Shown: in pieces, positions 1 to 46,316 of the stretch
Position numbering within the stretch: the first letter of the stretch is position 1
Layout: each line of letters opens with the position of its first letter
Virus record (IMG/VR): IMGVR_UViG_3300042893_000777
Location: 1-46,316 of that record
DNA from: a virus
Length of the DNA stretch: 46,316 nucleotides
Direction: 5' to 3' (one strand)
Translations under genes and position numbers: made by a program
The notes under the pieces: generated by a model
Told to the model about the DNA's origin: nothing
Databases searched by the model: none
Seen by the model: only the letters and a program-made list of their open reading frames with translations

Positions 1-3000
1 CCGTCACAAGTTAAAGTTGACGTTAGTGATTGTACTAATGGTGATTCATCGTAAACTGTCTGTCCCGCACTTGGGTCTGGTGCAACCCCAATTGATGGTG
101 ATGCCCCCTGACTTCCTTTATAATATGTAAAAAAATTGTTTTGGTGTAATCCATATCCAGTATTACCATAATAACCATCTTGTGTTTTAGTGGATGTTGG
201 TATTCTATCACTTCTCATAACCAAATACTGTGGTGTTGTTGGTGTTGCAAAAGAAACGTTATATTGTATTGAAGTTAATGCTGAACCAATGTATTTGTAA
301 TAGGCCGGAGAATATACCGCATATCGTCTAATAGGTGTCCAAGGCCAATATATTTCTTTGTCACCACTTGAACTACCAAAGGTGGTTCCAAACCCATATG
401 TATTTGATGAGTTTGGTGAACCAATAAATGACCCTCCCGCAAAATAGTAATTTGATGTTGCGTTATTAGGGTTTGGTCCAACCAAAGGTGTTGGTAACAC
501 GTTTCCTCTTTGAACAGAATTAACGTTATATCCATTTGAACTTAAATTATTAATTGTTGGAAATCCAGCATCTGGTTTATATGATGTCACACCTGAAACA
601 GTAAAATCATCTGAACATAAATAATAATAAGGTAACGTTGATGTAAACCCGGTATATTCATTTCTAATAAAACCATTAACATCTGTATAAGAAGGACTTA
701 TTTTAAAATTATAAGATTCAAAATAAAGATTTGGTGCAGTATTATTTGATACAATATTATGACTTTTTGGTTTATTACCTGACGTATACCCTTGAATAGG
801 CACATTTAAATAATAGTCACCTTCAATTATTGCCGAAGAAGAACCGTATGACGTATTACCAAAAATTCTAGATAAATCGTACTTATTTCTTTGTTTTTCA
901 CTATATGGGTCAACACCTCTAGCAATTATAATTATTTCATAATTACCATAACCAGCAGCATTTGTTATAACGTCTGGATTGTTGATATAATTTGGAGAAT
1001 TATTCAAATAAGGATTACATTCATTTTCATAAACAATAACTGAATCGTGATTTAAATATTTTTGGGGAAACCTTGTTGGGTTCGTTATGGTGTAAGACGC
1101 ATTAGTTAAAAAATTGGAGTAGGTATAACCCGTAATAACCTGAAAATATTCAATGTCAATTGGTCTACTTAAAAAGTTTTCACTACTTCCTGTTTGTATT
1201 ATATCATAATATACTGTTGGGAGATTTGATGAGTTATTTGACGGATTAGCGCAGTTCACTTGTATTGGAACAAATAATCCAGTTTGTGAAGTTCCGGTTA
1301 AAGAATGGTTACCAAATTGATTATCTGTATTTCCACTAAATGAGTTATAAAAAGTTGCTCCTGTAATATTTTTATTACAATTAGAGAGTTTTGGGTCTTG
1401 GAATGAGAATATCTGTCCAATACCTAACTGGGAAATGGTTCCTGGTTTTGCAAGTAAAATTAAAGGTTGGTCATAATGTTTTTTACCTGGATTATTATTA
1501 AAATTAAATTTAACTTCCATTTGATTAACTCCATCAAAATATTTTTGTCTTAAATTAAATTCATTTAATTTTTGTGCATATGTTTCTGAAATAGGGTATG
1601 ATAATGTTCTAAAATTAACTCCAGAAGCTCTATCCGCAGCAAACACAAATGGTTGTGGTGCGTGTAAATATTTTTTATCTGGTATACCTGTTTGATCGTT
1701 ACCAACATCTAAAGATTCACTACCTGATATTAATCTTTGGTACCCTAATATAGCGGCGGTTACAACATTTGATTCAATGTCTTGGTCAGACAATGAATAT
1801 GTAAAAGATTTATATTGTCCAAGTACACCATTACAATAAAAATATCCACCATCTCCATCGGTTGTATCAAACCCGTCCATTTGACTTAAGTTTGGGTGTT
1901 CCCCATTAAATGTTGATATATCTTGTATGGGAACTAAAAATGAGTTTGAGGTTGATGCTGAAGTTGGTACACCAACAGGTAAATCAACTCCTGATGCTGA
2001 CTGCCCGGCTTCCTGTATTTCACCATTCACACTATCTGTGGTTATGTCATTTGCTTCAGACATATCTGCATTTCCACATTCACAATCACAAGTTGAACAG
2101 TCAGGATATGCTAACATAGGTAATCCTATTCTAGGAAAATTATCAATTGGTATTAAATATGCAATGGTAAATCCGATAAACGCCAAAGACAAACCAACTT
2201 TAAACACAATCCCTAATATTTGAACAATAACTCTTAATATTACACCGATATTGAAAATTGGTCCCCCTGGAATTGCAACCGCCGCTTGTTCAAAAATTGA
2301 GTTTATTGTATCTATACCTTCTCTAATTGCAATATACCCAAAATAAAACCCTAAAACAATTAGTAGATATTTTAACACTGGCCATACCCATGCAATAAAG
2401 TGAGCAACAAATAATAAAGTCATAATTGGGAATACCAATATTGACATCAATAGGTTAAATATAAAAAATAAAAAATCAAAATTTCTTATAACATCGTTAA
2501 CCGGAAATGTATTAACGGTTGATTTACAAGTTCTATTATCAATTTCTTTTATACCTAAGTGTTTTGCTCTACCAATACCGTTTTTATAACGGTCCAAAAA
2601 CATTGCGGTGGTATAAACTTTATTATAGTTAAATTCATAAAAGGTATCTTCACAATTAATCGCTGAGGTTGAATCCACATAATCATCCCAATCTAAACTA
2701 AAAGTGTATGACCTTAACAAATCAAAATAATTTTGAGAGTAAAGAGTGTAGGATACTGTTGCCGGAGTATTCGGGTCAATAAATGTTGGTGTAACATATA
2801 CCACATCACCACTATTAACTGGAATTAGTTGAATATCTCCATAATAAGGTTGTGGTCCACTACCAGAATCAATTTGAATACTATAACTAGAGGTATTAAC
2901 TGTATTGTCAAATATCATTCCCCCACCTGTTGTAATAATAAAAGCCCCGGATATTGGTCCTCCTGGTATTGAAAAAGTTGCGTTTGGTGCCCCATTAATA

Positions 3001-4484
3001 CCGGTATATGAAATTGATGATGGTAATGTGGGATCTGTTGGTACAAAAGTTATAAAAATTGCGTTACCGGCAGATAATCCTGTAATACCATTAGTTAAAT
3101 CACCTAAATAAGGTTGTGGCGATAATGGAATTAGTGTTGGTGAGATTGCCACCTGAAAAGAACTTACGTTCGTTAGAACAGGTAAAACTAAATCACCGGA
3201 AGATGGTATAATAAATAAATCAACTAAATTTAATGGGTTTACGGTAAATGAAAGTGATGTTTCTCCAGAACTATAAATTGGGTCGCTACTATATGAAGAC
3301 GTTGTCCAACCGTGTTCTTTAACATTTGGTACAAAGAAGTTTGCTCTTAAAAATTCATTCTGTAGTCCACCTTCATTTTCCCATTTAAATTTAAATCTAT
3401 ATTTACCTTTAGTTGGTATTCCTATTTTTGGGTCATTTGAAATTGCTTGTTCTCCGAACTCATTGGTGTAGATATAATCTAAGTTCATAGGTACATTAAC
3501 CAAATATGAACCATCACCGTCAATTACTTTCCCGTTTTGTTCTAACTTATATTCCTCTAATATTGGTAAACCGTCCTGGTCACTATTAATTGTTTGTCTT
3601 ATTGCTAGTATTTGTCCTGGTCCGGTTACTAACTCACATAAATTACCGGTGTTATTTTTTGGTTTACAACTTACCCTTAACGCATCATCCTCACTTGTTG
3701 AGATTATTGACCCCATAAAAACTGCGGTTGGTCTGATTGATACATTTGCTTCAGATGTCAAATCAAAATCAACTCTTGTAATACCCAAATTACATATTTC
3801 AGGTTCTCCCCATAATGGAGATATGTCAACAATTTTATTTAATGTTTTAATTTGGGGTAATTCATTTAAATTTGTTGATGATTTAAATTTTGACCCGTTT
3901 ACTTGTGATTCTGTTGCCTGTCCTGCTTGAATGAGGTCTTGTGGTGATAATGAAAAACAACCCATATCGGATAAATCAATATCACTAAAAATTGTTTGAC
4001 TTCCAAGAGGAACTCCAAATATCATATAATCACCACTTTCGTTAGTTCTTGTTGTAAATTTATAATATTTGTCATATACTTCAACATATGTTTGGTCTAA
4101 TAAAACTTCACCTCTATCTGGGAAAGTTCCAGTTGCCGCATGTCCGGTGTATGAAGGTTTTTTAGGTAATAGATTATACCTATAACCATCCTCATTAACA
4201 TCCGATAAAGTAGTGTATGGATATAACTCACTAATTACCGGATTTGTGGAATCTTCATCACTAACCGGTATGAAAATTGAAACTCTTGCGTTTGGTAATC
4301 CAAATCCTCCGTTGGCAAAAACTCTACCAACAACAACGCCATAATCAGAACATTGTCTGTTATAGATATCACTCTGTAGAATTTTTAATGATAGTATATT
4401 GAGGCTATCAAAATCTTGATCTAAATTAACCTTGATTGATTTGTCTACACCGACTTGCGTTCTTATTCTATATGATTTAGGCAT
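1..4484 (-). CDS. Giant baseplate/tail structural protein with membrane segments (partial, C-terminus outside window)
   Basis: An uninterrupted minus-strand frame runs from an ATG at 4484 off the left edge, giving at least 1494 codons; spot translation in several places found no stop. The N-terminus starts MPKSYRIRTQVGVDKS. Residues about 46-165 look like a carboxypeptidase-regulatory (beta-sandwich) domain, with GVVVGRVFANGGFGLPNARV and later TNESGDYMIFGVPLGS. Residues about 663-721 and 745-782 are strongly hydrophobic, probably three or four membrane helices, and are followed by a Cys cluster DCSTCDCECGNAD near 791-805. The rest is Asn/Ser/Tyr-rich and structural in character. It follows gp25 and gp6 in the same direction, the place where T4 has gp7/gp8, so a wedge or fibre-attachment role is likely but inferred. 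Membrane helices are unusual for such a protein. A TATTTAT motif lies 16 nt upstream of the start. Confidence 0.75.
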   Translation of the reverse strand, partial: MPKSYRIRTQVGVDKSIKVNLDQDFDSLNILSLKILQSDIYNRQCSDYGVVVGRVFANGGFGLPNARVSIFIPVSDEDSTNPVISELYPYTTLSDVNEDGYRYNLLPKKPSYTGHAATGTFPDRGEVLLDQTYVEVYDKYYKFTTRTNESGDYMIFGVPLGSQTIFSDIDLSDMGCFSLSPQDLIQAGQATESQVNGSKFKSSTNLNELPQIKTLNKIVDISPLWGEPEICNLGITRVDFDLTSEANVSIRPTAVFMGSIISTSEDDALRVSCKPKNNTGNLCELVTGPGQILAIRQTINSDQDGLPILEEYKLEQNGKVIDGDGSYLVNVPMNLDYIYTNEFGEQAISNDPKIGIPTKGKYRFKFKWENEGGLQNEFLRANFFVPNVKEHGWTTSSYSSDPIYSSGETSLSFTVNPLNLVDLFIIPSSGDLVLPVLTNVSSFQVAISPTLIPLSPQPYLGDLTNGITGLSAGNAIFITFVPTDPTLPSSISYTGINGAPNATFSIPGGPISGAFIITTGGGMIFDNTVNTSSYSIQIDSGSGPQPYYGDIQLIPVNSGDVVYVTPTFIDPNTPATVSYTLYSQNYFDLLRSYTFSLDWDDYVDSTSAINCEDTFYEFNYNKVYTTAMFLDRYKNGIGRAKHLGIKEIDNRTCKSTVNTFPVNDVIRNFDFLFFIFNLLMSILVFPIMTLLFVAHFIAWVWPVLKYLLIVLGFYFGYIAIREGIDTINSIFEQAAVAIPGGPIFNIGVILRVIVQILGIVFKVGLSLAFIGFTIAYLIPIDNFPRIGLPMLAYPDCSTCDCECGNADMSEANDITTDSVNGEIQEAGQSASGVDLPVGVPTSASTSNSFLVPIQDISTFNGEHPNLSQMDGFDTTDGDGGYFYCNGVLGQYKSFTYSLSDQDIESNVVTAAILGYQRLISGSESLDVGNDQTGIPDKKYLHAPQPFVFAADRASGVNFRTLSYPISETYAQKLNEFNLRQKYFDGVNQMEVKFNFNNNPGKKHYDQPLILLAKPGTISQLGIGQIFSFQDPKLSNCNKNITGATFYNSFSGNTDNQFGNHSLTGTSQTGLFVPIQVNCANPSNNSSNLPTVYYDIIQTGSSENFLSRPIDIEYFQVITGYTYSNFLTNASYTITNPTRFPQKYLNHDSVIVYENECNPYLNNSPNYINNPDVITNAAGYGNYEIIIIARGVDPYSEKQRNKYDLSRIFGNTSYGSSSAIIEGDYYLNVPIQGYTSGNKPKSHNIVSNNTAPNLYFESYNFKISPSYTDVNGFIRNEYTGFTSTLPYYYLCSDDFTVSGVTSYKPDAGFPTINNLSSNGYNVNSVQRGNVLPTPLVGPNPNNATSNYYFAGGSFIGSPNSSNTYGFGTTFGSSSGDKEIYWPWTPIRRYAVYSPAYYKYIGSALTSIQYNVSFATPTTPQYLVMRSDRIPTSTKTQDGYYGNTGYGLHQNNFFTYYKGSQGASPSIGVAPDPSAGQTVYDESPLVQSLTSTLTCD

Positions 4485-4500
4485 TAAATTCTTTCTTTTT

Positions 4501-4510
4501 TGATAAATAG
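4501..4510 (-). promoter_or_regulatory. TATTTAT-type candidate promoter
   Basis: The minus strand reads CTATTTATCA, 16 nt before the ATG at 4484, in the 75-nt gap after the gp6 gene. Confidence 0.45.
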
Positions 4511-4559
4511 TTTATTTCCCATTTTAGAAAAATAATCCTTTTATAAAAAAAATAAATTA

Positions 4560-6398
4560 TCAGGAGAAATTAATACCTTTAAAATTAAGAACTCTTACGT
4601 TAATATCCTTATTTGGGAATCTAATTTGGTACATTTGAGTTGGTTCAGCAAAGATTGTGTCGGCAATTAATTCAATTTGTTTTGTTTCCGGGTCAATATA
4701 TCTTTGTGATGTTTGTGATGATGAGTATTGTCCTCCAATTTTATTAAAGAATAGTATGTCTGAGATACTTATAACACCACTTAGGTCTTGTATTTGTCTT
4801 CTAATTTCAGATACATATACGTTCTGACCCATTTGTCTATTTGTTGGCGCAAAATACTTACTAACAATGTCAATTATTTGTGTTACTAAAGAACCTTGAT
4901 TTTGACTGGCATCTAAAACAACATCAACAGTTACCCCTAAATCAATTACATTAGCACTTTCAACCGAAATATAGTCATTTATCATTCTATAGTTTGATAA
5001 ATAATTTGCAATGTTTTGTTTTAATGTATTTGAAGAAATTTCAGTTAACTTACCGTCATCATCATAAGACAATAATTTAATCTTTATTTTATTATTTTCT
5101 TCCGTGATTGTTACTTTTGCTGGGGCACCAAACTGGGACGGCATTGTTCTTATTATTGATTCATAATCATTAATTGTTACCGCTCTATTCTGTGCCGCAA
5201 AGTTAAATGAAACCATTTGTCTAACTTCTTCTGTTGTTGGTGAGTTTGCCCCTCCAATTGCCGCAGTTAAATTGTTACATCTTAATGAGTTAATAACACT
5301 TCTATTTGCACTTTCGGATGGTCCATTAACAAAGAATGATACGGTACCTATCTGATTAATCACATTTATGCCTAAATTACTATTTTGACCACCACCAACT
5401 CTATATTGTATAAACAATGTTGAGTTTGCCTTAAGTGCTGACCCTAACGCTAAATTATTAGAATATTTAGATAAGTCAAAAGATAATCCGTCTCTTGTGA
5501 ACGACCTTAATTGGTCTTCGGCTGATGTATTACCACCACCAAAGGTAAGTTTCTTAAAACCTTCTGGAGTATATTCAGTAATAAATTTATCACTTGTAAC
5601 AACATATTTACCAACTTTAATTCCAGGACGATCCGATACCTTTGTTGGATCCTCAACAAAAACTCTATCTTCCATTAAAGCTTGAACTTCATACCATCTA
5701 TTCTCTAATCCTAAAAATTCTTGAGGTTGTGGTATTGTTGCGTATTGAGTACCTTCCTTAATTAAAACACTTGTAACTCCAAGAACATTTTTTTCAGGTA
5801 AAAATAACTCAAAAAATGGTCTGACATCATTTGCGGTAACAACTCTTTTAAAAACTTTTGTTGTTCCATTAACAACTACCTCACGTTTTGTAATTGTATA
5901 ATTTAATAACTTATTGGTAGAATCAAAATTAGGAATTTTTAATCTATTTGGGAATCCTTCAGCATTTACTGCCGATGAGAAATCAATATCATATACCGTT
6001 TCAAAAGGTTGTCCGGAACCATTAACCTGAGCTCCCCTTCTTAATATACCACAATATCTTAAATCTTCTTTATCCCCAAACGCAGGTACTGTGATTGAGA
6101 AATCAACTAGTGTTACTGACGGTCTTTGTCCGGGAACTTTTAATCCATAAGTTCTTGCAATATTAAATACCGACGATCTTTGTTGGGCATACTGTAAAAC
6201 GGTCTCTTGTATACTTCTATCTATATGAAATTGTAGATTATCTGTTACCGCAGCATTTAAATCTAACATAACCGAAAATATACCGGCATCGTTAAAGTTT
6301 TGGACTAACTCTGGATAATATTGTCTTGTAAAATTTATTAACTCCGTTCTAATCCCTTGGAAGTCCCTTACCGTGTATGATATTTTTTTCTCTGCCAT
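4560..6398 (-). CDS. 6: Baseplate wedge protein, T4 gp6-like (baseplate J family)
   Basis: 612 aa, near the 660 aa of T4 gp6. The start ATG (MAEKKISYTVRDF) lies just after the gp25 gene. The N-terminal region with YYPELVQNFNDAG and SVMLDLNAAVTDNLQFHID is typical of gp6/J-family wedge proteins that dimerise into the inner baseplate ring. The C-terminal half contains the family's NYRMINDYISVES and ISVSDIL-like stretches that precede a beta-rich end. It sits directly downstream of gp25, 9 nt away, as expected for partners in one wedge. The leader contains AATATTTAAT, a weak version of the TATTTAT motif. Assignment rests on recognised family pattern, not a search. Confidence 0.85.
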   Translation of the reverse strand: MAEKKISYTVRDFQGIRTELINFTRQYYPELVQNFNDAGIFSVMLDLNAAVTDNLQFHIDRSIQETVLQYAQQRSSVFNIARTYGLKVPGQRPSVTLVDFSITVPAFGDKEDLRYCGILRRGAQVNGSGQPFETVYDIDFSSAVNAEGFPNRLKIPNFDSTNKLLNYTITKREVVVNGTTKVFKRVVTANDVRPFFELFLPEKNVLGVTSVLIKEGTQYATIPQPQEFLGLENRWYEVQALMEDRVFVEDPTKVSDRPGIKVGKYVVTSDKFITEYTPEGFKKLTFGGGNTSAEDQLRSFTRDGLSFDLSKYSNNLALGSALKANSTLFIQYRVGGGQNSNLGINVINQIGTVSFFVNGPSESANRSVINSLRCNNLTAAIGGANSPTTEEVRQMVSFNFAAQNRAVTINDYESIIRTMPSQFGAPAKVTITEENNKIKIKLLSYDDDGKLTEISSNTLKQNIANYLSNYRMINDYISVESANVIDLGVTVDVVLDASQNQGSLVTQIIDIVSKYFAPTNRQMGQNVYVSEIRRQIQDLSGVISISDILFFNKIGGQYSSSQTSQRYIDPETKQIELIADTIFAEPTQMYQIRFPNKDINVRVLNFKGINFS

Positions 6399-6407
6399 AT
6401 CTTTTTA

Positions 6408-6869
6408 TTAAATATTTAATATAACGAAATCACTGGACTCAAAAGCCGAATTTGTTATTTTGTAATCAATTTTAACCTTTGCGGTATATTCTTTTTGTGC
6501 CAATCCAGGTACCCTAAATTCTCTTTGTCCTTCAGAGTTTATATAAGTTGCTCCAGGTTCCTCAATATCTGCGGTTGCCTCAGTAATACTAACATTAGTT
6601 ATTAATATTCCTGGCATATATCTTGCAACACTATCTCTAATTTCACTTTCAATTTCACTAAATGTTGGTCCGTCTAGTGGTTCAAATATATATTCATATA
6701 ATCTTGTTCCAAAATCAGGTAAAAAATATCTAGTTCCTTTTCTTGTTAATAATAAATGAATTAAATTACTTCTAACCTCATCATCTGTGGTATCTGTAGT
6801 ACCTAAATACTTACCCAAATATGATTGATTAAAAGGAAATGTTATTCCGTATGTTATTCCATTTGCCAT
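6408..6869 (-). CDS. 25: Baseplate wedge protein, gp25/GPW lysozyme-like family
   Basis: The frame is open from 6947, but the ATG at 6869 (MANGITYGITFPFNQ) is the better start: it gives 153 aa, close to T4 gp25 (132 aa). It lies just behind a TATTTAT motif and avoids overlap with the upstream terminator and the DUF5522 gene. The diagnostic stretch RKGTRYFLPDFGTRLYEYIF is at about residues 40-60. gp25-family proteins join the wedge to the sheath and are shared by all contractile tails. Transcribed first in the gp25-gp6-giant protein group. Confidence 0.85.
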   Translation of the reverse strand: MANGITYGITFPFNQSYLGKYLGTTDTTDDEVRSNLIHLLLTRKGTRYFLPDFGTRLYEYIFEPLDGPTFSEIESEIRDSVARYMPGILITNVSITEATADIEEPGATYINSEGQREFRVPGLAQKEYTAKVKIDYKITNSAFESSDFVILNI

Positions 6870-6871
6870 AT

Positions 6872-6884
6872 CTAATAAATATAG
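6872..6884 (-). promoter_or_regulatory. TATTTAT-type candidate promoter of gp25
   Basis: The minus strand reads CTATATTTATTAG, 2 nt before the gp25 ATG. A second copy, CTATTTAT, is at 6901-6908. Both lie after the terminator at 6911-6944, where a new transcript would have to start. Confidence 0.45.
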
Positions 6885-6910
6885 TGTTGTGAATTTTTGA
6901 ATAAATAGAT

Positions 6911-6944
6911 ATAAAAATAAAAAATCCCTACTTTCGTAAGGATT
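6911..6944 (-). terminator. Rho-independent terminator of the replication operon
   Basis: On the minus strand AATCCTTAC and GTAGGGATT form a 9-bp stem (one G-U pair) closed by a GAAA tetraloop, followed by a T-rich run (6911-6922). The stem overlaps the last codons and TAG stop of the DUF5522 gene. Confidence 0.75.
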
Positions 6945-7155
6945 CATTTAAATTTGTACTACCTTTTTCATATAAAGGTTCATAAGGACAATGTTTACAT
7001 TTTGAGCCACAACATCTACCCCTTTTAATATGATATGATTCTGTCATTACAAACTTACCATTATCATCTTTATAAAAGTCAGGTTCAGGAGATTTTTTAG
7101 TTGTCTCCTGAACATATAACTGTTGTATCCAATCGTTTGATGCTCTTACTGTCAT
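6928..7155 (-). CDS. Small Cys-motif protein, DUF5522-like
   Basis: 75 aa. The core RGRCCGSKCKHCPYEPLY (about residues 45-62) matches the RGxCCGxxCxHCPY signature of DUF5522, a short family of unknown function common in Bacteroidota; four Cys and one His could bind metal or act in redox. The gene starts 3 nt after the stop of the ribonucleotide reductase gene and is the last gene before a strong terminator, so the two are almost certainly co-expressed and perhaps translationally coupled. No function is known; a role in reductase reduction or metal supply would be speculation from context. Confidence 0.7.
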   Translation of the reverse strand: MTVRASNDWIQQLYVQETTKKSPEPDFYKDDNGKFVMTESYHIKRGRCCGSKCKHCPYEPLYEKGSTNLNESLRK

Positions 7156-7158
7156 TAC

Positions 7159-9018
7159 TTAAACAATTTCACAAGCTCCACCTGCACAAGCGGCTTCTCC
7201 TCTAAGGTCGGTATTATCTTGTAACTCAATAACTTTTGTAAGATCCACATCTTTCAATGTGTTTAATAATCTATCAAAATCTTCTTTTGTACAATCTTCA
7301 AAAGGTGCTTGGGTATAAGTTCCTCCGTTATAAGGTAAAACCGATAATCCATTATAAAATTTGCGGTTATTCCACATCCATTCACCAACTAATTCCCACT
7401 CGTCTTCTTTAATTGAAACCGTTGCCGATACGTTATGGGTATTTTGTCCAGTTCTGTGTCCTGGTTTAATCCATTCTTGTGCAACTTTTTTAACTCTTTC
7501 CAACATTTGGAATACTGATTCGTGTCTTATGATAGCACCTTCCGGAGCTTTTTGTGGTATACCAATAACTGCGGTATCGTGAGGACGGAAAAACTCATCT
7601 TCAACCAACTCAGGGTGATTAATTGCCAAGTAATTATAGATTGATTCATTTTTACCTACACGGATTCTTCTTATATAATAATCATTATGCCAAGCATGGA
7701 TTCCAGATGATGTTCCCAATACCAATGATGAGGTACCTGATGGTTTAACTGTTGTTGACCTTGCGGATTTGTTAATTCCAATAAGACCCGCAACCCTTTC
7801 ATTTTCTTCTTTAACTGCTTGAGACGCCGCTTTCATATCATATCCCAATACAACACCTGAACCGATTCCTGTCATTCCAACACCAATAAGTGCGTCTTTC
7901 TCAGTTGTTCTTTTCCAAACGTCTCTTAGGTAATGGAAGTCAGTATAACCCGCTTGTAATGTTCCAATGAACGCAGCCCCTTTAACTCTTTTTTCAAAAT
8001 CTTCTTGTGATTCAATGTCAGACGCATTTACCTCACATAAGTTACAGAACTGATTAGGTCGAAGTGCAATCTCACAACAAGGATTAGTTCCCCAATCTTT
8101 ATCGTTTGATAAATATATTCCTGGTTCACCCGCTCCTGATAACTCAATACGTTTCCAAAGACCCATAAAGAATTCTTTTGTAATTTTGTGTCGAAGAAGT
8201 ACTGCCGAGTTATTTGCTCTACCTCTTTGTGGGTTTGATTCCCACCAGTTTCCAGATTTACAAGAAATCATTTCTTCATCATCAGCACTAAATAATGAGA
8301 TAAGTGCCGCTCTTCTGATTCCTCCTGCCAATACCGCATCTGCAATATGACATATAATATCGTGAGTTTCGATTGGTGTTAATTTTTCACCATCTTTTTT
8401 GTTATTCAATACTTTTGTAATATTGTGTATACAATCTTTTAATGGTTGTGGTCCAGGCGCTTTACCTCCAGAAGTAACTAATAAAGCTCCTTTATGTCGG
8501 ATATCGGAAAAATCAAACACAGGGGTTGATGATTTTGTTCCCATATATGACTCAATAAGTACTTTAATCGCATCTGCCCACCCTTCAATTGAATCTCCAA
8601 TTAAATATCTTCTTGTTCTTGTTGGATTTGGTTTTTTAATTTCTGGTAGTTTATCAACGTGGTGTCTTTGTACTGAGAATCCTACTCCTGTACCACCTAA
8701 AAGTAAGAACATTGTCTCCGAAAACGCATCCGTATGGTCAATAGGTAGGTAAGCACAGTTATAAACTCTGTTTGGTGAAATCTCAATCGGTTTACCTCCA
8801 AATTGTAAAGATCTCATTGATGGAAGAATTTTCTTGTCGTATACCATTTTGTATACGTTTTCAATTTCTTCTTTAATTTGTGGGTATTTTTTTTGGTGCA
8901 TTTCTTTGTTTCTTGTCACCAATTCTTCCCAAGATTCCCTTCTATTTAATTCAGGAACAAATTTAGCGTATTTCATATACACCGTAATATTGCTCAATAT
9001 TTTTTGTGAAATATCCAT
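7159..9018 (-). CDS. nrdJ: Adenosylcobalamin-dependent (class II) ribonucleotide reductase
   Basis: 619 aa, monomeric RTPR-type. Reduces ribonucleotides to deoxyribonucleotides using a B12-generated thiyl radical. The active-site motif NPCCEI gives N312, C314 (thiyl) and E316. The reducing Cys pair is C88 (RVYNCAYLP) and C325 (FCNLCEVN). The C-terminal shuttle pair is C611/C616 in CAGGACEIV. Other family features are GGTGVGFSVQ, GGIRRAALISLF and STTVKPSGTSSLVLG. No separate beta subunit gene is nearby, as expected for class II. T4 itself uses class I and class III enzymes, so this is a different supply route. It lies between the helicase (24-nt gap) and the DUF5522 gene (3-nt gap). Confidence 0.9.
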   Translation of the reverse strand: MDISQKILSNITVYMKYAKFVPELNRRESWEELVTRNKEMHQKKYPQIKEEIENVYKMVYDKKILPSMRSLQFGGKPIEISPNRVYNCAYLPIDHTDAFSETMFLLLGGTGVGFSVQRHHVDKLPEIKKPNPTRTRRYLIGDSIEGWADAIKVLIESYMGTKSSTPVFDFSDIRHKGALLVTSGGKAPGPQPLKDCIHNITKVLNNKKDGEKLTPIETHDIICHIADAVLAGGIRRAALISLFSADDEEMISCKSGNWWESNPQRGRANNSAVLLRHKITKEFFMGLWKRIELSGAGEPGIYLSNDKDWGTNPCCEIALRPNQFCNLCEVNASDIESQEDFEKRVKGAAFIGTLQAGYTDFHYLRDVWKRTTEKDALIGVGMTGIGSGVVLGYDMKAASQAVKEENERVAGLIGINKSARSTTVKPSGTSSLVLGTSSGIHAWHNDYYIRRIRVGKNESIYNYLAINHPELVEDEFFRPHDTAVIGIPQKAPEGAIIRHESVFQMLERVKKVAQEWIKPGHRTGQNTHNVSATVSIKEDEWELVGEWMWNNRKFYNGLSVLPYNGGTYTQAPFEDCTKEDFDRLLNTLKDVDLTKVIELQDNTDLRGEAACAGGACEIV

Positions 9019-9042
9019 GTTTATTTTAATTTAATTTTTAAT

Positions 9043-10422
9043 TTAATTTTTTTGTTCTCTTTGTTGTCTTTTCTCTAACAATTCTTTAACCCTTTGTCTT
9101 TGTCTTTCTTCTTTTTGTTCTTCAAGACCTAAGAATGTGGTTGTAGATTCGGTATCAATGTCAATCATTGCATTATCAAATTTACAATTTTCAAACACAA
9201 CACCATCATCCCCAACACGAGATTTAGTAATTGCAATTGTTGCTAATTTCATCTCTTTTTGTTGTAACGTCTTGGCCACCGTTATAATTACGTGTCCAAC
9301 TTGTGCTTTCTTAATGGACCCTCCCATTTGGTCCGTTGTTACAACCTCAGATGATATTGAACTTCTGTTTCCTTGTGTTGCGGTCCAACCAACAAGGTTT
9401 AATTCGTGACACATCGCCTCAAATCCTCTCATTACAGACCCTTCACTTTTCCATTCATCTCCCAAATTTTTATCCGGAACAACACAGTCAATGTAATCTA
9501 ATACAACCATATCCACTTTTGTCCCATCTGCAATCATTTTTCTGATTTCATTCTTTATTTGGCTCATAGTTTTTGTGTCGGATGGTAATTTTTTCAAGTC
9601 CAACTTATTTGGCATTGTTTCCTCAATGTGTCTAACTTTTTGAATTACCTCTTCTCTTCTTTCTGACAATTCATCGGGATGAATCTTGGTCCAAAGGGTG
9701 TAATGTTTTCTTTGTATAACTTTTGGGTTATCTTCAAAAAAGATTTGTAATACATTGAATCCTAAGTTAAATGCGTGGTTTGATATCTTAGTCAATATTG
9801 TTGATTTACCTACTCCGGTTGGTGCCAATATAACACCTATTTCACCTTTCGCTAAACCACCTTTTAACAATCTGTCAATTCCAGGTATTCCCATTGGGAT
9901 TGGGTGTCTGTAATCGTCATCAAGCACTTGGTCTAAGTTTGAAAAAACATCCATTAAACTTGTGTCTTTTGAACCAACCATTAACGCCTCTCTCACTAAT
10001 TCTTCTAATGTGTCGTAGTTTTCAAACTCTCCACCATCAATGATTTTTTGGGCTTTTTTCATAACCTTCTGTAATTCTTGTTGTTTACAGAATTTTAATG
10101 CTTTTTCTTGAACGAATGCCACTCCGTCAATAGGTGCGTCCTTAATTTTCTTGATAGTATCAAGTACTATTTTGGATGCGGTTTCTTGTTGTAATTCAGA
10201 TTTTGTAATCTGTTCCAAAGTATCAAACGATGGTGTGTGGTCGTATTTTATATAATACTCTTTTACCATCTGAATTATTATTTTAAAATACTTATTTTCA
10301 AAATAATTGTTCTCAATTACATCAATTATTGATTGAGAAAATTCCTTGTCTACGATAATTTGGTTAAGTAGTTGTAGTTGAAAATTGTTTCCTAGATACT
10401 CGAAGTTTTTGTTTGTCGCCAT
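9043..10422 (-). CDS. 41: Replicative DNA helicase, DnaB/gp41-like
   Basis: 459 aa, close to T4 gp41 (475 aa). An N-terminal helical domain (residues 1-150) is followed by the RecA-like ATPase. Walker A is APTGVGKST at 200-208; Walker B is VDMVVLDYIDC near 300-310; GWTATQGNRSS and KKAQVGHVIITVAKT carry later helicase motifs. It should unwind the replication fork 5'-3' as a hexamer. A TATTTAT motif precedes the start, suggesting an internal promoter within the replication operon. The extreme C-terminus is Glu/Arg/Gln-rich. No separate primase or helicase loader is recognised in this window. Confidence 0.88.
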   Translation of the reverse strand: MATNKNFEYLGNNFQLQLLNQIIVDKEFSQSIIDVIENNYFENKYFKIIIQMVKEYYIKYDHTPSFDTLEQITKSELQQETASKIVLDTIKKIKDAPIDGVAFVQEKALKFCKQQELQKVMKKAQKIIDGGEFENYDTLEELVREALMVGSKDTSLMDVFSNLDQVLDDDYRHPIPMGIPGIDRLLKGGLAKGEIGVILAPTGVGKSTILTKISNHAFNLGFNVLQIFFEDNPKVIQRKHYTLWTKIHPDELSERREEVIQKVRHIEETMPNKLDLKKLPSDTKTMSQIKNEIRKMIADGTKVDMVVLDYIDCVVPDKNLGDEWKSEGSVMRGFEAMCHELNLVGWTATQGNRSSISSEVVTTDQMGGSIKKAQVGHVIITVAKTLQQKEMKLATIAITKSRVGDDGVVFENCKFDNAMIDIDTESTTTFLGLEEQKEERQRQRVKELLEKRQQREQKN

Positions 10423-10440
10423 AATTTTTCTTTACGTTAG

Positions 10441-10453
10441 TAATGATAAATAC
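10441..10453 (-). promoter_or_regulatory. TATTTAT-type candidate internal promoter before helicase
   Basis: The minus strand reads GTATTTATCATTA, 18 nt before the helicase ATG at 10422, inside an operon whose other junctions are short. Confidence 0.4.
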
Positions 10454-10461
10454 TAATACTT

Positions 10462-10905
10462 TTAGATAAATTCTGGATAAAAATAATTAAATCTTTTACC
10501 TGAAAAAATGTCAGTCAGGTCAGTAAGTACGCCTTTCAACTTTGGGCGTAGGTCTACGGTATATCTGACCTTTGGTGGGTACAATTTTGCGTCAAATGTT
10601 CTCTGACAAATTGTCACATTATCTATTTTAATATAGATATTAAAATTTTCCTTACCATCTGTAATTGATGTGTTTAGTACCTCAGGGTTTTCGGAAATTT
10701 CATATTGATTGTCTAACATATAAACAATACTTCTCATCTTCAAGTCATGTTGAAGTTGGCTAGAAAACGATCTAATGTAGTCATAAAACTCTTCGGATTT
10801 ATGGGCTTTTTTGTTAAAACCTTTAACATTAAAGAATCGTTGTACTACGATGTTATCGTTACACATTAACAAAAATTCTAATTTCGTTACGTCTTGATCT
10901 TTCAT
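10462..10905 (-). CDS. Unknown protein in replication operon
   Basis: 147 aa, not recognised. It starts MKDQDVTKLEFLLMCNDNIV and ends FNYFYPEFI; mixed alpha/beta composition, no signal peptide or membrane segment, one Cys near each end of the first 120 residues. It lies 6 nt after the RNase H gene and 39 nt before the helicase gene, so a replication or recombination role is likely from context only. It is much shorter than T4 gp59 (217 aa) and shows no primase motifs, so I do not assign either. Confidence 0.6.
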   Translation of the reverse strand: MKDQDVTKLEFLLMCNDNIVVQRFFNVKGFNKKAHKSEEFYDYIRSFSSQLQHDLKMRSIVYMLDNQYEISENPEVLNTSITDGKENFNIYIKIDNVTICQRTFDAKLYPPKVRYTVDLRPKLKGVLTDLTDIFSGKRFNYFYPEFI

Positions 10906-10911
10906 TTTTTT

Positions 10912-11925
10912 TTACTTTTTTGTTTTGTTTCTAAATTTTGTTTTTTCTTTTCTTGTTAATTTTAGAAAAGGTGTCAAAAAACCAACCCAAGCATCGTCCC
11001 GCTTAGGTAGGTATTTGAAGAGTCCGTCTTCCATCATCATTCTAATTAAATTTTTATGTCCTCTTCCGTCGGGATCCATCGACTCGGAATAATAAGATTC
11101 AACTAATTCTTTCCCTTCTTCACTTATTAGTGGTTCCGACAAATCTACAAGTTTTTTATTTATCTTGTAATACTCATCACCAAAAATACCATCTTTAGTT
11201 CTACCACTTAATAAGTTTTTTAAAGATTGATTGTCTTTATCTTCTTTTAAGAGTAATTCTCCTTTTGTTAAAATATCGTCGATATTTACCTCTTTGTCAA
11301 GTAACTCAGGAAATAATTTAACTAATGTTTTTTCCCCCAAATAATAAATTCCATTAATATTGTCTGACTTATCACCAGATAATATTTTCCAAGTTTTAAC
11401 ATTATAATGAGGTATCTCAACATCATACATTTTAATCATATCTCCACTCTTATAATGTTTTTTAGTACTTGGGGAGTAGATACTCACATCTTCAGAAATA
11501 AGTTGTGTAAGGTCTCTATCACTTGAGAAAATGGTTTTGTGTTCATCTTTAGATATTTTACAGTAGTACGCAATAATATCATCAGCCTCACAATCATCAA
11601 TTTCAATATGTCTTATAAACATTTCTTCAAGGTATTGTTTTACTCTTGTCTTTTGATATGAGAATGAATGTACTTGTTCTTCGGTATTTGCCTGTCTTCG
11701 GTTAAGTTTATAGTTGGGGTAAAATAATCTTCTTTGTGTTGAACTACTTTCGTTATCCCAACAAACCACAACTTTATTGTAGTTTCCTTCATCCAAAAAT
11801 TTTCTGGTTGTGTTTAAGAAATGCCAAATACCACCAACATGTTCTCCGTTATTATAAAAATCTTTGACACCACAAACTCCAATCTTCAGTAGATTGTTGC
11901 CATCAATAACAAGAGTTTTAATCAT
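10912..11925 (-). CDS. rnh: 5'-3' exonuclease / RNase H, FEN superfamily
   Basis: 337 aa, close to T4 RNase H (305 aa). Removes RNA primers and flaps during lagging-strand synthesis. Acidic metal ligands appear in order: D8 in VIDGNNLL, D57 in VVCWDNE, E113/D115/D116 in CEADDIIAYY, D136/D138 in SSDRDLTQL, and D185/D188 in LSGDKSDNI, the helix-hairpin-helix region. The C-terminus is Lys-rich (RKEKTKFRNKTKK). Located between uvsX and an unknown gene in the replication operon. Confidence 0.85.
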   Translation of the reverse strand: MIKTLVIDGNNLLKIGVCGVKDFYNNGEHVGGIWHFLNTTRKFLDEGNYNKVVVCWDNESSSTQRRLFYPNYKLNRRQANTEEQVHSFSYQKTRVKQYLEEMFIRHIEIDDCEADDIIAYYCKISKDEHKTIFSSDRDLTQLISEDVSIYSPSTKKHYKSGDMIKMYDVEIPHYNVKTWKILSGDKSDNINGIYYLGEKTLVKLFPELLDKEVNIDDILTKGELLLKEDKDNQSLKNLLSGRTKDGIFGDEYYKINKKLVDLSEPLISEEGKELVESYYSESMDPDGRGHKNLIRMMMEDGLFKYLPKRDDAWVGFLTPFLKLTRKEKTKFRNKTKK

Positions 11926-11957
11926 TTAAAATTTTTAAGTGGTTTGAAAATACTTTT

Positions 11958-12941
11958 TTACTCGTCATAGTCATCATCAGATTCATCTAAAGAATAATCT
12001 GAATACCCTAATTTTGTTTCCCAATAATCGGAATATTCTTTCTTATAATTATCCAAAGATTCTTTTGTGTCTGTAATATAACCTTGTGGTACTGCAATTA
12101 TCTTACCATCTTTATAACCAAGACCATTAACATGATTCTTTAATATTGAAATTTTTGTTCTAATTGCAAATGACACTTTTCTACCATTCTTAGTGGCATC
12201 AATGTGACTAATACCGGCCTTTTTCTGATTACCAAATAAGAACACTAATGACGATGCTAACCATATTGCTTCACCACCCTTAGCCTTTATTTCAGGTTGT
12301 CCAAATGGATTGTCAGGAAGTAATACCCATGGCTGATTTAAAATTACAAGAGTGTTATAATAAGGATATTCTTCTTTTTTGGATTTTGAAATTCTTGAAT
12401 GAATCCCCATACCAATCTTATCTGCAAGTACCTTAGCGTTGTGCATTCCACCACCTTTTCCATCAAAAGTCATCTGACAAGGTACACTACCAATACTATC
12501 CCATAAAAACAATAAACTATATGGGATATCTCCTTTTTCTTGAGAATCAAGTATTTCATTAATAAACTCAGTTGCTTGTTCAATTACATCAAATGAATCG
12601 TTAAAAATAAACATACCATCATATTCGCCAAGTTCGTTTTTCTCCGCTTGCAACCCTAATTCAATTGCGTGTTCCCAACTCCATTTTTTCTCAGTAATAA
12701 TAAGAATAGGTAAATGACCTTTCTTTTGTGCATCGGCTGCCGCCAATATCATTGCCGTTGTTTTTGAAGTGTTTGAATGCCCCAAGAACATGTTAACCCC
12801 ACCCATTACAGGTCCGGGTAATCCACAAGAGTTCATAAACGCTTCACCACAATTATAAAAACTTTCGGGTTTATATTTTGTTTTGGTAGAAAACTTATTT
12901 TTTATTGCGTCTAAACTAAATTCTTTCTTTTTCAATGCCAT
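11958..12941 (-). CDS. uvsX: UvsX-like RecA-family recombinase
   Basis: 327 aa from the ATG at 12941 (MALKKKEFSLDAIKN). A TTG nine bases upstream is open but less likely. The ATP site is GHSNTSKTT (residues 54-62), where the second Walker A Gly is replaced by Ser, comparable to the degenerate P-loop of T4 UvsX. Walker B is LLFLWDSIGS; VILNQPWVLLPDNPFGQPE carries the L2-type region. The C-terminus is acidic (DESDDDYDE), as in T4 UvsX (391 aa). It drives strand exchange for recombination-dependent replication. It is the first gene after the gp32 terminator and heads the replication operon. Confidence 0.85.
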   Translation of the reverse strand: MALKKKEFSLDAIKNKFSTKTKYKPESFYNCGEAFMNSCGLPGPVMGGVNMFLGHSNTSKTTAMILAAADAQKKGHLPILIITEKKWSWEHAIELGLQAEKNELGEYDGMFIFNDSFDVIEQATEFINEILDSQEKGDIPYSLLFLWDSIGSVPCQMTFDGKGGGMHNAKVLADKIGMGIHSRISKSKKEEYPYYNTLVILNQPWVLLPDNPFGQPEIKAKGGEAIWLASSLVFLFGNQKKAGISHIDATKNGRKVSFAIRTKISILKNHVNGLGYKDGKIIAVPQGYITDTKESLDNYKKEYSDYWETKLGYSDYSLDESDDDYDE

Positions 12942-12972
12942 AATAATCAATATTTGTTATAAAAAATATACA

Positions 12973-13002
12973 TAAAAAAACGGGAACTTTAAATGGTTCC
13001 CG
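12973..13002 (-). terminator. Rho-independent terminator after gp32
   Basis: CGGGAAC at 12981-12987 pairs with GTTCCCG at 12996-13002 around an 8-nt loop, followed on the minus strand by seven Ts (12974-12980). It lies 24 nt past the gp32 stop. Confidence 0.8.
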
Positions 13003-13026
13003 CCTAATTTTTTGTTGTTAATAAAC

Positions 13027-13890
13027 TTAGAATGGTAATTCTTCGTCAACCTCATCATTAACTTGTGGGTCAACTTTAGTAGGTTCTTGTTTTTTAGATC
13101 CCCCCATAGAAATCTCACCTTTCTCAGTATTTGAGTAGATGTATTTACCTGCATCTGAGTCCCATCTTGGGGTTTCTCCTCTTGCGATTGATTCTAAATA
13201 CTCAACTTGTTTTTTAGAATATACGTCTTCCCAAGTAAGTTCATTTTCAATCCATTCAGACATCTTATCATCATCTTCATGAACTGGTGTTGGGTCATCA
13301 TACATTACTGTTTGGATTACGGTATAAAACGCTCCTTTTGGGGTTTTTGCTTTTGTAAGTTCAAGAATAAGGTCTCTACCTTTATCGGCATCTGCGACAT
13401 CACCTTTTGCTTTGTAGATTGGAATAATTTTATCAAAGATTCCTTCTTGTTTGTAATTGTGTTTAAATCTCCAAAATTTAACACCATCTTGTTCGTTATC
13501 ACGGTCAATTACTTTAACAATATAAAACTTACGTGGTTTGTATTGTGTTGCCAATTGTTTGTCTGATTCACGACCTGTTGACATTAACTCTTCATATACC
13601 TCACTCAAAGGTGAACGTTCGTTGTCATTTTTTCCTGGATCGTAGAACTTCTGCCATTTACCATCAACATTGATTTCGTGAAACCAAACCTCTTTAAATG
13701 GTGAAGAACCATCTTGGGTAGGTAAAATACGAATTCTTTTTTGCCCTTGCTTTTCGTTATCCCTAAGGATTGCTGCAAAATATTTTTTCATTCTTTCTTC
13801 TTGTGACATTTTTGAAGTGGAAGAAGAACCACTTTGTTTTGAACTCTCATACTGAGCCAAAACTGAATCTAAGACATTGTTTGTCGCCAT
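13027..13890 (-). CDS. 32: Single-stranded DNA-binding protein, T4 gp32-like
   Basis: 287 aa (T4 gp32 is 301). The N-terminus is basic and Ser-rich, the core carries QKRIRILPTQDG, FKEVWFHEINV and VKFWRFKHNYKQEGIFDKI, typical of the gp32 OB-fold, and the C-terminus is acidic. No Cys is present anywhere, so the His-Cys3 zinc site of T4 gp32 is absent. The last residues, DEVDEELPF, look like the SSB-Ct peptide of bacterial SSB rather than the T4 tail. It is a single-gene transcript: a terminator follows and the leader contains AATAAATATATAC. It coats ssDNA and should recruit UvsX and fork proteins. Confidence 0.85.
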   Translation of the reverse strand: MATNNVLDSVLAQYESSKQSGSSSTSKMSQEERMKKYFAAILRDNEKQGQKRIRILPTQDGSSPFKEVWFHEINVDGKWQKFYDPGKNDNERSPLSEVYEELMSTGRESDKQLATQYKPRKFYIVKVIDRDNEQDGVKFWRFKHNYKQEGIFDKIIPIYKAKGDVADADKGRDLILELTKAKTPKGAFYTVIQTVMYDDPTPVHEDDDKMSEWIENELTWEDVYSKKQVEYLESIARGETPRWDSDAGKYIYSNTEKGEISMGGSKKQEPTKVDPQVNDEVDEELPF

Positions 13891-13959
13891 TGTGTATATA
13901 TTTATTAAAGGTTTACGTAGAAAATATAGTTATAAAAAGTAGGGTAGTCAATAAAGTAT

Positions 13960-13998
13960 TTAAAAAAATTTGAGAGAGGGTTGTTGATGTCCCTCTCT
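13960..13998 (-). terminator. Rho-independent terminator after the PPPPGG-repeat gene
   Basis: AGAGAGGG (13973-13980) pairs with CCCTCTCT (13991-13998) around a 10-nt loop; the minus strand then has a T-rich run (13962-13970). It separates the 14005-14926 genes from the gp32 transcript. Confidence 0.75.
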
Positions 13999-14004
13999 AA
14001 AGTG

Positions 14005-14700
14005 TTACATCATATCTTCGTCTTTTTCATAGTCATTAAATGACCCCTTAATCTCGTCAGGTGAATATTCTTCAACATCATCACTAGTTAAAACATACTC
14101 ATTCTTTCCAGATTTTGTCATGTCTTCTTGTTTGTCAATAAAAAAGTCAGATAACTTTTGATTAAATGGTCCTGAATCTAAACTTCTTAGTTCAAGTTTT
14201 TCCTGTGGTGTTTTTGGTCTAATTTGTTCAATCTTACTTTCCAAATCATTAATTTTACTAATTAATTGGTCCATTTCACCAAGTTTTGTTTCCAAATTAC
14301 CAAGTTGTGAGAATAAATTATTAAAATATTCTTCTTGTTTGTCTGCCATAGTTTTTTGGCTATCTACTAAGTCAGTAATATCCAATTCTTCGGTTCCACC
14401 TTCTTCATCTTTGGTTCCACCAATTTCTTCAACATCTTTATCTGTTTCAATATCAATTGGTTGTGGTCCTTCTGCTCCTGGTGCTGGTGGTACATCTCCT
14501 CCTGGAGGTGGTGGTAAGTCTCCTCCTGGCGCTGGTGGTGCTCCTGGTTCTCCAATTGGCGCTTCTCCTCCTGGAGGTGGTGGTAAGTCTCCTCCTGGAG
14601 GTGGTGGAAGTTCTTCTACCGGTGCTCCTTGTTCTAAGATATATTTATTAATACTTCTATATCTTTTAATTTCTTCTAATATTTTTCTCTCTATACTCAT
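14005..14700 (-). CDS. Unknown acidic protein with PPPPGG repeats and coiled coil
   Basis: 231 aa, not recognised. Three parts are visible: an amphipathic N-terminus (MSIERKILEEIKRYRSINKY); a Pro/Gly tract (about residues 28-78) with repeated PPPPGGD/E and PPAPGG units; and an acidic half with a predicted coiled coil (YFNNLFSQLGNLETKLGEMD and following, residues about 122-162). The C-terminus is acidic, ending EKDEDMM. It overlaps nothing and begins 1 nt after the preceding small gene. The N-terminal helix ending YILEQG resembles leader-like segments of other proteins here. A scaffold-like or virion-internal role is possible from composition, but unproven. Confidence 0.65.
   Translation of the reverse strand: MSIERKILEEIKRYRSINKYILEQGAPVEELPPPPGGDLPPPPGGEAPIGEPGAPPAPGGDLPPPPGGDVPPAPGAEGPQPIDIETDKDVEEIGGTKDEEGGTEELDITDLVDSQKTMADKQEEYFNNLFSQLGNLETKLGEMDQLISKINDLESKIEQIRPKTPQEKLELRSLDSGPFNQKLSDFFIDKQEDMTKSGKNEYVLTSDDVEEYSPDEIKGSFNDYEKDEDMM
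14480..14620. repeat. Tandem repeat encoding PPPPGG units
   Basis: The plus strand repeats CTCCTCCTGGAGGTGGTGG-like units, giving PPPPGGD/E and PPAPGG copies in the minus-strand gene. Unit number is likely to vary between relatives. Confidence 0.75.
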
Positions 14701-14701
14701 A

Positions 14702-14926
14702 TTAACCGTTTAATAATGTTTTTATTCCAGATTTAGTTTCAACTTGAACTTTTTTAAATTGTCTCATTGTATTATCAACTCTTTCAATAAGTCCGTCTTT
14801 CATTCTTATTGTGTAACAATCTCCGGTGTCTAGGTCACAAACTTCTTTATAACCATCACCCTTATCTTTTTCAGTAACTCTGGTATTTTTACCTAAGTAG
14901 TTATCCAATATTAATTTTGTGTTCAT
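14702..14926 (-). CDS. Unknown small protein
   Basis: 74 aa, starts MNTKLILDNYLGKNTRVTEK, not recognised. It contains KEVCDLDTGDCYTIRMKDG, a compact beta-like segment with two Cys, and a basic C-terminal half (MRQFKKVQVETKSGIKTLLNG). The ATG is 3 nt from a strong TATTTAT-type motif and the gene runs straight into the PPPPGG-repeat gene, so the two likely form a short transcript ending at 13960-13998. Confidence 0.65.
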   Translation of the reverse strand: MNTKLILDNYLGKNTRVTEKDKGDGYKEVCDLDTGDCYTIRMKDGLIERVDNTMRQFKKVQVETKSGIKTLLNG

Positions 14927-14929
14927 AAT

Positions 14930-14948
14930 GTTTTTATTTATAAATATC
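14930..14948 (-). promoter_or_regulatory. TATTTAT-type candidate promoter
   Basis: The minus strand reads GATATTTATAAATAAAAAC, ending 3 nt before the ATG at 14926. This copy also contains TATAAATA, the T4 late-promoter core. Confidence 0.5.
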
Positions 14949-14956
14949 CAGTTTAG

Positions 14957-17900
14957 TTAAAAAGAGAAAGTTAATGAAAATGTTTTATAATATTCTTTTC
15001 TACTATTGTCAGGTTCTCCATTTGATAATATAGGGAATGAGGTAAGACTGAACTTAGCGTAATAAGTTCCTTTATAATTTTGCATTGGTTGTCCTGATGT
15101 ACACCCAAACTCATCAAGTATCTCTTGTATATCCATTGTAAATGTGTCTCCATTTATAATATATTCGGATACTTCGGCTTGACCACCGCTATTAACACAC
15201 GGAGCTTTTGACCCACCTAATAATAACATTTCAACAAATCTTATTTTACGTTTACCGTCCGTTGGATTTAATTTAATAGTATATGATTCCAAAAGAGGTG
15301 GACTGAAATTAGTATATTTTGGTTCAACCAAGAATATTGGAGGATTTGGTTCTGGTATAGGTGTTGGTTTAGGTTGATTATTTTGTATATAGGTAAACGC
15401 ATCCGTTGTATTTTGGATTTTTTGTTTTTGTGGTTGTTCTGTCATTGTTGACCATACACTACCATTTGTTGGCCAAGTATCCATAATAGATTTAGACATT
15501 CCTGTAATATACGTTTGTATTTGGGTATTATCCCCAACATTACGAACAGGTAAATTAGACACATTACTTTTATATTTACCAATAAAAAATTCTAAGAATG
15601 AATCAAAAGATGTGAAACTTGCAAATGGTTTTTGTGTTAGATTTGATGAACTTCCACAAAAATATGAATTATTAAAATAGGTTGCGGAACCACCAAAATT
15701 ATTATCTAAGGTCACATAACCATAATTATTATTTTGACCTGTAAAATTATTACCACTAATAGAATATGTCCAAATAGTCATAAAAATAAAATCAATAAAT
15801 TTTAACTTATCATCATTAGATAATGTTGTAATCGCATTAACGGCACTAACAATTTTACTGTAAGCTTCTGGGATTGTTATTGATGTATTAACAGGTGTTG
15901 TTGCGGTATAAGTATTATAAGACGTATTTAATAACGTACTACAATCTTGATTTGTTGTTGGGACTACTTTAGGGTCGGCAGTTTTATTTGTTGCTTCAGT
16001 TGCGGTTTTAATATTATTATTTGTTTCTGTAATAGTATTTTTCTTATCCTCTTCTTTAACTCTTTCCTTAAGTGTTGTTAAAATAGTCGCACTTAAAGAT
16101 TGTAATAAATTATCTATTGCCGGAATACTATAGAAAGGTTGTCTTTGTCCTTTAAATGATGTATCAAACCCATTTTCACTAATTCTATGTGATACGCTTG
16201 TAATCATATATGGACCACTAAACATTGGGATATTTCTTAAATTAAAATACATTAATGGTTGTATCAAGGCACATCCCATCATATCAATTTCACATTCATA
16301 ACTTCTATTTCTATATACATTGTATAATGAAACACTCTGACTTGCGCCACCTCTATTTCTATATTGGTTTGCCATTTGATTTAACATCTGTAAAGATTCT
16401 GTAGTTGGTAATCCGGGATTTTGACCAATATCCATTTGTTTAAAAATCTGTTGGTTCTGGGGACCAAAATCAACATTAAATCCAACAACCTTATTTGATT
16501 TATCCCAATTTGTTTTTCCGTTTTGACTTTCTAATAATGGGTTATCCGTAGCTCTTCTAAGATCAAAAGCATCATCTCTAAATTTATAATCAACATTATT
16601 ATTCATCGCCAATTTATCACTCGGAACATAAGAGTAAACACATAAATATTTTGCGGTAGTATCTCTATAATCTACATTTAAATGAGTTCCAAACAAAGAA
16701 TTTGCAAACTCTAAAGTGCCTTCAGGTCTTGGATTTGGTGTTTTAGAAACGTCTTGTACGTTATAGAAATTAGCATATGATGGAAGAATAAAACTTAGGA
16801 ATCTATTTTCAATCAAAATTGTATTTATAATTCCCAACATATTGTTTGCATAGTTCATAGATTCAATCTGCGTTTTTAACTTAAAAATATCAACGAATAT
16901 TTTTTGTCCAACATCTCTACTAGCTCTATCAACTAAAAGGACATCTTCAAATAACGTTTTACTTCTAAGGTCTGCTCCGGCAATCCATTTATCGTTAATT
17001 GCTTTAAATGACTCCCAAGTATCCAACCTAACTAAATCACCGTCATATTCTTTAAATTTAACTCCTGTTGAGTTTGCGGTTATTTTAACATTTGGTAGTT
17101 TTGCCCTTGCCCCAACTAATGTGTTATCTAAAATTAAATTAATATATTGTTCTCCCTTAGAAATATATTGTGTCATAAGGGTATAAAATTTACTCAAATT
17201 TAAAGTTGGGTCCGCAAGTTTTTGAGTCGCATAAAGTTTAATCATCGGATGATATAACTTTATATTATTTTCACTAAACTCCATATCCATATCAATAAAG
17301 AAATCAGTAATGTAAGAACCATTATCTGTATATTCTAATTTTGGTATTTCAGAAAACCCAACATAGGTTTCTAAAGTATTCCAAGTTATAGGGTATTGTG
17401 TTTTTGATTGAGCTAAAGTGATTCCTCCACCAGCATAAGGTAATGCATTTGGTGAATTTTGGACGTATCCTCCCCACGTATATGGGTCTTCAATAAAATC
17501 ATTTGAAAATGTGTAAAACATTTTTTTATCAAAGTTTGATGGATTTCCATATTTAAATACAACATTATACCCCATAAAAGATTCTAATATTTTTTGTATA
17601 TTATTTTTTTGACTTTCTTTTATTGTGTTAATTAATGCCGACCCAGTTAAATTTTTTGGGTTATCCGTTTTAAACATTGCTCTCATAAGTCCTTGGAAAT
17701 TTTCATAGGACTCTTCTTCATTTACGTTAGGATTTCTTGGATTTAAATTACTTTCGAAATCATAAACCGATTGACTAAATAATAAAAATTGTTCTTCAAA
17801 TTTATTTAGAATTTCAGGACTAAATGTTGTAAATAATTCTGTAATTTTTGTATACTTATCTGGGTCACCAAATATTCCAAAATTTTCTTGTTCTTCGGTG

Positions 17901-20900
17901 TTATTGAATACGTCTCTTATATATTCATCAGGTTGTGGTTTTTGTACTTTTGAATTATCGAAGTACCCGTAATTTGGTGATTGCCAAAATAACCTTGTAG
18001 AACCATTATGTATTGCCGGATTATTACTTACCTCAATTTTTAAATTACCAGCATTGTTAAAACACTCCTGATTAACTTGATTAACATTTGAACCTAATGA
18101 AGGTAATGTATAAATATAATTTGGGTCCGGACTTACCGCATAACAACTCCAAGGGTATATTGTTAATGATCTATTGTTATTACCATTATCAAATCCTTGT
18201 GATTTATTGATTAATGCGGTCGGACTTAAAACCATCCTAAAATTAGAATTTAATGTATTCTGTATTGATTGAGAACTATAACCCAACACATACTGGTTTG
18301 TAACTATAAATGGTTGTGTTGATGTTATTGGGTCAACAAAAGGATATGATTGTGATGGTGTTACATAATAAGCTCCTTGTCCCCCAGTAGTACCACTAAT
18401 CTGGGTTATGATTGTTGTGTAGTTATTTATGTTACTACCTGAAATTATAGCCCCTGGTGTTAATGTGTTTGAGTTTATAGATAAAACTTCCATAAAAGTT
18501 CCGTCTATATAACAAGTTCCAGCAAGATTTGTTGATTGGTTAAATAAATTTTGTCCTTGTAAGAAAAAATTAAAATCGTCTAATAGTGTTGGGTAAAACC
18601 CGGTAGTTATTGTTGTTTTATCATTTGTTCCAACGGTATTTGTTCCATCTAAAACAATATCATATGGTTGTCCATCAATTTGAACTTGGTATTGGGTTGT
18701 GGATGCAGAAAAAAGTGGATCGTAATTTCCAATATAATCAGTGTCTTTCCAGACATCATCTAAAATATCAATATTATCTTCTTTCCATTTTTTATATCTA
18801 TACCAAATTGACCCGTATTTTAAAACCCAAGCGTAAGGCATTTCGTGTATCGCTCCAAATTTTTTAAGTGATGGTAAAATATAACTAGCATTTGTTACAG
18901 AACCATCTGAATTATAAATTCTATATTTATCTCTTAATGTTGCTAAAGGTAAACTATTTAAGAACAAATATGCTGCAATGTTATAGGGTGATTTTTCAAT
19001 CAAACTATATTTAAATTCATTAACTCCTTTTTGTATTGCGTTTGCAAAATATGGTGTATTAAACATTGATGTTGTCTGGTCTGAGTAAACTCCACCATTA
19101 TAGTTATCGTAATATAAATTACCTTCCGTTGCGTATTGGTCTTTAATTTTTCTATTTTTATAAAAAGTGGTTAAATTTTGTAAATTTAAACTTTGGTCAA
19201 ACACACTTTTTTTATAGTTAAAATTAGTTATAGGTAATACATTTTTATTTTTAATACTCTTAATGGATTTATCATATTGAAGAGTATCGCTAGTTTTAAA
19301 AGTATCAACTTTGGATTGTATTCCTTTACCATTTGCAAGGTAATCTTTGCACCAATCTAAATTTGTTAAAGGATATAAGTCAGTTAAATCATATTCATCA
19401 TTAACAATATTACCACCAAAATAATTAACAACAGTATCTTCATTTGTTAACCCAACGTTTGGTAATGCGGTATTGTCCAATAAAATAGAATTTTTATAAA
19501 AATAGAATGAGGTATCAACGTCATTTTTAATATATGGAGTATTAAACTCTCCTCTAATGAAGTTTTGCCAAGATTGTCCTTCTCCACTGTTTGAAATGTG
19601 TTTTAAGAACGCCCCATAAATTGCAGAATTAATATTATATTCTTTTATTTTTTGTATTAAGAATGGGTTGTCATCACCTAAAGCGGTTACTAAATTTGTT
19701 GTTTCAGATTCCGAAACATATGTTTGTACATTATATTGTTTAACACTATCTCTATTTAATTTTGAATAGAATGAACTTAAATACATTCTTTCATATATCT
19801 CATAAAAGAATTTAACTTCTTCTGTATTTTGATAAACGTCATTACCTATTGTAAATTCTGTTGCATTAAAACTAAATCTTCTTGGTTTTGACAAACCATT
19901 ATTTGTGTCACCAACACTAAATTTAGGTGATTCTTTTTCTGTATATCCCCTTAAAAATTCCTCAACAAACTGTACTTCCGGCCATATTTCAGGAACATAA
20001 GCCCTTAGTTTATTTGCGATATCATCATCTCCAGGATATTTAAGGGTATATTTTTCCTTACCTTCTATTAAATTTTCACCAATAATTTGAGGCCAGGGGT
20101 ATACAGGAGAATTAAGGTCTCCATTTTTTACATCAACACTTTGTACCGTACTACTTGTACTAAAAATTGCACTTCTTCTTAATGGGTCATCTCTTAAATC
20201 CCAAGCTTTTGTATGTACATCATCTAACATTCTTAAAAATGCCTCTCCTTGTGCAAAAAATACCGCCAAGACATTTCTAATTGTAGGTTGGAATCCTAAT
20301 CCATTTGTTTTACTCGCAAATTGGTCTGATATTTCCTTTGTTAGTTTTTCTTCTACTTCTTGTTTTTTTGTTTTATATTTTTCATCAATCTTTTTAATTG
20401 CATCTTCAAAAGATTTATAACCAGTTAAAAATATTAAACCTTGATATTCTTGTAAGTTTACAGAGTTTAAAATTTCATCATTTAATTTTTTTTTATAATC
20501 CAAATATTCTGTACTAGTACTAGTCCCAGTTAATTGGAATCCGGCTCTTTTTTGATAAGTTTCCCTAACGTTTATATCTCCAATACCTGCAGTGGTAAAA
20601 AACATTTTTGTGTCTATTGGAACTGAGATGTCTTTACCAATTGCGGTATTATTAATAAGTAGGTTATTGTATTTTTGTATTAACCCTGTTAGTTTACCAA
20701 TTGCGGTAATTTGTTCTTGCGCCGAACTATATTCCGGTTTAAATTTGTATAGTTCGGTTTTATCTGTATCGTTTTTTACAAAAATGTTGTTATAATCCAA
20801 ATACTTACGTGACCAAGAATCTTGACCTGCATACAAATAAACCACACTAGAATACTCCCCTAAGTTTTCGTTATATTTATCAACTTCATTAAGAATATTT

Positions 20901-21892
20901 AAATTTTTCTTCTTAAATTGTTCTTCAATATTTGTAATTAATTTATTTAAATTTTCTTTTAATTGTAGGACTGTTATTTCCGGAAAATCATCATCAATTA
21001 ATCCTTTAGCTTTATATTCGGTATAAAGCTCTTTCATTTTCTGTAAACCTAAACTACTATAAGTTTCTTCAGTTTTAGTTGGTGTATTTGATGTACTTGA
21101 TGTTGTTGTTTTTTGACTTTGTATATTAACCCTATACATAGATGGAACCGCATACATCGCACCCCAACTAACATCAGCCATTATAGTATATTTGTAAGTA
21201 TAAAATTGAGTATTAATTCTAAAATTATGTGTTGATGGGTCAAAAGACGCATTAAATGTGTGTAACATTAATGGTAATCTAATTGCCTTTCCTAAATAAC
21301 CTTTAACCGTTAAATAAAACAGTGGGTATGGTAATTGAAAAAATGCGGCGTATGGTGAATTGTCTCCGGCTTCAAATAAAGCACGTCCTTTAACATCCTC
21401 CATTGTAATACTTATAACCGGTAAAAAATCGGTACCGTATTCAATATTAATTTGATTAATCCCTAATAATCCAGTGTCAACCGATCCTGGATTTCCATTA
21501 GACATAATTGTTTGACTAAGATAATAGTCATCACTTAAATCTGGATTTTGTGTAATTCTTACATTTGGTTGATTAACCCCAACCCCTTTTAAAGCTCCTT
21601 TACCTGTTAGTTCATCGGTGTAACTATTATCTAAAAACTGTTTAAATCCTGGATTTAAAAAATTTATTTTACCAACTGACACTGTTCTAATAGCTTCTGA
21701 TTGTGGTACCCCAACCGCAAGTTTTGTTCTTGGTAGTACCGAACATTCTAAGTTAGCATAAAAAACAAGATCTTCTTGTTTTATTAGGCGGTCTTTTACT
21801 TTACCCTCATTGTCTATTACTTTGTTGGGGTCTATTACTGATATGTTTTGATAATCAAATTCTACTAAAATATTTTCATTGTTATCTACCAT
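14957..21892 (-). CDS. Giant baseplate hub-like protein
   Basis: 2311 aa, far larger than T4 gp27 (391 aa) or gp5. The N-terminal 270 residues (INQINIEYGTDFLPVISITM, YPLFYLTVKGYLGKA) and a segment near 1865-1925 (MYFNLRNIPMFSGPYMITSV, then SHRISENGFDTSFKG) look like the two halves of a hub/gpD-type tube-like fold split by about 1500 inserted residues. The region about 2035-2150 has NNNYGYVTLDNNFGGSATYF and KPFASFTSFDSFLEFFIGKY, reminiscent of Bacteroidota phage peptidoglycan-hydrolase domains, so a tail-lysozyme function is plausible. A Thr/Asn-rich linker (about 1945-1985) precedes it. The start overlaps the gp53-like gene by 11 nt, indicating coupling. Hub assignment is by pattern and position. 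Confidence 0.65.
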   Translation of the reverse strand: MVDNNENILVEFDYQNISVIDPNKVIDNEGKVKDRLIKQEDLVFYANLECSVLPRTKLAVGVPQSEAIRTVSVGKINFLNPGFKQFLDNSYTDELTGKGALKGVGVNQPNVRITQNPDLSDDYYLSQTIMSNGNPGSVDTGLLGINQINIEYGTDFLPVISITMEDVKGRALFEAGDNSPYAAFFQLPYPLFYLTVKGYLGKAIRLPLMLHTFNASFDPSTHNFRINTQFYTYKYTIMADVSWGAMYAVPSMYRVNIQSQKTTTSSTSNTPTKTEETYSSLGLQKMKELYTEYKAKGLIDDDFPEITVLQLKENLNKLITNIEEQFKKKNLNILNEVDKYNENLGEYSSVVYLYAGQDSWSRKYLDYNNIFVKNDTDKTELYKFKPEYSSAQEQITAIGKLTGLIQKYNNLLINNTAIGKDISVPIDTKMFFTTAGIGDINVRETYQKRAGFQLTGTSTSTEYLDYKKKLNDEILNSVNLQEYQGLIFLTGYKSFEDAIKKIDEKYKTKKQEVEEKLTKEISDQFASKTNGLGFQPTIRNVLAVFFAQGEAFLRMLDDVHTKAWDLRDDPLRRSAIFSTSSTVQSVDVKNGDLNSPVYPWPQIIGENLIEGKEKYTLKYPGDDDIANKLRAYVPEIWPEVQFVEEFLRGYTEKESPKFSVGDTNNGLSKPRRFSFNATEFTIGNDVYQNTEEVKFFYEIYERMYLSSFYSKLNRDSVKQYNVQTYVSESETTNLVTALGDDNPFLIQKIKEYNINSAIYGAFLKHISNSGEGQSWQNFIRGEFNTPYIKNDVDTSFYFYKNSILLDNTALPNVGLTNEDTVVNYFGGNIVNDEYDLTDLYPLTNLDWCKDYLANGKGIQSKVDTFKTSDTLQYDKSIKSIKNKNVLPITNFNYKKSVFDQSLNLQNLTTFYKNRKIKDQYATEGNLYYDNYNGGVYSDQTTSMFNTPYFANAIQKGVNEFKYSLIEKSPYNIAAYLFLNSLPLATLRDKYRIYNSDGSVTNASYILPSLKKFGAIHEMPYAWVLKYGSIWYRYKKWKEDNIDILDDVWKDTDYIGNYDPLFSASTTQYQVQIDGQPYDIVLDGTNTVGTNDKTTITTGFYPTLLDDFNFFLQGQNLFNQSTNLAGTCYIDGTFMEVLSINSNTLTPGAIISGSNINNYTTIITQISGTTGGQGAYYVTPSQSYPFVDPITSTQPFIVTNQYVLGYSSQSIQNTLNSNFRMVLSPTALINKSQGFDNGNNNRSLTIYPWSCYAVSPDPNYIYTLPSLGSNVNQVNQECFNNAGNLKIEVSNNPAIHNGSTRLFWQSPNYGYFDNSKVQKPQPDEYIRDVFNNTEEQENFGIFGDPDKYTKITELFTTFSPEILNKFEEQFLLFSQSVYDFESNLNPRNPNVNEEESYENFQGLMRAMFKTDNPKNLTGSALINTIKESQKNNIQKILESFMGYNVVFKYGNPSNFDKKMFYTFSNDFIEDPYTWGGYVQNSPNALPYAGGGITLAQSKTQYPITWNTLETYVGFSEIPKLEYTDNGSYITDFFIDMDMEFSENNIKLYHPMIKLYATQKLADPTLNLSKFYTLMTQYISKGEQYINLILDNTLVGARAKLPNVKITANSTGVKFKEYDGDLVRLDTWESFKAINDKWIAGADLRSKTLFEDVLLVDRASRDVGQKIFVDIFKLKTQIESMNYANNMLGIINTILIENRFLSFILPSYANFYNVQDVSKTPNPRPEGTLEFANSLFGTHLNVDYRDTTAKYLCVYSYVPSDKLAMNNNVDYKFRDDAFDLRRATDNPLLESQNGKTNWDKSNKVVGFNVDFGPQNQQIFKQMDIGQNPGLPTTESLQMLNQMANQYRNRGGASQSVSLYNVYRNRSYECEIDMMGCALIQPLMYFNLRNIPMFSGPYMITSVSHRISENGFDTSFKGQRQPFYSIPAIDNLLQSLSATILTTLKERVKEEDKKNTITETNNNIKTATEATNKTADPKVVPTTNQDCSTLLNTSYNTYTATTPVNTSITIPEAYSKIVSAVNAITTLSNDDKLKFIDFIFMTIWTYSISGNNFTGQNNNYGYVTLDNNFGGSATYFNNSYFCGSSSNLTQKPFASFTSFDSFLEFFIGKYKSNVSNLPVRNVGDNTQIQTYITGMSKSIMDTWPTNGSVWSTMTEQPQKQKIQNTTDAFTYIQNNQPKPTPIPEPNPPIFLVEPKYTNFSPPLLESYTIKLNPTDGKRKIRFVEMLLLGGSKAPCVNSGGQAEVSEYIINGDTFTMDIQEILDEFGCTSGQPMQNYKGTYYAKFSLTSFPILSNGEPDNSRKEYYKTFSLTFSF

Positions 21893-22205
21893 AATATAAG
21901 AAGTGGTTGTCTATTGCGCCTTTATAGTCCTGTAATGAAGTTAGTAAGGGAAATGGAATAGTCAATACTGCACCATCTGGTATTGCGGCCTCTAATCCGG
22001 TATATCTTGGATTTGCTTGTTGTATTAACCAACCAAAAAATGGTGTTCCATAATATTGTTGGGATATTTTATCTAACCTAGTCATACCTTCCCTATAAAT
22101 GTATTTTTTATCCGAGGATTTTGACGGTAAATTAACGTATGACACAACGGTTTGTTGTCCATTTAATAAAAACTGATTATATCTATTATAATATTGTGTT
22201 CCCAT
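21882..22205 (-). CDS. 53: Baseplate wedge protein, gp53-like (LysM-type)
   Basis: 107 aa, shorter than T4 gp53 (196 aa). YREGMTRLDKISQQYYGTPF, then WLIQQANP and IPDGAVLTIPF, form a LysM-like pattern typical of gp53/gpX-family baseplate proteins, which bind neighbouring baseplate subunits rather than sugar. Its start lies 1 nt after the stop of the 1766-aa gene and its end overlaps the hub-like gene by 11 nt, so the three are translated from one message. Confidence 0.75.
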   Translation of the reverse strand: MGTQYYNRYNQFLLNGQQTVVSYVNLPSKSSDKKYIYREGMTRLDKISQQYYGTPFFGWLIQQANPRYTGLEAAIPDGAVLTIPFPLLTSLQDYKGAIDNHFLYYGR

Positions 22206-22206
22206 A

Positions 22207-25200
22207 TTAATTAAAAGTTACTTTATCGTTAAACGTTTCTCTATTGTTATTTATGTTAAAATCACTATAAAGTTGTTTTAATAATTTTTGATTATCTTTG
22301 TGTTCTGGTTTTTTAGCTGTTGTATATGATAATTTAGTTTCAAACGTATCAATTTTAAAGTTTAAATATTTTTGATATTCAGGACTTTTTTCAAAATCCG
22401 TAAATATTTTTTTCTCCGCATCAAACTCTTTAACAAATAAAACTCTTAATTCTTCACAAACTTCTCTAATATCTTTTTCCATAAAAGTATTAAGTTTTAC
22501 TTTTTCAGTTATTAAACTTTCCACAAATGATTTAAATTTAGTATCATCAGTAAATATGTTTGACATCACAAAATAGAATCTACTTGTTTCTGGAGTTAAA
22601 AATTCGTCCTCATAAATAGGGTAAAAATTATCATCACCATTTAAAATATTTTGGTCTAAAATGTATTTTTCTGTTAGTAATAATATATATTCGTACGTAT
22701 CAACACCAACTTTTAGTTGGTAATTATCTAAAATTAAGTCAAAAACATCAGCGTCTGTTTGTCCACTGTCAACCAGAGTATACACCTTATATTCTCCAGT
22801 TTCTAATTTATAACCATCAACTTTATGATTAACTAAATCCAATTTTCTAAAAGTTTGGATATAATCCTCTTGGTTTTTTGTTATTTCATTTTGAGATCCT
22901 ATTGTGTCATTATTTAAATCCGCATCTCTTAATTCAACTATTTCTTTTAATTTATTTTTTAATTCTCTAATTGCGGAATCAGGAAAATTTAAAGTATTAC
23001 TTTTAACTTTTAATATAATCGGATTTGTATCGTCTTTAACGTCTTTAGCGGCCTTACTAACCAATTTTAAAATTCTATCTTCCACATTATACGATTTACC
23101 AAAGATATCTGTTGGTATATTATTACCATCATATTGCGCCAATTCACCCGCAACATATCTTCTTTGTTTAGTAACCAATTGTACCATAGGGTAATTTGTT
23201 ACTTCATTCATTGTTTTAAGTTGGTTAAATATTGTTTTAAAATAATTATTAGTTTTATCTGACAATTCTTTAAACACTGCAGTATATTCTATTTCACCTT
23301 CTTCATAAGAACCATTATCAAATAAGTTAGTTGACAATATATTACCAATCGTACTACCACCTTTTTGTGGAACAACATTATTTATCTCAATATTAGAAAT
23401 TGGTAAACTATCATCCCCCTTTCTTGATATTATTTTAGAGACCAAATCTTTATCCTTATCTTTTGTGCTTTCGGTTGATTCCGCTCTTTCGTCATATACT
23501 TCAGTATTTGCGTAATAATTAAATGATAATGCATTTTGTAACGTTTGTATTGGGTGAGCTAATCCGTGACCACCAATAAAATCAAATCCCAAACTAATTT
23601 TTGCAATCATAGGTTGGATACCAATTCCTTCCGGATTTATATCATAAACTAATGGTTCATATGTTATTGATAATTGGTTAGGTATAATCTTAGTATGGTA
23701 GAAATCTCCAATTCTTAATACTAATACCGGTGGTGTTCCAAATGATGTATTTTTTGCATCATTATATTTAGGTTTACCGTCTGGTCCAATAACAGGAATT
23801 GTTTGTCCCGGTCTAACACATTGTTGTAAAAAGGTTAAACGAGCATTTAATCCTTCAGGTGTTGTTGAGTGAAATGCTGGGCTAAAATATTTGATTTTAT
23901 CTTTAATACTGGAATATATCATTGGGTTTGTTTCCTTAATAACCTCAAAATAATCACATTCAGAGAACAAATACCTTAATACTTTTTTAGATATTCCTTC
24001 TTTAATTTCCTTATTAACCTTTGGTGGTGGGGGTGGTGGGGGTGGTGGTATATTACCACAAATTTCATTACAATCAGTTTCTCCAGTAAATGTGTCAACT
24101 AAATCTGTTTCCGCTGCCGGCACACATTTTTGACCAGTTCCAAGACATTTCCATCTTTTAACCGATGTTGATTCACATTTACACAATTCTTTTGTTGCGT
24201 AAATACCATTAGGAACTTCTTTACAGACATTATCAATACAAGACCAACCCATTACTGGTTTTTGACAACCACCACTAGATAAACATTCTTGTTCGGTATC
24301 AAAAGTTCCGTCCTCAGCCTGAGCACATTGTCCTGGTGAAAGACATTTATATTTAAGTTTTGGTTTTTCTTTTTTTATGGTGGCTTTTATAACATTAATA
24401 CCCACTCTACGACAAACCATTGCGGGAAAGCTATACCATTGTGAGTTGTTAGTTACATAACCCAAATTAACGTCTATAATATTTTTTGTACAGTCAACTC
24501 CAACTCCTCCTCCTTTGTTAGATTGTGGTATTATAAACTTTTCTCCACTTGAGTTAAATGTAAAAATTATTTTCTTTTCGGTTTCTAATTGACTTATTTT
24601 TATGTCCCCAATTGTTTGTTTTCTAAACCAATTAAGAACAACGCTATTTCTTCTTTTTGATAAATTAACATTGTATGATGGTGATGCTGGTGCGGAAGCC
24701 GAACCTTGTAATTCAAGTGTTACAGTTCCTTCTTTATCTATTATAATTTCTTTTAATTTAGGTAATAAATCATTAGTTATAGTTTTAAAATTTCCAATAA
24801 CCACATCATCAAAGAATGGAATTACGGCACTTTTTTTAAAAGTATCGCTACCACTTTTAACTTTTGCCGGTGCCGAATTACCAGCATAAGTTGGTTTTCT
24901 TCCTAAATATTTGTCATACCAAGATTGGTAATCTGAAGTTAGTTCTGTCTCCCAAGAACCTGTACCAGTAGGATAGTCATTATCAAAATAAAACCCAAAC
25001 CCTTCAAATTGTTTTAAAATATCCGTTTCAATTTGTTCAGAAGAATCTGAAGTTGCAGTTGTGTTGTTCGCTTGGGTTCCTCCACCATTTTCCGTTGTTA
25101 CTTGATTACCGGTACTAAATGTTGGATCATCAGACCCATTGATTGGTGGTGCCTGATTTTTAGGTATTTCATTTAAAATATCATATTTTTGTTCCTCCGT

Positions 25201-27507
25201 TAATCTAGGGCTTTGTAATAATTCTTGATATGTATAAAGTTGGTTTACCGGAATAGTATTAAATTTTGCTGCTAAATCATATAAATCATATTTAACACAA
25301 CCCGCAAAAAACGAATCCATAATTGAATCAACTTGTGCTTCAGACAAATTCGCTAACTGTTTTTCAATAATTGTATTCATAGCCGCAGGACTATCAACAA
25401 CAACCAACCAACTTAAACTTCCACTTCTTGTTGTATTTTTATAAGTATATATAGGTTCTGGCCTTCCTAAAAATGATGTTGGGTTCCAACTAGCGGTAGA
25501 AGATTCATTAAAGGAAAGTGCATATGGTGGAAACCACATAATTCTTCCTCCATTTGGTCCTCTTTCACAAACAGGTAACTCATCATAAGTAAACCCTGGT
25601 TGGTCGGATGTTCTCCACGCCAAGTTCTCAAGTGAGAACATATATTTTTTTACCTTACCATCTCTAATGTTAGTGGACTCAATACCTCTAAGTGGTGCAA
25701 TATTTAAATTATATGTATTATCAAATACCGAATTGTTAAATCTTCTACCTGATGTTGTTATACCATCTGTTTTTTGTAAATCAGCAAATGTGTAGTACGG
25801 AGTGTCTTTTTGAAATACTCTACAGTATTCCATACCAACTTCGGTACCATCAATACCTATTGTATTTTCATTTGTTACACTATCGTAATAAGCAATAACC
25901 TGAGAACCTTTTGTCATTTCTTTGTATCCGTCGTTGAATACTTTTGAAATTTGGTTGATTGCATTTCCAACATGTTTTAATCTTTTTTCACCACTAACGT
26001 TATCTGCGGATTCAACTAATCTTTGGGTATTATCTAATATTGATCCTCCTTTAAATTCAAAATCATCCGATTGTGTATCACTATTAAATTCCCCTTTAAC
26101 CGAATTGTATTCGCTATCAATTTTAACCGGGTCTCCACCAGGTTTAACTTTAAACCCTAAATTATCTTTATATTTTGGTGAGGTCCAAATAAATTGTCCG
26201 GCAATTCCTCCTTGATTGGAAATAGATTTCCCTTTTAATCCAAATTGGATTTTATCAATATTTCCTTCATATAATTGTCCTAATTCTGCCGGACCATATA
26301 CTGGAGTTTCTTGTTGTCTTCCAAATCTATCTGAAGGAACTTCGTTTGCTGGTGAATTAATCGTTGATGGTTCTGCTTGGTCACTACCAACGTAATAACC
26401 TCCACCTTTATCACTATTACCTAATAAATTAGAAATAGCATTAGTTATCCCAAGAACAAGACCTCTTTCGTATTTTGGTCTGTAAAGGTTATAATCTAAA
26501 CTTTTAAATAAAACAGATTTTTGTCCATAACCAGTATTTGCAACAAATAACTCTGAAGGGTTTCTATATTTATTAAGAATTGACCCTAAAGCACCTCCGG
26601 TTAAATTATTTGTAACATTAAGAGCGTTTTCTGTTTGTGGTGATATTATTTGAAACTGTTGGTTAAAATAATCTCCAGGTATGAATGAAACGGGGAAATA
26701 AGTCCCACTTAATCTATTTGCAAATGAAACTGCGGCAAGTACCGGGTTTTCTGGAACCGTAATTTTCCAGTTTTTAGTAATTAAGGGTTGTTGTCCTGTC
26801 GCAACTAAAGACGCTTCAAAAGGGTCTTGTAATGCGTCTAAACCAACACTACCTAAAGTCGCTTGATATATTTCAGTATTTATTCTCTCAGTAAACGCAT
26901 CTTTTAATTTTTTTGCGGCAATTTGAGCTAAAAATGAATCTTGAGATAAAGAACCTGCCGAACCTGATGGGTCGTTTGAGAATAATATATCGTAAGGACT
27001 ATATACCGAATATAAAAAGTTAATTGGTGCCGATACAAATAAGTTATCATTTGTTACAGAATATGGTAAAAAATATTGTAAATCACTAATATTATCAGTT
27101 AAAATAATAAGGTCTTTATACCCACTTTCCGGACCATAAATATTTTTTATGTATGCGGTATCAATGTAGAATTCATTAAGTAAATCAATCTGAGCATCAT
27201 CTTGACCATACTCTCCTTGATTAGGAGTTACCGGTAATGGTGGATTATTAGTGTTAATAATATTACTATATCCACCTTCAGGACCATATTCGTTTAATGT
27301 GTATAGATTATTTGCCTGTACGGTTGTTCCAATCAATTCATTAGGTGAATCTATTACCGAAATGTCTTGGAGTGGTGATATCTCATAGGTTAAATTACCT
27401 GCCGGTGGTGTATATGCCCCCGGAACATTATATGGTTGTAAATTTCTCGCCAATAATGTGTCCCTAAATGACGACGATAAATTAAATGATAATGTACTTT
27501 CTGGCAT
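22207..27507 (-). CDS. Large baseplate protein with OmpA-like and Cys-rich repeat domains
   Basis: 1766 aa, no full-length family recognised. An OmpA-type peptidoglycan-binding domain is visible at about residues 890-990: TVTLELQGSASAPASPSYNV followed by NLSKRRNSVVLNWF, matching the N-x-x-L-S-x-x-R signature. Residues about 1049-1150 hold three Cys repeats (YKCLSPGQC..., WSCIDNVCKE..., WKCLGTGQKC...), ending in a nine-Pro run. Near 1270-1310, GDFYHTKIIPNQLSITYEPL and KISLGFDFIGGHG resemble the tube-initiator domain of gp48/gp54-type proteins. The last 350 residues are charged and helical. Position between tape measure and gp53 supports a baseplate role; the OmpA and Cys modules suggest contact with the cell wall. 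Confidence 0.6.
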   Translation of the reverse strand: MPESTLSFNLSSSFRDTLLARNLQPYNVPGAYTPPAGNLTYEISPLQDISVIDSPNELIGTTVQANNLYTLNEYGPEGGYSNIINTNNPPLPVTPNQGEYGQDDAQIDLLNEFYIDTAYIKNIYGPESGYKDLIILTDNISDLQYFLPYSVTNDNLFVSAPINFLYSVYSPYDILFSNDPSGSAGSLSQDSFLAQIAAKKLKDAFTERINTEIYQATLGSVGLDALQDPFEASLVATGQQPLITKNWKITVPENPVLAAVSFANRLSGTYFPVSFIPGDYFNQQFQIISPQTENALNVTNNLTGGALGSILNKYRNPSELFVANTGYGQKSVLFKSLDYNLYRPKYERGLVLGITNAISNLLGNSDKGGGYYVGSDQAEPSTINSPANEVPSDRFGRQQETPVYGPAELGQLYEGNIDKIQFGLKGKSISNQGGIAGQFIWTSPKYKDNLGFKVKPGGDPVKIDSEYNSVKGEFNSDTQSDDFEFKGGSILDNTQRLVESADNVSGEKRLKHVGNAINQISKVFNDGYKEMTKGSQVIAYYDSVTNENTIGIDGTEVGMEYCRVFQKDTPYYTFADLQKTDGITTSGRRFNNSVFDNTYNLNIAPLRGIESTNIRDGKVKKYMFSLENLAWRTSDQPGFTYDELPVCERGPNGGRIMWFPPYALSFNESSTASWNPTSFLGRPEPIYTYKNTTRSGSLSWLVVVDSPAAMNTIIEKQLANLSEAQVDSIMDSFFAGCVKYDLYDLAAKFNTIPVNQLYTYQELLQSPRLTEEQKYDILNEIPKNQAPPINGSDDPTFSTGNQVTTENGGGTQANNTTATSDSSEQIETDILKQFEGFGFYFDNDYPTGTGSWETELTSDYQSWYDKYLGRKPTYAGNSAPAKVKSGSDTFKKSAVIPFFDDVVIGNFKTITNDLLPKLKEIIIDKEGTVTLELQGSASAPASPSYNVNLSKRRNSVVLNWFRKQTIGDIKISQLETEKKIIFTFNSSGEKFIIPQSNKGGGVGVDCTKNIIDVNLGYVTNNSQWYSFPAMVCRRVGINVIKATIKKEKPKLKYKCLSPGQCAQAEDGTFDTEQECLSSGGCQKPVMGWSCIDNVCKEVPNGIYATKELCKCESTSVKRWKCLGTGQKCVPAAETDLVDTFTGETDCNEICGNIPPPPPPPPPKVNKEIKEGISKKVLRYLFSECDYFEVIKETNPMIYSSIKDKIKYFSPAFHSTTPEGLNARLTFLQQCVRPGQTIPVIGPDGKPKYNDAKNTSFGTPPVLVLRIGDFYHTKIIPNQLSITYEPLVYDINPEGIGIQPMIAKISLGFDFIGGHGLAHPIQTLQNALSFNYYANTEVYDERAESTESTKDKDKDLVSKIISRKGDDSLPISNIEINNVVPQKGGSTIGNILSTNLFDNGSYEEGEIEYTAVFKELSDKTNNYFKTIFNQLKTMNEVTNYPMVQLVTKQRRYVAGELAQYDGNNIPTDIFGKSYNVEDRILKLVSKAAKDVKDDTNPIILKVKSNTLNFPDSAIRELKNKLKEIVELRDADLNNDTIGSQNEITKNQEDYIQTFRKLDLVNHKVDGYKLETGEYKVYTLVDSGQTDADVFDLILDNYQLKVGVDTYEYILLLTEKYILDQNILNGDDNFYPIYEDEFLTPETSRFYFVMSNIFTDDTKFKSFVESLITEKVKLNTFMEKDIREVCEELRVLFVKEFDAEKKIFTDFEKSPEYQKYLNFKIDTFETKLSYTTAKKPEHKDNQKLLKQLYSDFNINNNRETFNDKVTFN
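24024..24052. repeat. G-rich simple repeat encoding poly-Pro
   Basis: A run of GGTGG/GGGGG units on the plus strand encodes nine consecutive Pro in the minus-strand 1766-aa protein. It marks the boundary between the Cys repeats and the helical region. Confidence 0.8.
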
Positions 27508-27514
27508 GTAATTA

Positions 27515-27530
27515 CTTTATTAATAAATAG
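27515..27530 (-). promoter_or_regulatory. TATTTAT-type candidate promoter
   Basis: The minus strand reads CTATTTATTAATAAAG, 7 nt before the ATG at 27507, in a 49-nt gap. An inverted AATAAAT copy lies just upstream. Confidence 0.45.
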
Positions 27531-27556
27531 ATGATTATTTATTTTTATAAACAATT

Positions 27557-29560
27557 TTATTGAGGTACATTGCTTTGAACTAAATTATTTTGGGTTTTTT
27601 GTTTTTCAATTTCGTTTAATACGAACGCAATATTTTGGTTTCCACCTTCAGGTCCAAAGAATTTAGTAAGAGCCTGGTTCATCAAAGATGTTAACGCCTG
27701 GTCTTTTGATGCTGGGTCTAAATTAACATTTACATCAACCGTGACTTTTTCATTTAAATTTAATTCTTGTGGTATTGGTGGTGTAACATTATTAACATTT
27801 GTGTTATTAGTATTATTTAAACTTGAGTTTGTTGTGTTTGAGTTAACCGCATTAACATTTGTTGTATTTACACCTGAATTTCCCACAATACCGTTTGTTG
27901 ATCCTGTTTTTGTTTTTTCAAACTCAGCCATTACTTTATCAAAAGTTAATCCACCTAAAGCAGTCATTGCCATATTTCCAAGGTCATTAAGAACAGCGGG
28001 AATATCAGCCATACTATTAATAGTTGATAATTTTTTATATGCCTCTTCAAACCCAAGAGAAATTGATGATGTCATTTTATTGGTCATATCTCTCCAGTTT
28101 TCTGTTTTTAAAACCGATTCTGGAATCATTCCATTAGGGTTATTTTCATCTTTAAATAATTTTTCTCTAGCCCCTGTTGTTAAAAGACCATATGTTTTTT
28201 GAGAAAGGTCATTTGAGGATAGTCCGTATGCCGCAGCTTTTTTGAGTTGGTCAAATTTGGCGTTTAATTTTTCTAATTCACCTAATTGGTCAAAAGCAAC
28301 ATCTTCCATACTTTTACCTCTAAGTTCTTGGTCTTCCTTAATTTGTTTTAATTGTTCTACAGTTAACTCAGTTACATTAACCATATCATCTTTACCAGTG
28401 TAATTACCTTCTTTATCAAATTGTTTAACTTTTATTTGTGCAACCATTTCACCCGATACTTTATCTTTATTCATTTGAGATAAAGTTGCAATTAATTCCC
28501 TATCTTCCTTAGATGCAATACTACTAGGGAATTTAATTTGTTTCATTTTATATTCCAAGTTAGAAGCGTTTAGAGCCATCTTTTGTAACTCACCCCCACT
28601 TAAACCTAAAGCTTTTGCAATTTCTTCTAATCTTCTTTTTTCTCCTGGTAATATTTGAAATTCCCCTAAATCTTTATTAAATCTAACAAAATCTTTTGTC
28701 ATATTAACAATTTGATTTTGTAATTCCGCAGGGTCGTTTTGTGATAAATCCATTAATCTTAATGGGTCTAATAAAGAATTAGTTGTAACTCCTAATCTTT
28801 GTAACGCAGCGGCAGTTTCAATTGCTCCTTCAGGGTTAAATACCTTATCTGTTAACGTAAATATTTTTGCCATGTCTATACCTAACTTAGATGCTTGAGC
28901 GGACATCTTAGCAAGACCTTTAACTCCACCCTCAAAATTATAGATATTCATTTTATCTAAATTTGTAACCACTCCTTTTGCAACCGCACTAACTGCAACC
29001 CCACTTTCCCTGGCTATTTTAGTAACCTCAAACATTCTTGGTCCTATACCTCCAATGTCAACACCAACACCTCTAAACGCCGCGGCTAATTCTTTACCAG
29101 CAATACCGGTTACTTTTGAGGTTGCCGCAAGTTCTGTTAAATCATCAACCCCAACAGAAATATTAGTGTTAAATGCACTTGCAATCTCAAGATATGTCTC
29201 ACCAACTTTTTCAACACTTAACCCAATACCCGCAAATGATGCGGCTCCATCGGCAATCATTTTTCTAAATTCACCGGCCTTTTGACTTCCAAGACCAAGA
29301 GATTTAATAATATCGGCAGATTCTGTATCTAAAAATTTTAACCTTTTCCAATTCTCAGCGAATGATAGTAAACTATCTATTTCAGCTTTAACATTTTTGG
29401 TAACATCTTTTAAACTGGTAAAAAGACCTAAAACACCATTTGCGGCCACTGGGTCATAGACAACTTCAGAAAAGGATTTACCAACCGAACCAGTATCTAC
29501 TTTAGCTGCATTCTCAGCTCCTTGGTTCGCACTTTCATTTAAATCTCCATTACTAAACAT
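27557..29560 (-). CDS. Tail tape-measure protein
   Basis: 667 aa, comparable to T4 gp29 (590 aa). The region 60-330 is typical of tape-measure proteins: TYLEIASAFNTNISVGVDDL, GKELAAAFRGVGVDIGGIG and AKGVVTNLDKMNIYNFEGG, with long amphipathic helices. A low-complexity Asn/Thr stretch (about residues 565-595) separates the C-terminal helical end. It follows the gp26/51-like chaperone gene, the usual order in tailed phages. Length sets tail length and the protein is released on infection. No clear membrane helix was noticed. Confidence 0.75.
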   Translation of the reverse strand: MFSNGDLNESANQGAENAAKVDTGSVGKSFSEVVYDPVAANGVLGLFTSLKDVTKNVKAEIDSLLSFAENWKRLKFLDTESADIIKSLGLGSQKAGEFRKMIADGAASFAGIGLSVEKVGETYLEIASAFNTNISVGVDDLTELAATSKVTGIAGKELAAAFRGVGVDIGGIGPRMFEVTKIARESGVAVSAVAKGVVTNLDKMNIYNFEGGVKGLAKMSAQASKLGIDMAKIFTLTDKVFNPEGAIETAAALQRLGVTTNSLLDPLRLMDLSQNDPAELQNQIVNMTKDFVRFNKDLGEFQILPGEKRRLEEIAKALGLSGGELQKMALNASNLEYKMKQIKFPSSIASKEDRELIATLSQMNKDKVSGEMVAQIKVKQFDKEGNYTGKDDMVNVTELTVEQLKQIKEDQELRGKSMEDVAFDQLGELEKLNAKFDQLKKAAAYGLSSNDLSQKTYGLLTTGAREKLFKDENNPNGMIPESVLKTENWRDMTNKMTSSISLGFEEAYKKLSTINSMADIPAVLNDLGNMAMTALGGLTFDKVMAEFEKTKTGSTNGIVGNSGVNTTNVNAVNSNTTNSSLNNTNNTNVNNVTPPIPQELNLNEKVTVDVNVNLDPASKDQALTSLMNQALTKFFGPEGGNQNIAFVLNEIEKQKTQNNLVQSNVPQ

Positions 29561-29566
29561 AGATTA

Positions 29567-29585
29567 GTTTTTTATTATAAATAGG
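29567..29585 (-). promoter_or_regulatory. TATTTAT-type candidate promoter of the tape-measure gene
   Basis: The minus strand reads CCTATTTATAATAAAAAAC, 6 nt before the ATG at 29560 and just past the stop of the frameshift extension at 29592. Confidence 0.5.
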
Positions 29586-29591
29586 AATTAG

Positions 29592-29744
29592 TTACGTTTT
29601 TTGGTTTTCAGAAATTAATTTATTTATAACATATTTTCTAAAATATGTTGGCATAAGATAAAAATCACTATAAGATGTTTTTAACATCTTAGCAAGAAAT
29701 ATGTATTCATCAATTAATTGTGTTTTATATTGCGAAGAAAGGCC
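29592..29744 (-). CDS. +1-frame extension of the gp26/51-like chaperone (probable frameshift product)
   Basis: After the second UUU (29746-29748) of UUU UUU CGG, a +1 shift to UUC continues for 50 codons, from GLSSQYKTQLIDEYIFLAKM through TSYSDFYLMPTYFRKYVINK to a TAA at 29592. The frame has no ATG until an internal MLKTSY, so independent start is unlikely apart from a TTG upstream. The fused product would be 300 aa, against 256 aa for the zero frame, which stops six codons after the slip. The segment looks like ordinary coding sequence and fills an otherwise 164-nt gap between chaperone and tape-measure genes, where tailed phages classically encode a frameshifted assembly chaperone. A single-base assembly error is the main alternative. 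Confidence 0.7.
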   Translation of the reverse strand, partial: GLSSQYKTQLIDEYIFLAKMLKTSYSDFYLMPTYFRKYVINKLISENQKT

Positions 29745-30495
29745 GAAAAAACTCCACCCCAAAAGCAATGTTTACCATAACTTTTTCTCCGGACGGGGCG
29801 ATAACTTCTTTTATTAAATCTAATCTAGGTTCGTTATCAAAAAGATAACTTCTTATGTATTTAGAGTCTATAATTGGCATTGATTCAATAAACTTCGCAA
29901 TCTCTCCTCTATCAGAACTTCCATTTACCTCAACTATCATTTTATTTAATCGTACAGTAATTAATGGTGTTGTTCTTCCTTGGGGGTAATTATCAATTAT
30001 CGCATCTATTTCAACACTATCTCTTAGTGTTAATGGTCTTAATTTAACTGTCGCCTTACTTTTTGGTAATTCCGTAGTAAATGTACCATCATCAGATGGA
30101 AGATTATTTGTTTTTTTAATGTTTAATTCATCTAAAACAATTGAAGCGTCGAATAATTTACCTGTCTCTGGGTCATTAATTGATATATTATATTCTGGAC
30201 CAAATGAGGTATTTCTTAAAAAGATAAGAATTGCTTCAATATCACTATCTAATAGTTCTTCAGGTCTTAAATCAGGCTCATAAATTTTATTTCTTAATAA
30301 TGGTAAAATAATACTTTCTTTAACAGATTTTCTACCATCCATACCTAACAATGTATTTTCATCCGAAGCGGTTAAATAACCAACTTTTACAGATTTCTTT
30401 TTACTTGGGTAAAATATTCCCCCTGAAGGTAATCTAACAACATCGTGAGGTAGATTAAAATTCATTTGTCCATAATTATTAACATTTGTTTCCAT
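29725..30495 (-). CDS. T4 gp26/gp51-like baseplate-hub assembly protein / tail assembly chaperone
   Basis: 256 aa, in the size range of T4 gp26 (208) and gp51 (249). The N-terminal VRLPSGGIFYPSKKKSVKVG and the region LRPLTLRDSVEIDAIIDNYP fit the T4 base-plate family. It ends GVEFFRPFFAI. It lies between tail tube and tape-measure genes. The codons GAG TTT TTT CGG near its end (29743-29754) form a likely +1 slip site that opens a 50-codon extension. The leader has GTATCTTTATTATAAAAAAG, a one-base variant of the TATTTAT motif. Confidence 0.7.
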   Translation of the reverse strand: METNVNNYGQMNFNLPHDVVRLPSGGIFYPSKKKSVKVGYLTASDENTLLGMDGRKSVKESIILPLLRNKIYEPDLRPEELLDSDIEAILIFLRNTSFGPEYNISINDPETGKLFDASIVLDELNIKKTNNLPSDDGTFTTELPKSKATVKLRPLTLRDSVEIDAIIDNYPQGRTTPLITVRLNKMIVEVNGSSDRGEIAKFIESMPIIDSKYIRSYLFDNEPRLDLIKEVIAPSGEKVMVNIAFGVEFFRPFFAI

Positions 30496-30534
30496 ATTCT
30501 TTTTTATAATAAAGATACTTTACTTATGTTTTTT

Positions 30535-30573
30535 GTAAATAAAAATCCCATACGGAATAAACCATATGGGACA
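30535..30573 (-). terminator. Rho-independent terminator after the tail-tube gene
   Basis: TCCCATA (30546-30552) pairs with TATGGGA (30565-30571), extended inside by GG/CC; T-rich on the minus strand beyond 30546. A T run on the other side makes it potentially bidirectional. Confidence 0.75.
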
Positions 30574-30595
30574 TATTTTTTTTTGATAATATTTT

Positions 30596-31084
30596 TTAGT
30601 AAACTAAAATACAACGGTCCATTCTTAGGGTTGCCGAAATATCAGCCAACGCATCTTGAGAATAAGACAATGACCCAAAGTTAAGATCAGTCATAAATGT
30701 ACCTTCTAAAATCCATTTCTCAACAACTACTCCTGTTGGGTCTAACATTTCTAGATCCACATTCTTTTTGTAACCAGCTGCATAACCCATACGACCAGTA
30801 ACTGACTCAGCACATAGACGCATCCATTCCATTAATGCTTGTGACGCTGAAGGACCGATTGGGTCACGGAACTTAACCGTAATTGGATCCCAGTTAAATC
30901 TACCAGCAACGTAAGTTGATGTGTTTAAAAATTGAATTTCAGTTGAACCTACTTTAATTGATGGCCTTGATGCACTTTCAACGAACCACTCATTAATACC
31001 CAAACTAGAAGGAAACCTTACAATAAACCTGTTCTGTCTTTTGGGTTCGTACGGAACTGGCATTTTCATTAATAAATCAGCCAT
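30596..31084 (-). CDS. 19: Tail tube protein, T4 gp19-like
   Basis: 162 aa, essentially the length of T4 gp19 (163). Features are RQNRFIVRFPSSLGINEWFV, FNWDPITVKFRDPIGPSASQ and the C-terminal GSLSYSQDALADISATLRMD, all typical of gp19/Hcp-type tube subunits. It has its own TATTTAT motif and a strong terminator, fitting high, independent expression of the major tube protein. Confidence 0.88.
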   Translation of the reverse strand: MADLLMKMPVPYEPKRQNRFIVRFPSSLGINEWFVESASRPSIKVGSTEIQFLNTSTYVAGRFNWDPITVKFRDPIGPSASQALMEWMRLCAESVTGRMGYAAGYKKNVDLEMLDPTGVVVEKWILEGTFMTDLNFGSLSYSQDALADISATLRMDRCILVY

Positions 31085-31116
31085 AATTTTTTATTTTTTG
31101 TTTTATGTTTATTTTT

Positions 31117-31134
31117 GTTATTTTATAAATATAC
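31117..31134 (-). promoter_or_regulatory. TATTTAT-type candidate promoter of the tail-tube gene
   Basis: The minus strand reads GTATATTTATAAAATAAC, 32 nt before the ATG at 31084, leaving an A-rich leader of about 30 nt. This spacing fits a promoter better than a ribosome site. Confidence 0.5.
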
Positions 31135-31155
31135 CGGTTTAGAAAAATTTTCTCT

Positions 31156-32115
31156 TTACTTTGATTTAATTTTCAATATTGTTCTCTTAATTAAACTTTC
31201 AAGCATAACTTCTTCATCACTTTCTTCTTTATTAGCTTCTATATGAATTTTATTATATCCTCCTTCTGAAGTATCATAAATAATAAATTTAACTTCTGGA
31301 TACATATTAGATAATTCATTTTCTACATAATTAATCATAGCTTTAACATTTTTAGGATCATCATCAGAAAATCCTAATGAAGTATTAACATACTTACCAC
31401 CCATAATTAAATCATCATACTTTGAAATAAAATCTAAAAGTGCAATTTTTTTAGATTCTTCCGGGTTTGCCGCACCACCGCTAACTTCCACACCAAATTT
31501 TTCTCCAAACTCTTTTGAGGACACCGGATAGTAATCGCCCTTTTCGTCCAGGTATAAATCAATTATTTGATTATTATCTAATGTGTTTAATTTTCTTAAA
31601 AAGTTATCCGAAAAAATTTCCTCATGTTTAAAAGAATTTTTTATATTTTTTACCATTATTTGTTTTTCATCCGGAGATAAAACCATATAGATAAATAATT
31701 TAACCCCTTTTTTAAGTACGTTTGGATTGTGTCCTCTTGCGGTAATTATTGAGAATGGGTTTGCATAAATTAAATTTTCTTTAAACTTTTTAAAACTTGG
31801 GGACTTTCGATTCTTTTCAATAGCAATTTTGGTATCAGTTAAAAATGTTTCGGAATGTCTAAAATCTCTAAAAGCCTCATCATCAAATCCCACAATCGTA
31901 TCGCCTTTATATTCAAAAGGTTCTTTTTCAATAAGATGTCTGTATTCTGCAAAGTCATCAGTTGGCATCCCAACAACACTACCCTTATCATTTTTTAAAT
32001 ATATTTTAGTTGGCATTTTCAAAATGTTATCATCCCAATCAAAACCATATAATCTAAGGTTTTTCTCCTCAACCATTTCATTAATGATTTCTCTTGCCAA
32101 ACTTTTGTAATTCAT
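31156..32115 (-). CDS. HAD-like phosphatase of unknown substrate
   Basis: 319 aa. Motif I is GFDWDDNIL (D26, D28) and motif II is FSIITARGHN (T125), the HAD pattern; the region DLYLDEKGDYYPVSS may carry later acidic ligands. The C-terminal part (about 215-295) looks like a separate alpha/beta segment. The N-terminal helix (SLAREIINEMVEEKN) and the C-terminal tail (VMLESLIKRTILKIK) are amphipathic with L/I-x-E motifs like those in the 39 kb region. It sits between the sheath and tube genes, where T4 has no such enzyme. Substrate cannot be told. Confidence 0.7.
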   Translation of the reverse strand: MNYKSLAREIINEMVEEKNLRLYGFDWDDNILKMPTKIYLKNDKGSVVGMPTDDFAEYRHLIEKEPFEYKGDTIVGFDDEAFRDFRHSETFLTDTKIAIEKNRKSPSFKKFKENLIYANPFSIITARGHNPNVLKKGVKLFIYMVLSPDEKQIMVKNIKNSFKHEEIFSDNFLRKLNTLDNNQIIDLYLDEKGDYYPVSSKEFGEKFGVEVSGGAANPEESKKIALLDFISKYDDLIMGGKYVNTSLGFSDDDPKNVKAMINYVENELSNMYPEVKFIIYDTSEGGYNKIHIEANKEESDEEVMLESLIKRTILKIKSK

Positions 32116-32129
32116 ATTAATAAATATTA
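32116..32129 (-). promoter_or_regulatory. TATTTAT-type candidate promoter of the HAD gene
   Basis: The minus strand reads TAATATTTATTAAT, directly abutting the ATG at 32115 and just after the sheath terminator. Confidence 0.45.
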
Positions 32130-32164
32130 GATAAATAAAAAAAGGGAGAACTAGTCCCCCTTTT
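32130..32164 (-). terminator. Rho-independent terminator after the tail-sheath gene
   Basis: On the minus strand AAAAGGG and CCCTTTT pair, with a further GGA/TCT inside and a CTAGT loop, followed by a T-rich run. It lies about 23 nt beyond the sheath stop. Confidence 0.75.
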
Positions 32165-32186
32165 ATTTTATTTTTGACTATACGTT

Positions 32187-35100
32187 TTAGATATTATCAA
32201 AAGACGCTCCAGTCGGAGTGATATAGAATGTGATGTCAATAAATTCAAGTGACTTAGTTGGTTTAATATAAATCTTACCTGTCATTTGGTTTTTATCTAA
32301 ATCAGCAGTATCACTTGAAACTGTAACTCGGAAATCGTAAAGACCTCTGTCTCTTCTGATTGCATCTAAAATAGGATTAACTGCATTTAAGAAATCTTGT
32401 CTTACTTGTTGGTCGTTTTGGTCAAACAATAATCTTACGGATACTGCTGAAATCAATTTACGAGCTTGTAATAACAATCTTCTTACGTTAATTCTATCAA
32501 GTGCTGACTCTCTAACTTGAAGAGTTTTATTACCCCAAATTACTGTACCTACATCTGCAAAAGTCGCAATTGGGTTAATTCTTCCAAGATAAAGAACATC
32601 TCTATCTTCTTGAGTCAACTTCTTACGAGCTTTTATTGAGTTAACAATACCTCTTGTGTAACCAGCCGCTGCAAACCAAGGGAATGCAATGTTGTCAGTT
32701 AACGCCAAGTTTCTTGTTACCTCGGCCGTAGCTGGGATATAGATTTGAGTGTTATTAACAGTATCTCTAGTTAATACCCAAGGATAATATGTACAAGTAT
32801 AGTTAGAATCAATTCCGGTTTCTTCCAAAATATCAACCGCCTCTTGTGGGTATATTAATCCGTCTTGACCTGTAGTTGTAGCAACAAACATATTGTGATC
32901 TGGTAATGTTGTGATATATAATGAATCCGCTCTACTGTTCTCAACCAAATCAATCGCTCTTTCAACTAAGTCATTGTTATTTTGAATGTCGATACCAGGA
33001 GTTACAAACAAGTTAATGTTAACCGCTTCTGGGTTTGCAAATGTTCTTTGAGCTAATAGGTATGCGTAATAGTCAGTATTACCGTATTCGGTAGTTCCGT
33101 CTCCAATACTAATTTGTTTGAACAATCCATTTCCTTTACCATTAGGGAATCTTAAAGATGGACAAGCTCCGTTTAAGAAACCAGTTCTACCTAACGTATA
33201 TTTATCGGCATTTGTTCTAAATTCTCTATAGATATCCCATCCGTCAAACCCACCATAAGCCATTACCGTGAATTTTCTAGAGTTTAATCTGTAGTAAGGA
33301 TTCTCTGGATTTGTAGGTTCTGAAGAGAATGTTGTTACTCCTACTTCATAAGCTGGTGTTCCACTTGACGCAAAACCTGATGATATTGTAATACCACTAG
33401 CTAATTGGTCCATATGGAAACCTTTAGTTTTAAATGACCATTCAAATCCTTCATCCGTACATAAATTTAAAGGTTTTCTTTTTCCTTTATATTGGAAGAA
33501 GTCAGAATCATAACCCCAATAAGAACCTAAACCTAAGTATGTTCTTCTAACATTATCTCCTGGGCTGATATAAGCATCATCACCTCCACTAGTTAAACCA
33601 AATGGTGGGTTAAATACTGTTTCACCAGGTAAGAAATATTTAGTTTTATAAACTGGGAATGGAGATTTACTTCCAGGATACTCTCTAAATTCGTAACCTT
33701 GGAATCCACAAGGGATTGAATCAATAGGAGCATCCTCATTCATTTCAACCATAATATATTTAGAGTTCAATGTATACTCACCATCTAATGTACCAATTTT
33801 TTTAGCGATAAAGTTATTTTCTGAAGGATTCATTGAACAGTTTGTAAATTTCTCAATTACAACTGGATTTGAATCAGTATCAAAATAATCTCTTACTAAA
33901 ACAGTAAATGTTTCATTATTAAATGATAGGTCAGCTAATGAAATTTTAACTTCGGTATTAGCGGTATTACCATCAGAGATTGTATAAAATTTAAACATAT
34001 TATAAACTTTAGTACCTCTTAGTTCAGATACAACCCAAGGGGTTGCTGGGGATTGGAATTTATCTAGATACCACCCAATTGAACTAAAGTCATTACTTTG
34101 AGCTCCTTCTGTAGACACTACTTCGGCACTTAAACCTCTAATATAACCTTTACTCCAAGCATAATTTAATAAAGTTTGGTAAGTCTCTTCAACCATTAAA
34201 GGAACTTGAGTTCTTGGTTTTTCAAAATTACCTCTACCAAATACTTTATTGATATTTTGTGCGTCAGATGAGCTTAAAGAAACTTCAAAACTAAAGTTAG
34301 TCCCTTCATAGTTAGTTGCATTAATTCCAAAAGATAAGAATGGATTTTTAATAACCCCTGAATATTCTCCAGTCATATCATAAGTAACGTCAGTAACTCC
34401 AGTTATTTCATAAATCGGATTAGTTCCATCACTATATGGTGAATTACCTCTTGACCTTAATGTTACAACTATTAAATCATCGTATTCTGTAAATGAAGTA
34501 CCCGTATAGTAATATAACATACCAACTACAGTACCTGAATAACAGTAAACTGGTGCAGGAACCGTTGTTGTTGTTGTGGTAATAGGGGTAGGTGTAACAC
34601 AAGGATTTGTTGTTGTTGTTGTGGTTGTGCCCGGAAAATGTGTTGTTGTTGTTGTAACTGGGTTAAGTAATGTTAAACCAGAAACAGTTGTAAAGAATGA
34701 AAATCCTGAATACGAACTGTTACCATTATTTGTAAATAACGCATAAAACCAAGAATCATTATAAGGGGACGCTGGGTCACAATCCTCAAAAGAAACATTA
34801 TCAACTGCAAATACGTTTGTTGCTGCGGTAAAACCACCTGACGTTAATGTATTATAATCTGATTGTGGTATAGAACCAAAATATCTAATTGTTTCATCTT
34901 CAGCATAAACATTATTACTTGTAATAACATCGGAAACCATTCCGTTTATTTGTGTTTGTAATGTAGATAAATCTCCATCAAATTCTTCATATTGTGTTGT
35001 CAATATGTTTTGGATTGGACTTGGGAAGTTACTATAATAAGTAACTTGACCAACTGTGTTTGTACAAGCACTGAACCGAACTGAAATTGGAAGTTCCTTT

Positions 35101-35528
35101 CTAACCAAACAAATCGGATCACAAGGAGCTGAAGGTGTAGTTCCACCACTAAAACACGAATAATCTAATGTTGAAGGATCTAAATTTGCTTTAGTTACGA
35201 TAGACCAAGATGGTCCCGCATCATAACCAGACAATCCTAAGATTCTAGTCACAAATAATTGGTTTGATTGTTGTAAATACGCTTTTGCTATATATGCTGC
35301 CTCATATTTTGGTATTTGCGTGTTTATAAATTTTTCAGGTGTTGTTCCACCGAAATAAGATTGAAATTCGTCGTAGTTTCTTACAAAAATAGGTTCAAAT
35401 GCAGGACCTTTAATTGCTTCTCCAACAATTCCTAAAGTCGTAACACCGACGCTTTGAGCAACAAAACTCAAATCAACTTCGGATGTATAGACCCCTGGGG
35501 ATACAAAAACTTTACTATTAGTAGCCAT
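32187..35528 (-). CDS. 18: Tail sheath protein, T4 gp18-like, with large insertion
   Basis: 1113 aa, against 659 aa in T4 gp18. The N-terminal VFVSPGVYTSEVDLSFVAQS and GIVGEAIKGPAFEPIFV and the C-terminal domain (TREDRDVLYLGR-like region, FADVGTVIWGNKTLQVRESA, RRLLLQARKLISAVSVRLLF) are classic sheath signatures. The extra length is in the middle; residues about 289-325 carry several runs of Thr broken by Pro/Gly, flanking a small Cys-containing segment, likely a surface-exposed linker. A TATTTAT motif precedes the gene and a terminator follows, so it is expressed as a single unit. It forms the contractile outer tail. Confidence 0.9.
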   Translation of the reverse strand: MATNSKVFVSPGVYTSEVDLSFVAQSVGVTTLGIVGEAIKGPAFEPIFVRNYDEFQSYFGGTTPEKFINTQIPKYEAAYIAKAYLQQSNQLFVTRILGLSGYDAGPSWSIVTKANLDPSTLDYSCFSGGTTPSAPCDPICLVRKELPISVRFSACTNTVGQVTYYSNFPSPIQNILTTQYEEFDGDLSTLQTQINGMVSDVITSNNVYAEDETIRYFGSIPQSDYNTLTSGGFTAATNVFAVDNVSFEDCDPASPYNDSWFYALFTNNGNSSYSGFSFFTTVSGLTLLNPVTTTTTHFPGTTTTTTTNPCVTPTPITTTTTTVPAPVYCYSGTVVGMLYYYTGTSFTEYDDLIVVTLRSRGNSPYSDGTNPIYEITGVTDVTYDMTGEYSGVIKNPFLSFGINATNYEGTNFSFEVSLSSSDAQNINKVFGRGNFEKPRTQVPLMVEETYQTLLNYAWSKGYIRGLSAEVVSTEGAQSNDFSSIGWYLDKFQSPATPWVVSELRGTKVYNMFKFYTISDGNTANTEVKISLADLSFNNETFTVLVRDYFDTDSNPVVIEKFTNCSMNPSENNFIAKKIGTLDGEYTLNSKYIMVEMNEDAPIDSIPCGFQGYEFREYPGSKSPFPVYKTKYFLPGETVFNPPFGLTSGGDDAYISPGDNVRRTYLGLGSYWGYDSDFFQYKGKRKPLNLCTDEGFEWSFKTKGFHMDQLASGITISSGFASSGTPAYEVGVTTFSSEPTNPENPYYRLNSRKFTVMAYGGFDGWDIYREFRTNADKYTLGRTGFLNGACPSLRFPNGKGNGLFKQISIGDGTTEYGNTDYYAYLLAQRTFANPEAVNINLFVTPGIDIQNNNDLVERAIDLVENSRADSLYITTLPDHNMFVATTTGQDGLIYPQEAVDILEETGIDSNYTCTYYPWVLTRDTVNNTQIYIPATAEVTRNLALTDNIAFPWFAAAGYTRGIVNSIKARKKLTQEDRDVLYLGRINPIATFADVGTVIWGNKTLQVRESALDRINVRRLLLQARKLISAVSVRLLFDQNDQQVRQDFLNAVNPILDAIRRDRGLYDFRVTVSSDTADLDKNQMTGKIYIKPTKSLEFIDITFYITPTGASFDNI
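34555..34660. repeat. GTT/TTG simple repeats encoding poly-Thr
   Basis: Three runs of GTTGTTGTTGT-like repeats on the plus strand encode Thr runs in the sheath protein, separated by short Pro/Gly/Cys spacers. Such tracts are prone to length change. Confidence 0.8.
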
Positions 35529-35552
35529 TGTCTTTAAATTGTTTAATCATTT

Positions 35553-35570
35553 ATTTTTAATATAAATATT
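35553..35570 (-). promoter_or_regulatory. TATTTAT-type candidate promoter of the tail-sheath gene
   Basis: The minus strand reads AATATTTATATTAAAAAT, 24 nt before the sheath ATG at 35528. Confidence 0.5.
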
Positions 35571-35603
35571 AGTGTTTTTTGTAAAAACTTTACATATAAG
35601 AAA

Positions 35604-35618
35604 CTATTTATATTTTGG
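35604..35618 (+). promoter_or_regulatory. TATTTAT-type candidate promoter of the RHH gene
   Basis: The plus strand reads CTATTTATATTTTGG, 29 nt before the ATG at 35648; it diverges from the sheath motif 33 nt away. Confidence 0.4.
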
Positions 35619-35647
35619 TAAGATTTTATTCTTCCTTTTTTCTACCT

Positions 35648-35812
35648 ATGGATAAAGACACTAAAAAGATTAAAAATTTAAAGATTTCTGTAGAATCCCA
35701 TGATATACTAAAGAAGTATTGTGATAAACGTGGAATTAAAATGTATAGATTCCTTGAAAATCTTATAATTGAGAGGTGTAAAGAAAAAAAAGATATCTAT
35801 GGGGAAAATTAA
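35648..35812 (+). CDS. Small ribbon-helix-helix-like protein
   Basis: 54 aa from the ATG at 35648 (MDKDTKKIKNLKIS). The frame is open from a GTG/TTG-type start at 35615, but that would lie over the promoter motif. The pattern KNLKISVESHDILKKYC (strand and helix 1) then MYRFLENLIIERC (helix 2) fits Arc/MetJ-type DNA-binding proteins. It is divergent from the sheath gene and could regulate it or itself. Its TAA stop overlaps the stop of the opposing gene within the sequence TTAA. Confidence 0.6.
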   Translation: MDKDTKKIKNLKISVESHDILKKYCDKRGIKMYRFLENLIIERCKEKKDIYGEN

Positions 35813-36846
35813 ACTAGATTTTGGGTATAAACAACTTTAGATTCTTTTGTTGCATCAAGTTTAGTTACAATAAACAAAACTGTATCGTTACTATTAATTT
35901 GTATGTTGGTTAGACCATTACCGTAATAATCCCCGTTTATATAAATTTGAAACTCACTCACATTCTCAATCGTTGTAAGATCTAAATTCAACGTATAGTT
36001 AAATAATTCTTCAATTTCATTTTGACCAACAGGGAAAATCAACTCTAAAACAGTAGGTTCAGGAGGAATTAACCCCCTTCTTTTATTCTTTTTATATGGT
36101 TTTTCCGTCTCAAATATTTGGAATGACCTTGTTATTGCGGGACTTACCTCAAATTGGTCCTCATCAATTAAAAACCCCATCATTGTAAACTCATACTTTT
36201 GTAGGTAGAATTTTCTTTTTTCTAAATCTAAAACCGACTCATCGGTAATGCTATTCATTTTTATTGGAATATAATGTCCTTTAATGGTTTGGTATGATTG
36301 TAAAGATGAAAACTTTTCAATAACAACTTGATTAAATTTATTTAACTCCCTCATTCTATTACAGATAATTGCTACAGTATATGTAATGTCAACAGGAACC
36401 GGTTGTGGTATTTTATAGATATCAAACCCATTTTTATTACCGTCCCAAGTTGGTACCTTAGCATAAAAATATAATTTACGATTAGGAATATTATAAACAA
36501 TAGCCGGATTATTACCATATTTAACTTCTGGTGTTCTAATTACGGTAACAAATGGAGGTTCAATATTACTATCAATATTTTGAAAATCCCAGGTATTAAC
36601 AAATTGAGCCCAGTTTTGTGTTGTTATTAAAATATCAACCATAGGAACTGACTTTCCCTCAACAACTAATTTTAATTCATCTCTAACAAAATCTAAAAAC
36701 CCCCTATCTAAATCGGCATGTAATAAACTTTTAGGTAAAAAAGTACCATCAACTTCTATCATATCACGAAGTTCTCTTCTTCTGGGTAAAAGAGTTTTAC
36801 TCTCGGTTAACGGAATATATTTTTTAATTTTTTTTGGTAGTGGCAT
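35809..36846 (-). CDS. Putative tail completion / sheath-terminator protein, gp15-like
   Basis: 345 aa from the ATG at 36846 (MPLPKKIKKYIPL); a longer open frame to 36888 overlaps the upstream gene and is less likely. T4 gp15 is 272 aa. The central part, RKLYFYAKVPTWDGNKNGFD, VPVDITYTVAIICNRMREL and FSSLQSYQTIKGHYIPIKM, resembles gp15-type proteins that cap the sheath and join the neck. The C-terminal 90 residues form an extra beta-rich segment. Position between a neck-like gene and the sheath supports the call, but it remains tentative. Confidence 0.5.
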   Translation of the reverse strand: MPLPKKIKKYIPLTESKTLLPRRRELRDMIEVDGTFLPKSLLHADLDRGFLDFVRDELKLVVEGKSVPMVDILITTQNWAQFVNTWDFQNIDSNIEPPFVTVIRTPEVKYGNNPAIVYNIPNRKLYFYAKVPTWDGNKNGFDIYKIPQPVPVDITYTVAIICNRMRELNKFNQVVIEKFSSLQSYQTIKGHYIPIKMNSITDESVLDLEKRKFYLQKYEFTMMGFLIDEDQFEVSPAITRSFQIFETEKPYKKNKRRGLIPPEPTVLELIFPVGQNEIEELFNYTLNLDLTTIENVSEFQIYINGDYYGNGLTNIQINSNDTVLFIVTKLDATKESKVVYTQNLV

Positions 36847-36847
36847 A

Positions 36848-37360
36848 TTATAAACCTTTAAATTCGTTAGGACCGACAGGGGCCGCAATTATTGTTCTAT
36901 AAAACGGACGATAACCTTTGTATGTGTGTTTATAGTCAGAAGTTACTCGACCATCATTTACAACCGAATAATATCTAACAAAAGTTTCAGTATCGTAATA
37001 ACCAATATAATCACCAAAAGAAATCTCAACACCTAAATCTTCCAATGTTTTATTATAAACTGAAATGGTAATATTACCAGGTTCAACTTGGTCCATTTTA
37101 GTTGACCCAAGAAACTTATTTTCTGGAGCAGCAATTTGTACAAATGCGTTAAACTCAATTGGAGGTAAGAATTTAATCCCATCTTCTAATGTTTCACCAT
37201 AAACATCGTCAGTTTTAATTTTATTTCTATCAACACGGTATAGTATGCAAGTGATGTTCATATCACCCACTAACCATTCTTGACCCATTTCAATTTCTAA
37301 ATTAAAATCATTATCTCCAAAAAATTTACCCAAACGAGTAATAGGAACTTTATTTGACAT
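36848..37360 (-). CDS. Putative neck / head-tail connector protein, gp14-like
   Basis: 170 aa (T4 gp14 is 256). Starts MSNKVPITRLGKFFGDNDFN; the C-terminal part GDYIGYYDTETFVRYYSVVN and GYRPFYRTIIAAPVGPNEFK resembles cyanophage-type neck proteins. It runs 1 nt from the gp15-like start, as neck and completion genes do in T4. No catalytic motif. The call rests mainly on position and a faint pattern. Confidence 0.42.
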   Translation of the reverse strand: MSNKVPITRLGKFFGDNDFNLEIEMGQEWLVGDMNITCILYRVDRNKIKTDDVYGETLEDGIKFLPPIEFNAFVQIAAPENKFLGSTKMDQVEPGNITISVYNKTLEDLGVEISFGDYIGYYDTETFVRYYSVVNDGRVTSDYKHTYKGYRPFYRTIIAAPVGPNEFKGL

Positions 37361-37367
37361 AAAATAC

Positions 37368-37386
37368 GTATTTATTGATAAATATC
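37368..37386 (-). promoter_or_regulatory. TATTTAT-type candidate promoter of the neck genes
   Basis: The minus strand reads GATATTTATCAATAAATAC, 7 nt before the ATG at 37360; it is almost identical to the plus-strand copies at 39200 and 39664. Confidence 0.55.
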
Positions 37387-37455
37387 TTTTTTATTGTTAT
37401 TTTTATATAAAATAAAATTTTGGAAGTAAGTAAACAACTTATAGAACATAAGGCC

Positions 37456-39183
37456 ATGGATTTATTAGACACTTATTCTGGTGCCAATAACTATATTTTA
37501 TATATAAAAGATAAAAAAAACTCTAATAAAAAGTTTTATCCAACAAGATCACAATCAGAATATATTACAACCTATTTTGATATAAAACCAAAAGTTGCTC
37601 GTAAATGGGTTGATTTAGATACATATTTTGCAAAAAAGTTTGCTGAAGAACGATATCTTTTAAAAACACCTGAAAAAGTTTATATTGAAAAACTACTGGT
37701 TGAAAAAGAAAAGTCCTATCATATTTGGGGTAAATTCTTTGAGGGGGATGTCCTATCTGAATTTTGGGTTCCCAAATCATCATTAATAAAAACACATATA
37801 ATAGATAAGGTTGAAATTGATTACTCAAAATATGACCATAGGCCTCCATTATCTCATCAAAAAGAAGCTATTGAAAAATTAGTTGGTTCAAGAAGATTTA
37901 TTCTTGCTGATGATATGGGGTTAGGAAAAACAACTTCTACCATTATTGCAGCTATTGAGACCGGAGCAAAAAAGATTTTAATAGTTTGTCCAGCATCTTT
38001 AAAAATTAACTGGGAAAGAGAGATTTCCAACTATTCTGATAGACCTGTTTATATTGCTGAAGGTAAAAAATATTCAACTGACGCTGATTTTGTTATTGTT
38101 AATTACGATATATTAAAAAACTTTCACGACATAAAGGATAATAATAATTCTTTATTTATACAATCTAATTTTGAGTTAGTAGTGTTGGATGAAGCACATA
38201 TGATATCAAATGCACAAGCACAAAGAACTAAAATAATCAACAATTTTGTAAAACAGATAAAACGAGTTTGGTTACTTACCGGAACACCAATGACATCTCG
38301 CCCAATGAATTACTATAATTTGTTGTCCATCATAGAAAGTCCCGTAGCCCAGAATTGGATGGCTTATGCTATCCGGTATTGTCAAGGTTACCAATTCAGA
38401 GCAGGGAATAGAAAAGTTTGGAATGTTACCGGAGCCTCTAATCTGGAAGAGTTAAGGGACAGAACATCCAAACAAATTCTTCGTAGATTAAAAGAAGATG
38501 TGTTAGATCTACCGGATAAAATTATTACACCAGTTTATTTAAGAACCACTTCAAAAGAGTATAAAGAACTTATGGGTGAATACTATGAGTGGGTGAATAA
38601 TAAAAAAGAAGGATCGTCGTCACTCACTGTTCAATTCTCAAAATTAATGAAAGTTAGAAAGGTGATTGCAAATGAAAAAGTAAAACAAACTATTGAATTT
38701 GTTGAAAACATTATAGAACAAGGTAAAAAGGTTATTATTTTTACAAACTTTACGGACACACTACAACTAATACATAATCACTTTGGTAAGGAGTCAGTTT
38801 ATCTTGATGGAAGTTGTAATAAAGTCCAAAGACAATTTGCGGTTGACCAGTTTCAAGACAATGAAAAAATTAAAGTTTTTGTTGGTAACTTAAAAGCTGC
38901 GGGGGTTGGTTTAACTTTAACTTCCGCTGAAGTTGTTATTATGAATGATTTATCTTTTGTACCTGCCGAACACGCACAAGCGGAAGATAGAGCGTATAGA
39001 TACGGACAGAAAAATAACGTACTTGTTTATTACCCAATATTTGAAAACACAATAGAAGGTGTAATATATGACATCCTAAATAAAAAGAAAAAGGTTATAG
39101 GAACTGTGATGGGTGATGAGGTTTCGGACAATGCAGGAGACGTTGTTGAGGAAATATTAGATTTAATTAATAGGGGTAGATAA
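37456..39183 (+). CDS. SNF2-family DNA helicase/translocase, SMARCAL1-like
   Basis: 575 aa from ATG 37456; a TTG at 37420 would add 12 residues (MEVSKQLIEHKA) and cannot be excluded. Motif I is ADDMGLGKTTS (about residue 150), motif II is VLDEAH (about 245), motif III is LLTGTPMTSRP; the C-terminal domain has KVIIFTNFTDTLQLIHNHF, AGVGLTLTSAEVVIMNDLSF and QAEDRAYRYGQ. These are the SNF2 set, nearest in character to SMARCAL1/HARP-type enzymes that anneal DNA and remodel forks. It may fill the role of T4 UvsW, though it is not an obvious orthologue. It starts a plus-strand group opposite the neck genes. Confidence 0.85.
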   Translation: MDLLDTYSGANNYILYIKDKKNSNKKFYPTRSQSEYITTYFDIKPKVARKWVDLDTYFAKKFAEERYLLKTPEKVYIEKLLVEKEKSYHIWGKFFEGDVLSEFWVPKSSLIKTHIIDKVEIDYSKYDHRPPLSHQKEAIEKLVGSRRFILADDMGLGKTTSTIIAAIETGAKKILIVCPASLKINWEREISNYSDRPVYIAEGKKYSTDADFVIVNYDILKNFHDIKDNNNSLFIQSNFELVVLDEAHMISNAQAQRTKIINNFVKQIKRVWLLTGTPMTSRPMNYYNLLSIIESPVAQNWMAYAIRYCQGYQFRAGNRKVWNVTGASNLEELRDRTSKQILRRLKEDVLDLPDKIITPVYLRTTSKEYKELMGEYYEWVNNKKEGSSSLTVQFSKLMKVRKVIANEKVKQTIEFVENIIEQGKKVIIFTNFTDTLQLIHNHFGKESVYLDGSCNKVQRQFAVDQFQDNEKIKVFVGNLKAAGVGLTLTSAEVVIMNDLSFVPAEHAQAEDRAYRYGQKNNVLVYYPIFENTIEGVIYDILNKKKKVIGTVMGDEVSDNAGDVVEEILDLINRGR

Positions 39184-39199
39184 CTTTTCGTATTTTTTT

Positions 39200-39218
39200 A
39201 ATATTTATCAATAAAAAC
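39200..39218 (+). promoter_or_regulatory. TATTTAT-type candidate promoter
   Basis: Reads AATATTTATCAATAAAAAC, 3 nt before the ATG at 39222. Confidence 0.5.
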
Positions 39219-39221
39219 ACT

Positions 39222-39608
39222 ATGAAAAGAATTATAAGATTGACCGAATCAGATTTAACAAGAATCGTTAGAAGAGTTATTAGAGAAAACAAAAATCCTG
39301 GTGATGTTTTAGACTGTGTTGCAACCGCAGCAGATTTAAATTACAATGACCTATTTAATCTTGCTCCATGTGCAAACTTATTAACAGGAACCCCAACAAA
39401 GGAAGGTATTGAAGCTTGTCTTGAAGGGGCTAAGGGGGTTATAGATGCTAAAACTAAAAAAATGACATTTTTTGAAAAGGCTCAATATGTTGCAAATCTT
39501 GCATTAAAATCAGCGGGGTGTCTTGGGGCAGGTACTGGTGGTATGACATTACCAGGATATGGTGGTACAAACATCGATATTAAAGAATCGAGAAGAAGAA
39601 GATATTAA
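39222..39608 (+). CDS. Small protein with LTESDL-type N-terminal leader
   Basis: 128 aa, function unknown. The N-terminus MKRIIRLTESDLTRIVRRVI is an amphipathic leader of a type I recall in many hypothetical proteins of Bacteroidota phages; LTE-S fits the L-x-E cleavage pattern of T4-type prohead proteases. The middle has four Cys (DCVATAADL, APCANLL, EACLEGA, SAGCLG) in a helical segment, and the C-terminus is Gly-rich then basic (IKESRRRRY). It has its own promoter motif and a terminator follows. A role as a small packaged or virion-associated protein is inference. Confidence 0.6.
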   Translation: MKRIIRLTESDLTRIVRRVIRENKNPGDVLDCVATAADLNYNDLFNLAPCANLLTGTPTKEGIEACLEGAKGVIDAKTKKMTFFEKAQYVANLALKSAGCLGAGTGGMTLPGYGGTNIDIKESRRRRY

Positions 39609-39625
39609 AAAACACATAACATTAA

Positions 39626-39659
39626 ATAAGCCCCACCATAAAGTGGGGTTTTTTGTTTT
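39626..39659 (+). terminator. Rho-independent terminator
   Basis: CCCCAC (39631-39636) pairs with GTGGGG (39643-39648) around CATAAA, followed by a run of six Ts and more Ts after one G. Confidence 0.85.
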
Positions 39660-39663
39660 ATAA

Positions 39664-39677
39664 GATATTTATCAATA
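39664..39677 (+). promoter_or_regulatory. TATTTAT-type candidate promoter
   Basis: Reads GATATTTATCAATA directly joined to the ATG at 39678. If this is a promoter core the transcript would be nearly leaderless. Confidence 0.5.
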
Positions 39678-41792
39678 ATGGAAGTTAAAGTAAAACATAT
39701 TAAGTGTGATATGAACACGAAGGATAAAGAATTGATGAATAAATTTATGAAATTCTTACAAAAACATTACCCATTAAAAAACAACATTACAGTTATTTTC
39801 ACCGGAGAAAGATTTGGTGATATGACAACTGGAAGTAGAACAAGTAATTCCGAATTAAAAATACTAACAAAAGGTAGATTAAATAGAGACGTTTCAAGAA
39901 CCTTAGCACACGAGTGGGTTCATGAGTGGCAAAGATTAACAAAAGGAAAAGAAAGAGGTCCAGATATTGGTGGTGAAAATGAGGATGAGGCAAATGCTGA
40001 AGCCGGGTCAATTATAAAGAAATTTGAGAAGACAAATCCGAACGAAAAAGAAATGATGTATGAAGGAATTAATAATAAAATAAAATTATTAAATGAATCC
40101 ATTCTTTTAACCGAAAAGTTAAATATTAGAAATAATTTTTTAACTGAGATGAAAAAGATAGGTATTGAAAAATTACCTTATTCTTATTCCGCAATGAATC
40201 AATTTGTTGACCCAGAAACTATGGATATTCATTATAATAAACATTATAAAGGGTATGTTAAAAAGTTGAATGATGCTTTATCAAATAAAAAAGGTGAGGT
40301 GGAATTAGAAGATATTATTAAAAATATAAGTAAGTACGACACTAAAGTTAGAAATAATGCCGGTGGGGCGTTTAATCACGCATTGTTCTGGAAAATGTTA
40401 TCCCCAAAAAAACAATTACCAAAAGGTGAGATTTTAAGAAGGATAAATAATCAATATGGGAATATAAAAAAATTAAAGGACGAATTTAATAAGATTGCAA
40501 CAGAAAGATTTGGATCCGGATGGGCATGGATAGTTCTGACAAAATCAAATAAATTAAAAGTAATATCAACCTCAAACCAAGATAACCCACTTATGAATGT
40601 TATTGATGGTGGAAAACCATTATTAGGTCTTGATTTGTGGGAACACGCATATTATTTAAGATATAGAAACAAAAGAGACGAATACATTAAAAAATTCTGG
40701 AATCACATTAACTGGGAATTTGTAAATGAATTACTTGAAACCACAACGACAAAAAAATTAAATGAATCAATAAATAATGAAAAATTATTAAACGAAGCAA
40801 AACAGGTGTTTCCTTTGGCTACCAGAACTTTCAAAAAGTTAATTAACTCTTCTTACTCAGAATGTGGTGTTGGGAAATACAGAACCGGGTGTGTTGGTAT
40901 CATTGAAACAAAAAAATGCACCACAGAACGTGGAATTCTTGGTGGTAATTTTTCTGAAAAGAAATATGGTGGAAATGGCAATTGGTCAATTATTAATAGA
41001 TTTGACACAAATAGTGTTGTTCATAAAGAGATTGGAAAAATTTGGGTTGAGGAAACTGATGGGTTAGATGATTTTAAAACTTGGATACTAAACAATCTAA
41101 ATGAATTAGTTGGTAATAGCGGTAAATACACTAAAAGGTTGGTTGATATAAATAAAAACACTATTTTAACCGGTAGAGAAAATGAAAGTTACGCAAAAAC
41201 GGTTATAATAAACACCTTTAAATTAAACCCTGATGATGAAGGTATTTCCTGGAATATAATTGAAAGGTGTGCTGGAGATATTAGAGATAGAAAATTAGGT
41301 CAAGATTTTGATGTAATAATTGATAAAACTTCTTATTTCGTACAAGTTAAACCAGTTGATTATTCGTTGATTAAAAAAATTGGGTCTGAAAGAGGGTATT
41401 ATTATAAAGTCCCTTCTTGGCATAACCACAATAAATATAAAGAATCTAATGTTGATATTATTCTTTACGTTGATAGGCCTAAAGATAAATATATAATGTT
41501 TAGAAACGATTACTCAAGAATACAAACTGTGGCAAATCCATCAACATTCCCTAAGTTTTTTGTGTATTATTATGAAAATCCAATACACACAAATATGGAA
41601 TTTGAGGTAGACCAAGAACCAGAAAAAATTGGTGTTAAACCAAAACTTGCAAGGAATAAAGAAAACGAAATAGATTATTATAAAGAAAGGATTCAATACT
41701 ACCAAGAACTAATTGATAAACTTGGTGATAGTGAAGAAATTACAGAAAGAGTTATTCGTTTAGAAAAGAAACTATCTTATTTATTAAACTAA
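39678..41792 (+). CDS. Metallopeptidase - Mn/Fe superoxide dismutase - nuclease-like fusion protein
   Basis: 704 aa with three domains. Residues 1-128: a zinc-peptidase-like domain with H78-E-W-V-H82 and a candidate third ligand in EDEANAEAG (102-110). Residues 165-350: a full Mn/Fe superoxide dismutase, with LPYSYSAMNQFVDPETMDIH, metal ligands H185, H234 (NHALFW), D319 and H323 (DLWEHAYY), gate residues H189/Y193, and Q301 in NQDNPL, as in the Mn type. Residues about 376-704: GRENESYAK, GQDFDVIID (D543/D545) and YFVQVKP (Q556, K558), a PD-(D/E)xK-like nuclease pattern, then a coiled-coil end. The linkers hold LLNES, LLTEK, LNES and LLNEA, like T4 prohead-protease sites. It may be packaged and cut, which is inference. 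Confidence 0.75.
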   Translation: MEVKVKHIKCDMNTKDKELMNKFMKFLQKHYPLKNNITVIFTGERFGDMTTGSRTSNSELKILTKGRLNRDVSRTLAHEWVHEWQRLTKGKERGPDIGGENEDEANAEAGSIIKKFEKTNPNEKEMMYEGINNKIKLLNESILLTEKLNIRNNFLTEMKKIGIEKLPYSYSAMNQFVDPETMDIHYNKHYKGYVKKLNDALSNKKGEVELEDIIKNISKYDTKVRNNAGGAFNHALFWKMLSPKKQLPKGEILRRINNQYGNIKKLKDEFNKIATERFGSGWAWIVLTKSNKLKVISTSNQDNPLMNVIDGGKPLLGLDLWEHAYYLRYRNKRDEYIKKFWNHINWEFVNELLETTTTKKLNESINNEKLLNEAKQVFPLATRTFKKLINSSYSECGVGKYRTGCVGIIETKKCTTERGILGGNFSEKKYGGNGNWSIINRFDTNSVVHKEIGKIWVEETDGLDDFKTWILNNLNELVGNSGKYTKRLVDINKNTILTGRENESYAKTVIINTFKLNPDDEGISWNIIERCAGDIRDRKLGQDFDVIIDKTSYFVQVKPVDYSLIKKIGSERGYYYKVPSWHNHNKYKESNVDIILYVDRPKDKYIMFRNDYSRIQTVANPSTFPKFFVYYYENPIHTNMEFEVDQEPEKIGVKPKLARNKENEIDYYKERIQYYQELIDKLGDSEEITERVIRLEKKLSYLLN

Positions 41793-41810
41793 GATATTTA
41801 TATTAAAAAT
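41793..41810 (+). promoter_or_regulatory. TATTTAT-type candidate promoter of the gp13-like gene
   Basis: Reads GATATTTATATTAAAAAT, 4 nt before the ATG at 41815; the right half matches the sheath-gene copy. Confidence 0.5.
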
Positions 41811-41814
41811 ACCT

Positions 41815-42942
41815 ATGGCAATTATTAGTGAACCAGAAAGAAGTAAACTTTATACTAAAGTTAAACACGTACTTGGGGCTCCTTTAAGAAGTATTGAACT
41901 TGAGGACGAACAAATGGATACTTTACTTGAATTTTCAATTGACGAGTATTCTCAATACGTGCAGGATTGGTTGATTGAATCTCAATGGACCGCACTTAAT
42001 AACCTTAATCTTGATACACAATCTTTAACTAAAGCTTTTACAACAAGAAGTTTAGATTATGAAACAAGATATACATACGCTTATTCTAAGATTGTTGGTT
42101 TACAAGCCGGAGGTGATTGGGTTTTAAAAAAGGATTATATTCAATTAGTACCTAACCAACAAATATATGAAATTCCTGCAGGTAGGGAACTTAACGAATT
42201 ACTTTGGTTTACTCCAACAACATTGAATAACGCAATGTTTGATCCTTGGTCTTTTGGATCTTTAGGTGCTGGTGGTGGTCTTGGAGGAGGTGGTGGTCTA
42301 GCACAGATGGGTAATATGGCAGGTAGTTACTTTATGATGCCGGCTTTTGATATGTTACTTAGAATGCAAGAAATTAACATACAAAGAAGAATGATTGCCG
42401 GTGATTTAACATACAGAGTAACCGCATTACCTGGAGGTAAAAAGGCAATTCACTTAATGAATACACCAGGGGGTAAATTTGATTTTGGTAATGGAACCTT
42501 AACAAGAGGTCGTGTTTGGTATTGGTATTATGATGATAACGAAGATAGAGATAAATGTTTAGCTGATAATCCAGATATTATTAAATTACCTTCTGATGTA
42601 CCTTTTGATAAAATTAGTTGGAATGATTTAAATAACCCAGCCCAAGTTTGGATTAGGAGATGGTTTATTGCTTATTGTAAAGAAACATTGGCAAGAGTAA
42701 GAGGTAAGTTCAGTGGTAATTTAAAAACCGGTGAAGGTGGTGATTTAACAATGGATTATGCGTCTTTAGCGACTGAGGCAAAAGATGAAAAAACTAAATT
42801 AGTTGATGAACTTATAGGAGCTGAGGGTCGTCTAACAAGGTTAAAACCTGAAAAGGTTATGGAAAGAGAAGCTCTTTTAGCGGAAAACTTAAACAAACAA
42901 CTTAAGTTTAGAGCAATGCCAAGACAAATTTATGTAATATGA
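41815..42942 (+). CDS. Putative neck protein, T4 gp13-like
   Basis: 375 aa (T4 gp13 is 309). The N-terminus KVKHVLGAPLRSIELEDEQM and LLEFSIDEYSQYVQDWLIES fit the helical start of gp13-type head-completion proteins. Toward the C-terminus NPAQVWIRRWFIAYCKETLA and RVRGKFSG are typical of the family. A Gly-rich, likely flexible insertion lies at about residues 148-166. Its stop overlaps the next start as ATGA, so the pair is translationally coupled. Confidence 0.6.
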   Translation: MAIISEPERSKLYTKVKHVLGAPLRSIELEDEQMDTLLEFSIDEYSQYVQDWLIESQWTALNNLNLDTQSLTKAFTTRSLDYETRYTYAYSKIVGLQAGGDWVLKKDYIQLVPNQQIYEIPAGRELNELLWFTPTTLNNAMFDPWSFGSLGAGGGLGGGGGLAQMGNMAGSYFMMPAFDMLLRMQEINIQRRMIAGDLTYRVTALPGGKKAIHLMNTPGGKFDFGNGTLTRGRVWYWYYDDNEDRDKCLADNPDIIKLPSDVPFDKISWNDLNNPAQVWIRRWFIAYCKETLARVRGKFSGNLKTGEGGDLTMDYASLATEAKDEKTKLVDELIGAEGRLTRLKPEKVMEREALLAENLNKQLKFRAMPRQIYVI

Positions 42943-43298
42943 TAAGAATAGAAAATATAACACCAAGAAAAAATGTTGTGAAATATCAAACACAACCAGA
43001 AATTATTGTTGAGATTCCGACAATCGCTGAAAAAATTATAAGTGATCCCATTTATACAACCGGTAACGAAACTTTACTAATAGTAAAAAATGTTGACAAT
43101 TCTGAAGTAACTTTAAATTCTATTGTTAACCATAAAATAACAATTAAATCTTTAACTTCAGTTTTAATAAAAACTGATGTTGGTCTAATTGATGATGAAT
43201 GGGACGAGTTATTATTAGAAAAAGGGTCATGTGTTCAGTTTCAATTTGTTCAGGGTAACTGGTATATACTTTCGTCCGACGGAATAAAACTCACCTAA
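42939..43298 (+). CDS. Unknown small beta-rich, probably virion, protein
   Basis: 119 aa starting MIRIENITPRKNVVKYQTQP. The rest is predicted mostly beta (TLLIVKNVDNSEVTLNSIV, ending FVQGNWYILSSDGIKLT), a composition common in capsid-decoration and fibre-tip domains. It overlaps the gp13-like stop by 4 nt and ends exactly one base before the stop of the opposing DNA polymerase gene. Not recognised; a structural role is suggested by coupling only. Confidence 0.55.
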   Translation: MIRIENITPRKNVVKYQTQPEIIVEIPTIAEKIISDPIYTTGNETLLIVKNVDNSEVTLNSIVNHKITIKSLTSVLIKTDVGLIDDEWDELLLEKGSCVQFQFVQGNWYILSSDGIKLT

Positions 43299-46232
43299 TC
43301 ATATAAATTCTTCCCAACCTGGTTCCGCTAACTCATACATATAATTAGGGTCAATACCTACTGACTCCCAAAAATCAACTTCACCTTGTTCCATTTTAAT
43401 TAAGTTCTCATAAATATCGTCTTGGTCTTCAGGACTAAATGGTTTACCATTAATCAATTTACACTGGTCTGTTGTATAGAAACTTCTATCTTCAGGGTCC
43501 TTAACTAATAATGTGTCTCTAACCTCATCATCAAAAACAATCAATAATGGTTCAACTCGTTTGTTAAAAGTTGTAATTGCTCTTTGGATATTATACTCAC
43601 CCAACATTTCAGGATTGTTTTCTAAATCAGATGGTTCAATTCGGTAACAATTTAGTTGGATAACTGAATCGGTACTACTAAGTCGATAGGCGAAATCTGT
43701 TGGTATTCCGTTATTTGCCTCCTTGTTTTTAGCATCACTACGTACCCAGTTATCTTCCGACCAAGATTTTTCCCAACCATTGTTAAGTAAAAACTTTTCT
43801 TTCTGTTTATAATCTAAATTACTTTTTAAACTATCCGAAAAAAACAAATCAATTTGTTCTTGTGACCAACCTTTTTTTGGTTGATTAACTTTTTGTACGT
43901 CTCCGTGAGATGCCTTTGTTCCATTATTTACATAAAGGATTGTATCACCAAGATTTGATTGAATACCGTCTCTAATGATAAGTTCCATATGTGCTTGTCT
44001 TGACATTAAAGCACCTGCCTTGGTAGTTTGTTTACTACGTTTAATGTAGTCATCAGTACTTAACTTAACCCTTGCTTTAGATGCAATCTCTGCCAAAGGA
44101 ACTCTTAAGTCAAATATCTTTTGAACATATTCATAATACCATTCAATAAAATCTTTTCCCTCACCATTCAGTAATTGTTTAACCCCTTTATCCAAAAACT
44201 TCTCAATATACTTTGGCATCTTCTTGGATTTAATACTATTACCGGTTAATTTAATTTTACCGTTTTGTTCCATAGTGGCGTAGTTCTTACGAGCCAAGTT
44301 AATACAAGAATCCCAAGTACCATCACAATCAAGACCCATCTCACCCCTCATAAAGATATCGTTAAACTCTGCAACATCCGCATCATACCCACGATATTCT
44401 TTACCTTCTTTAACCAACCAATTCTTTCCTTTACCAATATAAACTCTATCATCAACACCACCATCAGGTAATGAGAAGTTCATACCGTCTGTATCACAAA
44501 CCAAAGGACTATATCCCCTCTTCTCAAAGAACTTTAACATCTGTCTAAGGTATTGTCTACCAGTACAGGTAATCTGTTCTCCCATGTCAATATCTCCCCA
44601 AGGAAATACTTGTGGTGCCGATAAGGAACCAAAGAATGCGTTAATGAATATTTTAATTGGCAATTGTTTTCTATCGTAAGATAATGATTTCTTTTTATCA
44701 ACACCTTTATACTCGGACGCTAAATTTTTATACATAATACGAGAATTACGGAAAAACGTTAACAATCCTTTCATTGCTCCTGTTATATCACACTCAGGGA
44801 ACACGTCGTGAACTAACTGAATGGATGGGTATAGTGAAGAGTAATCGAGTTTTAAAACGTCCTTAGAGTATCCTACTTTTAATAATCGTGATAGACCACC
44901 AACAAAGTTTCTTCGTTCTTTTTTCTCTGGAATAGCCAACCCATGTTTATATGACCAAGCAAGCATTACCATCTTCCAAAGAGTTGCCGTTCCCATTGTT
45001 GAAACCCTCTCATATGTTGTTGGTACTAAAGACGCTAATAGGAAAGTTCCTTGATTGAATTCGTCATCCACTATCAAAGTTTCCTCAAGGTCATCGTCAA
45101 GATAACGTTCAACTATGTTGTCCCCAGTTGTTTTTATATAAATGTCTCCTCGTCTAAAACAAACCTCATCAACTTTAGAGTCAACACCAACTTTTTTATA
45201 TTTACCATTTTCAATGTTTAACCAATACTCATCTTTTTCGGCATACATAGGACCAATCTTTGTGTGGTCAATATATATACGGTCTTTAGCTTCACCATCA
45301 ATAAATTTGGTAATGTACTTTAGACCAGCCTCTTTAATATTTGAATTGATTGCTTGAGCTCTACGAACAGAGTGAATAATATCAATTATATTATAACCCC
45401 ACAACTGAACCTGATTAAATTTCTCAACCTCATTTGCTAATTTTAACATTGATTCCTTTTGGGATATTGTTCTTTTTGGGTTAAGAGACTTTGCTATTTT
45501 TTTAATGTCAAGATTTAAAGCCTTACACCTTTCAAAAATCCAAAACCAGTCAAAGTTTGCTGAATTGTAGCCAGAAATAATGGACGGTTTAAGTTCATCT
45601 ATTGTTCTGAAGAACTCAACAAGACCTCTTCTTTCATCATCTTCATCTTTACATTCAATAACTTTTAGGAATCCTTTATTAGTTTTCATTCCAATCATAA
45701 AGATACGACCGTCTTTTGGTTCTAATGAGGTCGTCTCAAGGTCAAATCCGAATCTGGTAATGTCGTTGTATTCTTCAAATCCTTTGAATAATCTTTTTTC
45801 TTTTGAGATAAGGTACTGTTCTACAGGAGGTAACATTAGAAACCTATCTCTAACGTTTTCTGCCCAAGGATCAATACCTCCATCACGAAAAAACTGAGTT
45901 AAGGATCTATACCCTTTCATTGACTTAACCATAAATGTTAGACCGTTTTCTAATCTTTCATTTCCGTCAGTTCTTAATTTATCTATAACAATACCGTATT
46001 TAGACATTGCCTCTTTTTGTAATGCCTTTGACCCTTTATAAAAGTTTAATCCCCTTAAGTCACCAACCCAAGCAAATGCGATTAAACTATCTCTAACAAT
46101 AGATTTTCCTTTTCCTGGTACTTCTTTGATTTTATAAATGTGGTCAGACACGTAGTCGTATTCTATTGCTACGATGTGTTCCTCAGGGTCGTTGCCTTCG
46201 AGGAAACTTTTAATTTCTTCTTGTGATATCAT
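43299..46232 (-). CDS. 43: DNA polymerase, family B, T4 gp43-like
   Basis: 977 aa (T4 gp43 is 898). The 3'-5' exonuclease is present: Exo I FGFDLETTSL (D164, E166) and Exo II SGYNSANFDWF (D228). Polymerase motif A is LDYSSLYPSIQ (about 461), motif B is KIFINAFFGSLSAP (about 527), motif C is PLVCDTDGMNFSL (about 581). Motif B has AFFG in place of the usual S-x-Y-G and motif C has DTDG in place of DTDS, but the two catalytic Asp are kept. The C-terminus is ELAEPGWEEFI and may bind the sliding clamp. The leader contains a TATTTAT motif and two tandem stem-loops. Confidence 0.92.
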   Translation of the reverse strand: MISQEEIKSFLEGNDPEEHIVAIEYDYVSDHIYKIKEVPGKGKSIVRDSLIAFAWVGDLRGLNFYKGSKALQKEAMSKYGIVIDKLRTDGNERLENGLTFMVKSMKGYRSLTQFFRDGGIDPWAENVRDRFLMLPPVEQYLISKEKRLFKGFEEYNDITRFGFDLETTSLEPKDGRIFMIGMKTNKGFLKVIECKDEDDERRGLVEFFRTIDELKPSIISGYNSANFDWFWIFERCKALNLDIKKIAKSLNPKRTISQKESMLKLANEVEKFNQVQLWGYNIIDIIHSVRRAQAINSNIKEAGLKYITKFIDGEAKDRIYIDHTKIGPMYAEKDEYWLNIENGKYKKVGVDSKVDEVCFRRGDIYIKTTGDNIVERYLDDDLEETLIVDDEFNQGTFLLASLVPTTYERVSTMGTATLWKMVMLAWSYKHGLAIPEKKERRNFVGGLSRLLKVGYSKDVLKLDYSSLYPSIQLVHDVFPECDITGAMKGLLTFFRNSRIMYKNLASEYKGVDKKKSLSYDRKQLPIKIFINAFFGSLSAPQVFPWGDIDMGEQITCTGRQYLRQMLKFFEKRGYSPLVCDTDGMNFSLPDGGVDDRVYIGKGKNWLVKEGKEYRGYDADVAEFNDIFMRGEMGLDCDGTWDSCINLARKNYATMEQNGKIKLTGNSIKSKKMPKYIEKFLDKGVKQLLNGEGKDFIEWYYEYVQKIFDLRVPLAEIASKARVKLSTDDYIKRSKQTTKAGALMSRQAHMELIIRDGIQSNLGDTILYVNNGTKASHGDVQKVNQPKKGWSQEQIDLFFSDSLKSNLDYKQKEKFLLNNGWEKSWSEDNWVRSDAKNKEANNGIPTDFAYRLSSTDSVIQLNCYRIEPSDLENNPEMLGEYNIQRAITTFNKRVEPLLIVFDDEVRDTLLVKDPEDRSFYTTDQCKLINGKPFSPEDQDDIYENLIKMEQGEVDFWESVGIDPNYMYELAEPGWEEFI

Positions 46233-46258
46233 ATATTTTTTACTTTTGGTGTATTAGC

Positions 46259-46291
46259 TGCCGAATAAGGTCGGCATTTACCTTCGTAAAT
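46259..46291 (-). promoter_or_regulatory. Tandem stem-loops in the DNA polymerase leader
   Basis: On the minus strand ATTTAC-GAAG-GTAAAT (46276-46291) is followed by TGCCGA-CCTTAT-TCGGCA (46259-46276), 26 nt before the start codon. T4 gp43 represses its own translation by binding a leader hairpin; a similar operator is possible here. Confidence 0.4.
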
Positions 46292-46299
46292 AAATATAG
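46285..46299 (-). promoter_or_regulatory. TATTTAT-type candidate promoter of the DNA polymerase gene
   Basis: The minus strand reads CTATATTTATTTACG, 52 nt before the ATG at 46232, leaving a long leader that would hold the stem-loops. Confidence 0.4.
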
Positions 46300-46316
46300 T
46301 TTTTGTTTTGTTTTAT

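Follow-up and report, generated by a model that had tools for sequence, protein, structure and literature searches.

Why would a phage carry several unrelated enzymes in one polypeptide chain, separated by segments crowded with Leu-x-Glu? The gene that raises this question encodes a 704-aa protein and lies within a viral contig of 46,316 nucleotides (IMG/VR record IMGVR_UViG_3300042893_000777), analyzed here at its full length and referred to as the window. Judged by its sheath, tube, baseplate, UvsX-like recombinase, helicase, and PolB genes, the window is a fragment of a T4-like myovirus, which probably infects Bacteroidota. The initial annotation, made from the window alone, described the protein as a metallopeptidase, a superoxide dismutase (SOD), and a nuclease, packaged as one chain and released in the capsid by a gp21-like prohead protease. 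We compared it with ∼120 related loci (51 first relatives from IMG/VR, with more from module searches), which yield 35 distinct complete proteins at 90% identity; all come from uncultured, related phages, and their sequences are not independent.

By its Pfam matches, the central segment (residues 164–351) is a complete Fe/Mn SOD, with Sod_Fe_N at 2e-20 and Sod_Fe_C at 2e-38, both above cut-off. The motifs with the His/His/Asp/His metal ligands are present in 35/35 relatives. The closest PDB entries are bacterial MnSODs, and the nearest SODs in GTDB are mostly from Bacteroidota, namely Ferruginibacter and other Chitinophagaceae (46–53%). SOD matches above 35% among GenBank “phage” records were left out of the comparison; these records are for the most part unannotated or resemble bacterial ones, and their SODs are bacterial.

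Residues 1–129 are best described as a zincin-like domain, by motif and by a weak fold match, with inconsistent family matches. The sequence HEWVH at residues 78–82 (39909–39923) is followed by EDEAN (39981–39995), and both the HExxH and the EDEAN-type Glu are kept in 35/35 distinct relatives. An AlphaFold model of this domain (pLDDT 82.8) most closely resembles, in Foldseek, the YbeY metallohydrolase (probability 1.00, E 4e-3), a weak fold match with TM-scores of 0.44/0.48; lower-ranked matches include metzincins and an M61 peptidase. YbeY is a metallo-endoribonuclease. Pfam matches to the domain are weak and mutually inconsistent, and PDB profile searches returned chance-level matches or none. 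The C-terminal 328 aa, for which Pfam and PDB gave no match, form a candidate PD-(D/E)XK nuclease at the level of motifs. GQDFD...VQVKP at residues 541–559 has a PD-(D/E)XK/Mrr-like signature, and an upstream Glu, the GxD, and the QVKP are invariant across 10 divergent homologs, a combination that we take to be the Mrr-type pattern. The AlphaFold model of junction 2 plus this domain has a pLDDT of 38.9, from an alignment of six sequences. Of the original description, the 704-aa frame and the SOD are borne out, the latter by Pfam, whereas for the metallopeptidase and the nuclease the evidence consists of motifs and a weak fold match, without family hits.

Table 1. Positions of the putative polyprotein gene, its predicted segments, and neighboring features in the window
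Feature	Position	Strand	Basis
Whole ORF, putative zincin–SOD–nuclease-like polyprotein, 704 aa	39678–41792	+	ORF call, relatives
N-terminal HExxH zincin-like domain, residues 1–129	39678–40064	+	Motifs, fold model
Junction 1 with predicted cleavage sites	40065–40148	+	Conservation, motif enrichment
Fe/Mn superoxide dismutase, predicted mature start M158	40149–40733	+	Pfam, PDB matches, metal-ligand motifs
Junction 2, with LNES (40758–40769) and LLNEA (LNEA 40788–40799)	40734–40805	+	[LI]xE motifs
C-terminal cargo, candidate PD-(D/E)XK (Mrr-like GxD...QxK) nuclease	40806–41789	+	Invariant motifs
128-aa gene with capsid-targeting-like tag, starts MKRIIRLTESDLTRIVRRVIREN	39222–39608	+	Tag recurs in 6 relatives
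Terminator-like hairpin in the gap between tagged gene and polyprotein gene	39628–39651	+	
12-mer TATTTATCAATA directly before the polyprotein start codon	39666–39677	+	Exact copy
Other exact TATTTATCAATA copies	39202–39213; 37373–37384	+; −	Upstream of the tagged gene; upstream of gene 36848–37360
Downstream gene, head-tail adaptor Ad2 family-like	41815–42942	+	phrog_211, 3.8e-9

The four junction motifs quoted in the initial annotation (L138-N-E140-S, L144-T-E146-K, L361-N-E363-S, and L371-N-E373-A) are real, and its description of both junctions as dense in L-x-E holds across 35 non-redundant relatives. Junction 1 contains 120 [LI]xE in 1190 aa against 62.5 in shuffled sequence (z ∼9) and junction 2 contains 58 in 1305 aa against 32.6 (z 5.2), although these z-scores overstate independence because the sequences are related; within the domain bodies the motif is scarcer than in shuffled sequence (176 in 19829 aa against 218, z −3.1). 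Among the spacings and residues tried, the excess is greatest for Glu at the [LI]xE spacing. [LI]xxE (junction 1) and [LI]N (both junctions) are raised too, as a helix of the L-L-N-E type would give, and part of the junction pattern could come from an amphipathic helical linker. The bare [LI]NE count in the window and two relatives is only mildly raised, so the argument rests on position rather than on total number.

We regard strict conservation of P3 and P1 around a free P2 as the stronger point. When junction 1 is aligned on an EMKKIG anchor, 35/35 relatives share two sites with L/I at P3 and Glu at P1; P2 is N, K, T, S, or E at one site and L, T, M, N, or V at the other. In the window protein these are LNE140 (40089–40097) and LTE157 (40140–40148); the second (L155-T-E157-M), at the start of the SOD, had been overlooked. 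The middle site, LTE146 (40107–40115; quoted originally as LLTEK), is not conserved, with Asp in 8/35. Every protein with a third cargo (29/29) has at least one [LI]xE at junction 2, and all six two-domain (zincin–SOD) representatives lack this junction. The L-x-E junction motifs are thus kept in relatives, where their loss had been named as evidence against processing.

Zincin and SOD are constant across the 35 proteins, and the C-terminal cargo is either none or one of at least four kinds. The commonest architecture is zincin–SOD–module B (19/35), followed by zincin–SOD–nuclease (6/35) and zincin–SOD with no third cargo (6/35); the remaining 4/35 carry module X, an additional segment of ∼110 aa, and two of these also have the nuclease. 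Still another C-terminal cargo, which is neither nuclease, module B, nor module X, occurs in L343/L345. The trio of the initial annotation therefore recurs, but as one among several architectures, and from these comparisons we conclude that the third slot of the polyprotein is an exchangeable cassette. Module B (L011:11144–12091 and relatives), with RGxDFEAL...YD...ISCK/ISIK, looks PD-(D/E)XK-type with Ser replacing the usual acid, and has no family match. PDB profile searches with the nuclease and module B gave chance-level matches or none, the nuclease was absent from the GTDB genomes searched, and neither was found among GenBank phages. Module X (LTPVVKxDKTFYV...FGL...ETYNL) is seen in L037, L038, L042, L044, and L359, is doubled in L038, and is mostly preceded by INES.

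The same segments also occur outside the fusion. The zincin is a solo 129-aa gene in two relatives (L349 and L365), and its C terminus, ...KKMYE, falls exactly at the residue matching E129, a Glu found in every fusion. Two proteins without the zincin (L127 and L137) have the order tag–SOD–nuclease–module B, such that junction 1 becomes the SOD N terminus. G015 and its relatives, which form another phage group, encode nuclease and module B individually, with one gene between the two. Separate nuclease genes start with L[NQ]E followed by a second L-x-E, either LVE or LLE, in 11/11 cases, some of them near-identical. Separate module-B genes start with a short tag ending in LNE in 7/7 cases, preceded by IAEQKM in 6/7, and these tags resemble T4 capsid targeting sequences in style. 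The fused protein (P0001) begins MEVKVKHIK and has no targeting tag at Met1; a Met1 tag is present only in the separate-gene or zincin-less relatives.

The gp21-like protease expected in the genome is not encoded on the 46-kb window, but most long relatives encode one: Peptidase_S77 (PF03420) scores above its cut-off in 11 of them, counted as distinct (by record set, 2/14, 6/10, and 3 new). The rest are partial contigs, several of them without a match. In these relatives the S77 gene has the portal gene on one side and the capsid gene on the other, the arrangement of T4, and the major capsid protein is of the gp23 family. Its residue 61, directly after FLINE60, aligns near the mature start of T4 gp23* (its residue 15), so LINE/A is likely a native cleavage site at the capsid propeptide boundary. 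In a 290-kb relative (G016), 17.9% of ORFs have paired [LI]xE motifs within the first 32 residues, compared with 7.5% for interior stretches (p 6e-7), and this N-terminal pairing is strongest for Glu (z 7.3, against 0.3 for Asp).

The 23-aa tag of the gene adjacent to the polyprotein gene recurs in 6 related genomes with 1–10 copies each; a search of GenBank phages, weak for so short a query, found nothing. The element TATTTATCAATA, present in 3 exact copies against 0.08 expected, is possibly a phage promoter element; the T4 late promoter TATAAATA shows no enrichment. Similar TATTTATCA sites are seen before some G016 genes. A 319-aa protein (31156–32115, minus strand) starts with MNYKSLAREIINEMVEEKNLRLYGFDWDDN and has a HAD-like DWDDN motif preceded by an IINE tag, making it a candidate for another packaged enzyme; G016 has a like gene (34847–35746). 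Elsewhere in the window, the baseplate region encodes proteins of 2311 and 1766 aa (14957–21892 and 22207–27507, both minus strand) with almost no family match, and a 1494-aa open frame (3–4484, minus strand), probably for a structural protein, runs off the contig end.

These observations make it likely that the protein is a capsid-targeted cargo polyprotein cut by the S77 prohead protease. During prohead assembly, the L-x-E segments would serve as capsid-targeting sequences within the chain and bring it into the core, and the activated gp21-type (S77) protease would then cut after the Glu of [L/I]-x-E. The predicted products in the head are the zincin (to ∼E129 or E140), a SOD of native length starting at M158, and the nuclease-like C-terminal cargo, and the freed enzymes would be injected along with the DNA. 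The zincin–SOD–cargo order, the start of the SOD after E157, and the end of the solo zincin at E129 all fit such whole-enzyme products. By analogy with T4, the junction segments may serve both targeting and release. As for function, we would guess that the SOD dampens superoxide as infection begins and that the zincin and nuclease act on macromolecules of the host or of competitors; the initial annotation suggested that they could protect the infected cell from oxidative burst and attack host protein and DNA. What we observe is the architecture, its modularity, the conserved sites, and the protease and tagged genes of relatives; that the chain is targeted, cleaved, and injected, and what each enzyme does, we infer.

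Several lines of evidence support this reading, and with it the processing at L-x-E first proposed. The P3/P1 sites match the published gp21 rule, L/I-X-E (PMC9026906), the excess is greatest at the Glu spacing while domain bodies are depleted, and junction 2 accompanies the third cargo only. Nuclease, module B, and zincin exist as separate genes, and the SOD in zincin-less forms. Long relatives have both S77 and the capsid LINE/A site, and paired [LI]xE is enriched at G016 N termini. The gene itself has a tagged neighbor with a shared upstream motif and a neck gene downstream.

The better of two rival explanations, which we nevertheless consider unlikely, is that the protein is packaged and injected as a “polyvalent” protein that remains intact, or that its own zincin cleaves in either head or host, with L-x-E used for targeting only. 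N4 vRNAP is reported to be packaged uncut, auto-processing by zincins has been proposed (Iyer et al., PMC5512222), and the invariant HExxH of the present zincin would favor self-splitting. In T4 IPIII, moreover, Asp at the cut position stops processing but not targeting (PMC9026906). If Asp is enough for targeting, however, P1 would not need to be Glu in every relative at two sites. In addition, the zincin can be a separate gene, L127 and L137 lack it yet keep L-x-E at their other junctions, and separate cargoes have N-terminal L-x-E. Less probable still is an unpackaged, intracellular fusion of a host-derived SOD with two enzymes active during infection, in which the linkers are ordinary charged helices: a SOD is a plausible metabolic gene, this one is closest to cellular Bacteroidota SODs, and the upstream neighbor is a helicase gene, but L-x-E is conserved by residue and spacing, N-terminal tags recur on separate genes, and the locus has a tagged neighbor and a downstream neck gene.

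For the cargo polyprotein cut by the prohead protease, we judge the chances slightly better than even that it represents a phage capsid polyprotein system, in which exchangeable enzyme cassettes with prohead-protease sites between them would bring defined, separate enzymes, including SOD, into the next host. Paired L-x-E tags provide a sequence handle for cataloging proteins that uncultured jumbo phages may inject, and the junctions could be used as natural linkers to load enzymes into phage heads. Injection of a SOD, if real, would point to a role for superoxide in the first minutes of infection.

Parts of this arrangement are known from other viruses. In T4, the propeptides of internal proteins are capsid targeting sequences, gp21 cuts after L/I-X-E, and Alt is cut at both ends (PMC9026906). 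The present proteins resemble the T4 internal head proteins (IPI–III, Alt) in their short L/I-x-E segments, in the S77 protease and gp23-family capsid of relatives (PMC9026906), and in the T4-type N-terminal tags of separate-gene relatives. In contrast to T4 internal proteins, they combine several unrelated enzymes per chain, with internal tags and an exchangeable third cargo. In phiKZ-like phages (SPN3US, phiKZ), the prohead protease processes head and ejection proteins, head proteins are cut after Glu, and many proteins are ejected (PMC5694885); the short x-x-E cut motif with Glu last is shared (PMC5694885), but this is another phage group, the SPN3US motif is A-x-E, and propeptides are removed there rather than cargo–cargo junctions cut. 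Among giant eukaryotic viruses, SOD is one of the virion-packaged enzymes (PMC9405923), although in the Megavirus case it is a Cu,Zn-SOD, not part of a polyprotein and not from a phage. The literature searched, to which most subscription papers do not belong, held no published precedent for a SOD-bearing or junction-cleaved phage protein.

The nearest described idea is that of the polyvalent proteins of phages and conjugative elements (Iyer et al., 2017, PMC5512222), which likewise join disparate enzymes in one phage polypeptide, include a zincin, and are predicted to be co-injected with DNA. The protein described here has at least two disparate domains, a SOD by Pfam and zincin-like and nuclease-like domains by motif; it has no Pfam match to polyvalent domain models, and “superoxide” is not mentioned in that paper (PMC5512222). 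Release in polyvalent proteins is ascribed to embedded zincins or other peptidases, whereas here it would be through the prohead protease. If this is correct, T4 capsid targeting and multi-enzyme injected proteins would be joined in a phage version of the viral polyprotein strategy, with processing by the head protease.
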